This document shows, in pieces, positions 1-64,000 of a stretch of DNA of 64,000 nt. Source of the stretch: Sediminibacterium salmoneum NBRC 103935 (GTDB lineage: Bacteria; Bacteroidota; Bacteroidia; Chitinophagales; Chitinophagaceae). Location of the stretch: positions 2,360,813 through 2,424,812 of the forward strand of contig NZ_KI866530.1 of the NCBI RefSeq assembly GCF_000511175.1. The letters are read 5' to 3'. Numbering within the stretch: position 1 is the first letter of the stretch; each line of letters starts with the position of its first letter. The translations under genes were made by a program, and so were the position numbers. The notes beneath the pieces are model-generated. The model saw nothing but the letters and a program-made list of their open reading frames with translations, ran no database searches and was not told the origin of the DNA.

Positions 1-2
1 CG

Positions 3-2435
3 AATGGTGCTTTGTTAATCACTACCAAATCTGGTGCAAGAAAAGACAAGGGTATTGGTGTTACCGTTAATACCAATACAAGCATCAATACGGTGTTAAG
101 ATGGCCGGATTATCAATATGAATATGGTCAGGGAACAGGCAGAGGCTTGAATGCTGCCGGGGAAAAATATTATAGCTATGGTGCTTCTGCGGATGGAGCC
201 AGTACCAGCGGAACCAGCAGTGCGTTTGGTCCCAGATTCAATGGTCAAATGTATTTTCAGTATGACCCAACGGTTGAAGGTCAATCTCCGGAAAGACGTC
301 CCTGGGTAGCACAACCCAACAATATCAAAGGTTTCTGGAGAACGGGTTCTACCATCACCAATAATATTTCTATTGAAAGCGGAAATGAAAACGGTTCAGT
401 ACGAGCTTCACTTACCCATTCTAAAAATGAATGGATCATGCCGAACACGGGTTTTGAAAGAGTTACCGCAGCATTAAGTGTTAGCCAGAAAGTGTCGGAG
501 AAATTGCGCTTTGTTTCAAAAGTAAATTACACGAACAAAACCAGTGACAATTTACCGGCAACCGGATACAATAATCAGTCGATTGCGTATTTCATGATTT
601 TCCAGAATCCTAATGTAGACCTTAGCTGGTATAGACCTATCTGGAAAAGAGGACAGGAACAAATTGATCAGGTACACCCCTTCAGTAGCTTTATAGATAA
701 TCCTTACCTGATTGCCTATGAAATGACCAATGGAGTAAGAAGCAATGCCTTCCTGGCTAATATGGCTGCTACTTATACATTCAATAGCAAGTTCAATTTG
801 ATGTTGCGTTCAGGTATTGATTTTTCCAGTGAAATCAGAAAACAACAAAGGCCCTATTCATCAGCCAATTATCTAAGAGGATTTTATAAAGAACAAAACA
901 TACAGGACTACGAAATCAATACCGACTTTCTCTTATCCTATAAAGACAAAATTGGGTCTGATATCAATGTAACCGCTTCTGTAGGTGGCAATGCCATGAG
1001 TACCAAATACTCCAGAGTAGATGCCAGTGTCATAGGTCTGGTAATTCCCGGTGTTTATATGTTGAGCAATGGAGTGGGAACACCAGAAGTAGTGAATGTG
1101 GCCAGAAATAAAAAAGTCAACAGCTTATATGGAACAGCGTCTTTAGCTTATAAGAACAAGTGGTTTGTAGATGTAACCGGAAGAAATGACTGGTCGAGTA
1201 CTTTGCCTATTCAAAACAATTCTTTCTTCTACCCTTCTATTAATACCAGTGTTATCCTGAGTGATATCTTACGTTTGCCTGCATCCATTTCATTTGCTAA
1301 ACTTCGTTTATCTGCAGCTCAGGTGGGTAACGATACCGATCCGTATAAAACCAGCAAATACTATGGTACCAGCCCATTCCCGGGTTCTGGTTCTGTACCA
1401 ACGCTATTACACAACGTGAACTTTAAACCGGAAATTTCTACCAACTATGAAGCGGGTCTGGATATCCGTTTGTTTAAGAGCAGATTAAATCTGGATCTTA
1501 CTTACTATAGCAATACTACCAGAAACCAGATTCTGGAAGTTCCAATGGATCCAACAACCGGTTATTCAAGAGCGGTCCTGAATGCTGGAGCAGTTAGAAA
1601 CCGCGGTATTGAAGTGGTTTTAACGGGTAGTATTATCAAGAAGAAAAACTTTAGCTGGACTTCTATTTTAACCTGGGCCAAAAATCAGAACCGTGTGCTT
1701 GAACTGGCAGAAGGAATGGAAGGAAAGCAGGATATTGGCTATGGCGGAAATGCAACCATTCAGGCAAGAGTGGGTGGAACCACCGGGGATATTTACGGAT
1801 TTGGATTTTTACGTTCACCCGATGGCCAGATTGTTTACAATGCAGCAACCGGATTGCCTGCACGTCCTCAGGAAATTCAATATATCGGATCTGCTTATGC
1901 AGATTGGAAAGGGGGAATCAGAAATGAATTCACTTATAAAAACTATCGATTCAGTTTTTTAATAGATGGTCAGTTAGGCGGTATGATTTATTCTCAGAGT
2001 CATCATAAAATGATGGAGCAGGGAAAATTAAAGTCAAGCTTGCCTGGTCGCGAAGAGAATTATATCATTGGTGTTGGTGTTGTACAAAATCCTGATAAAT
2101 CATACTCACCCAATACAACCAAAGTATTGCCAGTGGATTACTACGGAGATTATTACAGAAGAGCCAATGTTGAATCCAATTCATTTGATGCTTCTTATTT
2201 AAAACTGCGTGAAGCAAGATTAGAGTATAATTTCCCCAAAAACCTTTTAGGTAAATCATTCTTTAAGCAAGTAAGCGTTGCCCTTTACGGAAGAGATTTA
2301 TTAATGATTTCCAGCTTCCCGGTTTTTGATCCGGAAACAGCAGCTTTAAACGGAGCAACTATTTTACCAGGAGTAGAAATGGGTCAATTGCCATCGAGCA
2401 GAACCATTGGCGCTAATATCACTGTTAAGTTTTAA
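3..2435 (+). CDS. SusC/RagA-family TonB-linked outer membrane protein (5' partial)
   Basis: The reading frame is already open at the window edge (…NGALLITTKSG from base 3), so the signal peptide, carboxypeptidase-like N-terminal domain and most of the plug domain lie upstream. NGALLITTKSG is the end of the SusC plug. The remaining ~810 residues form the beta-barrel, rich in alternating aromatic strands and ending in the typical TITVKF-type C-terminus (GANITVKF). SusC proteins import oligomeric nutrients through the outer membrane using TonB energy, with a SusD lipoprotein as lid. A susD-like gene follows 48 bases downstream, which supports the call. The substrate cannot be read from the sequence. 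Confidence 0.93.
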   Translation, partial: NGALLITTKSGARKDKGIGVTVNTNTSINTVLRWPDYQYEYGQGTGRGLNAAGEKYYSYGASADGASTSGTSSAFGPRFNGQMYFQYDPTVEGQSPERRPWVAQPNNIKGFWRTGSTITNNISIESGNENGSVRASLTHSKNEWIMPNTGFERVTAALSVSQKVSEKLRFVSKVNYTNKTSDNLPATGYNNQSIAYFMIFQNPNVDLSWYRPIWKRGQEQIDQVHPFSSFIDNPYLIAYEMTNGVRSNAFLANMAATYTFNSKFNLMLRSGIDFSSEIRKQQRPYSSANYLRGFYKEQNIQDYEINTDFLLSYKDKIGSDINVTASVGGNAMSTKYSRVDASVIGLVIPGVYMLSNGVGTPEVVNVARNKKVNSLYGTASLAYKNKWFVDVTGRNDWSSTLPIQNNSFFYPSINTSVILSDILRLPASISFAKLRLSAAQVGNDTDPYKTSKYYGTSPFPGSGSVPTLLHNVNFKPEISTNYEAGLDIRLFKSRLNLDLTYYSNTTRNQILEVPMDPTTGYSRAVLNAGAVRNRGIEVVLTGSIIKKKNFSWTSILTWAKNQNRVLELAEGMEGKQDIGYGGNATIQARVGGTTGDIYGFGFLRSPDGQIVYNAATGLPARPQEIQYIGSAYADWKGGIRNEFTYKNYRFSFLIDGQLGGMIYSQSHHKMMEQGKLKSSLPGREENYIIGVGVVQNPDKSYSPNTTKVLPVDYYGDYYRRANVESNSFDASYLKLREARLEYNFPKNLLGKSFFKQVSVALYGRDLLMISSFPVFDPETAALNGATILPGVEMGQLPSSRTIGANITVKF

Positions 2436-2483
2436 TTGACTACCCAATTGTAAAAACCAATTCACGCAACAACAAAAATTTTT

Positions 2484-3920
2484 ATGAAAAATATATTATC
2501 TGTTTCCTTATCTATCATGATGCTACTGTTTGCAGCATCTTGTACCAAGGATTTTGAATCGGTGAACACCGATCCCAACCGCGTAAATAAAATCAGCCCC
2601 GGCACTTTATTGAATCCAATTATTTATGAAGTGTCTTCGTTCAATATGCGAAAGGCCGACGACTTTACATTTAACCTGATGCAGGATATGTTACCTTTCC
2701 CAAGTGTAGCCGGAGGGGTTCACAGATATGATATTACAGAAACTGCAGGCAACTCTACCTGGACTACTTATTACCGTTGGTTAACGAATCTAAAGGAAAT
2801 GTACAATTCTGCGGTAGAACAAAAGGATCCGAATTATCAGGCAATTGCCATGACGTTGAATGCGATGATTTATTCCAACTTAACCGATTGCTTCGGAGAT
2901 ATTCCAATGGAAGAAGCAACCAAGGGAGACGAAGGAATTTTCAGACCCAGGTTTACTACCCAGCAAAAAGTGTATGAGAAAATCTTAGCCGATCTGGATT
3001 CCGCCAACAATTTATATGTAACCACAAGGCCCATGGTTTTTGGCACTGATATGTTGTATGCCAATAACGTAAGCAACTGGAAAAGATTCACCAATTCTTT
3101 GCAGATGCGCTTGTTACTGCGCCTGAGCAAAAGAGCTGAATTGGGTACCTTGGCTAAGTTGAAAGCCATCATTGATAATCCAGTAAAGTATCCGGTGTTT
3201 ACCTCTAATGATCAGGCAGCTATTTTAAAATTATCCGGTGTTACTCCCTTTGTGTCACCCTGGGGCAGGGCAATTGATTTTACCACTTTTCGGGCAGCAG
3301 GATTATTCTTCACCGACAACCTGAACGATTTTAACGACCCAAGAAGAGCCAGATGGTTAACACAGGCGAGAAACAAACTCAACAATGCCAATATTGGATA
3401 CAAAGGTATTCCGAGTGGATATGCAGGAAGCGATAACCAGTTTGATTATGTTCCATCTAATAAAAACATTGCATTGGTAACAGCACCCATGTCTGTTGTT
3501 TTGATGAGCTATGCCGAAGTAGAATTAATCAGAGCAGAAGTGGAATTCAGGAACAACAATACTGCTGCCGCAAAAGCGGCTTATGAAAGAGGCGTTAAAG
3601 CTTCCGTTGAGCAATGGGGTGCCGTTATGCCTGCCGATTATTTTACCAATACAAAAGCAGCATACAACAATACGCTGGAGCGAATCATGCTGCAAAAATA
3701 TTATGCATTGTACTTTACCGATTTTCAACAATGGTTTGAATACAGAAGAACGGGCTTCCCGGTAATGCCAGTAGCTGATGGTATGTTGAACAATAAAATC
3801 ATGCCGGTAAGATATCGTTACCCGCCTGCAGTACAAAGCACCAATACAGAAAATTACAACCAGGCGGTACAAGCCATGGGTGGAGACAATATCAATATTA
3901 AAGTGTGGTGGGAGAAATAG
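2484..3920 (+). CDS. SusD/RagB-like nutrient-binding outer membrane lipoprotein
   Basis: 478 residues. The N-terminus is a lipoprotein signal peptide with lipobox LLFAASC (Cys at about residue 20), followed by the SusD-like start TKDFESVNTDPN. The rest is helix-rich with TPR-like character, as in the SusD-like_2 type of the family, and keeps features such as an N-terminal NTDPNR and a late FTDFQQWFEYRRTGFP segment. It should sit on the cell surface as the lid of the SusC channel encoded just upstream. No glycoside hydrolase is next to it, so it is not clearly a polysaccharide locus; the neighbour downstream is a phosphoesterase. Confidence 0.92.
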   Translation: MKNILSVSLSIMMLLFAASCTKDFESVNTDPNRVNKISPGTLLNPIIYEVSSFNMRKADDFTFNLMQDMLPFPSVAGGVHRYDITETAGNSTWTTYYRWLTNLKEMYNSAVEQKDPNYQAIAMTLNAMIYSNLTDCFGDIPMEEATKGDEGIFRPRFTTQQKVYEKILADLDSANNLYVTTRPMVFGTDMLYANNVSNWKRFTNSLQMRLLLRLSKRAELGTLAKLKAIIDNPVKYPVFTSNDQAAILKLSGVTPFVSPWGRAIDFTTFRAAGLFFTDNLNDFNDPRRARWLTQARNKLNNANIGYKGIPSGYAGSDNQFDYVPSNKNIALVTAPMSVVLMSYAEVELIRAEVEFRNNNTAAAKAAYERGVKASVEQWGAVMPADYFTNTKAAYNNTLERIMLQKYYALYFTDFQQWFEYRRTGFPVMPVADGMLNNKIMPVRYRYPPAVQSTNTENYNQAVQAMGGDNINIKVWWEK

Positions 3921-3964
3921 CTCAATACTCCTTAAAAAATAACAACAAATAGATAGAACAGAAA

Positions 3965-5443
3965 ATGAAACGCAGAAACTTTTTAAGAAATATAGGATTC
4001 ACCGGGGGCATATTTGCTTTGCCTTCTGTGATGGCTGAAACTGGCAATACAGGATTCGAAAAAGAAAACCAGTTATTGGTAAAGGGTAAGGTAATAAGTA
4101 ATGGTAAGGGAATTCCGGGTGTGAGTGTTACAGATGGCATTCGTGTTTACCAAACCAATAAAAACGGGGAGTATGCATTTTTAGCAAATGAAAATGCCGA
4201 CTTTGTTTATATGAGTACGCCGGCTGGATATGCATTTACACATCAAAATCATATCCCTCAATTTTTTGTACCCGTTAAGGGGAAACGCGGTACATTTTCT
4301 CATGATTTCGTTTTGGAAAAATTATCGGTAGATGATCAGCAGCACAATTTTGTTGTGTGGGCAGACACTCAAATGATTTCTGCTGATGATTGTGCACAAC
4401 TGAAAGCCACCACTGTTCTGGATTTTAAAAACCTCATGCAGCAATATCCAGCCAATACCTTGTTTCATGGAATTGGCTGTGGAGACCTGGTTTGGGATAA
4501 GTTTGAATTCTTTAAGGATTACAAGGAAGCCATTGACATGACGGGTGTTCCATTTTTCAATGTAATTGGCAATCATGATATGGATTTGAACTCAAGAACA
4601 GATGATTATTCTGCTGAAACGTTTAAAGAGCAATTCGGACCCACGTATTATTCATTTAACAGAGGATCTATTCATTATGTAGTGTTAGATGATGTGTTCT
4701 TTATTGGTACTGCTAAAAAATACATTGGCTATTTTACCGAGACCCAGTTGGCCTGGTTAGAGCGAGACCTTCAGTTTGTTGCTCCGGGTACCACAGTGGT
4801 AGTAAACCTTCATATTCCCACTTTCACGGGTGCTCCAAAAAGAAATAAAAAAGAAGAAGATTTCGGAGGAACGGTTTCCAACCGTAAAAAACTGTATGCC
4901 TTATTAGCTCCCTATAAAGTGCATATTATGTCGGGCCATACCCATTTTAATGAGTCATGGGAACAGGATAATATGATGGAGCATAATCATGGAACGGTTT
5001 GTGGTGCCTGGTGGACAGGACCTATTTGCGGAGACGGAACGCCCAGGGGCTATGGTGTTTACGAAGTAAACGGATCGGATATTAGTTGGTATTATAAGAG
5101 TACCGATAAGGATAAAGATCATCAGCTAAGAATCTACCCCAAGGGATACGATAAAAACAATCCCGAGGAAATTGCAGTGAATATCTGGAATTGGGATACG
5201 AAATGGAAAATTGAATGGCTGGAAGATGGTGTATTCAAAGGTGCGCCAACACAAAAAGTGGCAAAAGATCCCTGGGCCGTTGAATTGTATGAGGGTCCGG
5301 CTCTTCCTCAGAAACACAAGTTTGTTGAGCCAACACTAACCGAACATTTGTTTTTTATAAAGCCATCATCTGGGGCAAAGAAAATTACCGTAAGAGCAAC
5401 AGACCGATTTGGTAAAACTTTTGAAGAGTCGATTAGTCTTTAA
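3965..5443 (+). CDS. exported calcineurin-like metallophosphoesterase
   Basis: 492 residues. The N-terminus MKRRNFLRNIGFTGG resembles a twin-arginine-type signal. A small beta-sandwich domain follows (about 35-115, carboxypeptidase-regulatory/MetallophosN type, with GKGIPGVSV). The phosphoesterase core carries the metal motifs WADTQ (about 134), GCGDLVWD (about 170), IGNHDM (about 202) and SGHTHF (about 324). The C-terminal ~150 residues fit the MetallophosC extension. The enzyme probably cleaves a phosphoester in the periplasm or at the surface. It begins 44 bases after the susD-like gene and is probably cotranscribed, which suggests a phosphorylated or phosphodiester nutrient (inference). 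Substrate unknown. Confidence 0.88.
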   Translation: MKRRNFLRNIGFTGGIFALPSVMAETGNTGFEKENQLLVKGKVISNGKGIPGVSVTDGIRVYQTNKNGEYAFLANENADFVYMSTPAGYAFTHQNHIPQFFVPVKGKRGTFSHDFVLEKLSVDDQQHNFVVWADTQMISADDCAQLKATTVLDFKNLMQQYPANTLFHGIGCGDLVWDKFEFFKDYKEAIDMTGVPFFNVIGNHDMDLNSRTDDYSAETFKEQFGPTYYSFNRGSIHYVVLDDVFFIGTAKKYIGYFTETQLAWLERDLQFVAPGTTVVVNLHIPTFTGAPKRNKKEEDFGGTVSNRKKLYALLAPYKVHIMSGHTHFNESWEQDNMMEHNHGTVCGAWWTGPICGDGTPRGYGVYEVNGSDISWYYKSTDKDKDHQLRIYPKGYDKNNPEEIAVNIWNWDTKWKIEWLEDGVFKGAPTQKVAKDPWAVELYEGPALPQKHKFVEPTLTEHLFFIKPSSGAKKITVRATDRFGKTFEESISL

Positions 5444-5483
5444 TGCTTTGGTTATTAGCAGTTGATTACTGGGGGCAGTTATC

Positions 5484-5514
5484 AAAAAAAGGGCACCGTT
5501 TTATTGCGGTGCCC
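5484..5514 (-). terminator. intrinsic terminator of rho
   Basis: Perfect 8-bp stem GGGCACCG (5491-5498) / CGGTGCCC (5507-5514) with an 8-base loop. Seven A residues at 5484-5490 on the + strand become a U-run after the hairpin on the minus-strand transcript, so it is oriented to end rho transcription. The + strand side has only a weak U tract, so it would serve the upstream phosphoesterase less well. Confidence 0.85.
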
Positions 5515-5559
5515 TTGTCAATTTTATAGGAGTGCGCCAGCTTACCCGGCGCAAAAAAA

Positions 5560-7251
5560 CTATCTGTTCATACTGGCCAGGAACTCTTCGTTGTTCTTGG
5601 TTCCGCGCATACGCTTCAGCAATTCGTTCATGGCTTCTTCTGAATTCATGTCGTTTAAGAAAACGCGAAGAATATTCATACGCTGCAACACTTCCTTGTC
5701 TAACAACAAGTCGTCGCGACGGGTAGAAGAACCCACCAGGTCAATAGCAGGGAAGATACGCTTGTTGGCTAATTTTCTTTCCAGCTGTAATTCCATATTA
5801 CCGGTACCCTTGAATTCTTCAAAGATCACTTCGTCCATTTTACTTCCTGTTTCAACCAGAGCTGTTGCAAGAATTGTAAGCGAACCGCCGTTTTCAATTT
5901 TACGAGCAGCACCAAAGAATTGTTTGGGCTTCAATAAAGCGTTTGCTTCCACACCACCACTCAATACTTTGCCACTCGAAGGAGCCACCGTATTGTGTGC
6001 TCTTGCCAAACGGGTAATTGAATCCAATAAGATTACTACATCATGTCCGCACTCTACCAAACGCTTTGCTTTTTGTAAAGCAATAGAAGAAACTTTTACG
6101 TGTTTTTCAGCTGGCTCATCAAAGGTAGAAGCAATTACTTCTGCATTTACGCTACGCTCCATATCGGTAACTTCTTCCGGACGTTCGTCAATCAGAACAA
6201 CCATCAAATACACTTCTGGGTGGTTAGCAGCAATCGCATTCGCTACTTCTTTCAACAACATGGTTTTACCCACTTTCGGTTGGGCCACAATCAATCCACG
6301 CTGTCCTTTACCAATAGGTGTAAACAGGTCGATGATACGGGTACTATAGTTACTGGGTGTAGTAAATAAATTCAATTTCTCAAACGGGAATAGCGGAGTC
6401 AGGTAATCAAAAGGAACCCTGTCTCTAACTTCATCCGGCCGCTTGCCGTTGATAAAATCCACTTTTAATAAAGCGAAATATTTTTCACCTTCTTTCGGAG
6501 GACGTACAGAACCGGTAACGGTATCTCCTGTTTTTAATCCAAATAATTTAATCTGCGAGGGCGATACATACACGTCATCCGGAGAAGATAAATAATTGTA
6601 ATCAGAGGAACGAAGGAAACCATAGCCGTCTGGCATCATTTCCAGTACACCCTCCCCCGGGATAATTCCTTCAAATTCTATATTGAAAGCGGGTTCTTTT
6701 TTAGGCTGATGCTGATGTCTTGGACGCTCCTGTTGCAAAGAAGTTTCGGGTGCCTGCGCTTGTTCGCCATTGTTCTCGCTGGCTTCCAGTGTTTGAATAA
6801 TGGCAGCAGCAATATTGGCGGTTGGATCGGATTCGCCGGATTCTTCGGACTTAGCTCCTTCCACTTCTGGATTTTCCAAACGAGGTCTTGGGCCGGGTCC
6901 TTTTTTGTTGTGAACCGCTTTTTTAACCGGACGACCCTGACGGGCATCCTCTCTTTTCGGCGCCGCTTTTTCGGGAGCAGCAGGTTCAGCAACCACAGGT
7001 GCTTCCTGCATTACTTCTGCTTCTTCTATAGAGCCTGTAGAAGTTTTAATGTTCACTGCCTTTTTAGGTCTTCCGGCTTTTTTTGGAGCGCCACTTTCTT
7101 TGGCCGTACTTTCCTGTACAGCCTGAGAATCAAGGATCTTATAAATTAGTCCTTGTTTGTCTAATTTTTTTGCTCCGGTAATTTTTAAATTTTCTGCTAT
7201 ATCCAGTAGTTCTGGTAATAGCATGTCATTTAACTGAAGAATGTCATACAT
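5560..7251 (-). CDS. rho: transcription termination factor Rho
   Basis: 563 residues, against about 420 in E. coli Rho. Residues 1-45 ([15 protein letters not shown]…) are the Rho N-terminal helical domain. About 46-190 is a low-complexity, charged, Lys/Pro/Glu-rich insert. The cold-shock-like RNA-binding domain is at about 205-275 ([17 protein letters not shown]). The RecA-like ATPase follows: P-loop AQPKVGKT (about 320), [14 protein letters not shown], Walker [15 protein letters not shown] (about 404) and Q-loop [12 protein letters not shown]. Rho is a hexameric RNA translocase that ends untranslated transcripts. Long N-terminal inserts are common in Bacteroidota Rho. The gene is divergent from asnS and is followed by its own intrinsic terminator. 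Confidence 0.97.
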
Positions 7252-7513
7252 AAATAGAAATGTTGTTTGGGGGGTATCAATTTCAAACGATAAAAAAGGT
7301 TAATCCTGTCTAAGGAAATCAAACTCAGAAAGGCTAATTGGGTTGATTTGGAAAGAGAGTAACTGAAAATTAAGTACGTAAAAAATCGACTTATCAGCAG
7401 TGTTTCCAGTGCAATGTTACAAAATATTGATAAAACCAACCATTTTAATTGATAAAAAATGATCAAACTAAAGCGAAAACCTATTGAATCTCCCATCAAA
7501 AGCCCCGTTTGGT

Positions 7514-7521
7514 TATCTTTG
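7514..7521 (+). promoter_or_regulatory. -7 promoter box (TAnnTTTG) of asnS
   Basis: TATCTTTG matches the Bacteroidota -7 consensus TAnnTTTG. It ends only 4 bases before the asnS ATG at 7526, so transcription would start at or almost at the start codon (near-leaderless mRNA). No well-spaced -33 TTG element is evident. Confidence 0.55.
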
Positions 7522-7525
7522 CGCC

Positions 7526-8977
7526 ATGTTTAACACTAGAATCAAGATAAAAACCCTGTTGGCCACTGGAAAACCAGGCGATCAGGTAACGGTAATGGGT
7601 TGGGTGCGTACCTTTCGCAACAATCAGTTTGTGGCATTGAATGATGGCAGTACCAATAATAATTTACAGGTAGTAGTAGAATTGGGTTTGTTGAACGAGG
7701 AAACGCTAAAGCGGATTACAACTGGCGCATCTTTAAAAGTAACCGGCGAAGTGGTTGCTTCTGTAGGTAAGGGACAAACCATTGAAGTAAAAGCGGCGAC
7801 CCTGGAAATACTCGGCGACAGTGATGCAGAGAAGTATCCGCTCCAACCGAAAAAACATAGTCTTGAATTTTTAAGAGAGAAAGCGCATCTGCGTTTTCGT
7901 ACCAATACTTTTGGTGCAGTATTCCGCATAAGACATTCATTGGCATTTGCTGTTCACCAGTTCTTTAATCAAAAAGGATTTGTGTATTTGCATACACCTA
8001 TCATCACCGCAAGTGATGCAGAAGGTGCAGGTGAAATGTTCAGGGTAACAACATTACCCATGGACGGCACTGCTCCAAAAGACGCAGCAGGTAATATAGA
8101 TTACAGCGAAGACTTTTTCGGAAAGAGCACCAACCTAACCGTAAGTGGTCAATTAGAAGGTGAATTGGGTGCCATGGCATTTTCTGAAATCTATACATTC
8201 GGACCTACATTCAGAGCAGAGAATTCCAATACAACCCGCCACCTGGCTGAGTTCTGGATGATTGAGCCTGAAATGGCCTTCCATGATATTGAAGACAATA
8301 TGAACCTGGCGGAGGAGTTTATTCAATACCTGATTCGTTATGCCATGGAGCACAACAAAGAGGATTTGGAATTCTTAGACCAGCGTTTAGCAGAAGAAGA
8401 AAAACAGAAGCCACAAAATGAACGTGCAGAAATGGGCTTATTGGAAAAACTGAATTTTGTAATCAACAACAAATTTGAACGCATTACATACACCGAAGCT
8501 ATTCAGATTTTATTGGACAGCCCTGCGTACAAAAAGAAAAAATTCAAATACGATGTAAGCTGGGGTATTGATATGCAGAGTGAGCACGAACGCTACCTGG
8601 TAGAGAAGCACTTTAAGAAGCCGGTAATTGTTACAGGATATCCTGCAAAAATCAAGGCTTTTTACATGCGTCTGAACGATGGATGTGAACCAGGAAAAGA
8701 AACCGTTGCAGCCATGGATATTCTGGCACCAGGTATTGGAGAGATTGTAGGTGGCTCACAAAGAGAAGAACGTCTGGACAAACTGGAAGCTCGTATGAAA
8801 GACATGCATATTCCTGCTGAAGAAATGAGCTGGTATTTAGATACCCGTCGTTTTGGAACCGTTCCACATGCCGGATTTGGATTGGGATTTGAGCGTATGG
8901 TGCAGTTTGTAACGGGTATGACCAATATCAGAGACGTGATTCCATTCGCCAGAACACCAAAGAATTGCGAATTCTAA
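7526..8977 (+). CDS. asnS: asparaginyl-tRNA synthetase
   Basis: 483 residues from the ATG at 7526. The frame extends 14 codons upstream, but [15 protein letters not shown] is the family start. An N-terminal OB-fold anticodon-binding domain ([22 protein letters not shown]) precedes a class II catalytic core. Motif 2 is [21 protein letters not shown]-like (about 230-250) and motif 3 is [16 protein letters not shown], ending in the AsnRS-typical [12 protein letters not shown]. The enzyme charges tRNA-Asn with asparagine. It is divergent from rho, with a -7 box directly in front of the ATG. tRNA-Phe lies 142 bases downstream with its own promoter box. Confidence 0.97.
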
Positions 8978-9019
8978 GAAAAAAAGAGTGGATAATGCGT
9001 GAATAACCGTTCCACTCCT

Positions 9020-9027
9020 TATATTTG
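9020..9027 (+). promoter_or_regulatory. -7 promoter box (TAnnTTTG) upstream of tRNA-Phe
   Basis: TATATTTG followed by C matches the Bacteroidota -7 consensus. It lies about 93 bases upstream of tRNA-Phe and 43 bases after asnS, so the tRNA would be made with a structured leader. Confidence 0.5.
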
Positions 9028-9030
9028 CAA

Positions 9031-9106
9031 CCCCGAAGGGGGAATTTTATAGAACATCAAGCGAGGTAACGAGCGTAAGATGTTCTTAATCCCGATGAAA
9101 TCGGGA
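9031..9106 (+). other. structured leader with three hairpins between promoter and tRNA-Phe
   Basis: Three stem-loops in a row are visible: CCCC-gaa-GGGG (9031-9041); AGAACATC (9051-9058) with GATGTTCT (9079-9086) enclosing a 20-base G/A-rich loop; and TCCCGAT-gaa-ATCGGGA (9090-9106). They follow the -7 box at 9020 and precede the tRNA at 9120. They may be a tRNA 5' leader, a small RNA, or an intergenic repeat; the sequence alone does not decide. Confidence 0.45.
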
Positions 9107-9119
9107 CTACTCGACTAAA

Positions 9120-9192
9120 GGTGCGGTAGCTCAGTCGGTAGAGCAAAGGACTGAAAATCCTTGTGTCGCCGGTTCGATCCCGGCCCACACCA
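9120..9192 (+). tRNA. tRNA-Phe (GAA)
   Basis: 73-nt cloverleaf: acceptor 9120-9126 / 9185-9191, D-arm GCTC…GAGC, anticodon stem AAGGA/TCCTT with loop CTGAAAA (anticodon GAA), variable loop GTGTC, T-arm GCCGG-TTCGATC-CCGGC, discriminator A at 9192. CCA is not encoded. One acceptor pair (position 5-68) is a C·A mismatch. An intrinsic terminator follows directly. Confidence 0.95.
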
Positions 9193-9228
9193 CAAGAACC
9201 TCAACAGCAATGTTGGGGTTTTTTGTTT
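9191..9228 (+). repeat. direct repeat copy 1 (tRNA-Phe 3' end plus terminator)
   Basis: The 38 bases from the last acceptor base of tRNA-Phe through the terminator T-run recur at 14734-14771 with two adjacent differences; the last 31 bases are identical. The two copies bracket 5.5 kb that contains the large helicase gene, as att-like or duplication-derived repeats would. Confidence 0.75.
9199..9224 (+). terminator. intrinsic terminator of tRNA-Phe (repeat copy 1)
   Basis: Stem CCTCAACA (9199-9206) / TGTTGGGG (9211-9218), loop GCAA, then six T. The stem has one G·U pair. A near-identical copy is found at 14742-14767. Confidence 0.85.
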
Positions 9229-9718
9229 CCGTACATGGGATTGTCCTTTCTTATTCAATATCCACTAGTGCTTATGTAATTGTTTTTTATTTTTTGTTCC
9301 ATTTTAATTTAATTTTTGTCAAGGAGGCTAAAATATAAGTTCGGATCAAAGTTGCCTCATAAGTAAACATTATTGTAACAATCCAATCAAATAATTAAAT
9401 TAAAATATACTACTACTTAAAGAAACACAGCTAATTCCTATTGACGTTTAATATGTTGATTAACAAAAGAAAAAGATGGAAGCATAAAGAGAGGCTATCC
9501 CAAATTGCCCTCACGAGATTTTTATTTAGTTCATAGTATAGATGAAATTCATGATAATGAATTTCTAGATACTTTTAGGACTAGACATACAGTGAAGTAA
9601 CTATTGAAAGTTAATTTAAAATAATTATCAATTAACATACAACTATATTCTAGCACGTGGTTCAGATTGCACCATAAATCACAATAGAAAATTTCCAAAT
9701 TGTTAATTTGGAAGAAAC
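9229..9718. other. AT-rich gene-free stretch downstream of tRNA-Phe
   Basis: About 490 bases between the tRNA terminator and the 3' end of the helicase gene. It is visibly AT-rich and has no convincing gene, RNA or promoter. The only protein-like signal is the short frame at 9460-9600, listed separately. No integrase or recombinase remnant was recognised. Confidence 0.6.
9460..9600 (+). pseudogene. possible C-terminal gene remnant
   Basis: An open frame of 46 codons ends at TAA 9598 and is closed upstream by TGA 9457. It has no ATG start. The translation includes GYPKLPSRDFYLVHSIDE and ends FRTRHTVK, which looks more protein-like than the surrounding AT-rich DNA. It may be the tail of a gene cut off when the neighbouring element arrived. 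Family not recognised, and chance cannot be excluded. Confidence 0.2.
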
Positions 9719-12700
9719 TTATGATTTTTTCAAAATCAATTGAGGTAGGATAATTTTTGATTCTTTGTCTTTTGCTTCGTCTTTCCAATAAACAATAAAG
9801 TTCACTTTAGCTTCCACCATTCTGAATCCCTTGTCATATCTGTCTCTCAATATTTCCCTGAATTTTTGAGAGAATTTACAAATTAAATCTCCATTGTAAT
9901 TCCCTAATCCATCTTCCATCACTTGAAGAGTAGAACCACTAAATAGTTTGTTGATTCTATGTTGTACAAACTCAAAATATCCTAATTGAACATCCTTATG
10001 TGTTAAATACAATGCAATTTGTTCTGGCTCTGAATATGTATTTGAATCTGATTTGTAAAACAAGGAATCAGTCGAGTAGTTTTTTAAATAATTCCCGTTG
10101 TAGTGTATTGATAAATTAGATTTTACTCTTGTGATTGCTACATATAACTGGCGTTTGTCTTCATCAGTTTGTGGCATAAAATTGTTCAATAATAAAAATA
10201 CATTATCAAACTCCTTCCCTTTGGCTTTATGAATTGTTGATACATATACTATTTCTGAATCAATTTTTATAAAATCCTCAATTTTTGATTCGAACAACAA
10301 AGACCTCCAATCACTTTTGTATTTCTTTATTGTATTGGTTTCTTCAAAAGTTTTGATAACTGAAATTGCCAACTCTTTTTTGGAGCTGGTTTTGATATGG
10401 GTTATTAGTTTTTGTTTTGCATTTGCCCAGTCCTCTTCAAATATTATAGGGCTATCTGTATTCGCATTAATTATTTCAGAAAAATACCGAAGTTCATAAA
10501 GGTTGCTCAAATTGAATCCATCATTTGACTGGATCAACTTAGCTTGAACTCCTTTTTGTAATAATAAACTGGTAAGAACTAATGCTTCTTCGTTGGTTTT
10601 GGTAAGTACACAACTTGATCCCGAAAGATCAGCCTTACTTATATTATCAGAAAGAGGTACGATTATGTTATTTTTTTGGTATTCTGTAATTTGAATTATA
10701 CCATTTTGAGATTGACTGGCAAAACACGGGTCGGTTTTCAGCCTTTTACTGATTGTCGATGCCCACATATTGGAGAAGGATACAATATTGTCTTTACTCC
10801 GATAATTCTCTGTCAATTCATATTTAATAGCACCTTTTTCTGAAATTAATTCTTGCATAAAAGCAGCATCTGAACCCCTGAATCCATAAATATTTTGATC
10901 ATCGTCTCCAACAAGAATGACACGCATCTCTTCGTTCTGTTCCATTAAGGCTTTCACTAGTTCGTACTCTTCTTTGTTCATGTCCTGTGCTTCATCTACT
11001 ACCAAAACAGTTTTAGTAATTCGGAATGTTTCTATATCTCCGGATCTAATTTTTTCTACAGCAGTATTGATAATATTGCCCGATTCCAAAAGACTGCCTA
11101 CTCTCCCCAACAGGTCAAAACAATAAGAGTGAAAGGTTTTTATCTCAATGAAATTGGCAGCATTACCAATAAGATCCATTAATCGCTTTTTAAATTCGGT
11201 GGCTGCTGATCTTGAAAAAGTAAGCATTAATAGTTGTTCGTGCTTTACGTCTTCTGCTAATAAAAGCGAAGCAAGTTTATGTACCAATAATCTTGTTTTT
11301 CCGCTTCCAGGACCAGCTGCTACAACTATATATTGATTTGCTGAATCGTTTATTATTTGTAACTGAGCTGGCGAAAGCGATCCAAACAATTTCATGAACT
11401 TTTCCGGTGTTAGGGTTCGCCGTATATCATCCTGTCTACTACCTGGAAAGTATTTAGATAAAAATGATGCATAATTTAACCTGAAATAGTCATCTACAAA
11501 CTGCAAAGAATCACTATAGTTGCGAATCATTTTTTTTGCATATTCTCCTACTATATGAATCTGCTGTACTTTTTGCTGATAAAACTGTTTCAATTTTTCA
11601 TAGTCGCTCTCTTTGTATTGTATTCGATTGTTCTTTTCAATTCTGTCAATGGTAAGTTTATTATGTACTACTAAAAAACCTCCTTCAATCTTTATTGCCT
11701 CAATTCTAGAAAGGTAAAACAAACTGTCTTCTATGTCATCTATACTGGCTTTAAAAGCAAACATACCCTGCTCTTTTTCAATCATCTCTTTTAATTCCTG
11801 TACAGAGAATTCAACTAAAACATCTTCTTGTTTGATATCTGCTACGTTTAATTCTAAGGCTTTCTTGTTTAAGTACTCCGTTATCATTTTTGCCAACATA
11901 TGGCGCTTTTCCTGTTTCGCCATAAATGAATCTTTGTCAATCAACAAAACAATTTGTACATGATTCCTGGAATATTCCAAATTGTGACGCTTAATCCAAT
12001 TTTTAATAGCCCAAAAATTAATAATTGTTTTGAGTTTATTGAGGGAGCTGTCCTTGATACCTGCACTTAGAAACAGTTCTATTATTTCTTTTAGATGATA
12101 TGTTACTTCACCTTCTTTTAATAGTTCAAGTAAAACCTCTTCTTGTCTCCTAAAGCTATTTACTATTGAAAGCGATTTGTTTACCGATTCTGCTTTATTA
12201 ATATAAGCTGTTAGGTCTCTCGTCTGGGCAAGAATGTTTTCTTCTCGCATTAACTCAATATTACGAATAACCTCATCTTTAACTAAGCCCAATTGGTCAG
12301 CGATATAATCTATTCTTGATTCTGCTAATTCTTCTGTTGATAATCGTTTACTTTTACTTGAAAAAAGTTTTTTTATAATCCTAACTGCATTAATTTTTTG
12401 TGAATCCGAGAACCTGTTTGAGGAATAAATTTTATCAATTGCTTCCTGAGCGTTTTTACTTAGAATACTATTCGCAAAAATCCTTGGCATATTTTGTCCA
12501 CGTTTCAAATAGCCCGCATCTTCTAAGGCGGCAATAGCAGTGGTTACTCTTGTTTCAATTTCATTAATCCCATCATCCCAACCTGCTTTCCTTGCAATTT
12601 CAAGTGCCGAGTTTGACGCCCTGTCCCTTGTTTTTGTAATATCCTTTATAGCTTTCCATATTTGATTGATTTCTTTACTGCTAATCTTTGTTTGATTAAG

Positions 12701-14524
12701 TAAAATGAAATGTTTGTCTAAGTCTTCTTCATTAAAAAGAATATAACAGTTGGCATTGATGTTTTCATCACGACCTGCTCTTCCAGCTTCCTGTACATAA
12801 TTTTCCAAGGAATCTGAAATGTCATAGTGTATAACAGAGCCCACGTCACTTTTATCAACGCCCATGCCAAAAGCTGAGGTTGCAACCATTATATTTACCT
12901 CCCCTGCCATGAATGCATCTTGATTTTCAGTTTTTTCGTCTTTATCCATTTTTCCATGGTAGGGCCTTGCCACAAAACCATCTTCACTTAATCTTTTAGC
13001 GAGTTTATAAGCTCTTTTTGTTCTAGATACATAAACAATGGTTGGGCAATTATTGGATTCAATTAAACTCCTTAGCTGATTATACTTTTCCTCTTCATTA
13101 TCTTTTCTAAAAACATTATAATTTAGATTAGTTCTTGATGCATTTGCGCTGAAAACATGGAGACTGTGGTTCAATTTCTCTTTGAAATATGCCCTGATAT
13201 CTTCAATCACCTTTTGTTTGGCAGTAGCTGTAAAGCAAGAAACGGGTATTCTATATTCAAGGCCCTTTTTTTCCTGCAAGTTTTTAATAAAATCACCAAT
13301 AAATATGTAATCAACTCTAAAATCTTGACCCCATGAGGAAAAGCAGTGAGCTTCATCAATGACAAACCGCGCAATTTTTCTTTTTAATAAGAGACGTTCA
13401 ATGGTTACTGATCTAAGTGATTCTGGTGATATATAAAGGAGACTCGCAAACCCACTTTCAATTCTTTCGATTGCTTTGCTTCTTTCAATTGGATCTAATA
13501 GCCCATTAATTGTAACAGCTTCAGTTATGCCCTTTTTTTCAAGATTATCTACCTGGTCTTTCATCAAAGATTGCAAAGGAGAAATAATTACTGTTAATGC
13601 CTTGGCGTTTTCACCACTCATTAATGCTGGAACTTGGAAGGTAATTGACTTTCCTCCGCCTGTTGGAAATACAGCTAATATTGACTCCCCATTAATTGCT
13701 GAGGTAACTGCATCCTGTTGCAAAGGCTCATTACCATAGGTTCGGAAGTTAGAAAAGCCAAAGTGTTTTTTTAAAGCAAGTAAAGGATCAAGGGCTTGTT
13801 TACAATATTCGCAACTTTGTATACAGGGTTTGTTTCTTAGTAAGAAAAGCAAGCGTTCCACATCTGGATAATTTTTTAAAACCCATGGTGGAGTAATGGA
13901 AAATCTATCATCACAATTTAACAAAGACAAAGCATATGCTAAAGCTACAGGTGATGTTTGAATAAATGACTCAAGATCACTTTCGGTGCAAATTTTTCCT
14001 TGAAAACAATTTCTAATAAGACGTTTTAATTGATCCCTATTTATCGAAGTTGAATAATTTAAGTATCTGAAAAAATTTTGAAATCCTTTTTGATCAGACA
14101 AGAGAAAGTAAAGTATTTCCTTAAACTCTTCATTGAGTTTTTGAAAAGCAGATATTTCATCAAAAAAAAGATTTTTAGACTTTATGGAATCGTTTAAAGG
14201 GTTGTTAAGTTCTTCTGTTTGAAGCTTATCATCCTTCAGTAGATGGTGATATGGGTTTTTAGGAAACAATAAAGGAGAAAAAAGAAGCGTGTCAATTGCT
14301 TTATTTAAGCCCCAGGTAGAATCAGCAAAATGCTTTTGCAAATGAACCAAATCATGGGCTATGATATTATGGCCGCAAATAAAATGAGAGCTCTCAACAA
14401 AACTTTTAAATTCGTAAGGTTGGTTTTTATGAAACGTAGATTCGTCAGATAATATACAACCAATGTCAAGCAACTTATTGCTTGTTGGATTTACTTCGAT
14501 ATCAAAAAAAGCGATTAGTGGCAT
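9719..14524 (-). CDS. exonuclease-RecQ-UvrD fusion helicase, 1601 residues
   Basis: Three enzymatic modules are readable. Residues 1-~130 look like a DnaQ-type DEDD 3'-5' exonuclease (FFDIEVN; CGHNIIAHDL). About 270-620 is a RecQ-type SF2 helicase: FPTGGGKS (about 286), VIDEAHCFSSWGQDFR, ATSAFGMGVDKSD and QEAGRAGRDE. A long middle part (about 620-1040) includes winged-helix-like sequence. About 1050-1560 is a UvrD/PcrA-type SF1 helicase: AAGPGSGKTRLL (about 1068), VVDEAQDM, VGDDDQNIYGFRG, STIHKAKGKEFD and LYVAITR. The RecQ zinc cysteines are not evident. Ordinary RecQ and UvrD are 600-750 residues each, so this is two motors and a nuclease in one chain. It stands alone on the minus strand between tRNA-terminator repeats in AT-rich DNA. 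A role in DNA repair or phage/plasmid defence is plausible but is inference. Confidence 0.9.
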   Translation of the reverse strand: MPLIAFFDIEVNPTSNKLLDIGCILSDESTFHKNQPYEFKSFVESSHFICGHNIIAHDLVHLQKHFADSTWGLNKAIDTLLFSPLLFPKNPYHHLLKDDKLQTEELNNPLNDSIKSKNLFFDEISAFQKLNEEFKEILYFLLSDQKGFQNFFRYLNYSTSINRDQLKRLIRNCFQGKICTESDLESFIQTSPVALAYALSLLNCDDRFSITPPWVLKNYPDVERLLFLLRNKPCIQSCEYCKQALDPLLALKKHFGFSNFRTYGNEPLQQDAVTSAINGESILAVFPTGGGKSITFQVPALMSGENAKALTVIISPLQSLMKDQVDNLEKKGITEAVTINGLLDPIERSKAIERIESGFASLLYISPESLRSVTIERLLLKRKIARFVIDEAHCFSSWGQDFRVDYIFIGDFIKNLQEKKGLEYRIPVSCFTATAKQKVIEDIRAYFKEKLNHSLHVFSANASRTNLNYNVFRKDNEEEKYNQLRSLIESNNCPTIVYVSRTKRAYKLAKRLSEDGFVARPYHGKMDKDEKTENQDAFMAGEVNIMVATSAFGMGVDKSDVGSVIHYDISDSLENYVQEAGRAGRDENINANCYILFNEEDLDKHFILLNQTKISSKEINQIWKAIKDITKTRDRASNSALEIARKAGWDDGINEIETRVTTAIAALEDAGYLKRGQNMPRIFANSILSKNAQEAIDKIYSSNRFSDSQKINAVRIIKKLFSSKSKRLSTEELAESRIDYIADQLGLVKDEVIRNIELMREENILAQTRDLTAYINKAESVNKSLSIVNSFRRQEEVLLELLKEGEVTYHLKEIIELFLSAGIKDSSLNKLKTIINFWAIKNWIKRHNLEYSRNHVQIVLLIDKDSFMAKQEKRHMLAKMITEYLNKKALELNVADIKQEDVLVEFSVQELKEMIEKEQGMFAFKASIDDIEDSLFYLSRIEAIKIEGGFLVVHNKLTIDRIEKNNRIQYKESDYEKLKQFYQQKVQQIHIVGEYAKKMIRNYSDSLQFVDDYFRLNYASFLSKYFPGSRQDDIRRTLTPEKFMKLFGSLSPAQLQIINDSANQYIVVAAGPGSGKTRLLVHKLASLLLAEDVKHEQLLMLTFSRSAATEFKKRLMDLIGNAANFIEIKTFHSYCFDLLGRVGSLLESGNIINTAVEKIRSGDIETFRITKTVLVVDEAQDMNKEEYELVKALMEQNEEMRVILVGDDDQNIYGFRGSDAAFMQELISEKGAIKYELTENYRSKDNIVSFSNMWASTISKRLKTDPCFASQSQNGIIQITEYQKNNIIVPLSDNISKADLSGSSCVLTKTNEEALVLTSLLLQKGVQAKLIQSNDGFNLSNLYELRYFSEIINANTDSPIIFEEDWANAKQKLITHIKTSSKKELAISVIKTFEETNTIKKYKSDWRSLLFESKIEDFIKIDSEIVYVSTIHKAKGKEFDNVFLLLNNFMPQTDEDKRQLYVAITRVKSNLSIHYNGNYLKNYSTDSLFYKSDSNTYSEPEQIALYLTHKDVQLGYFEFVQHRINKLFSGSTLQVMEDGLGNYNGDLICKFSQKFREILRDRYDKGFRMVEAKVNFIVYWKDEAKDKESKIILPQLILKKS

Positions 14525-14656
14525 TTATAAAAGTTCTTCCAGTACTATCCTTCTAATTTAGTCCAAACCATTCAATTTAAAAAAAATCTTCATCTGTTGT
14601 GTTTGATATTCAGTCAATTAGGTGGAGATAACATCCTTTTACCCCCCCTCTTTCCG

Positions 14657-14735
14657 AAGAGCCATAATCCCATAAAAATCATAGGGATAGAGGTTTTATG
14701 ATGTTTGGGAGAGACTATCTATTGGACGGCTCTCA
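14657..14735 (+). ncRNA. candidate structured RNA or decayed tRNA upstream of an orphan terminator
   Basis: AAGAGCC (14657-14663) pairs with GGCTCTC (14728-14734) over 6 of 7 positions and is followed by A and then CAA, like the 3' end of tRNA-Phe. Inside, TCCC/GGGA could form a D-like stem. No plausible anticodon or T-arm is present, so it is not a working tRNA. A terminator on the same strand follows at 14742 although no protein gene precedes it, so some short transcript or a dead tRNA locus is suggested. Weak, structure-only evidence. Confidence 0.25.
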
Positions 14736-14771
14736 CAAAGACCTCAACAGCAATGTTGGGGTTTTTTGTTT
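14734..14771 (+). repeat. direct repeat copy 2 (duplicate of tRNA-Phe terminator)
   Basis: Matches 9191-9228 at 36 of 38 positions, with the final 31 bases identical. Terminator stem 14742-14749 / 14754-14761 and six T (14762-14767) are intact. No + strand gene precedes it, so it is not the terminator of a visible gene; duplication or element integration explains it better. Confidence 0.75.
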
Positions 14772-14868
14772 ATAATACCGCTGCCTCGAAGAACCTTCAA
14801 TTAACGCTAACTTTAATCTGAACAACTAGCAGGGACAATTTAGACTGAAAGAAGTCAAGCATTATTTT

Positions 14869-15180
14869 ATGGAAAAGGAGAAAGAATATTGGTATTACAT
14901 TGTCCGACAGGATTATACAGATGAAGTTGGAGAAGGGGGTAATTATTATAAGCACGAAGACAAAGGGGAGGCTTTACGAAGAGCTACCAGGTTCATGAAC
15001 TTAAGCATAGAAAACCTGTGTTCGGATTATCGTATGGGAAAAATTCCAGCTCAATTAACGCATAAAATTATATTCCGAATATTTTTTGCAGAATCCCTTG
15101 ATGGTGGTAAAACCTACAAAGAAGTAATAATTGAAGAAAAGCGATTGGCTGCTTACATAGGAAATATACCCTTGTATTAA
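14869..15180 (+). CDS. small hypothetical protein, 103 residues
   Basis: Starts with ATG at 14869, close to an A/G-rich stretch. It is soluble and charged, with no signal peptide or membrane segment (MEKEKEYWYYIVRQDYTDE…). An N-terminal part rich in Trp/Tyr (EYWYYIVRQDY) is followed by a Lys/Glu-rich half ending YIGNIPLY. Family not recognised. It ends 113 bases before the fic start and shares the AT-rich accessory segment, but no toxin-antitoxin relation to Fic can be shown. Confidence 0.6.
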   Translation: MEKEKEYWYYIVRQDYTDEVGEGGNYYKHEDKGEALRRATRFMNLSIENLCSDYRMGKIPAQLTHKIIFRIFFAESLDGGKTYKEVIIEEKRLAAYIGNIPLY

Positions 15181-15195
15181 AATAGCACTAATTAA

Positions 15196-15294
15196 TTGCG
15201 GTGAATGATTTGTGTTTTGTCCGCATATTTGCGGCGAAAATGCCTGTGAATGCGGAGAATAAACCCTATATTCACCGCATAAATGCGGCGAATA
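15196..15294 (+). promoter_or_regulatory. palindromic operator array in front of the Fic gene
   Basis: The element (A/T)TGCGG(C/T/A)GAA or its complement occurs at least six times in 99 bases: single sites at 15196-15206 and 15250-15260, and two palindromes at 15215-15240 (CCGCA-tatt-TGCGG core) and 15269-15294 (CCGCA-taaa-TGCGG core). The last palindrome ends on the A of the ATG. Such an array fits binding of a winged-helix repressor, possibly the Fic protein's own C-terminal domain (inference). Confidence 0.65.
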
Positions 15295-16406
15295 TGTATA
15301 TTCATCAACATAAGGACTGGCCAAAATTCACTTGGGACAATGAAAAATTAACAGGTTTATTGGCAGAAATTCGTCATAGACAAGGAAAAGTGCTTGGAAA
15401 GATGGAAGCATTGGGCTTCTCCATTCAGGCTGAAGCAACATTGGAAAACTTAACACTGGAAGTTCTTAAGTCAAGTGAAATTGAAGGAGAAAACCTGAAT
15501 AAACAACAAGTTCGCTCATCAATTGCCCGTAGATTAGGTATGGAAATCAGTGGCCTTGTTCCTTCAGATCGAAATGTGGATGGCGTGGTTGAAATGATGC
15601 TAGATGCTACCCAGTCATTTTCTGAACCGCTTACCGATGAACGTTTATATGGATGGCAGGCAGCCTTGTTTCCGACAGGTCGTAACGGTTTTCATAAAAT
15701 TACTGTGGGAGCATGGCGGACGGGGAATAATGGTCCTATGCAAGTTGTGTCTGGAGTTATTGGGAGAGAAAAAGTGCATTTTGAAGCACCGGAAGCTTCT
15801 AAGTTATCCAAGGAAATGGCCGACTTTCTTGAATGGTTCAATACAGAAAATCATATTGACCCTGTACTTAAAGCGGCTATTGCGCACTTATGGTTTTTGA
15901 CTATTCACCCATTTGAAGATGGCAATGGACGTGTTGCCAGAGCAATTGCTGATATGCAGCTTGCCCGTGCAGATAAAACTCCGGAAAGATTTTACAGTAT
16001 GTCAGCCCAAATTAGGATTGAGCGCAACGACTATTATACCATACTTGAGAAAACGCAAAAAGGCTCTCTTGATATTACCGAGTGGCTTGAATGGTTTCTA
16101 CATTGCCTGGGTAAATCATTTCATAAGATTGAGGGTACGCTGGAGCAGGTAAATCGTAAATCAAATTTCTGGGAAGCTTTGGCACACCTTGATTTGAATA
16201 ATCGTCAGCGATTACTGTTAAACAAACTGCTCGAAGGTTTTGATGGCAAACTGAATACTTCTAAATGGGCAAAGATTGCAAACTGTTCTACTGATACAGC
16301 TTTGAGAGATATTCAGGACCTAATAAAAAAGGAAGTTCTAGTAAAAGAAGAAGCAGGCGGAAGGAGTACTAGTTATGTATTAAATGAAATTGATAATATC
16401 ATGTGA
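15294..16406 (+). CDS. Fic family protein with N-terminal DUF4172-like domain
   Basis: 370 residues from the ATG at 15294, chosen because MYIHQHKDWPKFTWDN is the usual start of this family; the frame is open further upstream only through the operator repeats. The N-terminal DUF4172-like region contains SSEIEG (Ser60…Glu64-Gly65), matching the inhibitory motif [S/T]xxxE[G/N] of class II Fic proteins. The Fic core has HPFEDGNGRVAR (catalytic His205). The C-terminal ~90 residues look like a winged helix (SKWAKIANCSTDTALRDIQDLIKKEVL). Fic enzymes usually transfer AMP from ATP to a protein hydroxyl group. The winged helix plus upstream palindromes suggest autoregulation. The target is unknown. Confidence 0.92.
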   Translation: MYIHQHKDWPKFTWDNEKLTGLLAEIRHRQGKVLGKMEALGFSIQAEATLENLTLEVLKSSEIEGENLNKQQVRSSIARRLGMEISGLVPSDRNVDGVVEMMLDATQSFSEPLTDERLYGWQAALFPTGRNGFHKITVGAWRTGNNGPMQVVSGVIGREKVHFEAPEASKLSKEMADFLEWFNTENHIDPVLKAAIAHLWFLTIHPFEDGNGRVARAIADMQLARADKTPERFYSMSAQIRIERNDYYTILEKTQKGSLDITEWLEWFLHCLGKSFHKIEGTLEQVNRKSNFWEALAHLDLNNRQRLLLNKLLEGFDGKLNTSKWAKIANCSTDTALRDIQDLIKKEVLVKEEAGGRSTSYVLNEIDNIM

Positions 16407-16510
16407 TGTTCTTAAATTCATATGATAAAATGAAATAATAAATTATAGGTTGACTTATTATATCCAAAAGAATTAACCACTATAATTTACTTGTGACTTA
16501 GCTAGCCTAT

Positions 16511-19237
16511 ATGAAATTTATCATTACCATTATTTTTATTTCATTTGGCTTGGTTGGATTATCCCAAGGCTCAAGTATCAAAGGTCATGTGTTTGACAGT
16601 GTTAATAATCGGTTTATTGGCAATGCATCTGTAGTATTACTAAACAAAAAAGACTCAATTATTTTAGGCGATACACGTAGTCAGTCAAATGGCGAATTTC
16701 TGTTTTCAGGTTTTAGATTTAATCAACCTTTGTTGTTGTTTATTAGTTATCCGGGTTATGTCAGTTTAACTAAAGAAGTTGTAGCAAATAACACTACAAA
16801 ATCAGAAATTGATTTAGGTAAGATTTCCTTTATATCTCAGGTGGTCTTGTTACAAGAAGTGGTTGTAAAATCTAATATCCGTTCTATTCAATTAAGAGGG
16901 GATACTTTACAGTATTCAACATCAGCCATTAAATTACCTCCCAATGCATCAGTTGAGGACTTGTTGAAAATATTACCGGGACTTCAGGTTGATCCAAGTG
17001 GTAAAATAACTGCACAAGGGAAAAAAGTTAAAAAGGTATTGGTTGATGGAGAAGAGTTTTTCAGTGATGATCCTGTTTTTGTAACCAGAAACCTTCGTTC
17101 TGAAATGATCGCCAATGTTCAGGTTTATGATAAAAAGTCAGATGCAGCGGTTTTTACCGGGATTGAAGATGGCGTAAAAGATAAAGTTATCAACCTGCAG
17201 TTAAAGCAAGATAAAAGTACAGGTGTATTTGGAAAGCTTGAAACAGGAACTGGTAAGGGAATTCAGTACACACCACAAAATACTCAGGCAATGTTAAATG
17301 CCTTTAAAAAGAAACAAAAGTTTGCAAGTTATTTTTCATCTAATAATATCGGACAATTTGGACTAGGGTCTACAGAAAAAAATCAACTTGGCTTGAACAA
17401 TGAGCAAGAGAAGTATGATGGAAAGGGGTTACCTGAATTTTCTACTGCTGGGTTACATTTCGATAATAAATGGAATAATGATTTCAGCTCGTTCAATGGA
17501 GATTATTATTATTCCATTTTTAATATATCTGGTTTTGATTCTAATTATACCAATACTTTTTTACCATCAGGAACAATCCGCAGGTTTGCCAATACTGATT
17601 TTCAAAAAAGCGGATTTAGTCACAGAGCTAATGTTTCGTATAAACAAAAAGTAAGCAAATCAGCAAATATCACTTTAAGTTCAGTTGCCTCATTTAGTAA
17701 AGGCGAATCTGGTCAGCAGTATACAGCTTCTGATATTGATAATAACGAGCAATTACTGAATCGAATAGGATCTCAAAGCACAACAAGCAATGACAATAGA
17801 AAGATTAAGACCACTTTTTTATATCAACAAAAATTTAAAAAGGCAAGTAGAACGCTGTCGGTTTCCTTTGATTATTTATTTACTGGCGATGATGAACAAC
17901 AAGTAAACTTGTCTCGTACTGAGTTTTATAATGGAAAACCTATAATCGATAGTATACGGAATTTGGATCTATTGCGAAGTAGAAGTCAAGCACATCAAAG
18001 TATGTTGATGGGGATCAGCTTTTCTGAGAAGATAAATAATTCATTATCGTATATTATTTCAGTAAATGGAACCAATGATGCCAATGATGATAAAAATTTA
18101 TCAAGGCGTTTTCTTAATCCAGGTGGAAACATTGATCCTTCTTTCTCTACAATGCGAAAGGATTCTAGGAGACTTTATACTGCTAGTTTAAGTGTAAATT
18201 TTAACAGAGGAAACCTCCAAGCCTCTTTTGGTAGTGCGGGTGGTACAAATCAATTAACATTAATTGACAATATACTTTCACGTAAACTGGATAAAGTATT
18301 TGATGTATGGAGACCATTTGGAAGGGTTGATTATTCAATAAATGATAATACCAGCCTCGGAATTAGTTATAGAGGCAATACTTTATCACCTGTTTTTCAG
18401 GAACTTTCTCCTTATGCATTCAATAATTCACAGTTGATAACATTTTCTGAAAATTTATTGATACGAAATGCATTTTCAAATAAACTGTCAATTAGCTACG
18501 AATCCTTTAAGAGTTTGAGCAAGACGTTTACTGCTATTGTAATGAATGTTACAAGCGTTAGAAATCCAATTAAAATGCAATCATCTATTAATACTAGTGG
18601 CGCTTATTCACTACAATATGTAAATATGATTGGCATGATAGATCGGGATTTTGAAATAACTGGATTTTACTCAAGGCCAATCGAGCCGTTGAAAATACAA
18701 TTCACACTAGATGTAAGCAGTAAAACAGGAGAAAACTATAGTTATATCAACACCTCACTTAATAAGCTCAATTATTCAACATCCTCAGTTGGCTTGTTAT
18801 TTTCTAAAAACAAGCCTGGAATATATGATATGCAATTAGGTGGTACTGTTTTGTATGATATTAATAGATTGACAGAGGGCATAAAAAATACTCGCAACGA
18901 TTTTTTCACTTATAAAATGAAATCATCAGTTGACTATTATATAAAAGATAAAATACAGTTTCATAGTGATATTGAATTTTTTCGCCAAGGCAAGAACATG
19001 ATATTTGCCAATAATTTTGATCGATTAATCTGGAACTTATCTCTTAGTAAAAGTTTTCTATCAAATAATCAGCTTTCTTTAAAAGTTTCAGGAAACGATT
19101 TGTTGAATTCCAATGCTGGTTTTGCAAGATCAGCATCTTCCACTTTTTTTTCAGAAAATCGTTATTTAACTATTCAACGATACTTTATGCTAACAGCTAC
19201 CTGGAATTTCACAAAGTATAAACAGATAAAACAATAA
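16511..19237 (+). CDS. outer membrane beta-barrel receptor with carboxypeptidase-regulatory-like domain
   Basis: 908 residues with a signal peptide (MKFIITIIFISFGLVGLSQG). Residues ~22-100 form a carboxypeptidase-regulatory-like domain (IKGHVFDSVNNRFIGNASVVL…). A plug-like part follows (PNASVEDLLKILPGLQVDPSGKI, VKKVLVDGEEFFSDDP), then a barrel of about 650 residues with many aromatic/Gly strands. This is the OMP_b-brl_3 type often annotated as TonB-dependent receptor. A GLPGLI-family gene starts 3 bases after its stop, a pairing common in Bacteroidota. The ligand is unknown. The gene is more AT-rich than the SusC gene at the window start. Confidence 0.88.
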   Translation: MKFIITIIFISFGLVGLSQGSSIKGHVFDSVNNRFIGNASVVLLNKKDSIILGDTRSQSNGEFLFSGFRFNQPLLLFISYPGYVSLTKEVVANNTTKSEIDLGKISFISQVVLLQEVVVKSNIRSIQLRGDTLQYSTSAIKLPPNASVEDLLKILPGLQVDPSGKITAQGKKVKKVLVDGEEFFSDDPVFVTRNLRSEMIANVQVYDKKSDAAVFTGIEDGVKDKVINLQLKQDKSTGVFGKLETGTGKGIQYTPQNTQAMLNAFKKKQKFASYFSSNNIGQFGLGSTEKNQLGLNNEQEKYDGKGLPEFSTAGLHFDNKWNNDFSSFNGDYYYSIFNISGFDSNYTNTFLPSGTIRRFANTDFQKSGFSHRANVSYKQKVSKSANITLSSVASFSKGESGQQYTASDIDNNEQLLNRIGSQSTTSNDNRKIKTTFLYQQKFKKASRTLSVSFDYLFTGDDEQQVNLSRTEFYNGKPIIDSIRNLDLLRSRSQAHQSMLMGISFSEKINNSLSYIISVNGTNDANDDKNLSRRFLNPGGNIDPSFSTMRKDSRRLYTASLSVNFNRGNLQASFGSAGGTNQLTLIDNILSRKLDKVFDVWRPFGRVDYSINDNTSLGISYRGNTLSPVFQELSPYAFNNSQLITFSENLLIRNAFSNKLSISYESFKSLSKTFTAIVMNVTSVRNPIKMQSSINTSGAYSLQYVNMIGMIDRDFEITGFYSRPIEPLKIQFTLDVSSKTGENYSYINTSLNKLNYSTSSVGLLFSKNKPGIYDMQLGGTVLYDINRLTEGIKNTRNDFFTYKMKSSVDYYIKDKIQFHSDIEFFRQGKNMIFANNFDRLIWNLSLSKSFLSNNQLSLKVSGNDLLNSNAGFARSASSTFFSENRYLTIQRYFMLTATWNFTKYKQIKQ

Positions 19238-19240
19238 TTT

Positions 19241-20020
19241 ATGTTGAAATCATTTCAGCTTTTACCTGTTTTTTTAATTTGTAGTGTTTTATGTTTTTCT
19301 CAGCAATCAATAGTTGATAGAGGTTTAATAGTCTTTGAACGAAAAGTCAACACATATGCAGTCTTACCCGATTTTTTAAAGGGATCTGAATTAGTCTCAC
19401 CAGATGCTTTACCCACCTATCTTCAGCGTTATCGTCAAGAACATCCACAATTTTGGGTTGATAGTTTTCAGTTGATTTTTAACAAGGATTCAACTCTATA
19501 TCAACCTGTTGGAAGTATTTCTCCTTTTTTACACGGCACAGGTGTGCCAATGGCTGATAAAAATCGGGTATTCAGTAGTTTATCAACTAATCAATTTTTC
19601 GCCGAAAAAAATGCTTACAATGAATCCAGGATTATTCAGGATTCTTTGGTAAAAATCCGGTGGAAGCTTACCGATGAAACTCGCGATATAGGAGGGTTTG
19701 AATGTAGGCGAGCGAATGGGCTTGTTTATGATTCAATATATATTGTTGCTTTTTATACCGATGCAATTATGACTAAAGGAGGGCCTGAGGGTTTTCACGG
19801 ATTACCTGGGATGATATTAGGTCTTGCTCTTCCCCATTATCATATTAGTTATTTTGCCACCAGAATTGATCCTAAACATTATATTGGTAATAGTATCTAT
19901 GCTGCCTTTTCAAATCATCCCAAAGGTATTAAGCAAGTAGATTTCTTTTCTGAAATGATTAATTATCTAAAAAATAAGAAATTAGATAACGATTGGATGA
20001 AGTCATTTATTCGTCTTTAA
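19241..20020 (+). CDS. GLPGLI family exported protein
   Basis: 259 residues with a signal peptide (LLPVFLICSVLCFSQ). The family-defining motif is present as GLPGMILGL (within GGPEGFHGLPGM), preceded by the usual WYTD-like FYTDAI segment and a conserved IGGFECRRA. GLPGLI proteins are of unknown function and usually lie next to outer membrane barrel genes. Here the gap to the preceding receptor is 3 bases, so the two are almost certainly cotranscribed and may act together in the periplasm (inference). Confidence 0.9.
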   Translation: MLKSFQLLPVFLICSVLCFSQQSIVDRGLIVFERKVNTYAVLPDFLKGSELVSPDALPTYLQRYRQEHPQFWVDSFQLIFNKDSTLYQPVGSISPFLHGTGVPMADKNRVFSSLSTNQFFAEKNAYNESRIIQDSLVKIRWKLTDETRDIGGFECRRANGLVYDSIYIVAFYTDAIMTKGGPEGFHGLPGMILGLALPHYHISYFATRIDPKHYIGNSIYAAFSNHPKGIKQVDFFSEMINYLKNKKLDNDWMKSFIRL

Positions 20021-20116
20021 ACTAACATTCTCTTATAATATAACAGCAACCTGACATATATCATTTTCTGGCTGTAGAATAAATTGGAACTTTATGTATA
20101 TCCTAAACTAATACAT

Positions 20117-21242
20117 ATGAAGACCAAATTGATTGCCAGAAAACTTCCTATTTACCTACTCGGATTGAGTTTACCGTTTTTGTTGGCCACACAGAAAAAA
20201 TCGGATTTGATGGTTTCATCCTCTGATACCACCATCAAAACAACAGCTGATCGTACCTTAATTCCCGATCAGATTCCTGCCTATCCTCATTTGATTGGCC
20301 CGAATGATGTTGCACTATATAGTAAATATGGATATGGTACCTGGCAGTATGGTACGGGAGTACCTCATCAGAAAAGACTGGATTTAATGGCTAAAGATTA
20401 TAGACCAGAGGCTGTAAAAAACTCAGCCCTGCTGGCTAACTTTTTTTCTATTTCCGATATACATATTACAGATGAAGAGTCACCTGCTCAGGCAGTTTAA
20501 TATGGTTTCAAGTGGGATATCATTTCTGGTTACTCTGCAGCGATGCTTTATTCCACTCATATGCTGGATGCAGCAGTGAGAACCATCAACCGCTTCCATA
20601 AAAAAACTGCTTACGACTTTGGACTTTCTTTAGGAGACGCCCTAAACAGCCGAGGATATTATATGGGTGTAATAGATGGTAAAACACCCGATGGAAAAAT
20701 TGCGGATGCTGGTCCGGTAGCTAATTTTTAAAACCTCCGATGGTTGCTTCCGATTCCAACAGAAGATTTATTTCAAGAAACGAATTCATGGACACTTTTG
20801 TTAAGAGCAGCAGTTCTCCCGCAGGTCATGGATTTACTCCGTAAGCCGTAGCTTCCGGATTTGCAGGCTATACTTTTGAACCCAAGTCGGACCTTCCGTT
20901 GAAAGTGATTGTGTTGGACAATACCAACAGACATGATCACCTTGTAAAAGATGGCTATGGCAAAGGATATCTTGATAAAGAGCGTTATGATTGGCTGGTG
21001 AAAGAATTAGATAAAGGTCAGGCCTTGAAATGTTAGCCTTGCTGCATACTTATCCCAATTTTATCAAGTGGGTTGCAGGGCACAGACACTTAAGTGTAAT
21101 TACTTCTCAACCATCTCCAGATTCAAAGCGACCTGAGCTAGGCTTCTGGGAAGTAGAAACCCCTTCTCTCCGTGAGTTTCCTCAGCAGATCAGGAGTTTC
21201 AGAATTACCCGAAACAGCGATCAGACCATTTCAATTCTTTAA
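20117..21242 (+). pseudogene. broken calcineurin-like metallophosphoesterase (TIGR03768-like)
   Basis: Pieces of one protein lie in order. The first has an N-terminal signal region and FSISDIHITDEESPAQ, and is stopped in frame by TAA at 20498. The same frame resumes (WDIISGYSAAML…GLSLGDALNSRG) and stops at 20731. A shifted frame carries MVASDSNRRFISR…KVIVLDNTN with in-frame TAA at 20842 and TAG at 21034. A last piece includes VAGHRHLSV and a normal C-terminus at 21242. The metal motifs DIH, GDA and GHRH survive, but the GNHD block is missing at the first frame junction. At least two stops and two frame changes or deletions mean it cannot make the enzyme. Confidence 0.85.
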
Positions 21243-21318
21243 TTGAAGTGCTTTTTAATAACCTGTTTATTGATTAGTTTATATTTAATGACGTATTTTT
21301 AAAAAAAGATCCTTACTG

Positions 21319-23517
21319 ATGGAGCCGTTCGCTCAAACAAGTCCAATTAACCCTGCCATATTGGATGCCATATATCAGTCCTTACCGCAGCCCACTTTTA
21401 TATGGAAGTATGAGGAAGAAGACTTTTATTTAATTGGTTTTAACCGTGCCGCAACGGAATTTGCAAGTAATCAAATAGGTCTGCTGCTTAATAAAAAAGC
21501 AAGTGAAATTTATAAAAACGAACCTGAAATTATTGCCGATTTACATCGATGCCATATTGAAAAAAAATCTTTTGATAAAGAAATCAATTACAAGTTCAAG
21601 TCTGTAAAGGCTGAAAAATATTTACATATCAATTATCTGTATGTCAATTCAGCTATTATAGTTGTTCAGCCCGAAGAAATTACAGAAAAGAAAAAACTAG
21701 AGCAATTGCTTATAGCCAGTGAGAATAGATTCCATAGCCTGGCTGATAATACTTTAGTGGGTACTTTTATTATTAAAGAAGGTCTTTATACTTATATTAA
21801 TAAAGAGTTTGCAAATATTTTTGGTTATAACACAGCGGATATAATTAATAAACATCAGGACGAATTGATTTTTGAAGAGGACAGATTAATTCTTCATCAA
21901 TATCTTTTTAATAGCAGAAAGGAAAATAAAATACACTCTTGCGAATTGAGGGGATTGCATAAGAACAAGTCAATTATTCATGTTGAGTTATTTGGTGCAA
22001 TTAAAAATATAAACGGACAAGATGCGGTACTGGGGGCATTACTTGACATTACAGAAAGAAAAAAGGCTGAAAACAGATTAATAGAAGCTCAATCTGCTGC
22101 CAATGTTGGCAGCTGGGAAACAGACTTGTCTGATATGCATGTTTACTGGTCCGATCAAACCTTTGCTATATTTGAATTAAATAAAAACACTTTCAGTCCT
22201 ACGCATGATTCATTTCTAAAGTATGTGCACCCGGAGGATAAAGAAAAAGTAGATAAGGCCTTCAAAGAATCTTTTAGTTCAAAAGAATATAATGTTATTC
22301 AACATCGTATCATAACTCCAAAAGGAACTATGAAATTTGTTGAAGAAAGATGGAAATTGTCTTTTAATTCACACAATGAGCCTGTCAGGGTTTTTGGAAC
22401 CTGTCAGGATATTACCGATACTATTCATTATCAGGAAAAATTGGCTTTGTCTTCCTTAATTGTGAACTCATCACATGATGTAATTCTTAGTATTACACTT
22501 GATGGCACAATCACATCATGGAATAAGGGAGCCGAAAAAGTTCTTGGGTATAGTGATCAGGAAGTAATTGGAAAGTCAATATATATACTTATTCCAGCCG
22601 AACTTCATGATGAGGAAAATGATATTAACACTAAAATAAGAGAAAAGCAAATAATCGACCGATATGAGACAGTAAGAATTAGAAAAGATGGAACCATGGT
22701 TGATGTTTCTTTAACCGTTTCACCTATTATCAATGAATTTAATCAGGTGATAGGAGCCTCAAAAATTATGAGAGATATATCTGCTCAAAAAGAAAGCGAG
22801 TATGAGAAAGCTCAGATTATGAATGATTTAATTCAAAGAAATAAAGATCTGGAACAATTTGCCTACATCGTTTCACATAATCTTAGGGCGCCGGTTGCAA
22901 ATATTATTGGTGTGACTAATCTTTATAAAATGTCTGATATTGAAGCATCAGAAAAACTGGTTTTGATTAATGCATTAAACCAATCTGCTGTTGCGCTGGA
23001 CAATGTAATAAAAGATCTTGGTCTTATTTTACAAATCAGAAGGGAGGTGAATGAACAGAAAACCTTCATTCGTTTTTCTGATATTATTTTAGAAATAAGT
23101 CAGTCCATTGAAAATCTAATTAAATCAGAAAAAGTAGTTTTTGAACTTAATTTTTCTGAAGTAGATCAAATAACATCCATTAAATCATATATCTATAGTA
23201 TTTTTTATAATCTTGTTTCTAATAGCATTAAATACAGACAACCTCAAGTTAACCCATTAATTAAAATTAAATCTACAGTTGTCGATAATCAGATAGTTAT
23301 CTATTTCTCAGACAATGGCTTAGGGATTGATTTAAAAAAGAATAAAGATGCTGTATTTGGATTATATAAAAGATTTCATACCCATATTGAAGGAAAGGGC
23401 ATGGGTTTGTTTATGATTAAAACACAGGTTGAAACGCTTGGTGGAAAAATTAGTATCAGAAGTGAACTCAATAGAGGAACAGAGTTTAAGATTGAGTTAC
23501 CCGCGAAAACAAACTAA
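21319..23517 (+). CDS. multi-PAS sensor histidine kinase
   Basis: 732 residues with no membrane segment, so probably cytoplasmic. About four PAS domains are seen: ~10-125; ~130-250 (SLADNTLVGTFII…); ~255-375 (PAS_3-like, NVGSWETDLSD); and ~380-495 (SHDVILSITLDGTITSWNKGAEKVLGYS). The kinase follows: phospho-acceptor His520 in YIVSHNLRAPVANI, N-box NLVSNSIKY, G1 DNGLGIDL and G2 GKGMGLFMIKTQVETLGG. No response regulator is adjacent. The next gene, 21 bases on, is a photolyase/cryptochrome-like flavoprotein, so a shared light or redox input is conceivable but unproven. Confidence 0.9.
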   Translation: MEPFAQTSPINPAILDAIYQSLPQPTFIWKYEEEDFYLIGFNRAATEFASNQIGLLLNKKASEIYKNEPEIIADLHRCHIEKKSFDKEINYKFKSVKAEKYLHINYLYVNSAIIVVQPEEITEKKKLEQLLIASENRFHSLADNTLVGTFIIKEGLYTYINKEFANIFGYNTADIINKHQDELIFEEDRLILHQYLFNSRKENKIHSCELRGLHKNKSIIHVELFGAIKNINGQDAVLGALLDITERKKAENRLIEAQSAANVGSWETDLSDMHVYWSDQTFAIFELNKNTFSPTHDSFLKYVHPEDKEKVDKAFKESFSSKEYNVIQHRIITPKGTMKFVEERWKLSFNSHNEPVRVFGTCQDITDTIHYQEKLALSSLIVNSSHDVILSITLDGTITSWNKGAEKVLGYSDQEVIGKSIYILIPAELHDEENDINTKIREKQIIDRYETVRIRKDGTMVDVSLTVSPIINEFNQVIGASKIMRDISAQKESEYEKAQIMNDLIQRNKDLEQFAYIVSHNLRAPVANIIGVTNLYKMSDIEASEKLVLINALNQSAVALDNVIKDLGLILQIRREVNEQKTFIRFSDIILEISQSIENLIKSEKVVFELNFSEVDQITSIKSYIYSIFYNLVSNSIKYRQPQVNPLIKIKSTVVDNQIVIYFSDNGLGIDLKKNKDAVFGLYKRFHTHIEGKGMGLFMIKTQVETLGGKISIRSELNRGTEFKIELPAKTN

Positions 23518-23538
23518 CCGCTTCGCTGTTATCTGAGT

Positions 23539-25014
23539 GTGAATCATAGGATAGCTATCAATCTTGTCTGGCTGAAAAGAGACCTGAGAACCCAGGATCA
23601 TGCACCCCTGCAAGCTGCAGAGCAGGGGGGGCTTCCTTATTTGATTGTATTTCTATTTGAGCCCTCCATCATCGGGTTCCCCGATACAAGCCTGAGACAT
23701 TTACAATTCCAGTATCATTCGGTATTGGCTATGGATGATACAATGAAAAAGGTTCAGCAAAGGGTCACGGTTTTTCATGCAGAGGCCATAAAAGCGTTTG
23801 AGGAAATCTCCAATCAATACCATATTCAAAATATATTCAGTTATCAGGAGTCGGGAACAAAAATCACCTATGACAGGGATAAACAGGTCAAGGAATTTTG
23901 TACAACCCATCAAATAGCATGGAAAGAATTTCAGAGAGACGGAATTGTAAGAGCCATTCGTGATAGAAAAGACTGGGACAAAAAATGGTATGTCACCATG
24001 CATGCACCTGTTATTCAAAATGAGTACACGAAAAACACTTTACCGGTGTTTGAATCCAAATACAACATACCTCTTGCGCTAAAGAAAAGCCTGGAAGAAT
24101 ATCCTGTATCCTTTCAACCCGCAGGAGAAGAAAATGCACATCGGTATTTACAAACCTTTATTCATGAAAGAGGGCGCTATTACAGCAAGCATATCAGCAA
24201 GCCTTCTGAAAGCAGAAAAAGTTGCACCCGCCTCTCTCCCTATATCAGTTGGGGTAATCTAAGTATCAAACAAGCTTATCAGGCCCTACAGGAAGCACAA
24301 AAGACTTCTTCTTTTAAAGGGCCCATCAACAATGCCATCACCCGATTAAAGTGGCATTGTCATTTTATTCAAAAGTTTGAAGTGGAAGGCAGATATGAAT
24401 CTGAGTGTATTAGCAAGGGATATGAGTTGCTGGAGCATCCGAAAAATGAATCGTTCATAAAAGCATGGGAAGAAGGGAAAACTGGCTTCCCATTGGTAGA
24501 TGCTTGTATGCGTTGTTTGATTGACACTGGCTGGATTAATTTCAGAATGCGCGCCATGCTGGTTTCGTTTTTATGCCATCATCTCTACCAAGACTGGAGA
24601 ACCGGAGTACACCATCTGGCGAAACAATTCTTGGACTATGAGCCCGGTATTCATTATCCGCAGTTTCAAATGCAGGCAGGCACTACGGGGGTGAATACCA
24701 TTCGAATCTATAATCCTATAAAGCAGTCTGAGGAGCATGATCCTATGGGCCAGTTCATAAAAAATTGGATCCCTGCTTTAAAAAATGTGCCAGCAGAATT
24801 GATTCACGAACCCTATAAGATGAGTTTAATGGATCAAACGTTCTGTAATGTTTTTATTGGGAAAGATTATCCTGCACCCATTGTTGAGGTAAATGCTTCC
24901 GGCAAATTTGCAAGAGAAAAAATCTGGAGTCATCGAAATCATACTACAGTGAAACAAGAAAACGCCAGAATTTTAATTACACACACAAGAAATAAAAGGG
25001 TCGCTAAACCATAA
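23539..25014 (+). CDS. divergent photolyase/cryptochrome family flavoprotein
   Basis: 491 residues from a GTG start (GTG AAT CAT). The N-terminal antenna domain is Rossmann-like ([16 protein letters not shown]). The C-terminal FAD-binding domain has [35 protein letters not shown] and [14 protein letters not shown]. Class I photolyases repair cyclobutane pyrimidine dimers using light; cryptochromes are signalling relatives. By-eye alignment to E. coli photolyase through RIYNP/RIFNP puts Gly at the FAD-contacting Asn378 and Pro and Phe at Trp382 and Trp384. The proximal tryptophan of the electron-transfer triad therefore appears absent. Repair activity is uncertain. It lies 21 bases after the histidine kinase. 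Confidence 0.87.
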
Positions 25015-25112
25015 TGGTTAAAAACAGTTTATTTCACAACAAAAATGAAGAATCAATAAATGCCTTTAACTATTAGTTTAGAGGATTTAACATTCACAAC
25101 TAATTTAAACGC

Positions 25113-26699
25113 ATGAGTCGGTTTTCTGCAATTATTGGATTTAGTTTCCTTTTCACCATAGCTGTTAATGCGCAACAACAGCCCTCTTTAGATAAATTAA
25201 AAAGCGCATCTGCTGTAAAGCATGACGAGTCTTCTTCCCTAGTAATGAATAAGGCATTTATTCAAAATACAAATACCAATATTGAACAAACCCAATTTGG
25301 CAGCAAAAACACTGCCAGGCTTCTTACTAGTTTTGAAGGTTTGGGAGAAAGCTTTGTAGGTCCTCAGGGAACAGCGGTGTTAAGAAATCCATCAGACAAT
25401 TCTTTGGCTGTTGGATTGGATCATATTGTTCAAATTGTAAATTCCAGAATGGCTGTTTTTACAAAAAAGGGAAAGACCTTTTCTGAATCTGGTCGCGCAT
25501 TACATGGACCTGTAGAAACACGCAATGTGTTTCGTGGATTTGGTGGTCCTTGTGAGAATATGAATAATGGCGATGCGGTTGTGCGATATGATCAATTGGC
25601 AGACAGGTGGTTGATTGTAATGCCCACTTTTAGAAAAGGAATTTCCAGAAATATTGACACAACCAAAAAGCCAGCAACGGAAGGAACCTATTGCATGTGC
25701 TATGCAGTAAGCACCAGCCCAGATCCATTAGGATCCTATTATCGCTACGAGTTTGAACGCGAGTTATTTCCAGACTATCCAAGACCAACCGTTTGGCCTG
25801 ATGGTTATTACACAACTACCAGTACGGGAGATGATGTGATTGAAAGACATGCATACGTAGTTGATAGAAATAAAATGTTGAAAGGCTTAGATGCCAAAGA
25901 GCAATCATTCATTATTAAAGATGTCAATTTCATTATTAATGCAGACCTTGACGGTAAACAATTGCCTCCTGTTGGAGCCCCAAGCATTATGATGGCAACA
26001 GGTGGAAGCCAGCTCAATAAAATATTGGAAGACGATGGTATTTATGTTTGGAAATACAAAGTTGATTGGAATAATTTTTCCAATACTAAAATAGAAGGAC
26101 CCGTTAAAATTCCGGTTGCGCCCTACCAATATTTGGGGGGAGGACAACTGACTAAAGCGGTGCCTCAACCCGGTACCGAACAACGTTTGGATGCTCAGGG
26201 TGATAAACTGATGGCAAGATTGGTTTACAGAAGAATCGGCAATCGTGAATCAGTGGTGGGGGTTCACTCTGTTAATACAGCAGTAGGCGGAGGTGGTGTG
26301 CGTTGGTATGAATTCCTGGTTAACAAAGACCGTTCTGTAAAATTATATCAACAGGGAACCTATGCGCCCGATAGTAATTTTCGCTGGTTGGCCAGTGCAG
26401 CAATTGACAAATATGGCAATATAGGAATCGGCTATTCTTTTGGCGGAAAAAATGATTATCCAGGACAAAGATTTGCGGGCAGGCATTTTGGAGATCCATT
26501 AGGCAAACTAACGATAAATGAAATAATACTGGTTAATGGAGAAGCTTCTCAAACCAATACACTTAGATGGGAAGATTATACGCAAACGGCCATTGACCCC
26601 AGTGACGACGAAACTATCTGGTATGTTGGTGATTATTTAAAAAAAGGGGCAAAAAATTATTCATCCAGAATCGGGGCTTTTAAATTGGGTAAAAAATAA
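25113..26699 (+). CDS. secreted protein of unknown function
   Basis: 528 residues with a signal peptide (FSFLFTIAVNAQQQ). The mature part contains repeated beta-rich segments such as NSLAVGLDHIVQIVNSRMAVFTKKG, RWLIVMPTF, WLASAAIDKYGNIGIGYS and a late DDETIWYVGDYLKKG. This resembles extracellular proteins of beta-propeller character, but no named family was recognised. No catalytic motif and no type IX C-terminal signal were seen. It is convergent with the porP/sprF-like gene, 20 bases apart. Confidence 0.7.
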   Translation: MSRFSAIIGFSFLFTIAVNAQQQPSLDKLKSASAVKHDESSSLVMNKAFIQNTNTNIEQTQFGSKNTARLLTSFEGLGESFVGPQGTAVLRNPSDNSLAVGLDHIVQIVNSRMAVFTKKGKTFSESGRALHGPVETRNVFRGFGGPCENMNNGDAVVRYDQLADRWLIVMPTFRKGISRNIDTTKKPATEGTYCMCYAVSTSPDPLGSYYRYEFERELFPDYPRPTVWPDGYYTTTSTGDDVIERHAYVVDRNKMLKGLDAKEQSFIIKDVNFIINADLDGKQLPPVGAPSIMMATGGSQLNKILEDDGIYVWKYKVDWNNFSNTKIEGPVKIPVAPYQYLGGGQLTKAVPQPGTEQRLDAQGDKLMARLVYRRIGNRESVVGVHSVNTAVGGGGVRWYEFLVNKDRSVKLYQQGTYAPDSNFRWLASAAIDKYGNIGIGYSFGGKNDYPGQRFAGRHFGDPLGKLTINEIILVNGEASQTNTLRWEDYTQTAIDPSDDETIWYVGDYLKKGAKNYSSRIGAFKLGKK

Positions 26700-26719
26700 A
26701 TTGACCCATCTGATATTAT

Positions 26720-27727
26720 TTAAAACACTCCGCATTTGTATTTTAATAAACCCTTGTCTTTGTTTAACGTGTAGTGTAAAGAAACTTCGTTAGAATAACG
26801 CAATTGTCCGGCAGTTAGCTGGTTGCTAAAACTAATATCATTGGTGTAACCCAGTCTCCAGTAATTCCATTCGAAACCAATATAGGGGATAATACTTTGG
26901 TCGGTTCTATACCAGGCACCCAAATAAACTTCAACATAAGAACGCAAGGCATCCTTAATATAATGACTGTAAGCCCCCCCAATCAATAATTGGTTAAATC
27001 CTTTTTGTTGCTGAAAATGAAAGCTCGCATGAAAAGTTCCTGCAAAACCCACAGGACTCATTAAGCCGCCATGAATGGATTTACGTAAGGGTACCGCAGA
27101 AGTATTATTTCCAAATCCTTTTTGTGTTTGAAGAATATTAAACAAAGATCCTCCAATATAATACAGGTGCTCACTGGTAGGCGCGTACTGATAAAGAATA
27201 CCTGCGTTCACATCAATAGCGGTTTTGCTCAACCCATTAGTTAAAATATTATCCCCGCTACTATTGATGATTCCTCCCGTTGTAATCTGATCTTCTAATA
27301 AGGCATTCGCAGCATTGAACCGCTTATTATTATAAACAGCCTGAAACCCAATAGAGACGGATCTCTTTTGCTCCTCATCCAATGCTTTCATATATGCCAG
27401 CGACAGTCCCAAATGATTATTGGTAAGTACTTTATTGCCTGTCTGGTCCGAAAGGAATAAGACACCCAGGCTGAGCCGGTCGAATGGTTTTATTTTATTG
27501 CTCAGCACATTAAAATCCACTGATGCTGTTTTGGTATTATAGGCATTGTTATAATCTGCATTCTGAGATCGGAAATTGCCCACCATTCTTGTGGTCCCGT
27601 TAAAGTTTCCTGTTAGCGCAGGATTCAAGGTTAAAGGAGATGAAAAGAATTGAGAAAACTGCGGGTCCTGGGCCCATAATGCGGTATTGCAAAATGTAGC
27701 CAAACAAAAGCCAGCTAACCATTTCAT
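26720..27727 (-). CDS. PorP/SprF family type IX secretion membrane protein
   Basis: 335 residues from the ATG at 27727, preceded by a GGAAA ribosome-binding-like stretch. An alternative ATG at 27751 overlaps the upstream stop as ATGA and would add 8 residues. A signal peptide (MKWLAGFCLATFCNTALWAQ) leads into the family hallmark DPQFSQFFSSPLTLNPALTGNF. The remainder is outer-membrane beta-barrel sequence ending in KYKCGVF. PorP/SprF proteins anchor or help secrete partners carrying a type B gliding-motility C-terminal domain. The preceding gene encodes exactly such a partner, so they form a pair. Confidence 0.93.
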   Translation of the reverse strand: MKWLAGFCLATFCNTALWAQDPQFSQFFSSPLTLNPALTGNFNGTTRMVGNFRSQNADYNNAYNTKTASVDFNVLSNKIKPFDRLSLGVLFLSDQTGNKVLTNNHLGLSLAYMKALDEEQKRSVSIGFQAVYNNKRFNAANALLEDQITTGGIINSSGDNILTNGLSKTAIDVNAGILYQYAPTSEHLYYIGGSLFNILQTQKGFGNNTSAVPLRKSIHGGLMSPVGFAGTFHASFHFQQQKGFNQLLIGGAYSHYIKDALRSYVEVYLGAWYRTDQSIIPYIGFEWNYWRLGYTNDISFSNQLTAGQLRYSNEVSLHYTLNKDKGLLKYKCGVF

Positions 27728-27747
27728 TATATTTCCTTTCCTAATGC

Positions 27748-30700
27748 TCATCGTAATAGCGTAATATTTCCCTTGCGTGTTTCTGTGCTTCCGTCGCTTA
27801 ACTCAACAATCAATTGATAAATATAAGTACCAGCTTCTGCCGGTTTTCCATTATGGTTTCCATCCCATCCGTCAGCATAACTATTGGGTAAGGTTCCCGA
27901 TTTACTGAATACTACGGCCCCCCAGCGATTCATGATTTTGAACATGCTAACTTTTACCACTTCTTTTCCTGCAATCACATAAAAATAATCGTTCTTCCCA
28001 TCCCCATTTGGCGTAAATACAGTTGGCAAAATTAAATGTGACTGAAAATAGGCATTTACTGCAATAGAAGCAGAGTCCTTACAACCATACTCACTGCCGG
28101 CAAGCACAGTAACCATTGTTGAGGAGTTGGTATTTAATATGGGCGCAAAACAACTGGTGCAATTAAGCGCAAAACCGGGTGTCCATCGTATACTGGTAAC
28201 AGCTTCCCCCAATTGCTGAATGGAAAGTGGATAAGGGTCTCCACGAGCGATGGATATCTGGTTCACCGGAACAGCTATTTTAAAAACAGCATAGGGTATA
28301 GAAACTGTATTGTTGGCTACCTGTTCCTCATAAATCTGCAAATCCGGATTTATATAAACATAAATATTGCTAGCTCCTTTTCGCGCAAAATGGTGCTCAA
28401 TGGTGGCACACCCCCCTGTAAATAGAGTTGAAGACGGAACCATAACTTCATACAGCAGTTTTGCCCCGGGCAGGGTTTTCACCGTATCAAAATATTGCAC
28501 TTTTATATTGCTGGTAAGTTGCTCGTATCCGTTCAGCAAACAAATACTGGAACGCACGAGAACAGAGTCATTGTTCTGATAACAGTATATAACCGGATTG
28601 CTGCTAACTAAATTGTTGGGAAAAATATTAATAACTGCAGTTGCAGAATCATCACAACCATATTGGGTAACGGTTTTTACTTTTACATAACTGGTATCAA
28701 TAATTTTCATGGAAGTATTTACACAGGTAGCACAACTAAAACTACCCGCATTGCTGCTCCACGAAATGGAGCTTAGGGCATCAGGGCCATAATTCAATCT
28801 GATATTTTGGGTGCTGTTTACCAGTACGGTGGTGTCTTTGGGATTGATACTACGGGTAGGCTGGAATAATATTCTGGACCTTCTGTTATTGGTTTTACTG
28901 ATTTCTTTTAAGTTGTTTTCTTCGTCCAGTACCAGGTAAATAGAATCGGAACGATTGCGATCTGCTTTTACAATATGTACAAAGAAAGCCGAGCAGTTCC
29001 CTAAAATATCAGCGGGTAATTTAAAAGCCGTATCCATTTCTATCCTGCCGGCTTGCGAAGTATCTCTGTTGTAAAACCGAACCATGGTTCCTGCGGGTAT
29101 CGTGTCTACACCAATATTGGTAATGCCAAAGGAAATACGGATGGAATCGTTTTTATAGCAGTTAACGGAGTATAAATTCAACACTGCATCACTGGTGGCT
29201 TCTGTAACGTTCAGCAAAAAAGTTTGTGAAGTAGAAGTACAACTTCCTTTACTGGCTACTAACCAGATTGAATAGTTGCCTGCAGCTGGAAAAGAATATT
29301 GTAGGTCAACCGCACCCCCCATGTTCTGCTGCAGACCTGTTGTATTGTTTCTTATATACCATTCATAGGTATCTGCATTTTGAGAATGGTTTTTAAATGT
29401 TACCGTGTCTTCATATAAACCTGTTCTGGAAGCAACAATTCTTTTGTCGGGTGAAAATCTCGCAACCGTACCACAGCTAACGGTTACCTGAGTATAATAA
29501 CTGCTGGTGCAAGTAGCTGATGCATTAAAGGCTTTTAATTTTATTTGATAGTTACCTGCAACAGCAAATAAATAATTCAGGTTAGCACTGGTTCCCAATA
29601 AGCTTTCCACTCCCGAAGCCATGTCTTTGATCCACCATTCATAGTTACTTGCTCCAATTGAGCGATTGGTAAAATCAACGGAAGTACCGGTAAGGGGAAA
29701 AGGGTTATTGGTTATTTCGTAAAGCGCATTGATATTATTGGTACAGGGTGGATTGGCACCGTCGCTGACCAGTAAACTCCCCCCATTAAACACAGCGAGA
29801 AATGCCCGCATTCTTTCTCCCTGACCAGGCGTAAAAACGGTTGGACAACTGGTACCATAATCCATGAAGTTGGAGATATTGTCCGGAACATCAACCGTAA
29901 AAGGTCCGGATAGTGTATCGGTACCACAAGAGTTTTCCGGATTGTTACAAGGAGAGCCCTGTGTACTTCTGTCTGGCGGTGTATCGCAAACACGGTCTCC
30001 ATCGGTACTACAGTCATTGTTAGCGCAGTTGGTTCCCTGAAATGTGTGTAGTAGCGAAAGATAGTGCCCCATTTCATGGGCAAGAACCGCCGTTCCTAAT
30101 CCGGCAACCACCATGCCTCCGCCTGCAGAAGCATAACCCCCATATGCCATTCGGGTCCATTGACCACATTCAAAACGACTGGGTTGAATTTCTCCGTTAA
30201 TTTTTTTTACTACCCAGATATTGGCAAACCTTGATGGGTCCCATCTAATCTGGCTTTTCATTGCGGCATCTTCCAAATCCACATCTACGCTGTCGTAAAA
30301 TGATTTGATTCTATTAATACCATTTGATTTTTCACCTGTGGGTGTTCTTTGTGCCAACCGAAACTGAATCCGCGTGTCTTCACCTAATGGGTCAACACCA
30401 TAAGCACCCTGATGTGCATAGGCCCTGTTTAAATCATCCAGACTTGCCTGCACCATGGCATCTGTTATAGAGAACGGATCTGCATCAATAATATGATATA
30501 CCACCGGAATATATACAGTTGGGGGCAGCACAGTGGAAGCAGATTTCAGCTTTCCGGCAGATTGGTTGCGGATTTGACCACCAACCATTCGGTTTGATCG
30601 GTCTTTTGCAATCTGTACCTGAATGGCACGATTCAGTTTTTCTTCTTCCGCCTGAAAATTTTTTGCTTTGACTGTATCGGCTCTTCCTAAATCGTATCCA

Positions 30701-30777
30701 CACAAAACCTGTGCATCAAGTTTTATAAAAACCGAAGAAAAGAAAACTAAGCAGTAAATGGTGAAATTATTTTTCAT
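27748..30777 (-). CDS. M43-like secreted metalloprotease with PKD repeats and type IX type B C-terminal signal
   Basis: 1009 residues from the ATG at 30777 (MKNNFTIYCLVFFSS signal peptide); an upstream frame extension looks non-coding. The protease domain has HEMGHYLSLLH (about 232), which keeps three zinc-binding His although the family's usual Gly in that motif is Ser, followed by a Met-turn (NFMDYG). At least two PKD-like repeats follow (TSVDFTNRSIGASNYEWWI, TVTFKNHSQNADTYEWYI), then CARDB-like segments. The last ~90 residues are the gliding-motility-associated C-terminal domain (PTVFTPNGDGKNDYF, NRWGAVVF, DGWDGNHNGKPAEAGTYIY). It should be exported by the type IX system and held at the surface by the PorP/SprF protein encoded downstream. 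Confidence 0.93.
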   Translation of the reverse strand: MKNNFTIYCLVFFSSVFIKLDAQVLCGYDLGRADTVKAKNFQAEEEKLNRAIQVQIAKDRSNRMVGGQIRNQSAGKLKSASTVLPPTVYIPVVYHIIDADPFSITDAMVQASLDDLNRAYAHQGAYGVDPLGEDTRIQFRLAQRTPTGEKSNGINRIKSFYDSVDVDLEDAAMKSQIRWDPSRFANIWVVKKINGEIQPSRFECGQWTRMAYGGYASAGGGMVVAGLGTAVLAHEMGHYLSLLHTFQGTNCANNDCSTDGDRVCDTPPDRSTQGSPCNNPENSCGTDTLSGPFTVDVPDNISNFMDYGTSCPTVFTPGQGERMRAFLAVFNGGSLLVSDGANPPCTNNINALYEITNNPFPLTGTSVDFTNRSIGASNYEWWIKDMASGVESLLGTSANLNYLFAVAGNYQIKLKAFNASATCTSSYYTQVTVSCGTVARFSPDKRIVASRTGLYEDTVTFKNHSQNADTYEWYIRNNTTGLQQNMGGAVDLQYSFPAAGNYSIWLVASKGSCTSTSQTFLLNVTEATSDAVLNLYSVNCYKNDSIRISFGITNIGVDTIPAGTMVRFYNRDTSQAGRIEMDTAFKLPADILGNCSAFFVHIVKADRNRSDSIYLVLDEENNLKEISKTNNRRSRILFQPTRSINPKDTTVLVNSTQNIRLNYGPDALSSISWSSNAGSFSCATCVNTSMKIIDTSYVKVKTVTQYGCDDSATAVINIFPNNLVSSNPVIYCYQNNDSVLVRSSICLLNGYEQLTSNIKVQYFDTVKTLPGAKLLYEVMVPSSTLFTGGCATIEHHFARKGASNIYVYINPDLQIYEEQVANNTVSIPYAVFKIAVPVNQISIARGDPYPLSIQQLGEAVTSIRWTPGFALNCTSCFAPILNTNSSTMVTVLAGSEYGCKDSASIAVNAYFQSHLILPTVFTPNGDGKNDYFYVIAGKEVVKVSMFKIMNRWGAVVFSKSGTLPNSYADGWDGNHNGKPAEAGTYIYQLIVELSDGSTETRKGNITLLR

Positions 30778-30891
30778 CAACTGGGGGGTGAGAATTGGAT
30801 TTAAGAACGGACAGTGGGCGTTATTTTTTAGATGCCTTTTAAATAATGTTTGCAGCCCACACAATCAAAATAAATGTAGTTAATTTTAATC

Positions 30892-31617
30892 ATGCAAAAT
30901 ATAGTTGTCATTACAGGAGCCGGTATTTCCGTAGAATCGGGCATACAACCTTTCAGGGGCAAGAATGGTATTTGGAATGAGAACCCTACTGAAATGGCAA
31001 CTTATCGGAATTTCAGAACCAATACCAGTGGTTTTCTACAATGGTATTACCACCGCTTTGTGAGTTGTAAAGACGCGTTGCCAAACAATGCCCATGAGAT
31101 ACTGGCCAGGCAGAATGTAAAATTGATAACCCAGAACATCGACAATCTTCATCATAAAGCGGGTCATGCAACAGACGTTCTGATTGAAATTCATGGGAAT
31201 ATCAATTTCAAAAGAACCATTCAGGCCATAGACAGGGATGAACTAGTATTGGCCCACTGGGACCAGGTAGATGAAGCGCATCTGGAACGGGATTTATTTG
31301 AACTCTTTTGTATCCGCAAAGATGGGAGTATTGATGAACAGCAATCCATGCGTCCTCATATTCTGTTATTTGATGAGTATTACACAGAATTGTATCAGTA
31401 CTCCAAGGCCCAGCAATGGCTGGAAGATGCTTCCACCATTATTTTCATTGGCACTTCCAATTCGGTTGGCTTTACCTATGGCGCATTACAGAAAGCCTTG
31501 TTTACCCATAAAAAAATAATAGTGGTTGACCCCAACCCCGCCCCCTCATTTTTTCAACCCGGGGTTGAAATTATTCAGTCAACAGCAACCGAATTCTGTA
31601 ATAATTATTTTAAATAA
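30892..31617 (+). CDS. Sir2 family NAD-dependent deacylase, zinc cysteines absent
   Basis: 241 residues. NAD-binding and catalytic motifs are complete: GAGISVESGIQPFRG (9-23), TQNIDNLHHKAG (80-91) and EIHGN with catalytic His101. In usual sirtuins four cysteines (two CxxC) follow this His to hold zinc. Here the segment after His101 contains only one Cys (LFCIRKDG) before RPHILLFDE, so the zinc site appears lost. It probably removes acyl groups from protein lysines using NAD. It is divergent from the M43-like gene with 114 bases between. Confidence 0.9.
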   Translation: MQNIVVITGAGISVESGIQPFRGKNGIWNENPTEMATYRNFRTNTSGFLQWYYHRFVSCKDALPNNAHEILARQNVKLITQNIDNLHHKAGHATDVLIEIHGNINFKRTIQAIDRDELVLAHWDQVDEAHLERDLFELFCIRKDGSIDEQQSMRPHILLFDEYYTELYQYSKAQQWLEDASTIIFIGTSNSVGFTYGALQKALFTHKKIIVVDPNPAPSFFQPGVEIIQSTATEFCNNYFK

Positions 31618-31690
31618 GAATCCAGCATGTTCCTAAAGCCTTTTCTTAAATGAATTATATTTAAGTTCTTATTCCCCTAAAATCTCAATC

Positions 31691-33709
31691 ATGAATTTCA
31701 AAAAACAGTATCTGCTATTTGCAGCAATGGGCTGCCTGCTATTTTCAGCAGATGCACAAACATCTAATGAAACTCAGGCTACCAAAGCAACAACCGCCTC
31801 AAAAAGGAAAATCCAACCATCCGATGTGTATCGGTTGCAAACCCTTGGTGATCCGCAGGTATCACCTGAAGGCAACTGGATTGCCTATACTTTATCTTCG
31901 GTTGACTCTGCACAAAATAAACGGAACACCGATATCTGGATGGTAAGCTGGGATGGCAAACAAAATATTCAGCTGACCAATAGCCCTGACGCGGAATCCC
32001 AGCCACGCTGGAGCCCTGATGGTAAATACCTTTCTTTTGTTTCTTCCAGAAACGGTGAAACCAATTCTCAAATCTGGTTGATGAATCGTTTGGGCGGAGA
32101 AGGAAAAAAGCTGACCAGTCTTAAGACAAACTTAATGGACTACTCCTGGAGCCCTGATGGCAAAAAAATATTGATGACCATTAAAACCATGGCAGATACA
32201 TCCAAGCCTAAAACCCCCAAGCCAATAGTGATTGACCGTTATAAGTTCAAACAGGATGTGGTTGGTTATATTACGAAAAGAGATCCTATTCATTTGTACC
32301 TACTGGATGTTTCCAGCAATAAAATAGACACTTTAACCAGCGGCGAGTTCGATCAAACCAGTGCTGTATTCAGCCCTGATGGAAAACAGATTGCCTTTGT
32401 TAGCAATACCACAGCCGACCCCGACAGAAATATCAATACCGATATTTTCGTGATGGAAGCCAAACCAAAAGCCCCTGCAAAACAATTGACAAAATGGCCA
32501 GGTTCAGATGATAGTCCGGTTTGGAGTCCGGATAGCAAAAGCATTGCCTACTTAAGTTCTTCTTCTGAAGGATACACGGCTTATCAGCAAATGATTCTGA
32601 ATGTAATGGATGCAGGTGGATCCGGTGCATCTAAGCCTTTATCCAAATCTTTGGACAGACCTGTCAGCAATATGAAGTTTAGTAAAGATGGAATGCATAT
32701 TGCCGTATTGGTTTCTGACGACAGAGAAAGATATATTGGTCAGTATAATTTAGCTACGGGTGCTTTAACTAAAATAGCCGGAGGCAAAAAAGCCTATTCT
32801 TCCTTACAGGTTCACAGCAGCAATAACTGGCTGGCTGCAATGAGTGAACCACAATTGCCTACTGAACTATATGCTGTAGAGAATGGTATACCCAGAAGAC
32901 TTACCAAACACCAGGATGAATTTGTGGCTCCGCTGGAATTGGCTACTGTTGAAGGTTTCAGCTCTACCAGTGTAGATGGTGCCAATGTGTCGAGCATTGC
33001 TTTCAGACCTGCTGGGGTTCCGGCAACGCAAAAATTGCCAACCTTGTTTTATATACACGGCGGACCTGTTGCACAGGATGAATATGGTTTTGATTTAACC
33101 AGACAAATGTTATCGGGTGCGGGTTATATGGTAGTGGGTGTGAATTACCGCGGAAGCAGTGGACGTGGATGGGAGTATTCTAAAACCATCAGTGCCGACT
33201 GGGGTAATAAAGAAGTGAAAGATATTCACGGCGCAGTAGATTATGTAGTAGCCAAAGGTTGGGCCGATAAAGACAAACTTGGAATTGTAGGATGGAGTTA
33301 TGGAGGCATGTTAACCGACTATTTAATTGCAACAGACTCAAGATTTAAAGCGGCCAGCAGTGGTGCAGGTGTGGCAATGGTTTCTTCATTATATGGAGTA
33401 GATCAGTATATTAATCAATACGATAATGAGCTGGGTGCTCCCTGGAAAAACATAGACCGTTATTTAAAAATCTCTTATCCCTTCCTTCAGGCAGATAAAA
33501 TTAAAACTCCAACTCAGTTCATGGTGGGTGAAAAAGATTTCAATGTGCCTGCAGTAGGAACAGAGCAAATGTATCAGGCATTGCGTTCTATTGGTACGCC
33601 AACAGAACTGATTATTTATCCGGGTCAGTTCCATGGTATTACCGTTCCTAGCTATGTAAAAGATCGTTTTGACAGATATATCAGCTGGTTCAATAAATAC
33701 CTTAAATAA
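31691..33709 (+). CDS. S9 family prolyl-oligopeptidase-like peptidase
   Basis: 672 residues with a signal peptide (YLLFAAMGCLLFSADAQ). Residues ~45-400 form a beta-propeller with WD40-like PD40 repeats (repeated WSPDGK/FSPDGK motifs). The C-terminal alpha/beta-hydrolase has GWSYGGM (nucleophile Ser536), acid in GEKDFNVP and His in GQFHGI. Such enzymes (acylaminoacyl-peptidase/dipeptidyl-peptidase type) cleave short peptides in the periplasm. An FAD oxidoreductase gene begins 11 bases after the stop and is probably cotranscribed. Confidence 0.93.
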   Translation: MNFKKQYLLFAAMGCLLFSADAQTSNETQATKATTASKRKIQPSDVYRLQTLGDPQVSPEGNWIAYTLSSVDSAQNKRNTDIWMVSWDGKQNIQLTNSPDAESQPRWSPDGKYLSFVSSRNGETNSQIWLMNRLGGEGKKLTSLKTNLMDYSWSPDGKKILMTIKTMADTSKPKTPKPIVIDRYKFKQDVVGYITKRDPIHLYLLDVSSNKIDTLTSGEFDQTSAVFSPDGKQIAFVSNTTADPDRNINTDIFVMEAKPKAPAKQLTKWPGSDDSPVWSPDSKSIAYLSSSSEGYTAYQQMILNVMDAGGSGASKPLSKSLDRPVSNMKFSKDGMHIAVLVSDDRERYIGQYNLATGALTKIAGGKKAYSSLQVHSSNNWLAAMSEPQLPTELYAVENGIPRRLTKHQDEFVAPLELATVEGFSSTSVDGANVSSIAFRPAGVPATQKLPTLFYIHGGPVAQDEYGFDLTRQMLSGAGYMVVGVNYRGSSGRGWEYSKTISADWGNKEVKDIHGAVDYVVAKGWADKDKLGIVGWSYGGMLTDYLIATDSRFKAASSGAGVAMVSSLYGVDQYINQYDNELGAPWKNIDRYLKISYPFLQADKIKTPTQFMVGEKDFNVPAVGTEQMYQALRSIGTPTELIIYPGQFHGITVPSYVKDRFDRYISWFNKYLK

Positions 33710-33720
33710 GAAAGTTGTAA

Positions 33721-35709
33721 ATGAGCCCGTTAAAGCTAAATGGAATTGGTGGCTTATTGTTCATGTTGATTTTTCAATCAGCATTTGCACAAAAAACAAT
33801 CAAAACCGATGTGTTGGTGGTAGGTGCGAGTGCCAGCGGAATTGCCGCTGGCATTCAATCTGCCAGATTGGGAGCTCAAACGATTGTAGCCGAGCCAAGT
33901 ACCTGGCTGGGAGGAATGATTACAGCGGCGGGTGTATGTGCATTTGACGGGAATCATAATTTGCCCTCAGGCCTTTTTGGTGAATTTCGTTCTGCCTTGT
34001 ATAAAGTGTATGGAGGGCCAAACAAAGTTTCCACCGGCTGGGTCAGTAATACTTTATTTGAGCCGCATGTGGGTGATAGTATTTTTAAAAACATGGCGGC
34101 ATCCACTAAGAACTTATCTGTACAATATCAAATTCGCTTTCATAAAGCCATTGTTGAAAACGGGGGGATTAAAGGCGCTGAGTTTACAAAGACCCAAACA
34201 GGTGAGAAAATTCTAATCTATGCAAAGCAGGTGATTGATGCTACCGAATTGGGAGATGTAATAGCTAGTGCAGGAGCACCCTACGATCTGGGAATGGAAT
34301 CCAATGAAATTACCAAAGAGAATGTACACAAAGGTCCGAGTAACAGTATCGTGCAGGATATAACTTATGTGGCTATTCTGAAAGACTATGGTGTTGGAAA
34401 AGACTGTACCATTGTGCGTCCCGCCAATTATGATCCCGCAGAATTTGATGGCGCCTGTACCGATTATTATATTAACAAGACAAGGCAAAAGCCCAATGTA
34501 GATGCGCAAAAAATGTTGAACTATGGCAAGTTGCCGAACAATAAATACATGATTAACTGGCCGGGTTATGGCAATGATATTTATTTAAATATTGTTGAAA
34601 TGAACGAAGCCGATCGCAACAGAGAATTGCAGAAAGCAAAAGAACAAACCCTTCGCTTTGTTTATTTTATACAGCATCAGTTAGGGTTTAAACAGTTGGG
34701 TTTTGCGGATGATGAATATCCTACCCCTGATCGTTTTCCCATCATCCCCTATCATCGCGAAAGCAGGAGGGTTAAGGGTTTGGTAAGAATGGATGTACAT
34801 CATATAGCCAGGCCTTTTCAATTGGAGCACCCTTTGTACAGAACGGGTATTGCCGTAGGCGATTATCCGATTGATCATCATCATAAGAAAAATCCTTTGG
34901 CTCCTCAGCACCTGGATTTTTATGGAGTACCTTCTTTTAATGTGCCGCTGGGCGCGTTGATTCCGGCAAATAGGAGTGGTTTAATTGTGGCAGAGAAAAG
35001 CATAAGTGTTTCCAATGTAGTAAATGGAACTACCCGATTACAGGCCATTGCTTTGTTAATTGGCCAGGCGGCCGGAACCTTGGCTGCTACTGCTGCAATA
35101 GAAAATACAACTGCAGCAAATGTTTCTGTAAGAAAAGTGCAGCAAGCTTTACTTGCATCCAATGCCTATATCATGCCCTATTTTGATGTACCTGTTTCGC
35201 ATCCACATTTTGAAGCGGTGCAGAGAATTGGAGCAACCGGAATACTAAAAGGACAGGGCGTTCCAACCGGCTGGGCCAACAGAACTTATTTTCATCCCGA
35301 CTCATTGGTAAACAGAGCTGAGTTGGTAAAAGACATGGCGCCCTATTATGAAATAGAAACTGCTCAACAGAAAAAACTAGCACTATCTGAAGCCGTTGAT
35401 TTTATTATGACAGCGGCAGCCTCAAACAATGGTATAAGTCCTCATCATGAAGTGCGTAGAAGTCAAAATAAAACTCCGTTCATTCCAAATGTCAATCCAA
35501 TCTTGCACTGGAATTTTTCAGACAAAAAAATCTTTATACAGCAACTTCAACAAGCCTGGATTCAATGGAAACTCGGCTATTTTGATCTATCCATGCCACT
35601 TACCCGATTAGAGTTGGCTGTATTGCTAAATGCCACCCTTGATCCCTTCAAAACAAAACCTGTCAACTATCTTGGACAGTTCGTTGAGAAGGGGAACCTG
35701 CTACAATAA
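33721..35709 (+). CDS. exported FAD-dependent oxidoreductase (FAD_oxidored type) with SLH-like C-terminus
   Basis: 662 residues with a signal peptide (MLIFQSAFAQ). The FAD Rossmann motif is VLVVGASASGIAAGIQSARLG (about 31-51), followed by WLGGMITAAGVCAFDGN. The core matches the PF12831-type FAD-dependent oxidoreductases, including IPYHRESRRVKG and a final FAD motif region GTTRLQAIALLIGQAAGT. The last ~180 residues contain SLH-like repeats (FEAVQRIGATGILKGQG…FHPDSLVNRAELV and PLTRLELAVLLN). The substrate is unknown. The gene is convergent with the M1 peptidase, 35 bases apart. Confidence 0.85.
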   Translation: MSPLKLNGIGGLLFMLIFQSAFAQKTIKTDVLVVGASASGIAAGIQSARLGAQTIVAEPSTWLGGMITAAGVCAFDGNHNLPSGLFGEFRSALYKVYGGPNKVSTGWVSNTLFEPHVGDSIFKNMAASTKNLSVQYQIRFHKAIVENGGIKGAEFTKTQTGEKILIYAKQVIDATELGDVIASAGAPYDLGMESNEITKENVHKGPSNSIVQDITYVAILKDYGVGKDCTIVRPANYDPAEFDGACTDYYINKTRQKPNVDAQKMLNYGKLPNNKYMINWPGYGNDIYLNIVEMNEADRNRELQKAKEQTLRFVYFIQHQLGFKQLGFADDEYPTPDRFPIIPYHRESRRVKGLVRMDVHHIARPFQLEHPLYRTGIAVGDYPIDHHHKKNPLAPQHLDFYGVPSFNVPLGALIPANRSGLIVAEKSISVSNVVNGTTRLQAIALLIGQAAGTLAATAAIENTTAANVSVRKVQQALLASNAYIMPYFDVPVSHPHFEAVQRIGATGILKGQGVPTGWANRTYFHPDSLVNRAELVKDMAPYYEIETAQQKKLALSEAVDFIMTAAASNNGISPHHEVRRSQNKTPFIPNVNPILHWNFSDKKIFIQQLQQAWIQWKLGYFDLSMPLTRLELAVLLNATLDPFKTKPVNYLGQFVEKGNLLQ

Positions 35710-35744
35710 GGCACATGTAATCAACCAACTTGTTTCCCGAATCT

Positions 35745-37436
35745 TTATTGAATGGTTAGCTTTTTCAAATAATAACCGGCTGCATCCACCATAGGAAGAC
35801 TATTACTCTTAACGCTAATACCGTCTTTTCCAATGATCATTCGGGTTGCTTTACCATTGATGGTAACTTCATAAGGAAGATCCATAAAATAATTCAGGGG
35901 TTTAATCTGATATTGCTGGTAGCCGGTTTCTTTAATGGATACCTCCATTAACTGAGTGGTTCTTAAATGAAAATCGAAAAAGGGTTTTAAAGAATAACCA
36001 GCTGCTTTGCTGAATAGTTGTTCTACGTCGGTAGTGGTTACTGTATTGTCATAAGTATAAGCTTCATCGGTAGCCAGTTGTTTCAGTGTTTTAAAAAACA
36101 GATCATCGCCAATTACATAACGCAAGCTGTGCATGAAAAAAGACCCCTTTGTATAAATATCATTTCCTGCATAGGTTTCATCTTCTGACAATTCCTCTCC
36201 ACCCACCAATGGTTTTCTGTAACGGATGCCTCTTTTGTGTGCAGCAATAATTTTATCGTATTCAACCTGTCCACCCAGTTCATACATGGCCAGTGCTTCA
36301 GCATAAGTGCCAATGCCTTCCTGAATCCACATATGGGCCCAGTCTTTATTGGTTACCTTATTGGCCCACCATTCGTGCGCATATTCATGAAACAGATTGG
36401 CGGAGTATTCCTGACCACCTACTGTGGTGAAAATAAATTTATTGTCGAAAGTAATCATGGTCTGGTGCTCCATGCCTGAATTAGGAACAGCAGCAATACC
36501 GATCTTTTCCTTGTACCAGGGGTACTCTCCAAAATATTTTTCTAAGATTTTGCTATCGCGTTTCTTGGCTTCTATTACTCTTTTAGCCTGAGCAATATCT
36601 TCTTCCAGAATATAATATTCAATAGGCACCACGTTACCGTTGATAGTAGTATAGCTGTCTTTTACAACGGCATACTTTCCAATATTAAATAGCACGCAAT
36701 AATTACTAATGGTATAATTCGTTTTCCAGAAGAAACTGGTCTTGTCTTTTTTCGTTACTGTTTTTTGTAAGAGTCCCGGACCCGCGACGGATAAGCCTTT
36801 TGGGACCGTTATATTCATTTCAACGCCTTCATTGGGTTCGTCGCTGGGATGATCTTTACAAGGGAAATACATTCTGCCCCCCTCTTTCTGAATATTGATG
36901 GATACCCAGTCATTACCCGAACGGTCTTTGGCCCAGGTGAATCCGCCCAACCAGGGTGGTCTTACTGCTTCAGGTGGATTACCGCTGTAGGCAATGAACA
37001 CGCTGTGATTGCCTGCACCAAACTGATTGCTTTTATCAAAACCATTTCCCTTTATGTAAATTTTTTCTTCTTTATGATCAAAGGATACAGCCTTTCCATC
37101 TACTTTAATGGCTTCAATATTATAGTGCTGTATTAAATCTAAAAGAATGGTATCTGCCGCATTTTTCAATTGCAGATTCACAATAGTATTTCCTTTAATA
37201 AATTTATTGGCAATATCTACATCCAGGGTTATTGCATATTTTCTGATATCCATATTGGCCTGAACCGGTTTTAATTTACCTCCGGAAGACAGTTTGCCAA
37301 CATCTGTTTTTTGTTGGCTGTTCATTTGTTGTCCAAGTGCAGATTGCGGGGCAACTAAATGTACAAGAGAAACGAAGCCTACTGCGGCAATTAGTTTTGC
37401 TGATAGTAGAAACGGTCTGGGGTTATTTGTAAACAT
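35745..37436 (-). CDS. M1 family zinc aminopeptidase
   Basis: 563 residues from the ATG at 37436; an in-frame TTG six codons upstream is less likely. The signal peptide is hydrophobic (FVSLVHLVAPQSALGQ). M1 hallmarks are present: substrate-binding GMEHQ (a variant of GAMEN) and zinc site HEYAHEWW…EGIGTYAE (HExxH at about 349 with the distant Glu). It is shorter than typical ~850-residue M1 enzymes and lacks the C-terminal helical domain, as in the short secreted M1 group. It should trim N-terminal residues from peptides in the periplasm. Confidence 0.93.
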   Translation of the reverse strand: MFTNNPRPFLLSAKLIAAVGFVSLVHLVAPQSALGQQMNSQQKTDVGKLSSGGKLKPVQANMDIRKYAITLDVDIANKFIKGNTIVNLQLKNAADTILLDLIQHYNIEAIKVDGKAVSFDHKEEKIYIKGNGFDKSNQFGAGNHSVFIAYSGNPPEAVRPPWLGGFTWAKDRSGNDWVSINIQKEGGRMYFPCKDHPSDEPNEGVEMNITVPKGLSVAGPGLLQKTVTKKDKTSFFWKTNYTISNYCVLFNIGKYAVVKDSYTTINGNVVPIEYYILEEDIAQAKRVIEAKKRDSKILEKYFGEYPWYKEKIGIAAVPNSGMEHQTMITFDNKFIFTTVGGQEYSANLFHEYAHEWWANKVTNKDWAHMWIQEGIGTYAEALAMYELGGQVEYDKIIAAHKRGIRYRKPLVGGEELSEDETYAGNDIYTKGSFFMHSLRYVIGDDLFFKTLKQLATDEAYTYDNTVTTTDVEQLFSKAAGYSLKPFFDFHLRTTQLMEVSIKETGYQQYQIKPLNYFMDLPYEVTINGKATRMIIGKDGISVKSNSLPMVDAAGYYLKKLTIQ

Positions 37437-37476
37437 GGTTGATGGTTTAGGCAATTGAAGAATTAATTCGGCTCAG

Positions 37477-38199
37477 TTAAAGTGTTTTGATTTTGATATT
37501 TCTGAAAGAAACCCCCTTGGCCCAATCCTGCAATCCAATATGCCCCTTGGTAGCTTTTCCAAAGTCGGGGAATACAGCCAGTTTGCTCTCTGACACCATT
37601 TTATTCCATTGTTCTGAACCAATTTGTTCTTCTGCTGTCATTACTCCATTCAACCAGAAACTGATTTTTCCATTCACCTGTACAATTTTACTTTGATTCC
37701 ATTCCCCTGCAGCTTTGGGTTCTACCTGGTTTTTAATTGGAGTTAAACCGTATAAGGCGCCAGCCCCTGTTTTCCCCCCATCCAGGTAGCCGGGTTTCGA
37801 ATTTTGATTATCAAGTAATTGGTATTCAGGACCTGTTGCCCAGGTAGCCATATAGCTGGTGTCGTCCTGCACGTTAATAAATACACCACTGTTTCCTTCG
37901 CGTGCTACCTTCCATTCAAAAACCAGTTCATAGTTTTCATATGCTGCATCGGTTACAATATCGCCATGAGTGCCAGTGGTATCAGTACTTGCTGTAGTCA
38001 ATTCCCCATCCACCGCTTTCCAGCTATGTTTCATGGTTGGCTTGCTGAACATATGCCAGCCATTGGTAGTTTTTCCATCAAAAAGCAATTGCCAACCTTC
38101 GGATTTTTCTTTTTCGGACAATGTGTTGGGTTCAGGTACCGGGTTGGAACAAGCCAGACTCATGCTAATGACTGCAGCAAAAAACAGTGATGATTTCAT
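37477..38199 (-). CDS. DUF1080 (3-keto-disaccharide hydrolase-like) lipoprotein
   Basis: 240 residues with lipoprotein signal MKSSLFFAAVISMSLAC (lipobox SLAC). The mature domain starts with GWQLLFDGKTTNGWHMF, the DUF1080 opening, and has VFEWKVAREGNSGVFINV and IGLQDWAKGVSFRNIKIK at its end. The fold is a concanavalin-like jelly roll; some members hydrolyse 3-keto-glycosides. It lies 40 bases upstream of the M1 peptidase in the same direction, so they may be cotranscribed, though their functions look unrelated. Confidence 0.92.
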   Translation of the reverse strand: MKSSLFFAAVISMSLACSNPVPEPNTLSEKEKSEGWQLLFDGKTTNGWHMFSKPTMKHSWKAVDGELTTASTDTTGTHGDIVTDAAYENYELVFEWKVAREGNSGVFINVQDDTSYMATWATGPEYQLLDNQNSKPGYLDGGKTGAGALYGLTPIKNQVEPKAAGEWNQSKIVQVNGKISFWLNGVMTAEEQIGSEQWNKMVSESKLAVFPDFGKATKGHIGLQDWAKGVSFRNIKIKTL

Positions 38200-38419
38200 A
38201 TTTAAATAGTGGTTTCAAAAGTTTAGTAGTCCCTAAGTTAGTTTAGTTTGTGTGAAGAAAAGGGGAAACCACACAATACAGCAAATCTGGATTCACCGAT
38301 TATATATCGGTCTTCCTCCCTACAGAATATTCAAAATATAAATTTCTATCATATTTTACCACCTTTTGCAGATTAATTGACTAATTTTACACTCCCCCTT
38401 TACCTTAAAAAATTGCGTT

Positions 38420-38980
38420 ATGATAGATCAAAGCCAGGTATTGATTACCTTACCCGACGGGGTTTTCATGGAAGGTCATTTTAAGACCAAGCATTCAATG
38501 AAGATTGAAAGCAGTATTAATGGAACACTTTTGTCTAAGCAAAAAGTGATTTTAGAAGCTAATTCCGTATTCAATGGCGACCTGATTTGTTCAGAGCTGG
38601 TATTGTCGGGAAAATTCAGTGGCAATATTTTCTGTACAGGAAAAGTACAGGTAAAACAAGGCTGCCAGATTTCTGGTAGAGTGTATACCTATCGTTTCGA
38701 AAACGATGAAATGACCGATTTGGATTGTATTATTAGTGTACCCGATACCAATACCATCAATAAAATCAAGCAAATCATTGATGCTATAGATGTAGATAAG
38801 AAACTAAGCTCAGATCCTAATTTGCCAAGCCTGATTAAAATTTACGAAGACAATTTAGCGGCAAAGGAGAAAGTGAAATTGCCTGAGTTGGTTAAAGAGC
38901 CAACCAAACCTATTCCTGTTGCAACCAACGGCATTCCTACCGCTGCAAGTAATGGAATACCCAACGGTGTAGCTAAGTAA
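38420..38980 (+). CDS. bactofilin-like polymer-forming cytoskeletal protein
   Basis: 186 residues with no signal peptide. Residues ~15-110 show the regular beta-helix repeat of bactofilins (GVFMEGHFKTKHSMKIESSINGT, EANSVFNGDLICSELVLSG, GNIFCTGKVQVKQGCQISGRVYT). The C-terminal ~70 residues are charged, then Pro/Asn-rich. Bactofilins polymerise without nucleotide and scaffold cell-wall or shape proteins. It is monocistronic, with a terminator at 39024, and divergent from the DUF1080 gene across 220 bases. Confidence 0.88.
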   Translation: MIDQSQVLITLPDGVFMEGHFKTKHSMKIESSINGTLLSKQKVILEANSVFNGDLICSELVLSGKFSGNIFCTGKVQVKQGCQISGRVYTYRFENDEMTDLDCIISVPDTNTINKIKQIIDAIDVDKKLSSDPNLPSLIKIYEDNLAAKEKVKLPELVKEPTKPIPVATNGIPTAASNGIPNGVAK

Positions 38981-39023
38981 TTAGGTTACTGAAATAATAT
39001 TCAATACCCCAATCAAGAAAAAG

Positions 39024-39049
39024 GCTGTCTGAATAAGACAGCTTTTTTT
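39024..39049 (+). terminator. intrinsic terminator after the bactofilin gene
   Basis: Stem GCTGTCT (39024-39030) / AGACAGC (39036-39042) with a 5-base loop and seven T (39043-39049). Confidence 0.85.
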
Positions 39050-39128
39050 ATGAATATAATTAACGTTAGGGTAATGATTTCTTAACCCTGGAGTAATATG
39101 GAATAGGGAATTTTGAAAAACACTACCC

Positions 39129-39986
39129 ATGAATAAACGCTCTGTTAACGTTGTTGTTATGAGCGATTTGCATCTTGGAACCTACGGATGCCATGCAACA
39201 GAAATTCTTCAATACCTAAAAAGTATAGCCCCGCAAATCTTAATACTAAACGGTGATATTATTGACGGATGGCAGTTTAGTAAAAGATATTTTCCGACTT
39301 CTCATTTACAGGTTATCAAAGAAATCATCAACCTGGTCAGTAATGGTACAAGAGTAATTTATATTACTGGCAACCACGATGAAATGCTTAGAAGATACAG
39401 CGATGTAGAGATGGGTAATTTTAAGCTGACAGATAAAGTAGTCATGGAAATTGATGGAAAAATGACCTGGATTTTTCACGGCGACGTTTTTGACGCTACT
39501 ACGAAAGGGAGTGCTAAAATACTGGCAAAAATGGGAGGACATGGCTACGACTTATTGATATTGCTGAACCGATTTATCAATTATTTTTTAAGGCTGGCAG
39601 GAAGAGAAAAAATGAGCTTTAGCAAAAAAGTAAAAGCCAGTGTTAAACAAGCTGTTTCCTGGATTGGAAACTTTGAACAGACAGCAGCCGAATTAGCAAT
39701 ATCCAAGAAATACGATTATGTCATCTGTGGACATATCCATCAACCTCAGGTGAGAACAGTGGAAACCCCGGACGGAAAAGTGGTTTATATGAATAGTGGT
39801 GACTGGGTTGAAAATTTAACTGCACTGGAATACAATCAACATGAATGGACGGTTTACCAATATGATCCGAAAGCATTTATTGCAACCGACCTGGTACAGT
39901 TGAACCATATAACCCAAGCACCTACGCTAAATGTAATTACAGATGAAGTGAGTTTGTTTCTGAACTCTTTAATTCTTCAACCATGA
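39129..39986 (+). CDS. LpxH-like metallophosphoesterase (UDP-2,3-diacylglucosamine diphosphatase family)
   Basis: 285 residues. Calcineurin-fold motifs are in order: SDLHLG (about 12-17), NGDIIDGW, ITGNHDE (about 79-85), HGDVFD and CGHIHQPQ (about 200). The spacing and the GDIIDGW/RRYSD features resemble the LpxH-like COG2908 group. LpxH cleaves UDP-diacylglucosamine in lipid A synthesis. However, the operon partners are a glycosyltransferase and a GH1 enzyme, so another sugar or lipid phosphate may be the substrate (inference). Its stop overlaps the next ATG by 4 bases. Confidence 0.85.
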   Translation: MNKRSVNVVVMSDLHLGTYGCHATEILQYLKSIAPQILILNGDIIDGWQFSKRYFPTSHLQVIKEIINLVSNGTRVIYITGNHDEMLRRYSDVEMGNFKLTDKVVMEIDGKMTWIFHGDVFDATTKGSAKILAKMGGHGYDLLILLNRFINYFLRLAGREKMSFSKKVKASVKQAVSWIGNFEQTAAELAISKKYDYVICGHIHQPQVRTVETPDGKVVYMNSGDWVENLTALEYNQHEWTVYQYDPKAFIATDLVQLNHITQAPTLNVITDEVSLFLNSLILQP

Positions 39987-41041
39987 AAATATTGTATGCT
40001 GTTCAGGCCACAGGCAATGGACATATAGCCAGGGCAGTTGAGCTTATGCCCTTTCTTCAAAAGTTGGGACAGGTAGACATTTTTTTAAGTGGTAGCAATA
40101 GTCATTTGCCAGCTTCCTTGCCTGTGGTTTTCAAAAGCAAAGGGCTAAGTCTTTTTTACGGTAACAATGGGGGATTAAATTATCCCAGAATGTTGCAGTC
40201 CTTTTCACCACTGCAAATTATTAAGGAAGCAACCGCATTGCCTGTTGACAAATATGACATAGTTATCAATGATTTTGAAAGTATTACTTCTCTTGCCTGT
40301 AAATTGAAAAGGGTCCGTTCTATTGCACTGGGTCATCAGGCAAGTTTTAAAAGCAGGCATACTCCAAGACCTGGTAAGAAAGATTTTATGGGCGAATTCA
40401 TACTGAATAACTATGCCACTGCAAGTGATTATATTGGCTTGCATTTTAACAATTATGATTCTTTTATTCACGCACCAGTAATAAAAGCACAAGTATTAAA
40501 TGCAGACCCCAAAAACAAGGGACATATTACTGTTTACCTCTCGCATTATAGTGACGAAGTGCTAAAGCAGTATTTTACCAAATTTGCTTCTGTGCAATTT
40601 CAGGTATTCAGCAATAAAATAAAGCAACCCATTCAGCAGGCAAATATTCAATGGATGCCCATTAGCAATGAAGGCTTTACACAAAGCATGATTGATTCAG
40701 CCGGAATTATCACCGGTGCAGGTTTTGAGACCCCTGCAGAAGCCATGTATCTTAAGAAGAAACTATTGTGCATTCCAATTAAAGGACAATACGAACAGCT
40801 TTGTAATGCAGCTGCTCTGGAAGAACTTGGTGTTACCATTTTGCCAGCTATTCGGGAAGATTTCAATGAAAAGCTAGAGAACTGGCTTAACCAGGAACAG
40901 CAAATTTCGTTTGAATTACATAATTCTACAACAGGGTTAATGGAAAAGTTGATGGAGGTTATAGGTAGGTCTTGCCATTCTTCAGAAGATGTTGCTTATT
41001 CAGGCGAAGTGTTTTCTTTTCCTTGGTTATCATTAAAATAA
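39983..41041 (+). CDS. glycosyltransferase (MurG/GT1-like)
   Basis: 352 residues that start in an ATGA overlap with the preceding phosphoesterase, implying translational coupling. The N-terminal Rossmann motif ILYAVQATGNGHIARAVEL is the GNGH loop of GT-B enzymes. The C-terminal half has IITGAGFETPAEAMYLKKKLLCIPIKGQYEQ, the donor nucleotide-sugar site typical of MurG/COG1819-like proteins. It likely transfers a sugar to a lipid or small-molecule acceptor in the cytoplasm or at the inner membrane. The acceptor is unknown. A GH1 gene follows in the same reading frame after only a TAA and two codons. Confidence 0.86.
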   Translation: MKILYAVQATGNGHIARAVELMPFLQKLGQVDIFLSGSNSHLPASLPVVFKSKGLSLFYGNNGGLNYPRMLQSFSPLQIIKEATALPVDKYDIVINDFESITSLACKLKRVRSIALGHQASFKSRHTPRPGKKDFMGEFILNNYATASDYIGLHFNNYDSFIHAPVIKAQVLNADPKNKGHITVYLSHYSDEVLKQYFTKFASVQFQVFSNKIKQPIQQANIQWMPISNEGFTQSMIDSAGIITGAGFETPAEAMYLKKKLLCIPIKGQYEQLCNAAALEELGVTILPAIREDFNEKLENWLNQEQQISFELHNSTTGLMEKLMEVIGRSCHSSEDVAYSGEVFSFPWLSLK

Positions 41042-41047
41042 ATAAAC

Positions 41048-42400
41048 TTGATTAATTCTACAGCAATAAAAGGCAGTGATTTCGGCGATGATTTTTTATG
41101 GGGAGTAGTAATTGCTGCTGCTCAAAATGAAGGCGCTGCAAAGATGGGTGGCAGAGGGCCATCAATCTGGGATGAATTTGCAAGAAAGAATGGAAAAATT
41201 AAAAGCGGCCACAAGCCAACTGTAGCATGCGATTTTTATCATCGGTATAAGGATGATTTATTATTGGTTAAAGCACTGGGTTTTCGTGTATTCAGATTCT
41301 CAATTTCGTGGTCTAGAATTCTGCCCGAAGGAACAGGTAAAGTTAATACAGAGGGTGTCTTGTTTTATCATCAGGTGATAGACGAGTCTTTGCAATTGGG
41401 CTTAATTCCATTTGTTACTTTATATCATTGGGATTTGCCTTCAGCATTGGAAAAAGAAGGGGGATGGGCATCCACACATATGTTAAAATGGTTCACCCGA
41501 TATGTACAGGTATGTGTGAAAGAATTTGGGGATAAGGTAAAACACTGGATTGTATTGAACGAGCCAATGGGTTTTACTTCGTTGGGGTATATGATTGGTA
41601 AACATGCTCCCGGAAAAATTGGCTTAAGCAATTTTCTTCCCGCTGTTCACAATGCAGTAATGGCACAGGCAGAAGGAGGAAGAATCATCAGGGCCCATGT
41701 AGCGCATGCTGTTATTGGCACCAGTTTTTCCTGTAGTGAAATCATTCCATTAACAGAAAGTGACAAAGACAGGGCTGCTGCGCGAAGAATTGACATTCTA
41801 TTAAACCGCTTATTCATTGAGCCCTCTCTCGGACTGGGTTACCCCTCCGATGATTTTATATTAATGGATAAATTATACCTGCACAATAAAGCATGGAAGT
41901 TTAAAGAAAGAATGCAATTCGATTTTGATTTTATTGGGATACAAAATTATTTTCCTGTTGTTGTTAAGCATAATGCCATGATTCCGATTATTCAGGCAAC
42001 AGACGTAAGTGCAAAAAGAAGAAAACAACCTGTTACAGATATGGGTTGGGAAATTAACCCCAACAGTTTTTATAATATCATTGAGCAGTTTGCTTCATAT
42101 AAGGGTGTTAAAAAAATTATCATTTCTGAGAGCGGAGCTTATTTTAAAGACAAACTGATTGCGGGAGTTATAAACGACCAGCGCCGGATTGATTATTATC
42201 AGCAATTTCTTCAAGCTTTATTAAGAGCCAGGAACAATCAGCTGCCTGTAGGTGGGTATTTTGCCTGGACGCTGATGGATAATTTTGAGTGGTCCGAAGG
42301 ATATCATGCTAAGTTTGGACTGGTTCATGTTGATTTTGCTACTCAGTTAAGAACTGTAAAAGCTTCAGGACATTGGTTCAGACAGTTTTTAGCACAATAA
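41048..42400 (+). CDS. glycoside hydrolase family 1 (beta-glucosidase-like)
   Basis: 450 residues read from TTG at 41048. No ATG precedes GDDFLWGVV, the conserved GH1 opening, and the first ATG would remove it; the preceding gene's TAA (41039) closes the frame. Catalytic motifs are the acid/base Glu in LNEPMG (about 173) and the nucleophile Glu in ISESGAYF (about 361), with W/F-rich substrate residues near WTLMDNFEWSEGY. There is no signal peptide, so it is cytoplasmic. GH1 enzymes hydrolyse beta-glycosides or 6-phospho-glycosides. It is the third gene of the phosphoesterase-glycosyltransferase operon and may act on the product of that pathway (inference). Confidence 0.92.
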   Translation: MINSTAIKGSDFGDDFLWGVVIAAAQNEGAAKMGGRGPSIWDEFARKNGKIKSGHKPTVACDFYHRYKDDLLLVKALGFRVFRFSISWSRILPEGTGKVNTEGVLFYHQVIDESLQLGLIPFVTLYHWDLPSALEKEGGWASTHMLKWFTRYVQVCVKEFGDKVKHWIVLNEPMGFTSLGYMIGKHAPGKIGLSNFLPAVHNAVMAQAEGGRIIRAHVAHAVIGTSFSCSEIIPLTESDKDRAAARRIDILLNRLFIEPSLGLGYPSDDFILMDKLYLHNKAWKFKERMQFDFDFIGIQNYFPVVVKHNAMIPIIQATDVSAKRRKQPVTDMGWEINPNSFYNIIEQFASYKGVKKIIISESGAYFKDKLIAGVINDQRRIDYYQQFLQALLRARNNQLPVGGYFAWTLMDNFEWSEGYHAKFGLVHVDFATQLRTVKASGHWFRQFLAQ

Positions 42401-42417
42401 TGTAGTAAATTGGTGGA

Positions 42418-43731
42418 ATGAACACCAATATGAAAAACCGATTTCCAATTAATCTTTCCATTGGAAAACTATTGCTGCTGATTGCAATTTCTCTTTTGTC
42501 AATTACCAATACTAACGCACAGTCACCTACATATTATATAACTGCAGACAGAATATTCGACGGCGAACAAATGCATGCCAACTGGGCTGTTGTTGTAAAA
42601 GCCAATAAAATAATTGCAGCCGCTCCTAAAGAGATACTAACAAAGCCGGCAGGTGCCATTGCTGTTCAATATCCTGGTTCAACCTTAACACCAGGTTTAA
42701 TTGAAGGTCATTCCCATATCCTTTTGTATCCTTATAACAAAACCACCTGGGACGACCAGGTAACCAAGGAAACAGATGCCTACAGAACAGCAAGGGCAAC
42801 TGTGCATGTAAAGAAAACCTTACTCGCAGGTTTTACTACTGCCAGGGATCTGGGATCTGAAGGAGCGGGATACGCAGATGTTTCCATTAAAAAAGCCATT
42901 GAGGACGGGGTTATTCCAGGACCCAGATTACTCGTTACGGGCAGAGCAATTGTTGCTACCGGATCCTATGGTCCCAAGGGATTTGATCATGATCAGCATA
43001 TTATGCTGGGTGCAGAAGAAGCAGATGGAAATAATCTGATTAAAGTAACCAGGGATCAGATTGGTAAGGGGGCCGACTTAATAAAAGTGTATGCCGATTA
43101 CAGATGGGGTTTAAATGGAGAAGCGGCACCAACCTTCACTTTAGATGAATTGAAAAAAATTAATGAAGTAACGGCTAGCAGTGGAAGGGTAATGGTGGCG
43201 CATGCCAAAACCAATGAAGCCATGCAAAGAGCCATTCTTGCCGGAGCCACTACCATTGAACACGGCGATCTGTTAGACGAAAGCACTGCTGAATTAATGA
43301 AACAAAAAGGTACTGTCTATTTTCCTACACTGGCTGCCACTGAATCGGTAACACAATACAAGGGTTGGAAAAAAGGAGCAGAGCCTGAACCAGAAGCCAT
43401 ACAGCAAAAGCGGAAAGCATTTTCCATTGCCATGTCTAAAGGTGTAATCATTGGCATGGGTGGGGATGTGGGTGTTTTTGAACACGGCAACAATGTGTTG
43501 GAAATGGAGTTGATGGTTCAATATGGTATGCCCGCCTTGAAGGTGCTGAAAGCTGCTACCAGCGTGAATGCGCGCGCATTGAACATGCAGGATCAGGTTG
43601 GTTTCATTAAGCCGGGCCATTTTGCCGACCTGGTTATTTTTGCCGGAGATCCTTCACAAAATATCAGCGCGTTGAGAAATCCATTATGGATTATGAAAGA
43701 CGGCGTGGTTTATCCCCCCGAAAAACAGTAA
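42418..43731 (+). CDS. exported amidohydrolase family protein
   Basis: 437 residues with a signal peptide (LLLLIAISLLSITNTNAQ). The metal-dependent hydrolase motifs are GHSHIL (HxH at about 98), a Lys in DLIKVYADY, MVAHAKTN, TTIEHGD and GMGGDVGVF. The C-terminal NARALNMQDQVGFIKPGHFADLVI is typical of imidazolonepropionase/prolidase-like amidohydrolases. It probably hydrolyses a C-N bond in a peptide or cyclic amide in the periplasm. It begins 17 bases after GH1 and 19 bases before the SLC13 transporter, so it may form a unit with either. Confidence 0.9.
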   Translation: MNTNMKNRFPINLSIGKLLLLIAISLLSITNTNAQSPTYYITADRIFDGEQMHANWAVVVKANKIIAAAPKEILTKPAGAIAVQYPGSTLTPGLIEGHSHILLYPYNKTTWDDQVTKETDAYRTARATVHVKKTLLAGFTTARDLGSEGAGYADVSIKKAIEDGVIPGPRLLVTGRAIVATGSYGPKGFDHDQHIMLGAEEADGNNLIKVTRDQIGKGADLIKVYADYRWGLNGEAAPTFTLDELKKINEVTASSGRVMVAHAKTNEAMQRAILAGATTIEHGDLLDESTAELMKQKGTVYFPTLAATESVTQYKGWKKGAEPEPEAIQQKRKAFSIAMSKGVIIGMGGDVGVFEHGNNVLEMELMVQYGMPALKVLKAATSVNARALNMQDQVGFIKPGHFADLVIFAGDPSQNISALRNPLWIMKDGVVYPPEKQ

Positions 43732-43750
43732 GAATTAATATCTTAGGCGA

Positions 43751-45277
43751 ATGTTATACCAGCGTTATAAGAAAGAGTTCGCCATGCTGACTGGATTGGC
43801 AGTGGCTTTGTTGTTTTATTTTTTGAACCCTCTTTCATTAGCGCCCAAAGCGGTTGCCGTTTTATCCATTGCTTTTGCTATGATTATCTGGTGGGTCCTG
43901 GAAGCTGCGCCCCTCGCGGTTGTTGCACTGGTTCCCATTGTAGTGTTTCCAATGCTCGGCATTGCCAGTGTGAAAGAAGTAACCAAGTCTTATGCAGATT
44001 CAACTATCTTTTTATTCATGGGAGGATTCTTTATTGCACTGGCCATTGAAAAATGGAACCTGCATAAAAGGATAGCACTAAACATTATCAATTTAACCGG
44101 AACCAATGGAGACAGAATTATTCTGGGCTTTATTCTGGCTACCTGCTTTTTAAGTTTATGGTTAAGCAATACGGCCACTACAATGATGATGCTTCCGATT
44201 GCAGGTTCTGTTATACATGTTATTACAAAGCATCATAACCGGGATGGGAATATTAAAAACTTTTCTTTGGTGTTGATGCTCTCCATTGCCTATGCTTCCA
44301 ATTTTGCGCTGGGTACTATCATCGGAACTCCACCCAATGTTGCCTATGTTGCGCATATCAGCGAACGCTTTGATTATACCATCGGATTTACAGACTGGAT
44401 GCTGGTATTTATGCCCCTGACCATTGTGATGGTTTTTGCATTGTATTGGGTAATGGTTAAATGGTTGTATCCTAACAGAATTACGCATAGCGTTGAAGGC
44501 AAAGCCTATATTGTTTCTGAATTAAAAGGGTTGGGTAAAATGTCTTTGCCCGAGAAAAGAGTATTGATTGTGTTTTGCGTTACGGTTTTTTTATGGGTAA
44601 CCAAAGACCTGATCAATGGATTTCAAAAAACCATTGTGCTGGATGATGCCATGATTGCAATGGCTGGGGGATTAACACTGTTCATTATTTCATCCGGTCT
44701 TCCATCGGCAAAAGCGGAAGCATCAGCGAAATCCGAAGAACTGGTGCTTGTTGAAGAGCCTGTTTTATCAGAAGAAGAATCCGAAAATAATAACCGATTA
44801 CTCGAGTGGGCCGATACCAGTAAAATGGCCTGGGGAATATTAATGATGTTCGGAGGTGGAATTGCGCTGGCCAAAGCGCTGGAAGATGCGAATCTTTTAC
44901 AAGAGCTGGGAACTTATATTGCTTCTTTCTCTTCGAGCAATTTGTTGTTGATGATTTTAGTAGTTACTACTTTATCTGTTTTCCTGAGTGAAGTAATGAG
45001 CAATATTGCGCAGGTAATAGTGCTGGCTCCGGTAATATCTTCTGTTGCCATTGCACTAAATATGGATCCGCTTTCTTTGGGAATACCCATGACATTGGGT
45101 GCCAGTGTTGCGAGCATGTTGCCCATGGGCACCCCACCCAATGCCATCGTATTTGCCAGCGGTCATGTTAAAATTAAAGACATGATGAAGACCGGGTTCG
45201 TATTAAATATTGTCTGCATCCTCATCATTACATTATTCTGCTGGCTATTGCAGCCTTATCTGATTAAGCTGCATTAA
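43751..45277 (+). CDS. SLC13/DASS family sodium-anion symporter
   Basis: 508 residues with about 11-12 hydrophobic segments. Family signatures are LSNTATTMMMLPI (first SNT motif, about 140), the degenerate second motif SNIAQVIVLAPV and TPPN segments (GTPPNVAYVA, GTPPNAIVFASG). A charged Glu/Ser-rich loop lies mid-protein (about 317-345). DASS proteins import dicarboxylates such as succinate or malate with Na+. It follows the amidohydrolase by 19 bases; a peptide-derived or carboxylate product may be the cargo (inference). Confidence 0.92.
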   Translation: MLYQRYKKEFAMLTGLAVALLFYFLNPLSLAPKAVAVLSIAFAMIIWWVLEAAPLAVVALVPIVVFPMLGIASVKEVTKSYADSTIFLFMGGFFIALAIEKWNLHKRIALNIINLTGTNGDRIILGFILATCFLSLWLSNTATTMMMLPIAGSVIHVITKHHNRDGNIKNFSLVLMLSIAYASNFALGTIIGTPPNVAYVAHISERFDYTIGFTDWMLVFMPLTIVMVFALYWVMVKWLYPNRITHSVEGKAYIVSELKGLGKMSLPEKRVLIVFCVTVFLWVTKDLINGFQKTIVLDDAMIAMAGGLTLFIISSGLPSAKAEASAKSEELVLVEEPVLSEEESENNNRLLEWADTSKMAWGILMMFGGGIALAKALEDANLLQELGTYIASFSSSNLLLMILVVTTLSVFLSEVMSNIAQVIVLAPVISSVAIALNMDPLSLGIPMTLGASVASMLPMGTPPNAIVFASGHVKIKDMMKTGFVLNIVCILIITLFCWLLQPYLIKLH

Positions 45278-45302
45278 AAAAGTAAAGCGGGTTTGCTGAG
45301 AG

Positions 45303-46118
45303 CTATTTTCTCTTCTTCGGTTTAATCTTATGTTGAAATAACCAGCTCATGAAATCGGGTTCTGCAAAAGCATTATCCCAGCTATTGTGGTTCACTCCCG
45401 GATATTCAATGTATTCAACCGGCACTTTTAATTCTTTTAAACGAGCCACCATATTTCTGGACAGGTCTACTTTCACTACTCCATCCGCGTCTCCGTGAAA
45501 TACCCTGAAAGCCGTTTTTCTCACTGATTTATTATACAGGCTTTCATTTCCTCCTCCGCAAATAGGAGCTGCAGCGGCAAATAATCCAGGATTACGGTAT
45601 ACTGCTTCAAAAGTACCCATACCACCCATGGATAGTCCTGTGATATAAACCCTGCGATTGTCAACCGCTTCTTCTTCCATCAGTTTTTCTACCAATGCTA
45701 TTGCTGCAGCCTGTGGCCAGTTGGGCAGACTATCGTAATTGAACCTGAACTGAATTGGGTTTTTGGTGCGGTCTATAGAAGATGTAGCCCAGTAAGAGTT
45801 GGACGGGCATTGCGGAAATACCACAATGGCCGGAAACTGGCTTCTGTTCTCTGGTTTTAAAAATAGTTTGGACCCATGTATCAGTTGTTTTTCATTGTCC
45901 TCCCCTCTTTCCCCGGCGCCGTGCAGTACCAGAATCAAAGGATATTTTTTACTGCGATCGTAATTTTCCGGATACAGAATTCGGTAAGGTAAAACATGAC
46001 CCGGGTTAAAATGGAAGGTTTTTGCCTGAAAGAACTGTAAAACAGTTTCGTCTGTTTTTTGGGCTTTGACGTAAAAACAGCTTAGAATTAACAGGAGGGA
46101 AGATAGAATTCTGGTCAT
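45303..46118 (-). CDS. exported serine esterase/peptidase (dienelactone-hydrolase-like)
   Basis: 271 residues with a signal peptide (LSSLLLILSCFYVKAQ). The alpha/beta-hydrolase features are VLHGAGERGEDNEKQL (oxyanion region), nucleophile motif GLSMGGMGTFE (Ser at about 160), Asp in HGDADGVV and His in GVNHNSW. It resembles the prolyl oligopeptidase family/PHB-depolymerase-like esterases of Bacteroidota that release acyl groups from glycans or small esters. It is convergent with the SLC13 gene and divergent from spt. Confidence 0.88.
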   Translation of the reverse strand: MTRILSSLLLILSCFYVKAQKTDETVLQFFQAKTFHFNPGHVLPYRILYPENYDRSKKYPLILVLHGAGERGEDNEKQLIHGSKLFLKPENRSQFPAIVVFPQCPSNSYWATSSIDRTKNPIQFRFNYDSLPNWPQAAAIALVEKLMEEEAVDNRRVYITGLSMGGMGTFEAVYRNPGLFAAAAPICGGGNESLYNKSVRKTAFRVFHGDADGVVKVDLSRNMVARLKELKVPVEYIEYPGVNHNSWDNAFAEPDFMSWLFQHKIKPKKRK

Positions 46119-46250
46119 TTTATTGTGATTTATAGCGTAAAAATGGTCGTTTTGTTCATGATTTTGGCCTTTTAAGGGGGATTTTTAGTAAATTTCTATT
46201 AAATCAGTGTGATATTCATATTGTTTTACTGTTAACTTCTTAATATTTAA

Positions 46251-46258
46251 TACCTTTG
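46251..46258 (+). promoter_or_regulatory. -7 promoter box (TAnnTTTG) of the sphingolipid operon
   Basis: TACCTTTG matches the Bacteroidota -7 consensus. It lies about 90 bases before the spt ATG, leaving a leader of about 85 bases that contains the hairpin at 46272-46293. Confidence 0.6.
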
Positions 46259-46271
46259 CAAATGTTTCAGC

Positions 46272-46300
46272 CTGAATATTCAAGAATATTCAGCGTTTTT
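46272..46300 (+). promoter_or_regulatory. leader hairpin with T-run upstream of spt (attenuator candidate)
   Basis: Perfect 10-bp inverted repeat CTGAATATTC (46272-46281) / GAATATTCAG (46284-46293), followed by CG and six T. It sits about 13 bases after the -7 box, inside the predicted leader. It may act as an early terminator/attenuator or as a repressor site; its 2-base loop favours a DNA palindrome or a shorter RNA stem. Confidence 0.45.
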
Positions 46301-46303
46301 TGA

Positions 46304-47557
<1,254 letters not shown>

Positions 47558-47570
47558 CTTTATTTCCAAC

Positions 47571-48692
47571 ATGGAAACAATTATCCAAGAAGTTACCAGC
47601 AAAAAGCAGATGAGTGCTTTTCTGGATTTTCCCTATGCCTTGTACAAGGGCAATCCCTACAATATTCCCAAACTTCGGTTTGATGAAGCGGCAACCCTGA
47701 ATCCCACCAAAAATCCGGCATTTGATTTTTGCGAGGCCAAATATTGGGTTGCCTATCAGAATGGAAAAGTGGTGGGCAGAATAGCAGCCATTTACAATAA
47801 GAAATACGTTGAAACCTGGAAGAACAATTATCTCCGGTTTGGATGGATTGACTTTATAGAAGATATTGAAGTACCCCGTGTTTTATTAAAGACAGTAGAG
47901 GGATGGGCAAAGGAACTGGGATGTACAGCTGTTCATGGTCCATTGGGTTTTACCGATCTGGATTTTGAAGGGATGCTGATTGAAGGGTACCAGGAAATTG
48001 GCACAATGGCTACCATTTATAACTATCCTTACTATCCGGTAATGATGGAGCAGTTGGGCTATGGGAAAGCGGTTGACTGGGTTGAGTATAGAATTAATGT
48101 ACCCGAAGTTTTTCCTGAAAATATCACCAAAATTGCTGATCTGGTAGAGAAAAGATACAAGCTACATGTGGTACCCATGAAGTCTACCAAACACCTGAAA
48201 CCCTATGCCAGTGAAGTTTTTAAACTGGTGAACGAAACTTATTCGGAATTATACGGAGTTGTAGAGCTAACCCCAAGACAGATTGACTATTATGTTAAAA
48301 TGTATTTCTCTATGATTCGCGTAGATTGCATTACACTTATTGCCAATGAGGCCAATCAACTGGTGGGCTTTGGTATTTCAATGCCTTCCTTATCAAAGGC
48401 CTTGCAAAAAGCCAATGGCTCTTTATTTCCCTTCGGTTTTATTCATTTATTAAAAGCGCTGAAGAAAAATACAGAAGCAGACTTGCTTTTAATTGGTATT
48501 GATAAATCTTTACAGGGCAAGGGGGTTAATGCCATCGTACTAAGAGAGTTTCATAAGAACTATCAAAAAGCAGGAATCAAAATTATTGAGTCTAATCCTG
48601 AACTGGAAGAGAATAAAAAAGTACAAAGCATCTGGGATCACTTTCCTGCAAGGCAACACAAGCGCAGACGCTGTTTTATCAAACATTTCTAA
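47571..48692 (+). CDS. GNAT-type acyltransferase, candidate bacterial ceramide synthase (bCerS-like)
   Basis: 373 residues that start 13 bases after spt. The N-terminal ~160 residues have a GNAT-like part (FCEAKYWVAYQNGKVVGRIAAI, the usual beta4 to P-loop region). The C-terminal part has a second GNAT-like core (LVGFGISMPSLSKAL, LLLIGIDKSLQGKGVNAIVLREF). Caulobacter's bacterial ceramide synthase is a GNAT-like acyltransferase working with Spt and the reductase CerR, and the same three-gene set occurs here. The call is therefore mainly by context: it would N-acylate the long-chain base. No experimental homologue can be confirmed from the sequence alone. Confidence 0.72.
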   Translation: METIIQEVTSKKQMSAFLDFPYALYKGNPYNIPKLRFDEAATLNPTKNPAFDFCEAKYWVAYQNGKVVGRIAAIYNKKYVETWKNNYLRFGWIDFIEDIEVPRVLLKTVEGWAKELGCTAVHGPLGFTDLDFEGMLIEGYQEIGTMATIYNYPYYPVMMEQLGYGKAVDWVEYRINVPEVFPENITKIADLVEKRYKLHVVPMKSTKHLKPYASEVFKLVNETYSELYGVVELTPRQIDYYVKMYFSMIRVDCITLIANEANQLVGFGISMPSLSKALQKANGSLFPFGFIHLLKALKKNTEADLLLIGIDKSLQGKGVNAIVLREFHKNYQKAGIKIIESNPELEENKKVQSIWDHFPARQHKRRRCFIKHF

Positions 48693-48703
48693 AGCAATCC
48701 TAC

Positions 48704-49705
48704 ATGAAGAATATCCTGATTACCGGAGCAAGTGGATTTATTGGAAGCTTTTTGGTAGAAGAAGCTATTACGCGTGGGTATCGCACATTTGCGGGAATCC
48801 GATCCTCTAGCAGCCAGGGATATTTGAAACACAAAGACCTGCACGTTTTTGAAATGGATTTTTCCAATTCGGAAAAACTCAAGCATCAAATAGAAAAGAA
48901 TGCAGCCATCTATGGAAAGTTTGATGTGGTGGTTCATTCAGCAGGATTAACCAAGAGTACGGTGCTTGATGAATATTATAAAGTGAATCTGCACAATACA
49001 GAAAGACTGGTAGATGCATTGATTGAACTGGATATGGTGCCGGAGAGATTTGTGTTTCTAAGTAGTCTGGCCTCTTATGGCCCTGGCAGGGGTTCTGATC
49101 CAGTAGCAGAAACCCATGAACAGGCTCCGATAACTGCATATGGAAAGAGCAAATTGGCGGCAGAAAAAATGCTGGCCACGAAAACCCAGTTTCCTTATGT
49201 GATTGTGCATCCCACTACGGTATATGGTCCCCGCGAAAAGGATTTGCTGGTATTGATTCAATCCCTTAACCAACACCTTGAATTGTATATTGGTAACACA
49301 AAACAGCAGTTGAGTTTTATTCATGTAGCCGATGTATGTAAAGCCGTATTCTTAAGTATTGAGCAGCCCATCACTTCCAGGAATATTCTTTTAAGTGATA
49401 CTGTTAATTATACTGCCAAGGAATTCAATGATTTGGTTAAACAGGTTTTAGGAAAAAAAACCCTTCCCATCATTGTTCCTGTTCCCATAGCCAAGGTAGC
49501 GGCGCAATTGAGTGAATGGGTAGGCAATTTAAGGGGAAGGACACCGGTCCTAAACAAGGAAAGACTGAAAGAATTTCAGGCACCCAACTGGGCAGTGGAT
49601 GCCAGTTTGTTGAAGAATATGGGCTTTAAGCCCGATTATCCTCTACAAGAAGGTTTGAAGCATACCATTGAATGGTACAAGGAAAACGGATGGATAAAAA
49701 AATGA
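48704..49705 (+). CDS. NAD-dependent epimerase/dehydratase family reductase, candidate CerR
   Basis: 333 residues, an extended SDR. The Rossmann motif is ITGASGFIGSFL (6-17), and the active site is SSLASYG with YGKSK (YxxxK). The C-terminal half is substrate-specific (TPVLNKERLKEFQAPNW). It starts 11 bases after the GNAT-type gene in the spt operon. CerR-type SDRs reduce the 3-keto group of the sphingoid base or ketoceramide; the operon position makes this the likely role here (inference). A generic sugar-epimerase function is the alternative. Confidence 0.78.
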   Translation: MKNILITGASGFIGSFLVEEAITRGYRTFAGIRSSSSQGYLKHKDLHVFEMDFSNSEKLKHQIEKNAAIYGKFDVVVHSAGLTKSTVLDEYYKVNLHNTERLVDALIELDMVPERFVFLSSLASYGPGRGSDPVAETHEQAPITAYGKSKLAAEKMLATKTQFPYVIVHPTTVYGPREKDLLVLIQSLNQHLELYIGNTKQQLSFIHVADVCKAVFLSIEQPITSRNILLSDTVNYTAKEFNDLVKQVLGKKTLPIIVPVPIAKVAAQLSEWVGNLRGRTPVLNKERLKEFQAPNWAVDASLLKNMGFKPDYPLQEGLKHTIEWYKENGWIKK

Positions 49706-49768
49706 TAAAATTTTCTTAATAGCCGATAAGTATACAACTTATAGTTGTTTTGCTTTATTTTTACGCCC

Positions 49769-49783
49769 ACAACCAGAGGTTGT
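49769..49783 (+). promoter_or_regulatory. small inverted repeat upstream of the small exported protein gene
   Basis: ACAACC (49769-49774) / GGTTGT (49778-49783) with a 3-base spacer, ending 5 bases before the ATG. It could be an operator or a start-site hairpin; evidence is limited to symmetry. Confidence 0.3.
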
Positions 49784-49788
49784 AAAAT

Positions 49789-50154
49789 ATGCGTAAAAGA
49801 AGTTCCATATCTATTTTCCTGCAAAAGCTCAACGCAGTTTTTTTTGTATTGGCTTTGGTTTGGTTAACAATTAGCACTCCTTTTGTAATGGCCAACCAGC
49901 ACGACCATCAATATTGCATTAATATTGATTGGCCTTTGGACAACGGCGGAGAAGAAGAATCTTCCAATCCCTTGAACAACACCAATGAAGAAAAACCCCA
50001 TAATGCCAATGGTTTTATGGAAGAGTACCTGCACGCATCTGCTGCATTCGTAACGCTTGGTTTTACTTCTATCTCTCATGGTCTGTCCCTCCATCCGGAA
50101 AGCTATCAGGCATTTCATGGAGAACTATTGGTACCGCCCCCCAATGTAGGCTAG
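49789..50154 (+). CDS. small exported hypothetical protein, 121 residues
   Basis: A strongly hydrophobic N-terminal segment (LNAVFFVLALVWLTIST, about 13-29) looks like a signal peptide or anchor. The mature part is acidic and Asn-rich with scattered His (NQHDHQYCINIDW, YLHASAAF, SHGLSLHPESYQAFHG) and ends LLVPPPNVG. Small His-rich exported proteins with Pro-rich tails recur in Bacteroidota near transport genes, but no named family was recognised. It precedes the carbonic anhydrase by 158 bases and could handle a metal such as zinc (speculative). Confidence 0.6.
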   Translation: MRKRSSISIFLQKLNAVFFVLALVWLTISTPFVMANQHDHQYCINIDWPLDNGGEEESSNPLNNTNEEKPHNANGFMEEYLHASAAFVTLGFTSISHGLSLHPESYQAFHGELLVPPPNVG

Positions 50155-50275
50155 TATTTTCGTTTTAAGGGCTTAACTATTTACTTATTGGAATGAATCC
50201 CGGCAATAGGGAATTCAACAACTGTTTAAGACAGCCCTGTATCTTATCCTGTTAATTTATTTGTGCAAACCGTTC

Positions 50276-50294
50276 ATTGCCCTAGCGGGGCAAT
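50276..50294 (+). promoter_or_regulatory. leader hairpin upstream of carbonic anhydrase
   Basis: Perfect 7-bp stem ATTGCCC (50276-50282) / GGGCAAT (50288-50294) with a TAGCG loop, ending 18 bases before the start codon. There is no T-run, so it is not a terminator; a translational or protein-binding role is possible. Confidence 0.35.
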
Positions 50295-50312
50295 AACATC
50301 AATTATAATATT

Positions 50313-50972
50313 ATGAGAAAGCATTCAAAAGAGTATTTAGAAAACCTGACGCCAGAGAAGGCCTTTGAGTTATTAGTAGAAGGAAACAGCAGATTTGTTC
50401 AAAACCTATCAAGAAATCATGACCATTTGGAAATGATTAATGAAACCCGTGAAGGGCAGTTTCCTTTTGGAGTAGTATTAAGTTGTATGGATTCCAGAAC
50501 CTCCGTTGAATTGATTTTTGATCAGGGGCTGGGAGATTTGTTCAGCATTCGTGTGGCCGGAAATATTGTGAATGACAGCATTCTGGGTAGTTTGGAATAC
50601 GCAGTAAAATATGTGGGATCCAAAATGTTGGTTGTATTAGGTCACACAGAATGTGGTGCCGTTAAGAGTGCACAGGCAGATGTACGCGATGGACATATCA
50701 CCGGATTATTGAGTGCCATTAAGCCAGCAATCAGCAAAGCCATGTTGAAGAGAAAAGACGAACACTGTTTTGGTGATAACATAGCTTATGCCAATGTAGA
50801 AAACAGCATGGAAGAGATATTACACAAGAGTGAAATCATTAAAGAATATTTCCTGGCGGGTAAAATTGGAATTGTAGGCGCTATGTATAATGTTGAAACA
50901 GGGCAAGTAGATTTCTTTAAAAAGTTAATTCATCAACCATCTTATGCAGAAAAATTAGTGGCAGTTCACTAA
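50313..50972 (+). CDS. beta-class carbonic anhydrase
   Basis: 219 residues. Zinc ligands are Cys58 in SCMDSR (with the Asp60-Arg62 dyad), His111 and Cys114 in GHTECGAVK. The N-terminal helix and PEKAFELLVEGNSRFV match bacterial beta-carbonic anhydrases. It interconverts CO2 and bicarbonate in the cytoplasm. A SulP-type anion transporter follows 58 bases downstream; carbonic anhydrase next to SulP is a known arrangement suggesting bicarbonate uptake or pH control. Confidence 0.95.
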   Translation: MRKHSKEYLENLTPEKAFELLVEGNSRFVQNLSRNHDHLEMINETREGQFPFGVVLSCMDSRTSVELIFDQGLGDLFSIRVAGNIVNDSILGSLEYAVKYVGSKMLVVLGHTECGAVKSAQADVRDGHITGLLSAIKPAISKAMLKRKDEHCFGDNIAYANVENSMEEILHKSEIIKEYFLAGKIGIVGAMYNVETGQVDFFKKLIHQPSYAEKLVAVH

Positions 50973-51030
50973 TTACAATGAGAATTTTTACATAGAAAAA
51001 TTATAAAAGAAGAAGTTCAGTATTAATTGT

Positions 51031-52587
51031 ATGAAACTAACAACTAAGTATTTTAAGGCGGATGTATTAGCCGGCATGGTGGTTTTTTTAGTAGCGCTTC
51101 CGCTTTGTTTGGGCATTGCTGTTGCCAGTGGAGCGCCACCTTTTGCAGGAATCATAACAGGAGTGATTGGTGGGATTGCTGTTGGATATTTAAGTAATTC
51201 CAATGTTAGTGTTTCTGGTCCAGCTGCAGGTTTAATTGCCATTATATTGGTGGCCATTACCGATCTTGGATATCAGACATTCCTGTGTGCAGTTATGATT
51301 GCCGGGGCCATTCAACTGATATTGGGGCTGGCAAAAGCAGGGGGCATCTCCAGCTATTTTCCAACCAGTGTTATTGAAGGAATGCTTGTTGCCATAGGCA
51401 TCATTATTATTAAGAAAGAATTACCGCATGCAATTGGCTATGATGTTGAGCATGAAGGAGATTTTTATTCCTATCAATTAATAGAAGCAGATAAGGGCTT
51501 TTTCTCTGAACTGATTCATGCATTTAATTTTGCCCATACGGGTGCTATAATTGTAGCTATTATTTCAATTGCAATTATTGTTGCCTTTAACAAAGTACCA
51601 GCACTTAAAAAAATCAAAGCAATTCCCGGCGCACTGGTGGCGGTAGTAGCTGGTATTGTATTGAATGAAATTTTTATTTCAGCGGCACCAGCCTGGGAAA
51701 TAAAAGATGAGCACCTGGTATTATTACCTACTGCTGATTCTTTTGACGAATTTCTGGGTCAGTTTACTTTCCCCGCAGCTGCCGGATTTCTGAATCCCAA
51801 AGCCTGGGTGGTTGGTATTACCATTGCAATTGTAGCCAGCATTGAAACCCTGCTTTGTTTGGAAGCAGGAGATAAAATGGATCCCCTGAAAAGATTTTCA
51901 AGTGCGAATACCGAATTAAAAGCACAGGGTATTGGCAATATGGTTGCTGGATTTCTGGGTGGTCTGCCTATGACTTCTGTAATTGTAAGAACTTCTGCCA
52001 ATGTAAATGCAGGTGCCAAAACAAAACTGGCTGCCATTACACACGGGGTGTTTTTATTGGTTTCGGTATTGGCTATACCTGCTTTGCTGAACAAAATTCC
52101 AATGGCAACTTTAGCGGCTATTTTAATTATGATTGGTTTAAAACTGGCCAGCATCAAAACCTTTAAGCATATGTGGCATAGTGGAATGCAACAGTTTGTT
52201 CCCTTTATTGTAACCGTTATTGCGGTTGTGTTTACCGACCTGTTAAAGGGAGTAGGTATTGGTTTGGTGGTAAGTATTTATTTCATTTTAAAAGGAAATA
52301 TGAAGCTGGCTTATTTCTTTAAAAAGGAAAAACACATGAACGGTGAAATTATACAGATTGATCTGGCTCAGGAAGTTTCCTTTTTAAACAAAGCGGCCAT
52401 TAAGCAAACACTGGCTCATTTGCCAGAACAATCTAAGGTGGTGATTGATGCAGCCAATACGGTGTACATTGATCATGATGTACTGGAATTAATTAAAGAC
52501 TTTATGAATTTTGGCTCGAAAGACAAAAAAATAGCTGTTGAGTTAAGAAATTTTAAATCGGAATACAATATGGAAATGGCAACATAA
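51031..52587 (+). CDS. SulP family anion transporter, probable bicarbonate transporter
   Basis: 518 residues. The N-terminal FKADVLAGMVVFLVALPLCLGIAVASGAPP is the SulP signature, followed by 10-12 membrane segments (to about residue 420), including NTELKAQGIGNMVAGFLGGLP and TSVIVRTSANVNAG. A C-terminal STAS-like domain spans about 440-518 (GEIIQIDLAQEVSFLNKAAI…VVIDAANTVYIDHDVLEL). SulP carriers move sulfate, bicarbonate or other anions with Na+ or H+. The neighbouring carbonic anhydrase makes bicarbonate the best guess. Its terminator lies inside the convergent gene. Confidence 0.9.
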   Translation: MKLTTKYFKADVLAGMVVFLVALPLCLGIAVASGAPPFAGIITGVIGGIAVGYLSNSNVSVSGPAAGLIAIILVAITDLGYQTFLCAVMIAGAIQLILGLAKAGGISSYFPTSVIEGMLVAIGIIIIKKELPHAIGYDVEHEGDFYSYQLIEADKGFFSELIHAFNFAHTGAIIVAIISIAIIVAFNKVPALKKIKAIPGALVAVVAGIVLNEIFISAAPAWEIKDEHLVLLPTADSFDEFLGQFTFPAAAGFLNPKAWVVGITIAIVASIETLLCLEAGDKMDPLKRFSSANTELKAQGIGNMVAGFLGGLPMTSVIVRTSANVNAGAKTKLAAITHGVFLLVSVLAIPALLNKIPMATLAAILIMIGLKLASIKTFKHMWHSGMQQFVPFIVTVIAVVFTDLLKGVGIGLVVSIYFILKGNMKLAYFFKKEKHMNGEIIQIDLAQEVSFLNKAAIKQTLAHLPEQSKVVIDAANTVYIDHDVLELIKDFMNFGSKDKKIAVELRNFKSEYNMEMAT

Positions 52588-52600
52588 AAAGGATTGACTG

Positions 52601-53668
52601 TTACAGCCACTCCAATCCAAGACCGGGTTGTTCATTAATCATGAGCAACCCGTTTTTTATTTCGAACCCTCCTTTCACCAGGTCTTCTGCTAAATCAAAG
52701 CTTCCATCCAGGTCCAGGTATTTTGTGTTTGTGAATCCATATGCCGCATGCAAAGCAGCAGTGATACTAATGATACTCTCATCGTTGCATCCCCAGAATA
52801 AATTAATTTCCGAAGCACGGGCAATCTGTCCGATTTCTCTTGCGCCTGCAATCCCACCGCATTTCATAAGTTTAATATTGTAAATGCCAAAGGGACGATT
52901 CGCCTGAGCAAAATGTATGGCATCTGTTTCCTGATGCAAAGATTCGTCGGCTACCAGTTTGCTTCTTTGTTCTCCAGAGAGAGAAAGCAGTTCATTTTCA
53001 TTATCTACTTTCAAAGGCTGTTCAATTAATTCTAAAGGAATCGATTGGGTTGCATCCATAAACTTTTTAAGATCAGGAAGCGTATAACCCTGATTAGCGT
53101 CTACCCTTAGTTTAACGACACCCTTGAATTTTTCATGCAATAAAAGGGTTTTTTCAATGTCTTCTTCAACCGATAAGCCAGTTTTTAATTTGAATACGGA
53201 AAACCCATTTGCGAAATAGTCGCTGGCTTCAGTTAATGTATCGGCTAAGCTTTTTATGCCAATAGTAACAGAAGTGGGTAGTGCTTGTATTTTAATACCA
53301 TAAAAACGGGCAACAGAAATGCCTGCCCATTTTCCAAAAGCATCGTGCAGTGCAATGTCGAGTGCAGCCTGCGTTCCGGGCAGGTGTGGAAAGGATTTTC
53401 TGATATCGCTAATGATGCTCAAAAAAGAACGGATATCAGCTCCTACAAAGGACTGCACTGCATCAGATTCTAAATTGATTAGGGTTTGCTCAGGGCTTTC
53501 TCCCACCACATCTTCTGCGGGACTGGCCGTTCCAATGCCAACCATTCCGTTTGCCAAAGTAATTTTGGTAAAAACAATCGACACGGTGTCGTAAGTGTTA
53601 TACGCAATGGTATAAGGCTTTTTTAAAGGCAGGTGTTTTATAAAGGAATCTATGGCGGTAATTTTCAT
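52601..53668 (-). CDS. enolase-superfamily epimerase, dipeptide epimerase or DgcA-like N-acetyl-D-glutamate racemase
   Basis: 355 residues of the muconate-lactonizing/enolase superfamily. An N-terminal capping domain (ITLANGMVGIGTASP) precedes a TIM barrel with catalytic Lys in FKLKTG, metal ligands in RVDANQGY, LIEQPL and VADES, and the second Lys in NIKLMKCGG. By motif it is an L-Ala-D/L-Glu dipeptide epimerase. The gene 29 bases upstream encodes a DUF1611 protein. DUF1611 (DgcN) plus such an epimerase (DgcA) is the described D-glutamate pathway, in which DgcA racemises N-acetyl-D-glutamate. The N-acyl-D-amino-acid deacylase in the same operon favours a D-amino-acid role. Confidence 0.88.
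   Translation of the reverse strand: MKITAIDSFIKHLPLKKPYTIAYNTYDTVSIVFTKITLANGMVGIGTASPAEDVVGESPEQTLINLESDAVQSFVGADIRSFLSIISDIRKSFPHLPGTQAALDIALHDAFGKWAGISVARFYGIKIQALPTSVTIGIKSLADTLTEASDYFANGFSVFKLKTGLSVEEDIEKTLLLHEKFKGVVKLRVDANQGYTLPDLKKFMDATQSIPLELIEQPLKVDNENELLSLSGEQRSKLVADESLHQETDAIHFAQANRPFGIYNIKLMKCGGIAGAREIGQIARASEINLFWGCNDESIISITAALHAAYGFTNTKYLDLDGSFDLAEDLVKGGFEIKNGLLMINEQPGLGLEWL
52624..52658 (+). terminator. intrinsic terminator of the carbonic anhydrase-SulP operon, inside the convergent gene
   Basis: 12-bp stem (52624-52635 with 52641-52652, one G·U pair), 5-base loop, then six T (52653-52658) on the + strand. It lies 37 bases after the SulP stop and wholly within the last codons of the minus-strand epimerase gene. 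Confidence 0.8.
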
Positions 53669-53697
53669 GCGCTTTGGGTGGTTTTATTAAGGTGCTA

Positions 53698-54762
53698 TCA
53701 TTTTGAAACCTGATCAATGATATTCCTCAATACAGGTATCAACTCGCCAACTCCTTTTTGCAAAGGCGCCAGTACCGGCAGCTGTAATTTATCTTCGTAT
53801 TGGGCTTTTAGTTCTAAAGCTTCTTCATTTGTGCAGTCCTCAGTATTCATGGCTAACGCAATAACTTTAGAACCAAATTTTTCAATGATTTCAATTTCAG
53901 ATTCAACAGACGGTATTTTACCCCAATGCGGTTCGTTATCGAAATAAATTCTTTTAGGAGCAAAAACCAGAATGGTATGTTTGGCATTTCCGGAAATCAG
54001 GAACTCCAGTCCACAGGGACCGGTGGGATTTCTTAATGCAGATTGCCCTTCTAAAAAAATAATAGCGGGCTGCGCTTCTTTTGCACAAGTTAGAATAGCA
54101 TTTTCCAATTCACCTGAAACAAAATCATTCAGGGTAGAATCAAAAATAAAACCATACTCATTTCCCTGCAACCATCCTGTTTGACCTGTATAGATCATTT
54201 CGGCTTTAATCTGCTCTTGCACACAGGCTTCTTTCAGCATTCTGGCAGTGGTTCTTTTTCCCATGGCACAATCCATTCCAATCACAGCAATTACCGGAGT
54301 AGAGAGTTTAAAAACATCTCCGGTAAAAAAATGCAGGTCTGCTCTTTTCTTCGGCTTTCGGATATCTGTAAGACAGACTCTATTTTTATTAGCCAGTTCA
54401 ACAATGTCTGCATGATCTGTTAAGTAATCGTGTAATCCATTTACGATAGATAGTCCTTTTTCAATAGCGGCTTTGATAATAAGAAGCATGTCTGCAGGTA
54501 ATACACCACCAACGGTTGCTACACCAATTACCAGCACTGCTGTATCGGGATGGGCTTGTAAAGCTGTTTTAAGGTTGGCATAAACAGGTATTCCTCTGTT
54601 TACTCCATCCAGTAGTTCTCCCGCATCTTTTTCTGCAGTAGCTGCCTGATCAATCACACCGTTTATTAAAAAACGCTCTGTACCTCTAACCAATCCATGT
54701 GCTGTTTTTGCGTCGGAGGTAGGGTACAATCCATTTGTTAATACAAAAGCCTTTTTTTTCAT
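53698..54762 (-). CDS. DUF1611 protein, candidate D-glutamate N-acetyltransferase (DgcN-like)
   Basis: 354 residues. The N-terminal Rossmann-like domain has LVIGVATVGGVLPADM and a family-typical GLHDYLTD. The C-terminal P-loop-like domain has VIGMDCAMGKRTTARML (about 155-170) and later EGQSALRNPTGPCG, as in DUF1611. Named members (DgcN) acetylate D-glutamate before racemisation by DgcA. Here it is the middle gene of deacylase-DUF1611-epimerase, which supports a role in D-glutamate or D-amino-acid-containing peptide metabolism (inference from family and context). Confidence 0.82.
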   Translation of the reverse strand: MKKKAFVLTNGLYPTSDAKTAHGLVRGTERFLINGVIDQAATAEKDAGELLDGVNRGIPVYANLKTALQAHPDTAVLVIGVATVGGVLPADMLLIIKAAIEKGLSIVNGLHDYLTDHADIVELANKNRVCLTDIRKPKKRADLHFFTGDVFKLSTPVIAVIGMDCAMGKRTTARMLKEACVQEQIKAEMIYTGQTGWLQGNEYGFIFDSTLNDFVSGELENAILTCAKEAQPAIIFLEGQSALRNPTGPCGLEFLISGNAKHTILVFAPKRIYFDNEPHWGKIPSVESEIEIIEKFGSKVIALAMNTEDCTNEEALELKAQYEDKLQLPVLAPLQKGVGELIPVLRNIIDQVSK

Positions 54763-54812
54763 TTTTAAAATCTTGGTTCAATTTATAAACATCCATATGG
54801 AATGAAATTAAT

Positions 54813-56414
54813 TTATTTCAAAAGACTCTTTCTAATCAGCACACCAGGAAACAGATTGGTGGCAATTTGATTTTGATAAACCATTTCTCCATTTACCCAA
54901 ACCATTTTGATGCCAGTTGAAAGGGCTTTGCTGTTTTCAATAGTGGCATGGTCTTCTACAATATCCGGATTTAACAGAACCAGGTCGGCAAAATTACCTG
55001 CTGCAATTACACCTCTTTTTTCAATTTGTAAATGCTTTGCAGTTAACCCTGTCATTTTATAAATGGCATTTGACAATGAAAGTATTTTCTGCTCTCTGAT
55101 ATACTTACCCAATATTCTGGTAAATGCACCATACCCACGTGGATGCCCGCCTGCTGCACCATCCGAACAAAAATTGGCGTGCTCCCATTGCATAAAATCA
55201 ATTACATCAGCTTCCAGCATAGACTTGCCCGCCAAGGCTTCCACACTGCCTGCGCCAGGGTTAGCTTTTTTATATGCTTCAGCCATTTTAATTAATTGTA
55301 TTAGTGTGGCGGGAGTAGACTCCTCTCTTTCTTTTGCAATGGCTGCAATGGTTTTGCCCGCATAGGAAGGATTGGGGGCAAAACGAACCAGCACGGATTC
55401 TTCGGGATCAAACAACTGTTGTGTTGCCAGTTCGGCACTTTTTAAACTGGTGAATTTTTTATCGGGAAACAGTACCCTTAATGTAGAATTCCAGAATGTG
55501 TAAGGATATACGTCTGCAGTAATATCAATGCCTGCTTTTCTTGCACTGTCTAAAGTTTGTATTACCATTCCTGCTTTTCCCCAGTCTTTTTTATTGGCAA
55601 TCTTAATATGCGAAAGTTTAACCGGTATGCCTGTTCTTTTTCCTATTTCTATGATTTCATCAATGGCATCTTTTAATTGAATGTCTTCGCTGCGGATATG
55701 ACTGATATATCCTCTTTTAAAATCTGCTGCAACCTGAGCCAGTGCAATCACTTCCTCTTTGCTGCTGTAAAACGCAGATTCGTATTCTAATCCAGTTGAT
55801 AAACCAAAAGAACCTTTTTGTAAATCAGTGGCCAATGCTTTTTTCATTTTGTTGATTTCTGTTAAGCTGGCTGCTCTGAAAACATTGTTTCTGCCCATGA
55901 TTTTTTCGCGAAGGCTGCTATGACCGGTATAGCTGGCTACATTTACTGCTACTTTGTTTTTAGAAAAAAAAGACTGAAGGGTGTCCATTGGATAACTGTC
56001 ACCATCCTGTCCAATCAATACTGTGGTAATACCCTGGTTGGTCATAGCAATCCCCTGAGGTTCTTTTTTCAGACTGCCAAAATGATGACTATGTGAATCT
56101 ATGAAACCGGGAGTTAGATATTGTTGACGGCCATCAATAACGGTTTCTCCTGCAACTGGTGTTAAGTTACCCACTGCCAGAATTTTATTTCCCTGGATTC
56201 TTACAGCACCAAAAACAGGGGTAGCACCCGTTCCATCCACAATCCAGACATTTTTTATTAGCGTGGATTTGCCAGCATCTGATGGTTGAATTTTGTTATT
56301 TCCAGTAGGTTGCCAGTATTTATAAGGAAAACTCATTGCTGTCTTTGCTGCCAGTACAAGAAAGGTTCCGATGAACAGAGTGGGAAGGAGATTGGAGAAG
56401 CTGAATTTTTTCAT
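54813..56414 (-). CDS. exported N-acyl-D-amino-acid deacylase-like amidohydrolase
   Basis: 533 residues with an N-terminal hydrophobic signal (LLPTLFIGTFLVLAAKTAMSF). Metal motifs are GFIDSHSHHFG (about 106), a Glu/Cys-equivalent region GLEYESAFYSS, RSEDIQLKDAIDE, KLSHIK and the late HANFCSDGAAGGHPRGYG with ADLVLLNPDIV. This is the D-aminoacylase group of amidohydrolases, which cleave N-acyl-D-amino acids to free D-amino acids. It is first in a minus-strand operon, 50 bases before the DUF1611 gene. It would supply D-glutamate or other D-amino acids from peptidoglycan-type debris in the periplasm (inference). Confidence 0.88.
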   Translation of the reverse strand: MKKFSFSNLLPTLFIGTFLVLAAKTAMSFPYKYWQPTGNNKIQPSDAGKSTLIKNVWIVDGTGATPVFGAVRIQGNKILAVGNLTPVAGETVIDGRQQYLTPGFIDSHSHHFGSLKKEPQGIAMTNQGITTVLIGQDGDSYPMDTLQSFFSKNKVAVNVASYTGHSSLREKIMGRNNVFRAASLTEINKMKKALATDLQKGSFGLSTGLEYESAFYSSKEEVIALAQVAADFKRGYISHIRSEDIQLKDAIDEIIEIGKRTGIPVKLSHIKIANKKDWGKAGMVIQTLDSARKAGIDITADVYPYTFWNSTLRVLFPDKKFTSLKSAELATQQLFDPEESVLVRFAPNPSYAGKTIAAIAKEREESTPATLIQLIKMAEAYKKANPGAGSVEALAGKSMLEADVIDFMQWEHANFCSDGAAGGHPRGYGAFTRILGKYIREQKILSLSNAIYKMTGLTAKHLQIEKRGVIAAGNFADLVLLNPDIVEDHATIENSKALSTGIKMVWVNGEMVYQNQIATNLFPGVLIRKSLLK

Positions 56415-56499
56415 TCACAGTTGATTGTCTATAAAATTATTGAACATGATTTGAATCATAAATTAATTCTCAAAAGGGAGGCAATTTTGTGTTGTGTTT

Positions 56500-56883
56500 A
56501 TGGCAAGGAACGGAATGATATTATTGATGCTGGGTGCTTTGTTGGTGCAGGTATTTTCGGGATATGTACTAAAAGCAGATTATGCCATCAATCGTGCCAT
56601 CTATTTACAGAATTGTGTTAATAAGGCGAAACCTGCTTTACAATGTAAAGGCAAGTGTCAGTTAACACAAAAAATGCAGGAATCAGAGAAAGAGCAACAG
56701 CGGTCTGCAGAAAAAGCGGCGTACCAACTCAACCTGCCCGGTGAAATCATGTGTAATCAAAATGCTTTTCTTTCCGAAACTTATTTTGATGTACACGAAC
56801 AAAGAATTCAATTTTATGAACAACCTGCATTAGTAAAGTCAGGATATACAAGCAATATTTTTCATCCCCCACAGCTGGTATGA
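56500..56883 (+). CDS. small exported Cys-containing protein upstream of a TonB receptor
   Basis: 127 residues from the ATG at 56500; an in-frame GTG two codons earlier is possible. A signal/anchor segment (GMILLMLGALLVQVFSGYV) is followed by YLQNCVNKAKPALQCKGKCQLTQK (three Cys), a charged helix (EKEQQRSAEKAAY) and a tail with HEQR and NIFHPPQLV. Similar small proteins stand just upstream of metal-related TonB receptors in Bacteroidota. The receptor gene starts 47 bases downstream. A metal-binding or regulatory-partner role is inferred from the cysteines and this context. Confidence 0.7.
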   Translation: MARNGMILLMLGALLVQVFSGYVLKADYAINRAIYLQNCVNKAKPALQCKGKCQLTQKMQESEKEQQRSAEKAAYQLNLPGEIMCNQNAFLSETYFDVHEQRIQFYEQPALVKSGYTSNIFHPPQLV

Positions 56884-56930
56884 CATTTTTTTAGTCTGAA
56901 AAATTTTTCAAATCACTTAAAAACAATGTC

Positions 56931-58991
56931 ATGAACATTCGTTCTATGAAGGCGCTGCCGAGCCTTCTTATACCGGCTTTTGCCCTAACCGTACAACCAT
57001 TCAATATTATTAATGGTCAGAAAGTATATAACGACTCTTTTTTCAGCAGAACCCTGGCTCCTGTAAGCGTGTATTCCGTTAAAGGAAAAACACCTCAGAA
57101 AACCTACCAGTTAAAGTCTGCCGATTGGATTCAACACGATGCAACACAAGTGTTGACACAGATAGCGGGCTTTAATGCCATCCGCAAATCAGGCAATTTT
57201 GGATTTGATCCCGTCTTCCGCGGATTCAAGTGGGAGCAGTTAAACCTGGTAACTGATGGTGCAGTAGGTGCGCATCAGGCCTGTCCCAATCGCATGGATC
57301 CCCCCAGCAGTCAGGTTATGATTAATCAGATTAAAGAGATTGAATTATTAAAAGGGCCGCATAATTTCCGTTACGGACCTTCAACAGGAGCTGTCATCAA
57401 TTTTAAAATGAATGATCCTGTTTTTTCAGATAAAGCGGTAGTCAATGGCCGTATTGGTGCTGGCTATGAAAACAATGGTGCCAATAGAAGAACTGAAGCC
57501 TTTATAAATTTGAGTACACAGAAGTTTCAGACTGCTGCTGCTCTTTCCTATTCTGCAGGAGACGATTACAAAGATGGAAGCGGAAACTTACTGCCCGGTG
57601 TTTTTAACAGAACAGCCCTGAATTTAAGTGCAGCCTATCTGCTGAAGGCAGGCAAGATTGCTTCTGTTAATATCACCCGAAATATGACACGTAATACCAG
57701 CTTTCCTACTTTAATGATGGATTTGTTAAGCGATGATACCTGGATGATTCAAGGTAAATATCAGGTGAATGCGCAGCAAAAATGGTATAGTCAGTGGAAT
57801 ACACAGGTATATACTTCACTGGTAGATCACCAGATGGGGAATGGATTAAGACCTGCTTCTGCCACTATGTTGTCGCATGTTTATGCCAATACCGAAACCA
57901 GTGGAGGAAGAACAGAAATTACTATCAGAAGGCCCACAACCGTCTGGTATATTGGAGCAGATATAAAGTATGAATATGCCAATGGTACCCGGTCCAGAAA
58001 AATGCTAACTGGAATGATGGCAGGAAAAACATTTTATGATACCCTCTGGCAACAGGGTTCTATACTAAGAACAGGTGCTTTTGTACACACTGAAAAAAAG
58101 ATGGGCCTGTACCAATTAACTGTATCAGGCAGAATGGATTGGGTGCATTCCAAACCCAACCAGCCTGCAGCTAAAACAGTAGCGGCGAATTCAACCCTGG
58201 TTGCCAATGACCTGAATGCCAGCATCAGTGCAGGTATCAGCCGGTATTTCAATCAAAACTGGCAGGCTTCTTTATGGTTAGGCCATGGTGTTAGAAGTGC
58301 CAGCATTACTGAAAAGTTTATCAACTCTTTGCCAGTAGGGCTGGATGCGTATGAAGTAGTGGGAGACCCGCATTTAAAACCGGAAGCCAATACACAGATA
58401 GATTTTCTTTTGCGTTACAAAACAGAGAATACACAGTTTCAGATAAACGGATACTATGCATTTCTTACCGATTATATTTCTACCATTGTAGACCCGAGTT
58501 TAAAACCTGTGGTTACTACTTCTCCCGGCGTTCGTAAATTCATTAATGTAAAAGAAGCAAGTATTATTGGGTTTGAAGTAAGCTGGAATCAGCAACTGGC
58601 CAAAGTATTGAATCAGGATATTTCTATGGCCTATGTCCGTGGACAGAACGGGGTGTTGCATCAACCCTTACCCGAAATGAATCCATTCGAAATCAGGTAT
58701 AAATTAACTGCAGATTTATTGAATAGTAAGCTGCAACCTTATTTATCCATTCGCCAGAGCTTTGCACAGAATCGGGTTTCCACTGCTTTTAATGAAAAAG
58801 CCACTGCTGATTTTACTGTTACCGATCTTGGCGTAAAATGGAAACCGGCAACAAAAATTCAATTGACTGCAGTAGCACAAAATGTATTCAACATTACCTA
58901 TAGAGAACATTTAAGCAGATTCATCAATAATAATTTGCCTTTGAATGCTCCGGGTAGAAATTTTGTCTTCATGATGTCTTATACTTTTTAA
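56931..58991 (+). CDS. TonB-dependent receptor, candidate copper/metal receptor (NosA/OprC-like motif)
   Basis: 686 residues with a signal-like N-terminus (LLIPAFALTVQPF). It lacks the carboxypeptidase-like domain of SusC proteins. The plug domain has TQVLTQIAGFNAIRKSGNFG, then GAVGAHQACPNRMDPPSSQV and IELLKGPHNFRYG. The ACPNRMDPP segment strongly recalls the Cys/Met motif of NosA/OprC copper receptors. The barrel ends NFVFMMSYTF, a proper terminal aromatic. It probably binds a metal, copper being most likely, and imports it across the outer membrane. A small Cys protein gene precedes it, and a strong terminator follows at 59011. Confidence 0.85.
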   Translation: MNIRSMKALPSLLIPAFALTVQPFNIINGQKVYNDSFFSRTLAPVSVYSVKGKTPQKTYQLKSADWIQHDATQVLTQIAGFNAIRKSGNFGFDPVFRGFKWEQLNLVTDGAVGAHQACPNRMDPPSSQVMINQIKEIELLKGPHNFRYGPSTGAVINFKMNDPVFSDKAVVNGRIGAGYENNGANRRTEAFINLSTQKFQTAAALSYSAGDDYKDGSGNLLPGVFNRTALNLSAAYLLKAGKIASVNITRNMTRNTSFPTLMMDLLSDDTWMIQGKYQVNAQQKWYSQWNTQVYTSLVDHQMGNGLRPASATMLSHVYANTETSGGRTEITIRRPTTVWYIGADIKYEYANGTRSRKMLTGMMAGKTFYDTLWQQGSILRTGAFVHTEKKMGLYQLTVSGRMDWVHSKPNQPAAKTVAANSTLVANDLNASISAGISRYFNQNWQASLWLGHGVRSASITEKFINSLPVGLDAYEVVGDPHLKPEANTQIDFLLRYKTENTQFQINGYYAFLTDYISTIVDPSLKPVVTTSPGVRKFINVKEASIIGFEVSWNQQLAKVLNQDISMAYVRGQNGVLHQPLPEMNPFEIRYKLTADLLNSKLQPYLSIRQSFAQNRVSTAFNEKATADFTVTDLGVKWKPATKIQLTAVAQNVFNITYREHLSRFINNNLPLNAPGRNFVFMMSYTF

Positions 58992-59010
58992 GTAAGACTT
59001 AATCTGGTAA

Positions 59011-59045
59011 AATAGTGTTGTTTGCTTAAACAACACTATTTTTAG
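59011..59045 (+). terminator. intrinsic terminator after the TonB receptor
   Basis: Perfect 13-bp stem (59011-59023 with 59028-59040), GCTT loop, followed by T-rich sequence. A-rich flanks make it usable in both directions. Confidence 0.82.
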
Positions 59046-59064
59046 TTACCCAATTCACTCATGA

Positions 59065-60060
59065 ATGACTGAAACTGTTTTTGAAAGAATTCCCTCTACG
59101 CCTCCAATTATCCCCCCGCTTCCTGCTGGTACCAAAAGATTAAAATGGTCGGTTATGGTTCCTGTGTATAATGGACTGGTGTATCTGGAACAAACCTTGA
59201 ATTCAATTCTGGTACAAGACATGGGTTCGGAAATCATGCAGATTGAAGTGGTGGATGATGTTAGTACGGAGGGTGATGTTGCTGCTATTGTGGAAAGGGT
59301 AGGAAATGGAAGAGTGGGATATTACAGACAACCTGTAAATGTGGGGAATGTCCGGAATTTTGAAACCTGTATCAAGCGGTCTGTGGGCGAATATGTACAT
59401 ATTTTACATGGAGACGACTACGTTGAGCCTGGATTTTATAAAGCAATTACTCGTTTGTTTGAAGATTTTCCTGATGCTGGGGCAGCCTGTACAGATTGGA
59501 AGGCTGTTGATGATAATGGTAAGGTGGTTTGGGAAAATGCACCGGTGGGCGACGAAAGGGGCTTATTAAAAAACTGGCATCAGCGCATTGCTATTCGTCA
59601 GTGGCTGGAACCCCCTGCTGTTGTAGTAAAAAGAAGTGTGTACGAAGACCTGGGTTCATTTTATATGGTTCACTGTTGCGAAGACTGGTTAATGTGGAAT
59701 AGAATTGCTGCAAAATACCCAGTGGCCTATCATCCTGAAGTGTTGGCAAAATATCGCAACCACGATCAGAATATTACTGCCATTTCTTTCAAAAACCGAA
59801 AGAACTTCTTTGATATATACAATACCATGCTCTACAATATTGCCCATTTACCTGAGCACTTAAGAGTAGAGTCAGAGAAAGCTTCCAGAAAAAACTATGC
59901 ATTTTATTTTGCGAATCTGGCCCATCGGCAATACCATGCCAACCATGATAAAGAAGAAGCTTTAATTGTAGCTAAAGATGCTATGAAGTTTCAGGTGAAT
60001 GCTTATTCGGTTAAGTCTTATCTGAAATTGTTATTTAAAATTGCCATGCGGTATAAATAA
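59065..60060 (+). CDS. family 2 glycosyltransferase
   Basis: 331 residues. The GT-A fold starts at WSVMVPVYNGLVYLEQTLNSIL (about 28-50), with VDDVSTEG and the metal/nucleotide motif HGDDYVEPGF (about 115). Further features are ERGLLKNWHQRIAIRQWLEPPAVVVKRSVYE and CCEDWLMW. It transfers a sugar from a nucleotide donor, probably to a surface polysaccharide or lipid. The short Pro-rich N-terminus (STPPIIPPLP) is unusual but small. It follows the TonB receptor terminator and precedes a HAD gene that has its own -7 box. Confidence 0.9.
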   Translation: MTETVFERIPSTPPIIPPLPAGTKRLKWSVMVPVYNGLVYLEQTLNSILVQDMGSEIMQIEVVDDVSTEGDVAAIVERVGNGRVGYYRQPVNVGNVRNFETCIKRSVGEYVHILHGDDYVEPGFYKAITRLFEDFPDAGAACTDWKAVDDNGKVVWENAPVGDERGLLKNWHQRIAIRQWLEPPAVVVKRSVYEDLGSFYMVHCCEDWLMWNRIAAKYPVAYHPEVLAKYRNHDQNITAISFKNRKNFFDIYNTMLYNIAHLPEHLRVESEKASRKNYAFYFANLAHRQYHANHDKEEALIVAKDAMKFQVNAYSVKSYLKLLFKIAMRYK

Positions 60061-60091
60061 ATCCCGCAATCGTTTTACTGCTAACATTCAA

Positions 60092-60099
60092 TACTTTTG
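60092..60099 (+). promoter_or_regulatory. -7 promoter box (TAnnTTTG) of the HAD gene
   Basis: TACTTTTG fits the consensus and lies 16 bases before the ATG at 60116, so the leader would be very short. It may drive the HAD gene and the catabolic genes behind it. Confidence 0.5.
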
Positions 60100-60115
60100 C
60101 AAGAAACCATTCTGA

Positions 60116-60769
60116 ATGGCATCAACTGCATTTCTATTTGATTTGAACGGGACAATTGTAGACGATATGGCCTACCACAAAAAAGTATGGTACCATGTAT
60201 TGGTGAATGAGCTGGGAGCCAATATGAGTTTTGAAGAAGTGGCTGCACAGATGTATGGGAAGAACTCAGAGTTGCTGGATCGGGTATTTGGCAAGGGACA
60301 TTTTAGTCCGGAACAAGTACATGAAATTGAAATGGCCAAGGAAAGAAAATACCAGGAAATTTACCGACCCGATATGCAGGCTCTTCCCGGATTAATAGAC
60401 TTTCTGGAAGCGGCCCGTCTGGCCGGAATACCCATGGGCATTGGATCTGCAGCTATTCCTTTCAACATTGATTTTGTATTGGATGGTTTGAAAATCAGAA
60501 CCTATTTTTCCAGTGTGGTAAGTGCATTTGATGTGCCGGTAAGTAAGCCCAATCCGGATGTGTTTTTAAAAGGTGCGGCCGAACTGGGAGTAGCTCCTGA
60601 AAATTGCATTGTATTTGAAGATGCACCCAAAGGAGTTGAAGCTGCAGCCAATGCGGGCATGAAAGCAGTGGCCATTACTACCATGCATTCAGAAGAAGAA
60701 TTCAGCGGATATAATAATATTATTGCCTACACAAAAGACTACCATACGCTAAAGCATTTAATACCCTAA
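60116..60769 (+). CDS. HAD family hydrolase (beta-phosphoglucomutase-like)
   Basis: 217 residues. HAD motif I is FLFDLNGTIVDD, with Asn in place of the second Asp of the usual DxDGT. Motif II is IGSAAI, motif III is the Lys in SKPNPDVFLKGAAELG, and motif IV is VFEDAPKGVEAAANAGM. A four-helix C1 cap lies between motifs I and II. Size and cap match beta-phosphoglucomutase/phosphatase-like members. The Asn change would remove the usual acid/base Asp, so activity may differ. It precedes the DHDPS-family gene by 43 bases. Confidence 0.88.
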   Translation: MASTAFLFDLNGTIVDDMAYHKKVWYHVLVNELGANMSFEEVAAQMYGKNSELLDRVFGKGHFSPEQVHEIEMAKERKYQEIYRPDMQALPGLIDFLEAARLAGIPMGIGSAAIPFNIDFVLDGLKIRTYFSSVVSAFDVPVSKPNPDVFLKGAAELGVAPENCIVFEDAPKGVEAAANAGMKAVAITTMHSEEEFSGYNNIIAYTKDYHTLKHLIP

Positions 60770-60812
60770 AATCCATTTGTTTTGGTTAAATTGGTTGTTT
60801 AAATATAAACCG

Positions 60813-61736
60813 ATGGCCAACCCCGAATGGAAAGGAGTATATCCTGCTTTACTAACCCCCTTTCATGCAGATGAAAGCATAGATGAAGTGCTGTTTATCA
60901 AGAACCTGCGAGCTCAGACAGAAGCAGGAGCAAATGGAGTAATTATTGGTGGATCTTTAGGTGAAGCCAGTACACTGCTGAATGAAGAAAAAATTCAGTT
61001 GCTGCAAATTGCCAAGAATGAAGTGGGCGATGGATTCCCGGTAATTCTTAATATTGCCGAATCTACCACCAAAGCCGCAGTGGCATTTGCAAAAGCCGCA
61101 ACGGATGCAGGTGCTGATGGCTTTATGCTTTTACCTCCCATGCGATACAAGTCGGATGATGAAGAAACGGTTACTTTTTTTAAAGCAGTAGCCAATGCTA
61201 CTCCCCAATCCATTATGATTTACAATAATCCGGTAGATTATAAAATTGAAGTAACATTAGACATGTTTGCTGCTTTGGCTGAATGCAAAAACATTCAGGC
61301 CGTAAAAGAATCAACACGTGATGTGTCGAATGTAACGCGCATGAAAAACCGTTTTGGAGATCGCTTTAAAATATTATGTGGCGTAGATACCCTGGCACTG
61401 GAAGAATTGTGTTTGGGAGCCGATGGATGGATTGCCGGTTTGGTGGATGCATTTCCCAGAGAGACTGTTGCCATATACAGGTTGATTAAAGCTGGCCGCT
61501 TAGCAGAGGCCCTCTCTATTTATCGCTGGTTTCTACCGGTGCTGGAACTGGATATTCATCCTAAGCTGGTGCAGTATATTAAATTGGCTGCAACCCATAC
61601 CGGCATTGGATCTCCGCATGTAAGGGCGCCACGTTTGGCATTAAAGGGAGAAGAATTGCAGCGGGTAACAAAGACTATAGAAGATGCATTGGCCTGCAGA
61701 CCGGTGTTGCCTGATTATCTTTCACTGCATTCCTAA
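60813..61736 (+). CDS. dihydrodipicolinate synthase family protein, probable hydroxyproline-pathway deaminase
   Basis: 307 residues from the ATG at 60813 (MANPEWKGVYPALLTPF); the upstream TTG extension is not conserved-looking. It is a TIM-barrel class I aldolase: GGSLGEASTLLNEEK near the N-terminus, Tyr in MIYNNPVDY and Schiff-base Lys165 in AVKESTRD. The next genes are an aldehyde dehydrogenase and a 4-hydroxyproline-type epimerase. This fits 1-pyrroline-4-hydroxy-2-carboxylate deaminase, which yields 2-oxoglutarate semialdehyde. DapA itself is less likely given this context. Confidence 0.85.
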   Translation: MANPEWKGVYPALLTPFHADESIDEVLFIKNLRAQTEAGANGVIIGGSLGEASTLLNEEKIQLLQIAKNEVGDGFPVILNIAESTTKAAVAFAKAATDAGADGFMLLPPMRYKSDDEETVTFFKAVANATPQSIMIYNNPVDYKIEVTLDMFAALAECKNIQAVKESTRDVSNVTRMKNRFGDRFKILCGVDTLALEELCLGADGWIAGLVDAFPRETVAIYRLIKAGRLAEALSIYRWFLPVLELDIHPKLVQYIKLAATHTGIGSPHVRAPRLALKGEELQRVTKTIEDALACRPVLPDYLSLHS

Positions 61737-61799
61737 AGGTTGCAGAGAGGGTTGATTTTTTAACTGAATTTAGTTTTCAAAAAGCGTATTGATTTTTTC

Positions 61800-63341
61800 A
61801 TGTCAAACCATTTACAATCTTATAGTACGGTTCAAAAAGCGTTTCTTCCTGAAACCTTTGCCATCCATTCTCCTGCTGAAATAGAAGCAGCGTTGATGGA
61901 AGCCTCGGCGGCTTTTATCCCCTTTGCCAAAAAAACTTTTATTGAGCGCGCTGTTTTTTTAGAAGCTATTGCAGAAGAAATCATGAACTGCGGCGATGCA
62001 TTGCTGCAAAAAGCGCAGGAAGAAACGGCTTTGCCATTGGCCCGGTTAACCGGAGAAAGAGGCAGAACCTGCACGCAGTTGAACCTCTATGCAAAATTGT
62101 TGAGAGAGGGCAACTGGTGTGATGCGGTGATTGATACGGCTATGCCCGACCGCCAGCCCATTCCCAGAGCCGATTTAAGAAGAATCTTGCAACCCATTGG
62201 TCCGGTGCTGGTATTTGGTGCCAGCAATTTTCCATTTGCTTACTCAACGGCAGGTGGCGACACGGCTTCTGCATTGGCAGCGGGTTGTCCGGTAATTGTG
62301 AAAGCACATGAATCGCATTTGGCTACGAATGCAATGGTGGCTGCAGCGGTTATTAGAGCCGCAGAAAAAACCCATATGCCCAAGGGTGTGTTTGCAACCC
62401 TGGTAGGAACAGGAACTGTTTTAGGTCAGCAACTGGCCATGGATGAAAGAATCAAAGCCATCGGATTTACCGGCTCGTATAAAGCGGGAATGGCATTGTA
62501 TACCACCGCTACACAAAAAAGAAAAACACCCATACCGGTGTATGCAGAAATGAGTAGCATTAATCCGGTTGTTTTATTACCTGAAATACTTGCTGAAAAA
62601 ACAACAGCTATTGCTTCTGCGCTGGCAGGTTCTATCAGCCTTGGCGTGGGACAGTTTTGTACCAGCCCTGGTTTGTTATTTGCGATTGATGATGCAGCTG
62701 CAAAAACTTTTGCGCAGGAATTAGTGAATGCACTCAAAGCAGTAGCACCTGCAACGATGCTGAATCCCACCATCTGCCATGCTTATTATAAAGACAAAGC
62801 CAGCCTGGCGAATCAGGAAAATATTCAGGTTTTATTTGAAGGAAATAATCTGGAAGAAAACCATCAGGCTATGCCGGCATTAATGCAAACAAAGGCTGCG
62901 CATTTTATGGCAACGCCTGCTTTGCAAAAAGAAGTATTTGGTCCCTGCAGTTTATTGGTGCTCTGTAAAGACATGAATGAAATGAATGCAGCGATTGCTT
63001 CTTTAGAAGGACAGTTAACTGGTTCTGTTTATGGCAGTGAACAAGAATTGAAAGCGAATGAAAATCTGATAGATCATTTGCAACAGGCAGTAGGCAGACT
63101 GATTTTCAATAATGTACCAACAGGTGTGGAAGTATGTAATGCCATTGTTCATGGTGGACCTTTTCCATCAACAACAGATGCAAGAACTACTTCAGTGGGT
63201 CCTGAAGCTATCCGCCGTTTTGCGAGACCCGTTTGTTACCAGGATTGTCCGGATGCATTGCTACCCCTGTATCTGCGCAATGAAAATGAAGCAAATATTT
63301 TAAGATTAATCAATGGGGTTTTAACAAAGGCATCGGTTTAA
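61800..63341 (+). CDS. NADP-type aldehyde dehydrogenase, probable 2-oxoglutarate semialdehyde dehydrogenase
   Basis: 513 residues. ALDH features are FGASNFPFAYSTAGGDTASALAAGCPVIVKAHESH (coenzyme site), FTGSYKAG, catalytic Glu in YAEMSSINP and Cys287 in GQFCTSPG. The sequence resembles the 2,5-dioxovalerate (alpha-ketoglutarate semialdehyde) dehydrogenases that finish hydroxyproline and sugar-acid breakdown to 2-oxoglutarate. It lies between the DHDPS-family gene and the epimerase, as in hydroxyproline clusters. Confidence 0.9.
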   Translation: MSNHLQSYSTVQKAFLPETFAIHSPAEIEAALMEASAAFIPFAKKTFIERAVFLEAIAEEIMNCGDALLQKAQEETALPLARLTGERGRTCTQLNLYAKLLREGNWCDAVIDTAMPDRQPIPRADLRRILQPIGPVLVFGASNFPFAYSTAGGDTASALAAGCPVIVKAHESHLATNAMVAAAVIRAAEKTHMPKGVFATLVGTGTVLGQQLAMDERIKAIGFTGSYKAGMALYTTATQKRKTPIPVYAEMSSINPVVLLPEILAEKTTAIASALAGSISLGVGQFCTSPGLLFAIDDAAAKTFAQELVNALKAVAPATMLNPTICHAYYKDKASLANQENIQVLFEGNNLEENHQAMPALMQTKAAHFMATPALQKEVFGPCSLLVLCKDMNEMNAAIASLEGQLTGSVYGSEQELKANENLIDHLQQAVGRLIFNNVPTGVEVCNAIVHGGPFPSTTDARTTSVGPEAIRRFARPVCYQDCPDALLPLYLRNENEANILRLINGVLTKASV

Positions 63342-63406
63342 ACCACCTCATTTTGACAAAACGAATATTGATTTACAATAGCTATTCATAAAAAAATTTC
63401 AACGCT

Positions 63407-64000
63407 ATGGCACATAAAAAATTCTTTTGTATAGATGCACATACCTGTGGTAACCCGGTAAGATTGGTTGCGGGCGGAGGTCCATTACTGGAAGGAAATT
63501 CCATGATGGAAAGAAGATTACATTTTTTGCGTGAATACGACTGGATCAGAAAGGGTCTGATGTTTGAACCCCGTGGTCATGATATGATGAGTGGGAGCAT
63601 TTTGTATCCACCAACCGATCCGCAAAACGATATTGGCGTTTTATACATTGAAACCAGTGGCTGCCTGCCTATGTGTGGTCATGGAACCATTGGTACCATT
63701 ACCATTGCTATAGAAGAAGGGTTGGTTGAACCTAAAGTTCCGGGGAAGCTTCGTATAGAAACCCCTGCAGGTCTGGTGTTGATAGAATACAAGCAAACAG
63801 GGAAGAAAGTAGACTCCGTAAAGCTGACCAATGTGCCTGCTTTTTTGTATGCCACCGATTTAAAAGTGGAGTGTAGTGGATTAGGAACGATTCATGTGGA
63901 TGTTGCGTATGGTGGAAACTTCTATGCCATTGTAGATCCACAGGAAAACTTTCCCGGCCTTGAACATTATACCGCCGATCAGCTCATTAGCTGGAGCCGT
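63407..64000 (+). CDS. 4-hydroxyproline 2-epimerase / proline racemase family (3' partial)
   Basis: 198 codons are visible from the ATG at 63407 to the window edge, with no stop. FFCIDAHTCGNPVRLVAGG and PRGHDMMSGSILYPP are family motifs. The first catalytic cysteine is Cys90 in LPMCGHGTIG; the second would lie beyond the window. The family includes proline racemase, hydroxyproline epimerase and trans-3-hydroxyproline dehydratase. Cys at this position rules out the dehydratase subgroup (Ser there), and the neighbouring deaminase and dehydrogenase favour 4-hydroxyproline 2-epimerase. Confidence 0.9.
   Translation, partial: MAHKKFFCIDAHTCGNPVRLVAGGGPLLEGNSMMERRLHFLREYDWIRKGLMFEPRGHDMMSGSILYPPTDPQNDIGVLYIETSGCLPMCGHGTIGTITIAIEEGLVEPKVPGKLRIETPAGLVLIEYKQTGKKVDSVKLTNVPAFLYATDLKVECSGLGTIHVDVAYGGNFYAIVDPQENFPGLEHYTADQLISWSR

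Follow-up and report, generated by a model that had tools for sequence, protein, structure and literature searches.

The gene and its locus

The window, as we call the whole 64,000-nucleotide stretch of Sediminibacterium salmoneum NBRC 103935 that was analysed, contains an open reading frame of 1601 codons without interruption on the minus strand (9719..14524). The first-pass annotation had described it as an exonuclease-RecQ-UvrD fusion of 1601 residues, a reading borne out by the unbroken frame, the Pfam matches of the motors, an AlphaFold2 (AF2) model of the exonuclease part and the recurrence of the architecture. The strand had to be corrected, as the frame read earlier on the plus strand of 9719-14524 has stops throughout. 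From its N-terminus, the protein comprises a predicted, divergent DEDD exonuclease domain with a helical extension (residues 1-232, limits estimated from the AF2 model, fold matches and residue counts; 13829..14524, minus strand like all parts of the gene) and a C-x3-C-x2-C motif seen in the alignment, which is a putative metal site (C234, C238 and C241; 13802..13825). They are followed by a RecQ-type SF2 motor with the motifs PTGGGKS, DEAH and QEAGRAGRD (residues 250-615; 12680..13777), identified by Pfam, NCBIfam, phmmer against the PDB and the motifs themselves. A middle region, family-specific in profile searches and perhaps containing winged helices according to weak HTH matches (residues 616-1045; 11390..12679), separates it from a compact UvrD-type SF1A motor recognised by Pfam and fold match (residues 1046-1495; 10040..11389). 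The C-terminal domain, of no assigned kind, is beta-rich judging by its AF2 strands (residues 1496-1601; 9722..10039). Relatives share this plan.

A tRNA-Phe (gaa) gene, a possible hotspot anchor, is found at 9120..9193 on the plus strand. The triple-fusion gene had been described as standing alone next to a tRNA; it has no conserved partner and the tRNA is present, but 526 bp beyond the 3' end of the gene. On the other side, the next gene with a family match, 0.7 kb away, codes for a SoFic-like DUF4172-Fic protein (15201..16406, plus strand; PADLOC SoFic at 2.7e-45, Pfam DUF4172 and Fic), a separate candidate defence gene; the 103-aa ORF between the two has no match. Related Fic proteins are also encoded within 700 bp of the family gene at two other loci (L106 and L143). 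Further along the window, 16511-19237 codes for a receptor-like protein with a carboxypeptidase-regulatory domain (G+C 32.5%) and is followed by a gene for a Porph_ging-family protein; this part is perhaps foreign too. The consecutive short ORFs of 138, 62 and 70 aa at 20084-21242 look by eye like pieces of a broken phosphoesterase-like gene, and the first of them has no Pfam match. The G+C content of the triple-fusion gene is 33.4%, versus 39.3% for the window and about 40-41% at eight other loci of the genome; such a low value is not peculiar to this gene, since that of the nearby receptor-like gene is lower.

The exonuclease-like domain

A Pfam scan of the 1601-aa protein found DEAD at 267-442 (whole-protein E 8.7e-31), Helicase_C at 479-585, UvrD-helicase (9.8e-35) and UvrD_C, but missed the exonuclease domain. 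Among the members of the family, 12 of 57 matched DNA_pol_B_exo1, at best with 5.7e-4. The AF2 model of residues 1-263, built from 57 rows, has a pLDDT of 91. A Foldseek search with this model gave Staphylococcus aureus DinG and DNA-polymerase exonuclease domains as best matches, none with E under 0.001. VIA-align returned DinG and other DEDD exonucleases, with Z-scores from 13.4 down to 10.2 among the best 50 rows: S. aureus DinG came at Z 13.4 (rmsd 4.1 over 221 residues), E. coli ExoI at 11.5, Pol III epsilon at 11.4 and Cap18, a protein of CBASS defence, at 10.8.

All 64 aligned rows (the window, 57 GTDB loci and 6 IMG/VR loci) have the putative metal-binding acids D8, E10, D58 and D112, and H52, N53, H93, K97 and P109 are equally invariant. 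A pattern at residues 83-92 had served to find the GTDB rows, and the six rows from IMG/VR were obtained through the same region up to H93-L95 or through residues 49-58; conservation around these search patterns is partly selected for, because the rows were found through those residues. D8, E10, N107 and D112 lie outside the stretches in question, and 23 independent members found by whole-protein or profile search have the same four acids, with N or S at 107. The C-x3-C-x2-C motif is present in 63 of the 64 rows, the last having a gap, and is missing or partial in L031 and L032.

DEDDh and DEDDy exonucleases have a His five residues, or a Tyr four residues, ahead of the last Asp. Neither is found at the expected position (-5 or -4) in the 64 aligned rows. 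At position 107 (-5 relative to D112), 60 rows have Asn, four have Ser and none has His; position -4 is N in 58, S in three and D in three. We equated N107 with the DEDDh His through spacing and the predicted helix; an hhalign comparison with the DnaQ-like domains of the same genome gave an alignment that ended short of the His motif. The N-terminal domain is thus predicted to be a DEDD-superfamily, RNase H-like exonuclease fold with four acids, as the first-pass annotation had it, but one that departs from both canonical motifs. Nuclease activity could be weak or absent, because the position of the DEDDh His is taken by Asn or Ser. This residue may slow or gate the nuclease, and its presence weakens the assumption of an ordinary exonuclease. 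Our literature search found no report of a His-less DEDDh site.

The two motors and the adjoining regions

Among the best 60 of 167 phmmer matches in the PDB, RecQ-type helicases match one half of the protein and UvrD-type helicases the other. Most of the best 25 of 62 PADLOC families matching the window protein are models of DpdF, PsyrT and GajB, with best-matching stretches confined to one half. The RecQ-type motor passes the NCBIfam RecQ subfamily model (277.6 bits versus a cut-off of 219.8), and only positions 5-349 of 591 of the full RecQ equivalog TIGR01389 are matched, at 314 of the 640 required. A complete RecQ motor had been claimed; the core is there, with Walker A, DEAH and motif VI, but RQC and HRDC had no Pfam match up to E 1 in the window protein. 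The middle region may contain a very remote RQC-like winged helix. Among 23 full-length members, Walker A and DEAH are intact in all, and motif VI is substituted in four (L031, L091, L094 and L095).

The UvrD-type motor has the SF1A fold and motifs expected of it, although its size, about 450 residues versus about 645 in UvrD, makes it a compact version of the complete motor first described. UvrD Pfam families are found in 46 of 46 members, and motifs I-VI in 23 members with minor substitutions, Walker A and DE-x-QD being intact in all. In the AF2 model of residues 612-1601, built from 46 rows (pLDDT 81), the UvrD fold occupies model residues 431-884 and matches Deinococcus radiodurans UvrD at Z 38.4 (441 residues, rmsd 5.1). 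Dead P-loops or nuclease acids, which the first-pass annotation would have counted against its proposal, are not what the family displays, with Walker A intact in 23 of 23 members and the acids in 64 of 64 rows.

For the middle region (about 430 aa) and the C-terminal region (about 106 aa), a PDB search at E<=1 gave no sequence relatives. Weak Pfam matches to HTH_Crp_2 in 8 of 46 members and HTH_36 in 4 of 46, at places not listed, hint at winged helices in the middle region. The C-terminal domain is modelled as strands, with pLDDT mostly above 90. HIRAN, a candidate considered for the C-terminal domain, is not among the 25 listed of the 50 Pfam families matched by the rows of residues 612-1601, and these residues of the window protein have no nuclease Pfam family. 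No RecB-family nuclease appeared in the Pfam scan of the window protein or among 25 of the 50 families for its relatives. RecQ and UvrD helicases are both 3'→5' movers, so the two motors are probably not of opposed polarity, unlike those of RecBCD. The first-pass annotation had likened the protein to RecBCD on account of helicases of opposed families plus a nuclease; the analogy fails because no RecB-type nuclease was found and one polarity is expected of both motors.

Distribution and horizontal transfer

At least 581 relatives of the N-terminal domain were confirmed in GTDB contigs, the best 80 of which were analysed. In 60 of these 80 named loci, an ORF longer than 1450 aa matches the N-terminal profile; one of the 60 (L106) has a split after 139 aa. 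Twelve of the 80 relatives have a frame interrupted within the contig (four in isolate records, L154, L165, L167 and L185, and eight in MAGs, where errors are possible), and the remaining partial loci run past the contig end. Separate searches with the N-terminal and middle profiles found the identical 15 of 395 Bacteroidota genomes, that of the window included, with frames of 1601-1731 codons. We therefore rejected a chance ORF or an assembly fusion: chance is untenable because the same architecture recurs in many phyla, and the agreement of the two profiles also counters assembly fusion.

Within the genus, the gene is present in 2 of 121 genomes, its own counted. Named carriers belong to the Bacteroidota, the Clostridia (Desulfosporosinus), Desulfospira and a Lentisphaerae MAG, and the labelled tree rows place members in seven phyla. 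Plasmid copies were found in Bacteroides, Phocaeicola, Aliarcobacter, Nostoc, Sulfitobacter, Thiothrix, Allochromatium, Rhizobium and others, i.e. in Bacteroidota, Campylobacterota, Cyanobacteriota and Pseudomonadota. With the Thiothrix member as a query, 24 plasmid records were retrieved at >=80% coverage, Thiothrix itself included, and the annotation in the plasmid records examined is mostly plain RecQ family helicase. Chromosomal copies are present in the 3.2-Mb contig of the window, in the single-contig genomes G092 and G170 and, with a broken frame, in an Arachidicoccus chromosome (L165).

A phage-borne gene was considered and rejected: of 50,697 phage records, 135 match some part of the protein and none reaches 80% coverage, and a query with the N-terminal domain from a gammaproteobacterial member found nothing there. 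In IMG/VR, 6 of 27 loci match well, one of the six being partial, and PHROGs revealed no structural phage gene among 10 neighbours at two IMG/VR loci. A DNA-level search of 5426 E. coli genomes with a query of 3960 bases, which can miss diverged copies, found none with a single place that matches 80% of the query; short matches occur in 54 of them, with a RecQ helicase in the best five listed.

In a quick tree of 82 rows, with long branches flagged (L031, L032 and others), the Clostridia and Desulfospira are nested among Bacteroidota. Class changes 29 times versus a minimum of 12, for 59 labelled rows in 13 classes (eight labels were assigned by hand), and phylum six times for seven phyla. Since six is the minimum for phyla, transfer is best shown between classes; five chosen cross-class pairs are 80-87% identical. 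Universal vertical inheritance, which the first-pass annotation had set against its own proposal, is not observed, considering the 15 of 395 Bacteroidota genomes and the 29 class changes.

The region between the tRNA-Phe and a PAS-kinase gene (9194..21318) is variable. Against 12.1 kb in the window, G475 has 0.65 kb here, and in G017 the interval is taken up by other genes (about 6.5 kb); neither of these genomes, whose asnS genes are 96% and 99% identical, respectively, has a copy between the tRNA-Phe and the PAS-kinase orthologue. The cargo after the tRNA-Phe varies in the genus, with Fic proteins in G010 and G011, that of G010 being 63% identical to the Fic protein of the window, and SusD-like genes in G017. 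In another genome (G027, locus L101), about 11.6 kb including a 2533-aa ORF separate asnS from the tRNA-Phe, a second insertion point. The other carrier in the genus, G504, has the closest member found (80% identical), and neither asnS nor tRNA-Phe is present within the 20 kb read. Next to a member from another genus (L083 in G149, 77.5% identical), an identical tRNA-Phe lies at a distance of 189 bp and is oriented relative to the gene as in the window, and none of 13 other window proteins tested is encoded in the 20 kb of G149. The 3' end of the tRNA-Phe (18-30 bases, mismatches allowed) has no second copy in window 9201-26000, and a scan of 10 window neighbours revealed no integrase; at L035, a tyrosine recombinase is encoded about 4 kb from the family gene. 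Overall, a tRNA is present within 530 bp at 9 of 101 loci versus about 1.2 expected, a cut-off picked after the distances were known and a count that includes the window itself, and within 2 kb at 13 of 101 versus about 4.3 expected. The expectations derive from the control density of 4 tRNAs per 320 kb.

The family is widespread and constant in its architecture. No description of an exonuclease-RecQ-UvrD protein was found in the open-licence PMC texts searched, among them passages of PMC5512222, PMC6390638, PMC9122126, PMC13092281, PMC10853773 and PMC12458937. PMC6390638 reports a transferred RecQ-like protein in Desulfonema that consists of the ATPase domain without the others.

Neighbouring genes

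Among 941 neighbours at 103 loci, the largest families recur at 4 loci each, and a multi-gene system was rejected for this reason. The count of 103 includes L088 (the same as L144) and L089 (the same as L159), which were left out of the tree, the neighbour scan and the tRNA count. To look for defence genes, we selected the closest gene on either side if it lay within 2.5 kb, which gave 169 neighbours, and scanned the first 130 by name, a set that omits loci after L164 and the window. The control was 130 of 246 random proteins from 16 regions, 10 of them in gene-carrying genomes; it is drawn from Bacteroidota only, and the neighbour set also spans other phyla and plasmids. The PADLOC models were applied without system rules, and their output gives families, not matched members.

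At E<=1e-50, 20 PADLOC families under 14 names were matched among the 130 neighbours (HNH, AbiEi, PDC-S41, MTase_I, PDC-S01, PDC-S37, PDC-S18, Orf5, PDC-S14, REase_III, PD-T4-1, Hhe, HEC-06 and SoFic), versus three families among the 130 controls, all RtcR-type with one member each. At E<=1e-10, 183 models were matched versus 22 (about 12 names), so that the control is not empty at this threshold. The number of defence neighbours is an estimate, because the output lists families rather than proteins: if 12-16 neighbour proteins were matched at 1e-50, Fisher p is 0.0014 to 9e-5, the figure of 16 proteins taking each of the 14 names at its highest member count and being lower if two models share one protein. 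Among the 130 scanned, defence genes are in the minority. The neighbours are nevertheless enriched for defence proteins, against a small and imperfectly matched control, which places the family in the operational class of anti-phage defence genes, being sporadic, mobile and enriched near known ones. The survey thus agrees with the defence-like setting suggested earlier: the gene is sporadic and transferred, has no housekeeping context that is conserved and is found near defence and tRNA genes, with the SoFic-like gene as the example in the window.

Proposed function and alternatives

The genomic context supports a defence role. We think that the protein is probably a horizontally mobile, stand-alone enzyme directed against invaders, phage or plasmid. 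A more specific proposal, to which we give slightly less than an even chance, is that of a cross-phylum, single-gene immune nuclease of 1600-1750 residues, with RecQ and UvrD motors in tandem and of the same polarity and a His-less DEDD domain, that would locate invading DNA by its forks or 3' ends and then unwind and degrade it without partners.

Alternatively, the gene might help the mobile elements themselves, by aiding the replication, recombination or establishment of plasmids and islands at forks and 3' ends rather than by attacking invaders. Plasmids of several phyla carry full-length copies. In Aliarcobacter, ParA is 245 bp from the family gene on the plasmid, and ParB and a replication initiator also adjoin it; SSB and ParA are 2.5 kb and 6.3 kb away on a Bacteroides plasmid; and a ParB-like and DNA-methyltransferase fusion adjoins the gene on an IMG/VR contig (L189, 5931-7655). 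As these copies sit beside partition or replication genes, plasmid maintenance fits too. However, 4 of 103 loci have the ParA neighbour family, chromosomal copies exist (the window contig, G092, G170 and the broken one of Arachidicoccus), and the neighbours are enriched for defence models. We regard this role as unlikely.

As an accessory DNA-repair enzyme, the protein would be a WRN-like exonuclease-helicase to which another motor has been added and which cells retain to tolerate stress. The domain set resembles those of WRN and DinG, which are genome-maintenance enzymes, and selection is compatible with this idea: for two pairs (G149 and G504), Ka is 0.08-0.24 in every domain and Ks is saturated or above 2.4, and therefore all domains, the exonuclease included, are under purifying selection. 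Nevertheless, a repair function seems rather improbable for a gene that is patchy, rare even inside its genus (2 of 121), spread across classes and broken inside the contig in 12 of the best 80 relatives (eight of them MAGs, with possible errors), all the more as the genome encodes further helicases, a 608-aa RecQ, a 795-aa UvrD-type and a 1056-aa UvrD-family ORF.

There is also a small chance that defence operates by sensing, with the Asn-substituted exonuclease fold only gripping the 3' end and the motors or C-terminal domain triggering cell arrest: fold and acids are kept despite N or S at the His position, and the Hachiman helicase is reported to be a sensor, but four invariant metal-binding acids would be unusual had catalysis been lost, and no toxin domain is among the Pfam families listed for the window protein and its relatives. 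Since sensing is a variant within defence, its odds overlap those of the preferred explanation.

As an anti-invader nuclease, the protein would load on invading or replicating phage DNA, either at a fork or on a single strand whose 3' end is free. Its two motors, RecQ and UvrD, are presumably 3'→5' translocases and would pull and unwind the DNA, and the N-terminal DEDD exonuclease would trim the 3' strand. Recognition of the DNA might be aided by the middle region and the C-terminal domain, or these parts might hold the enzyme off until needed, the way dimerisation and ATP act in Hna. We infer the polarity of the motors from family knowledge, and exonuclease activity, target choice and protection against phage are likewise conjectural. 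The simplest machine would use 3' ends or forks as entry points, then unwind and trim, because the motors are expected to move 3'→5' and the DinG exonuclease works 3'→5'; the degradation of single-stranded DNA in this direction by Bacillus subtilis DinG is reported in PMC12525004. According to PMC13381803, Hna, a 3'-5' ssDNA exonuclease with ATPase, is autoinhibited and is activated by a phage SSB, and the Hachiman system is reported to sense damaged DNA. From likeness to these two systems, control by ATP or by DNA structure would be expected.

If our proposal is correct, a widespread unnamed gene with members in seven phyla codes for an immune enzyme, and helicase-nuclease immunity gains a two-motor design. 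The otherwise intact DEDD site minus its usual His raises a biochemical question, namely whether the nuclease is slowed, switched or reduced to binding ends. As a single gene without a conserved partner, the system should be simple to clone and test.

Comparison with known systems

The protein differs from RecBCD and AddAB in having no RecB-family nuclease that we could find and a RecQ-type second motor, 3'→5' by family knowledge. DpdF and PsyrT, the best PADLOC matches (6.8e-98 and 1.2e-81), share the RecQ-type motor, but their best stretches cover just residues 245-730, approximately, of the window protein. Both are parts of multi-gene systems. GajB of Gabija has a UvrD-type motor; PADLOC GajB models match the window protein and GajB structures match the family profile, whereas GajB is a separate subunit with GajA as its partner and no conserved partner exists here. 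WRN, the Werner helicase, resembles our protein in joining a 3'-5' exonuclease and a RecQ motor in a single chain; the bacterial gene is mobile, adds a UvrD motor and has no detected RQC or HRDC.

Hna reportedly has its SF2 helicase at the N-terminus and its nuclease at the C-terminus. In contrast, the exonuclease is N-terminal and of the DEDD type in the present family, and there are two motors, RecQ and UvrD. The likeness lies in the combination of ATPase and nuclease sites in one protein and in a broad distribution, Hna being a 3'-5' ssDNA exonuclease according to PMC13381803. The DEDD-type DinG proteins of B. subtilis and S. aureus have an N-terminal DEDD exonuclease fused to a helicase, as described in PMC12525004, and DinG gives the best fold match to the exonuclease domain (Z 13.4). 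Unlike DinG, the exonuclease of the present family has no His at the usual place and, in the window protein, escapes Pfam, and it is joined to RecQ and UvrD motors where DinG has an XPD-like one.
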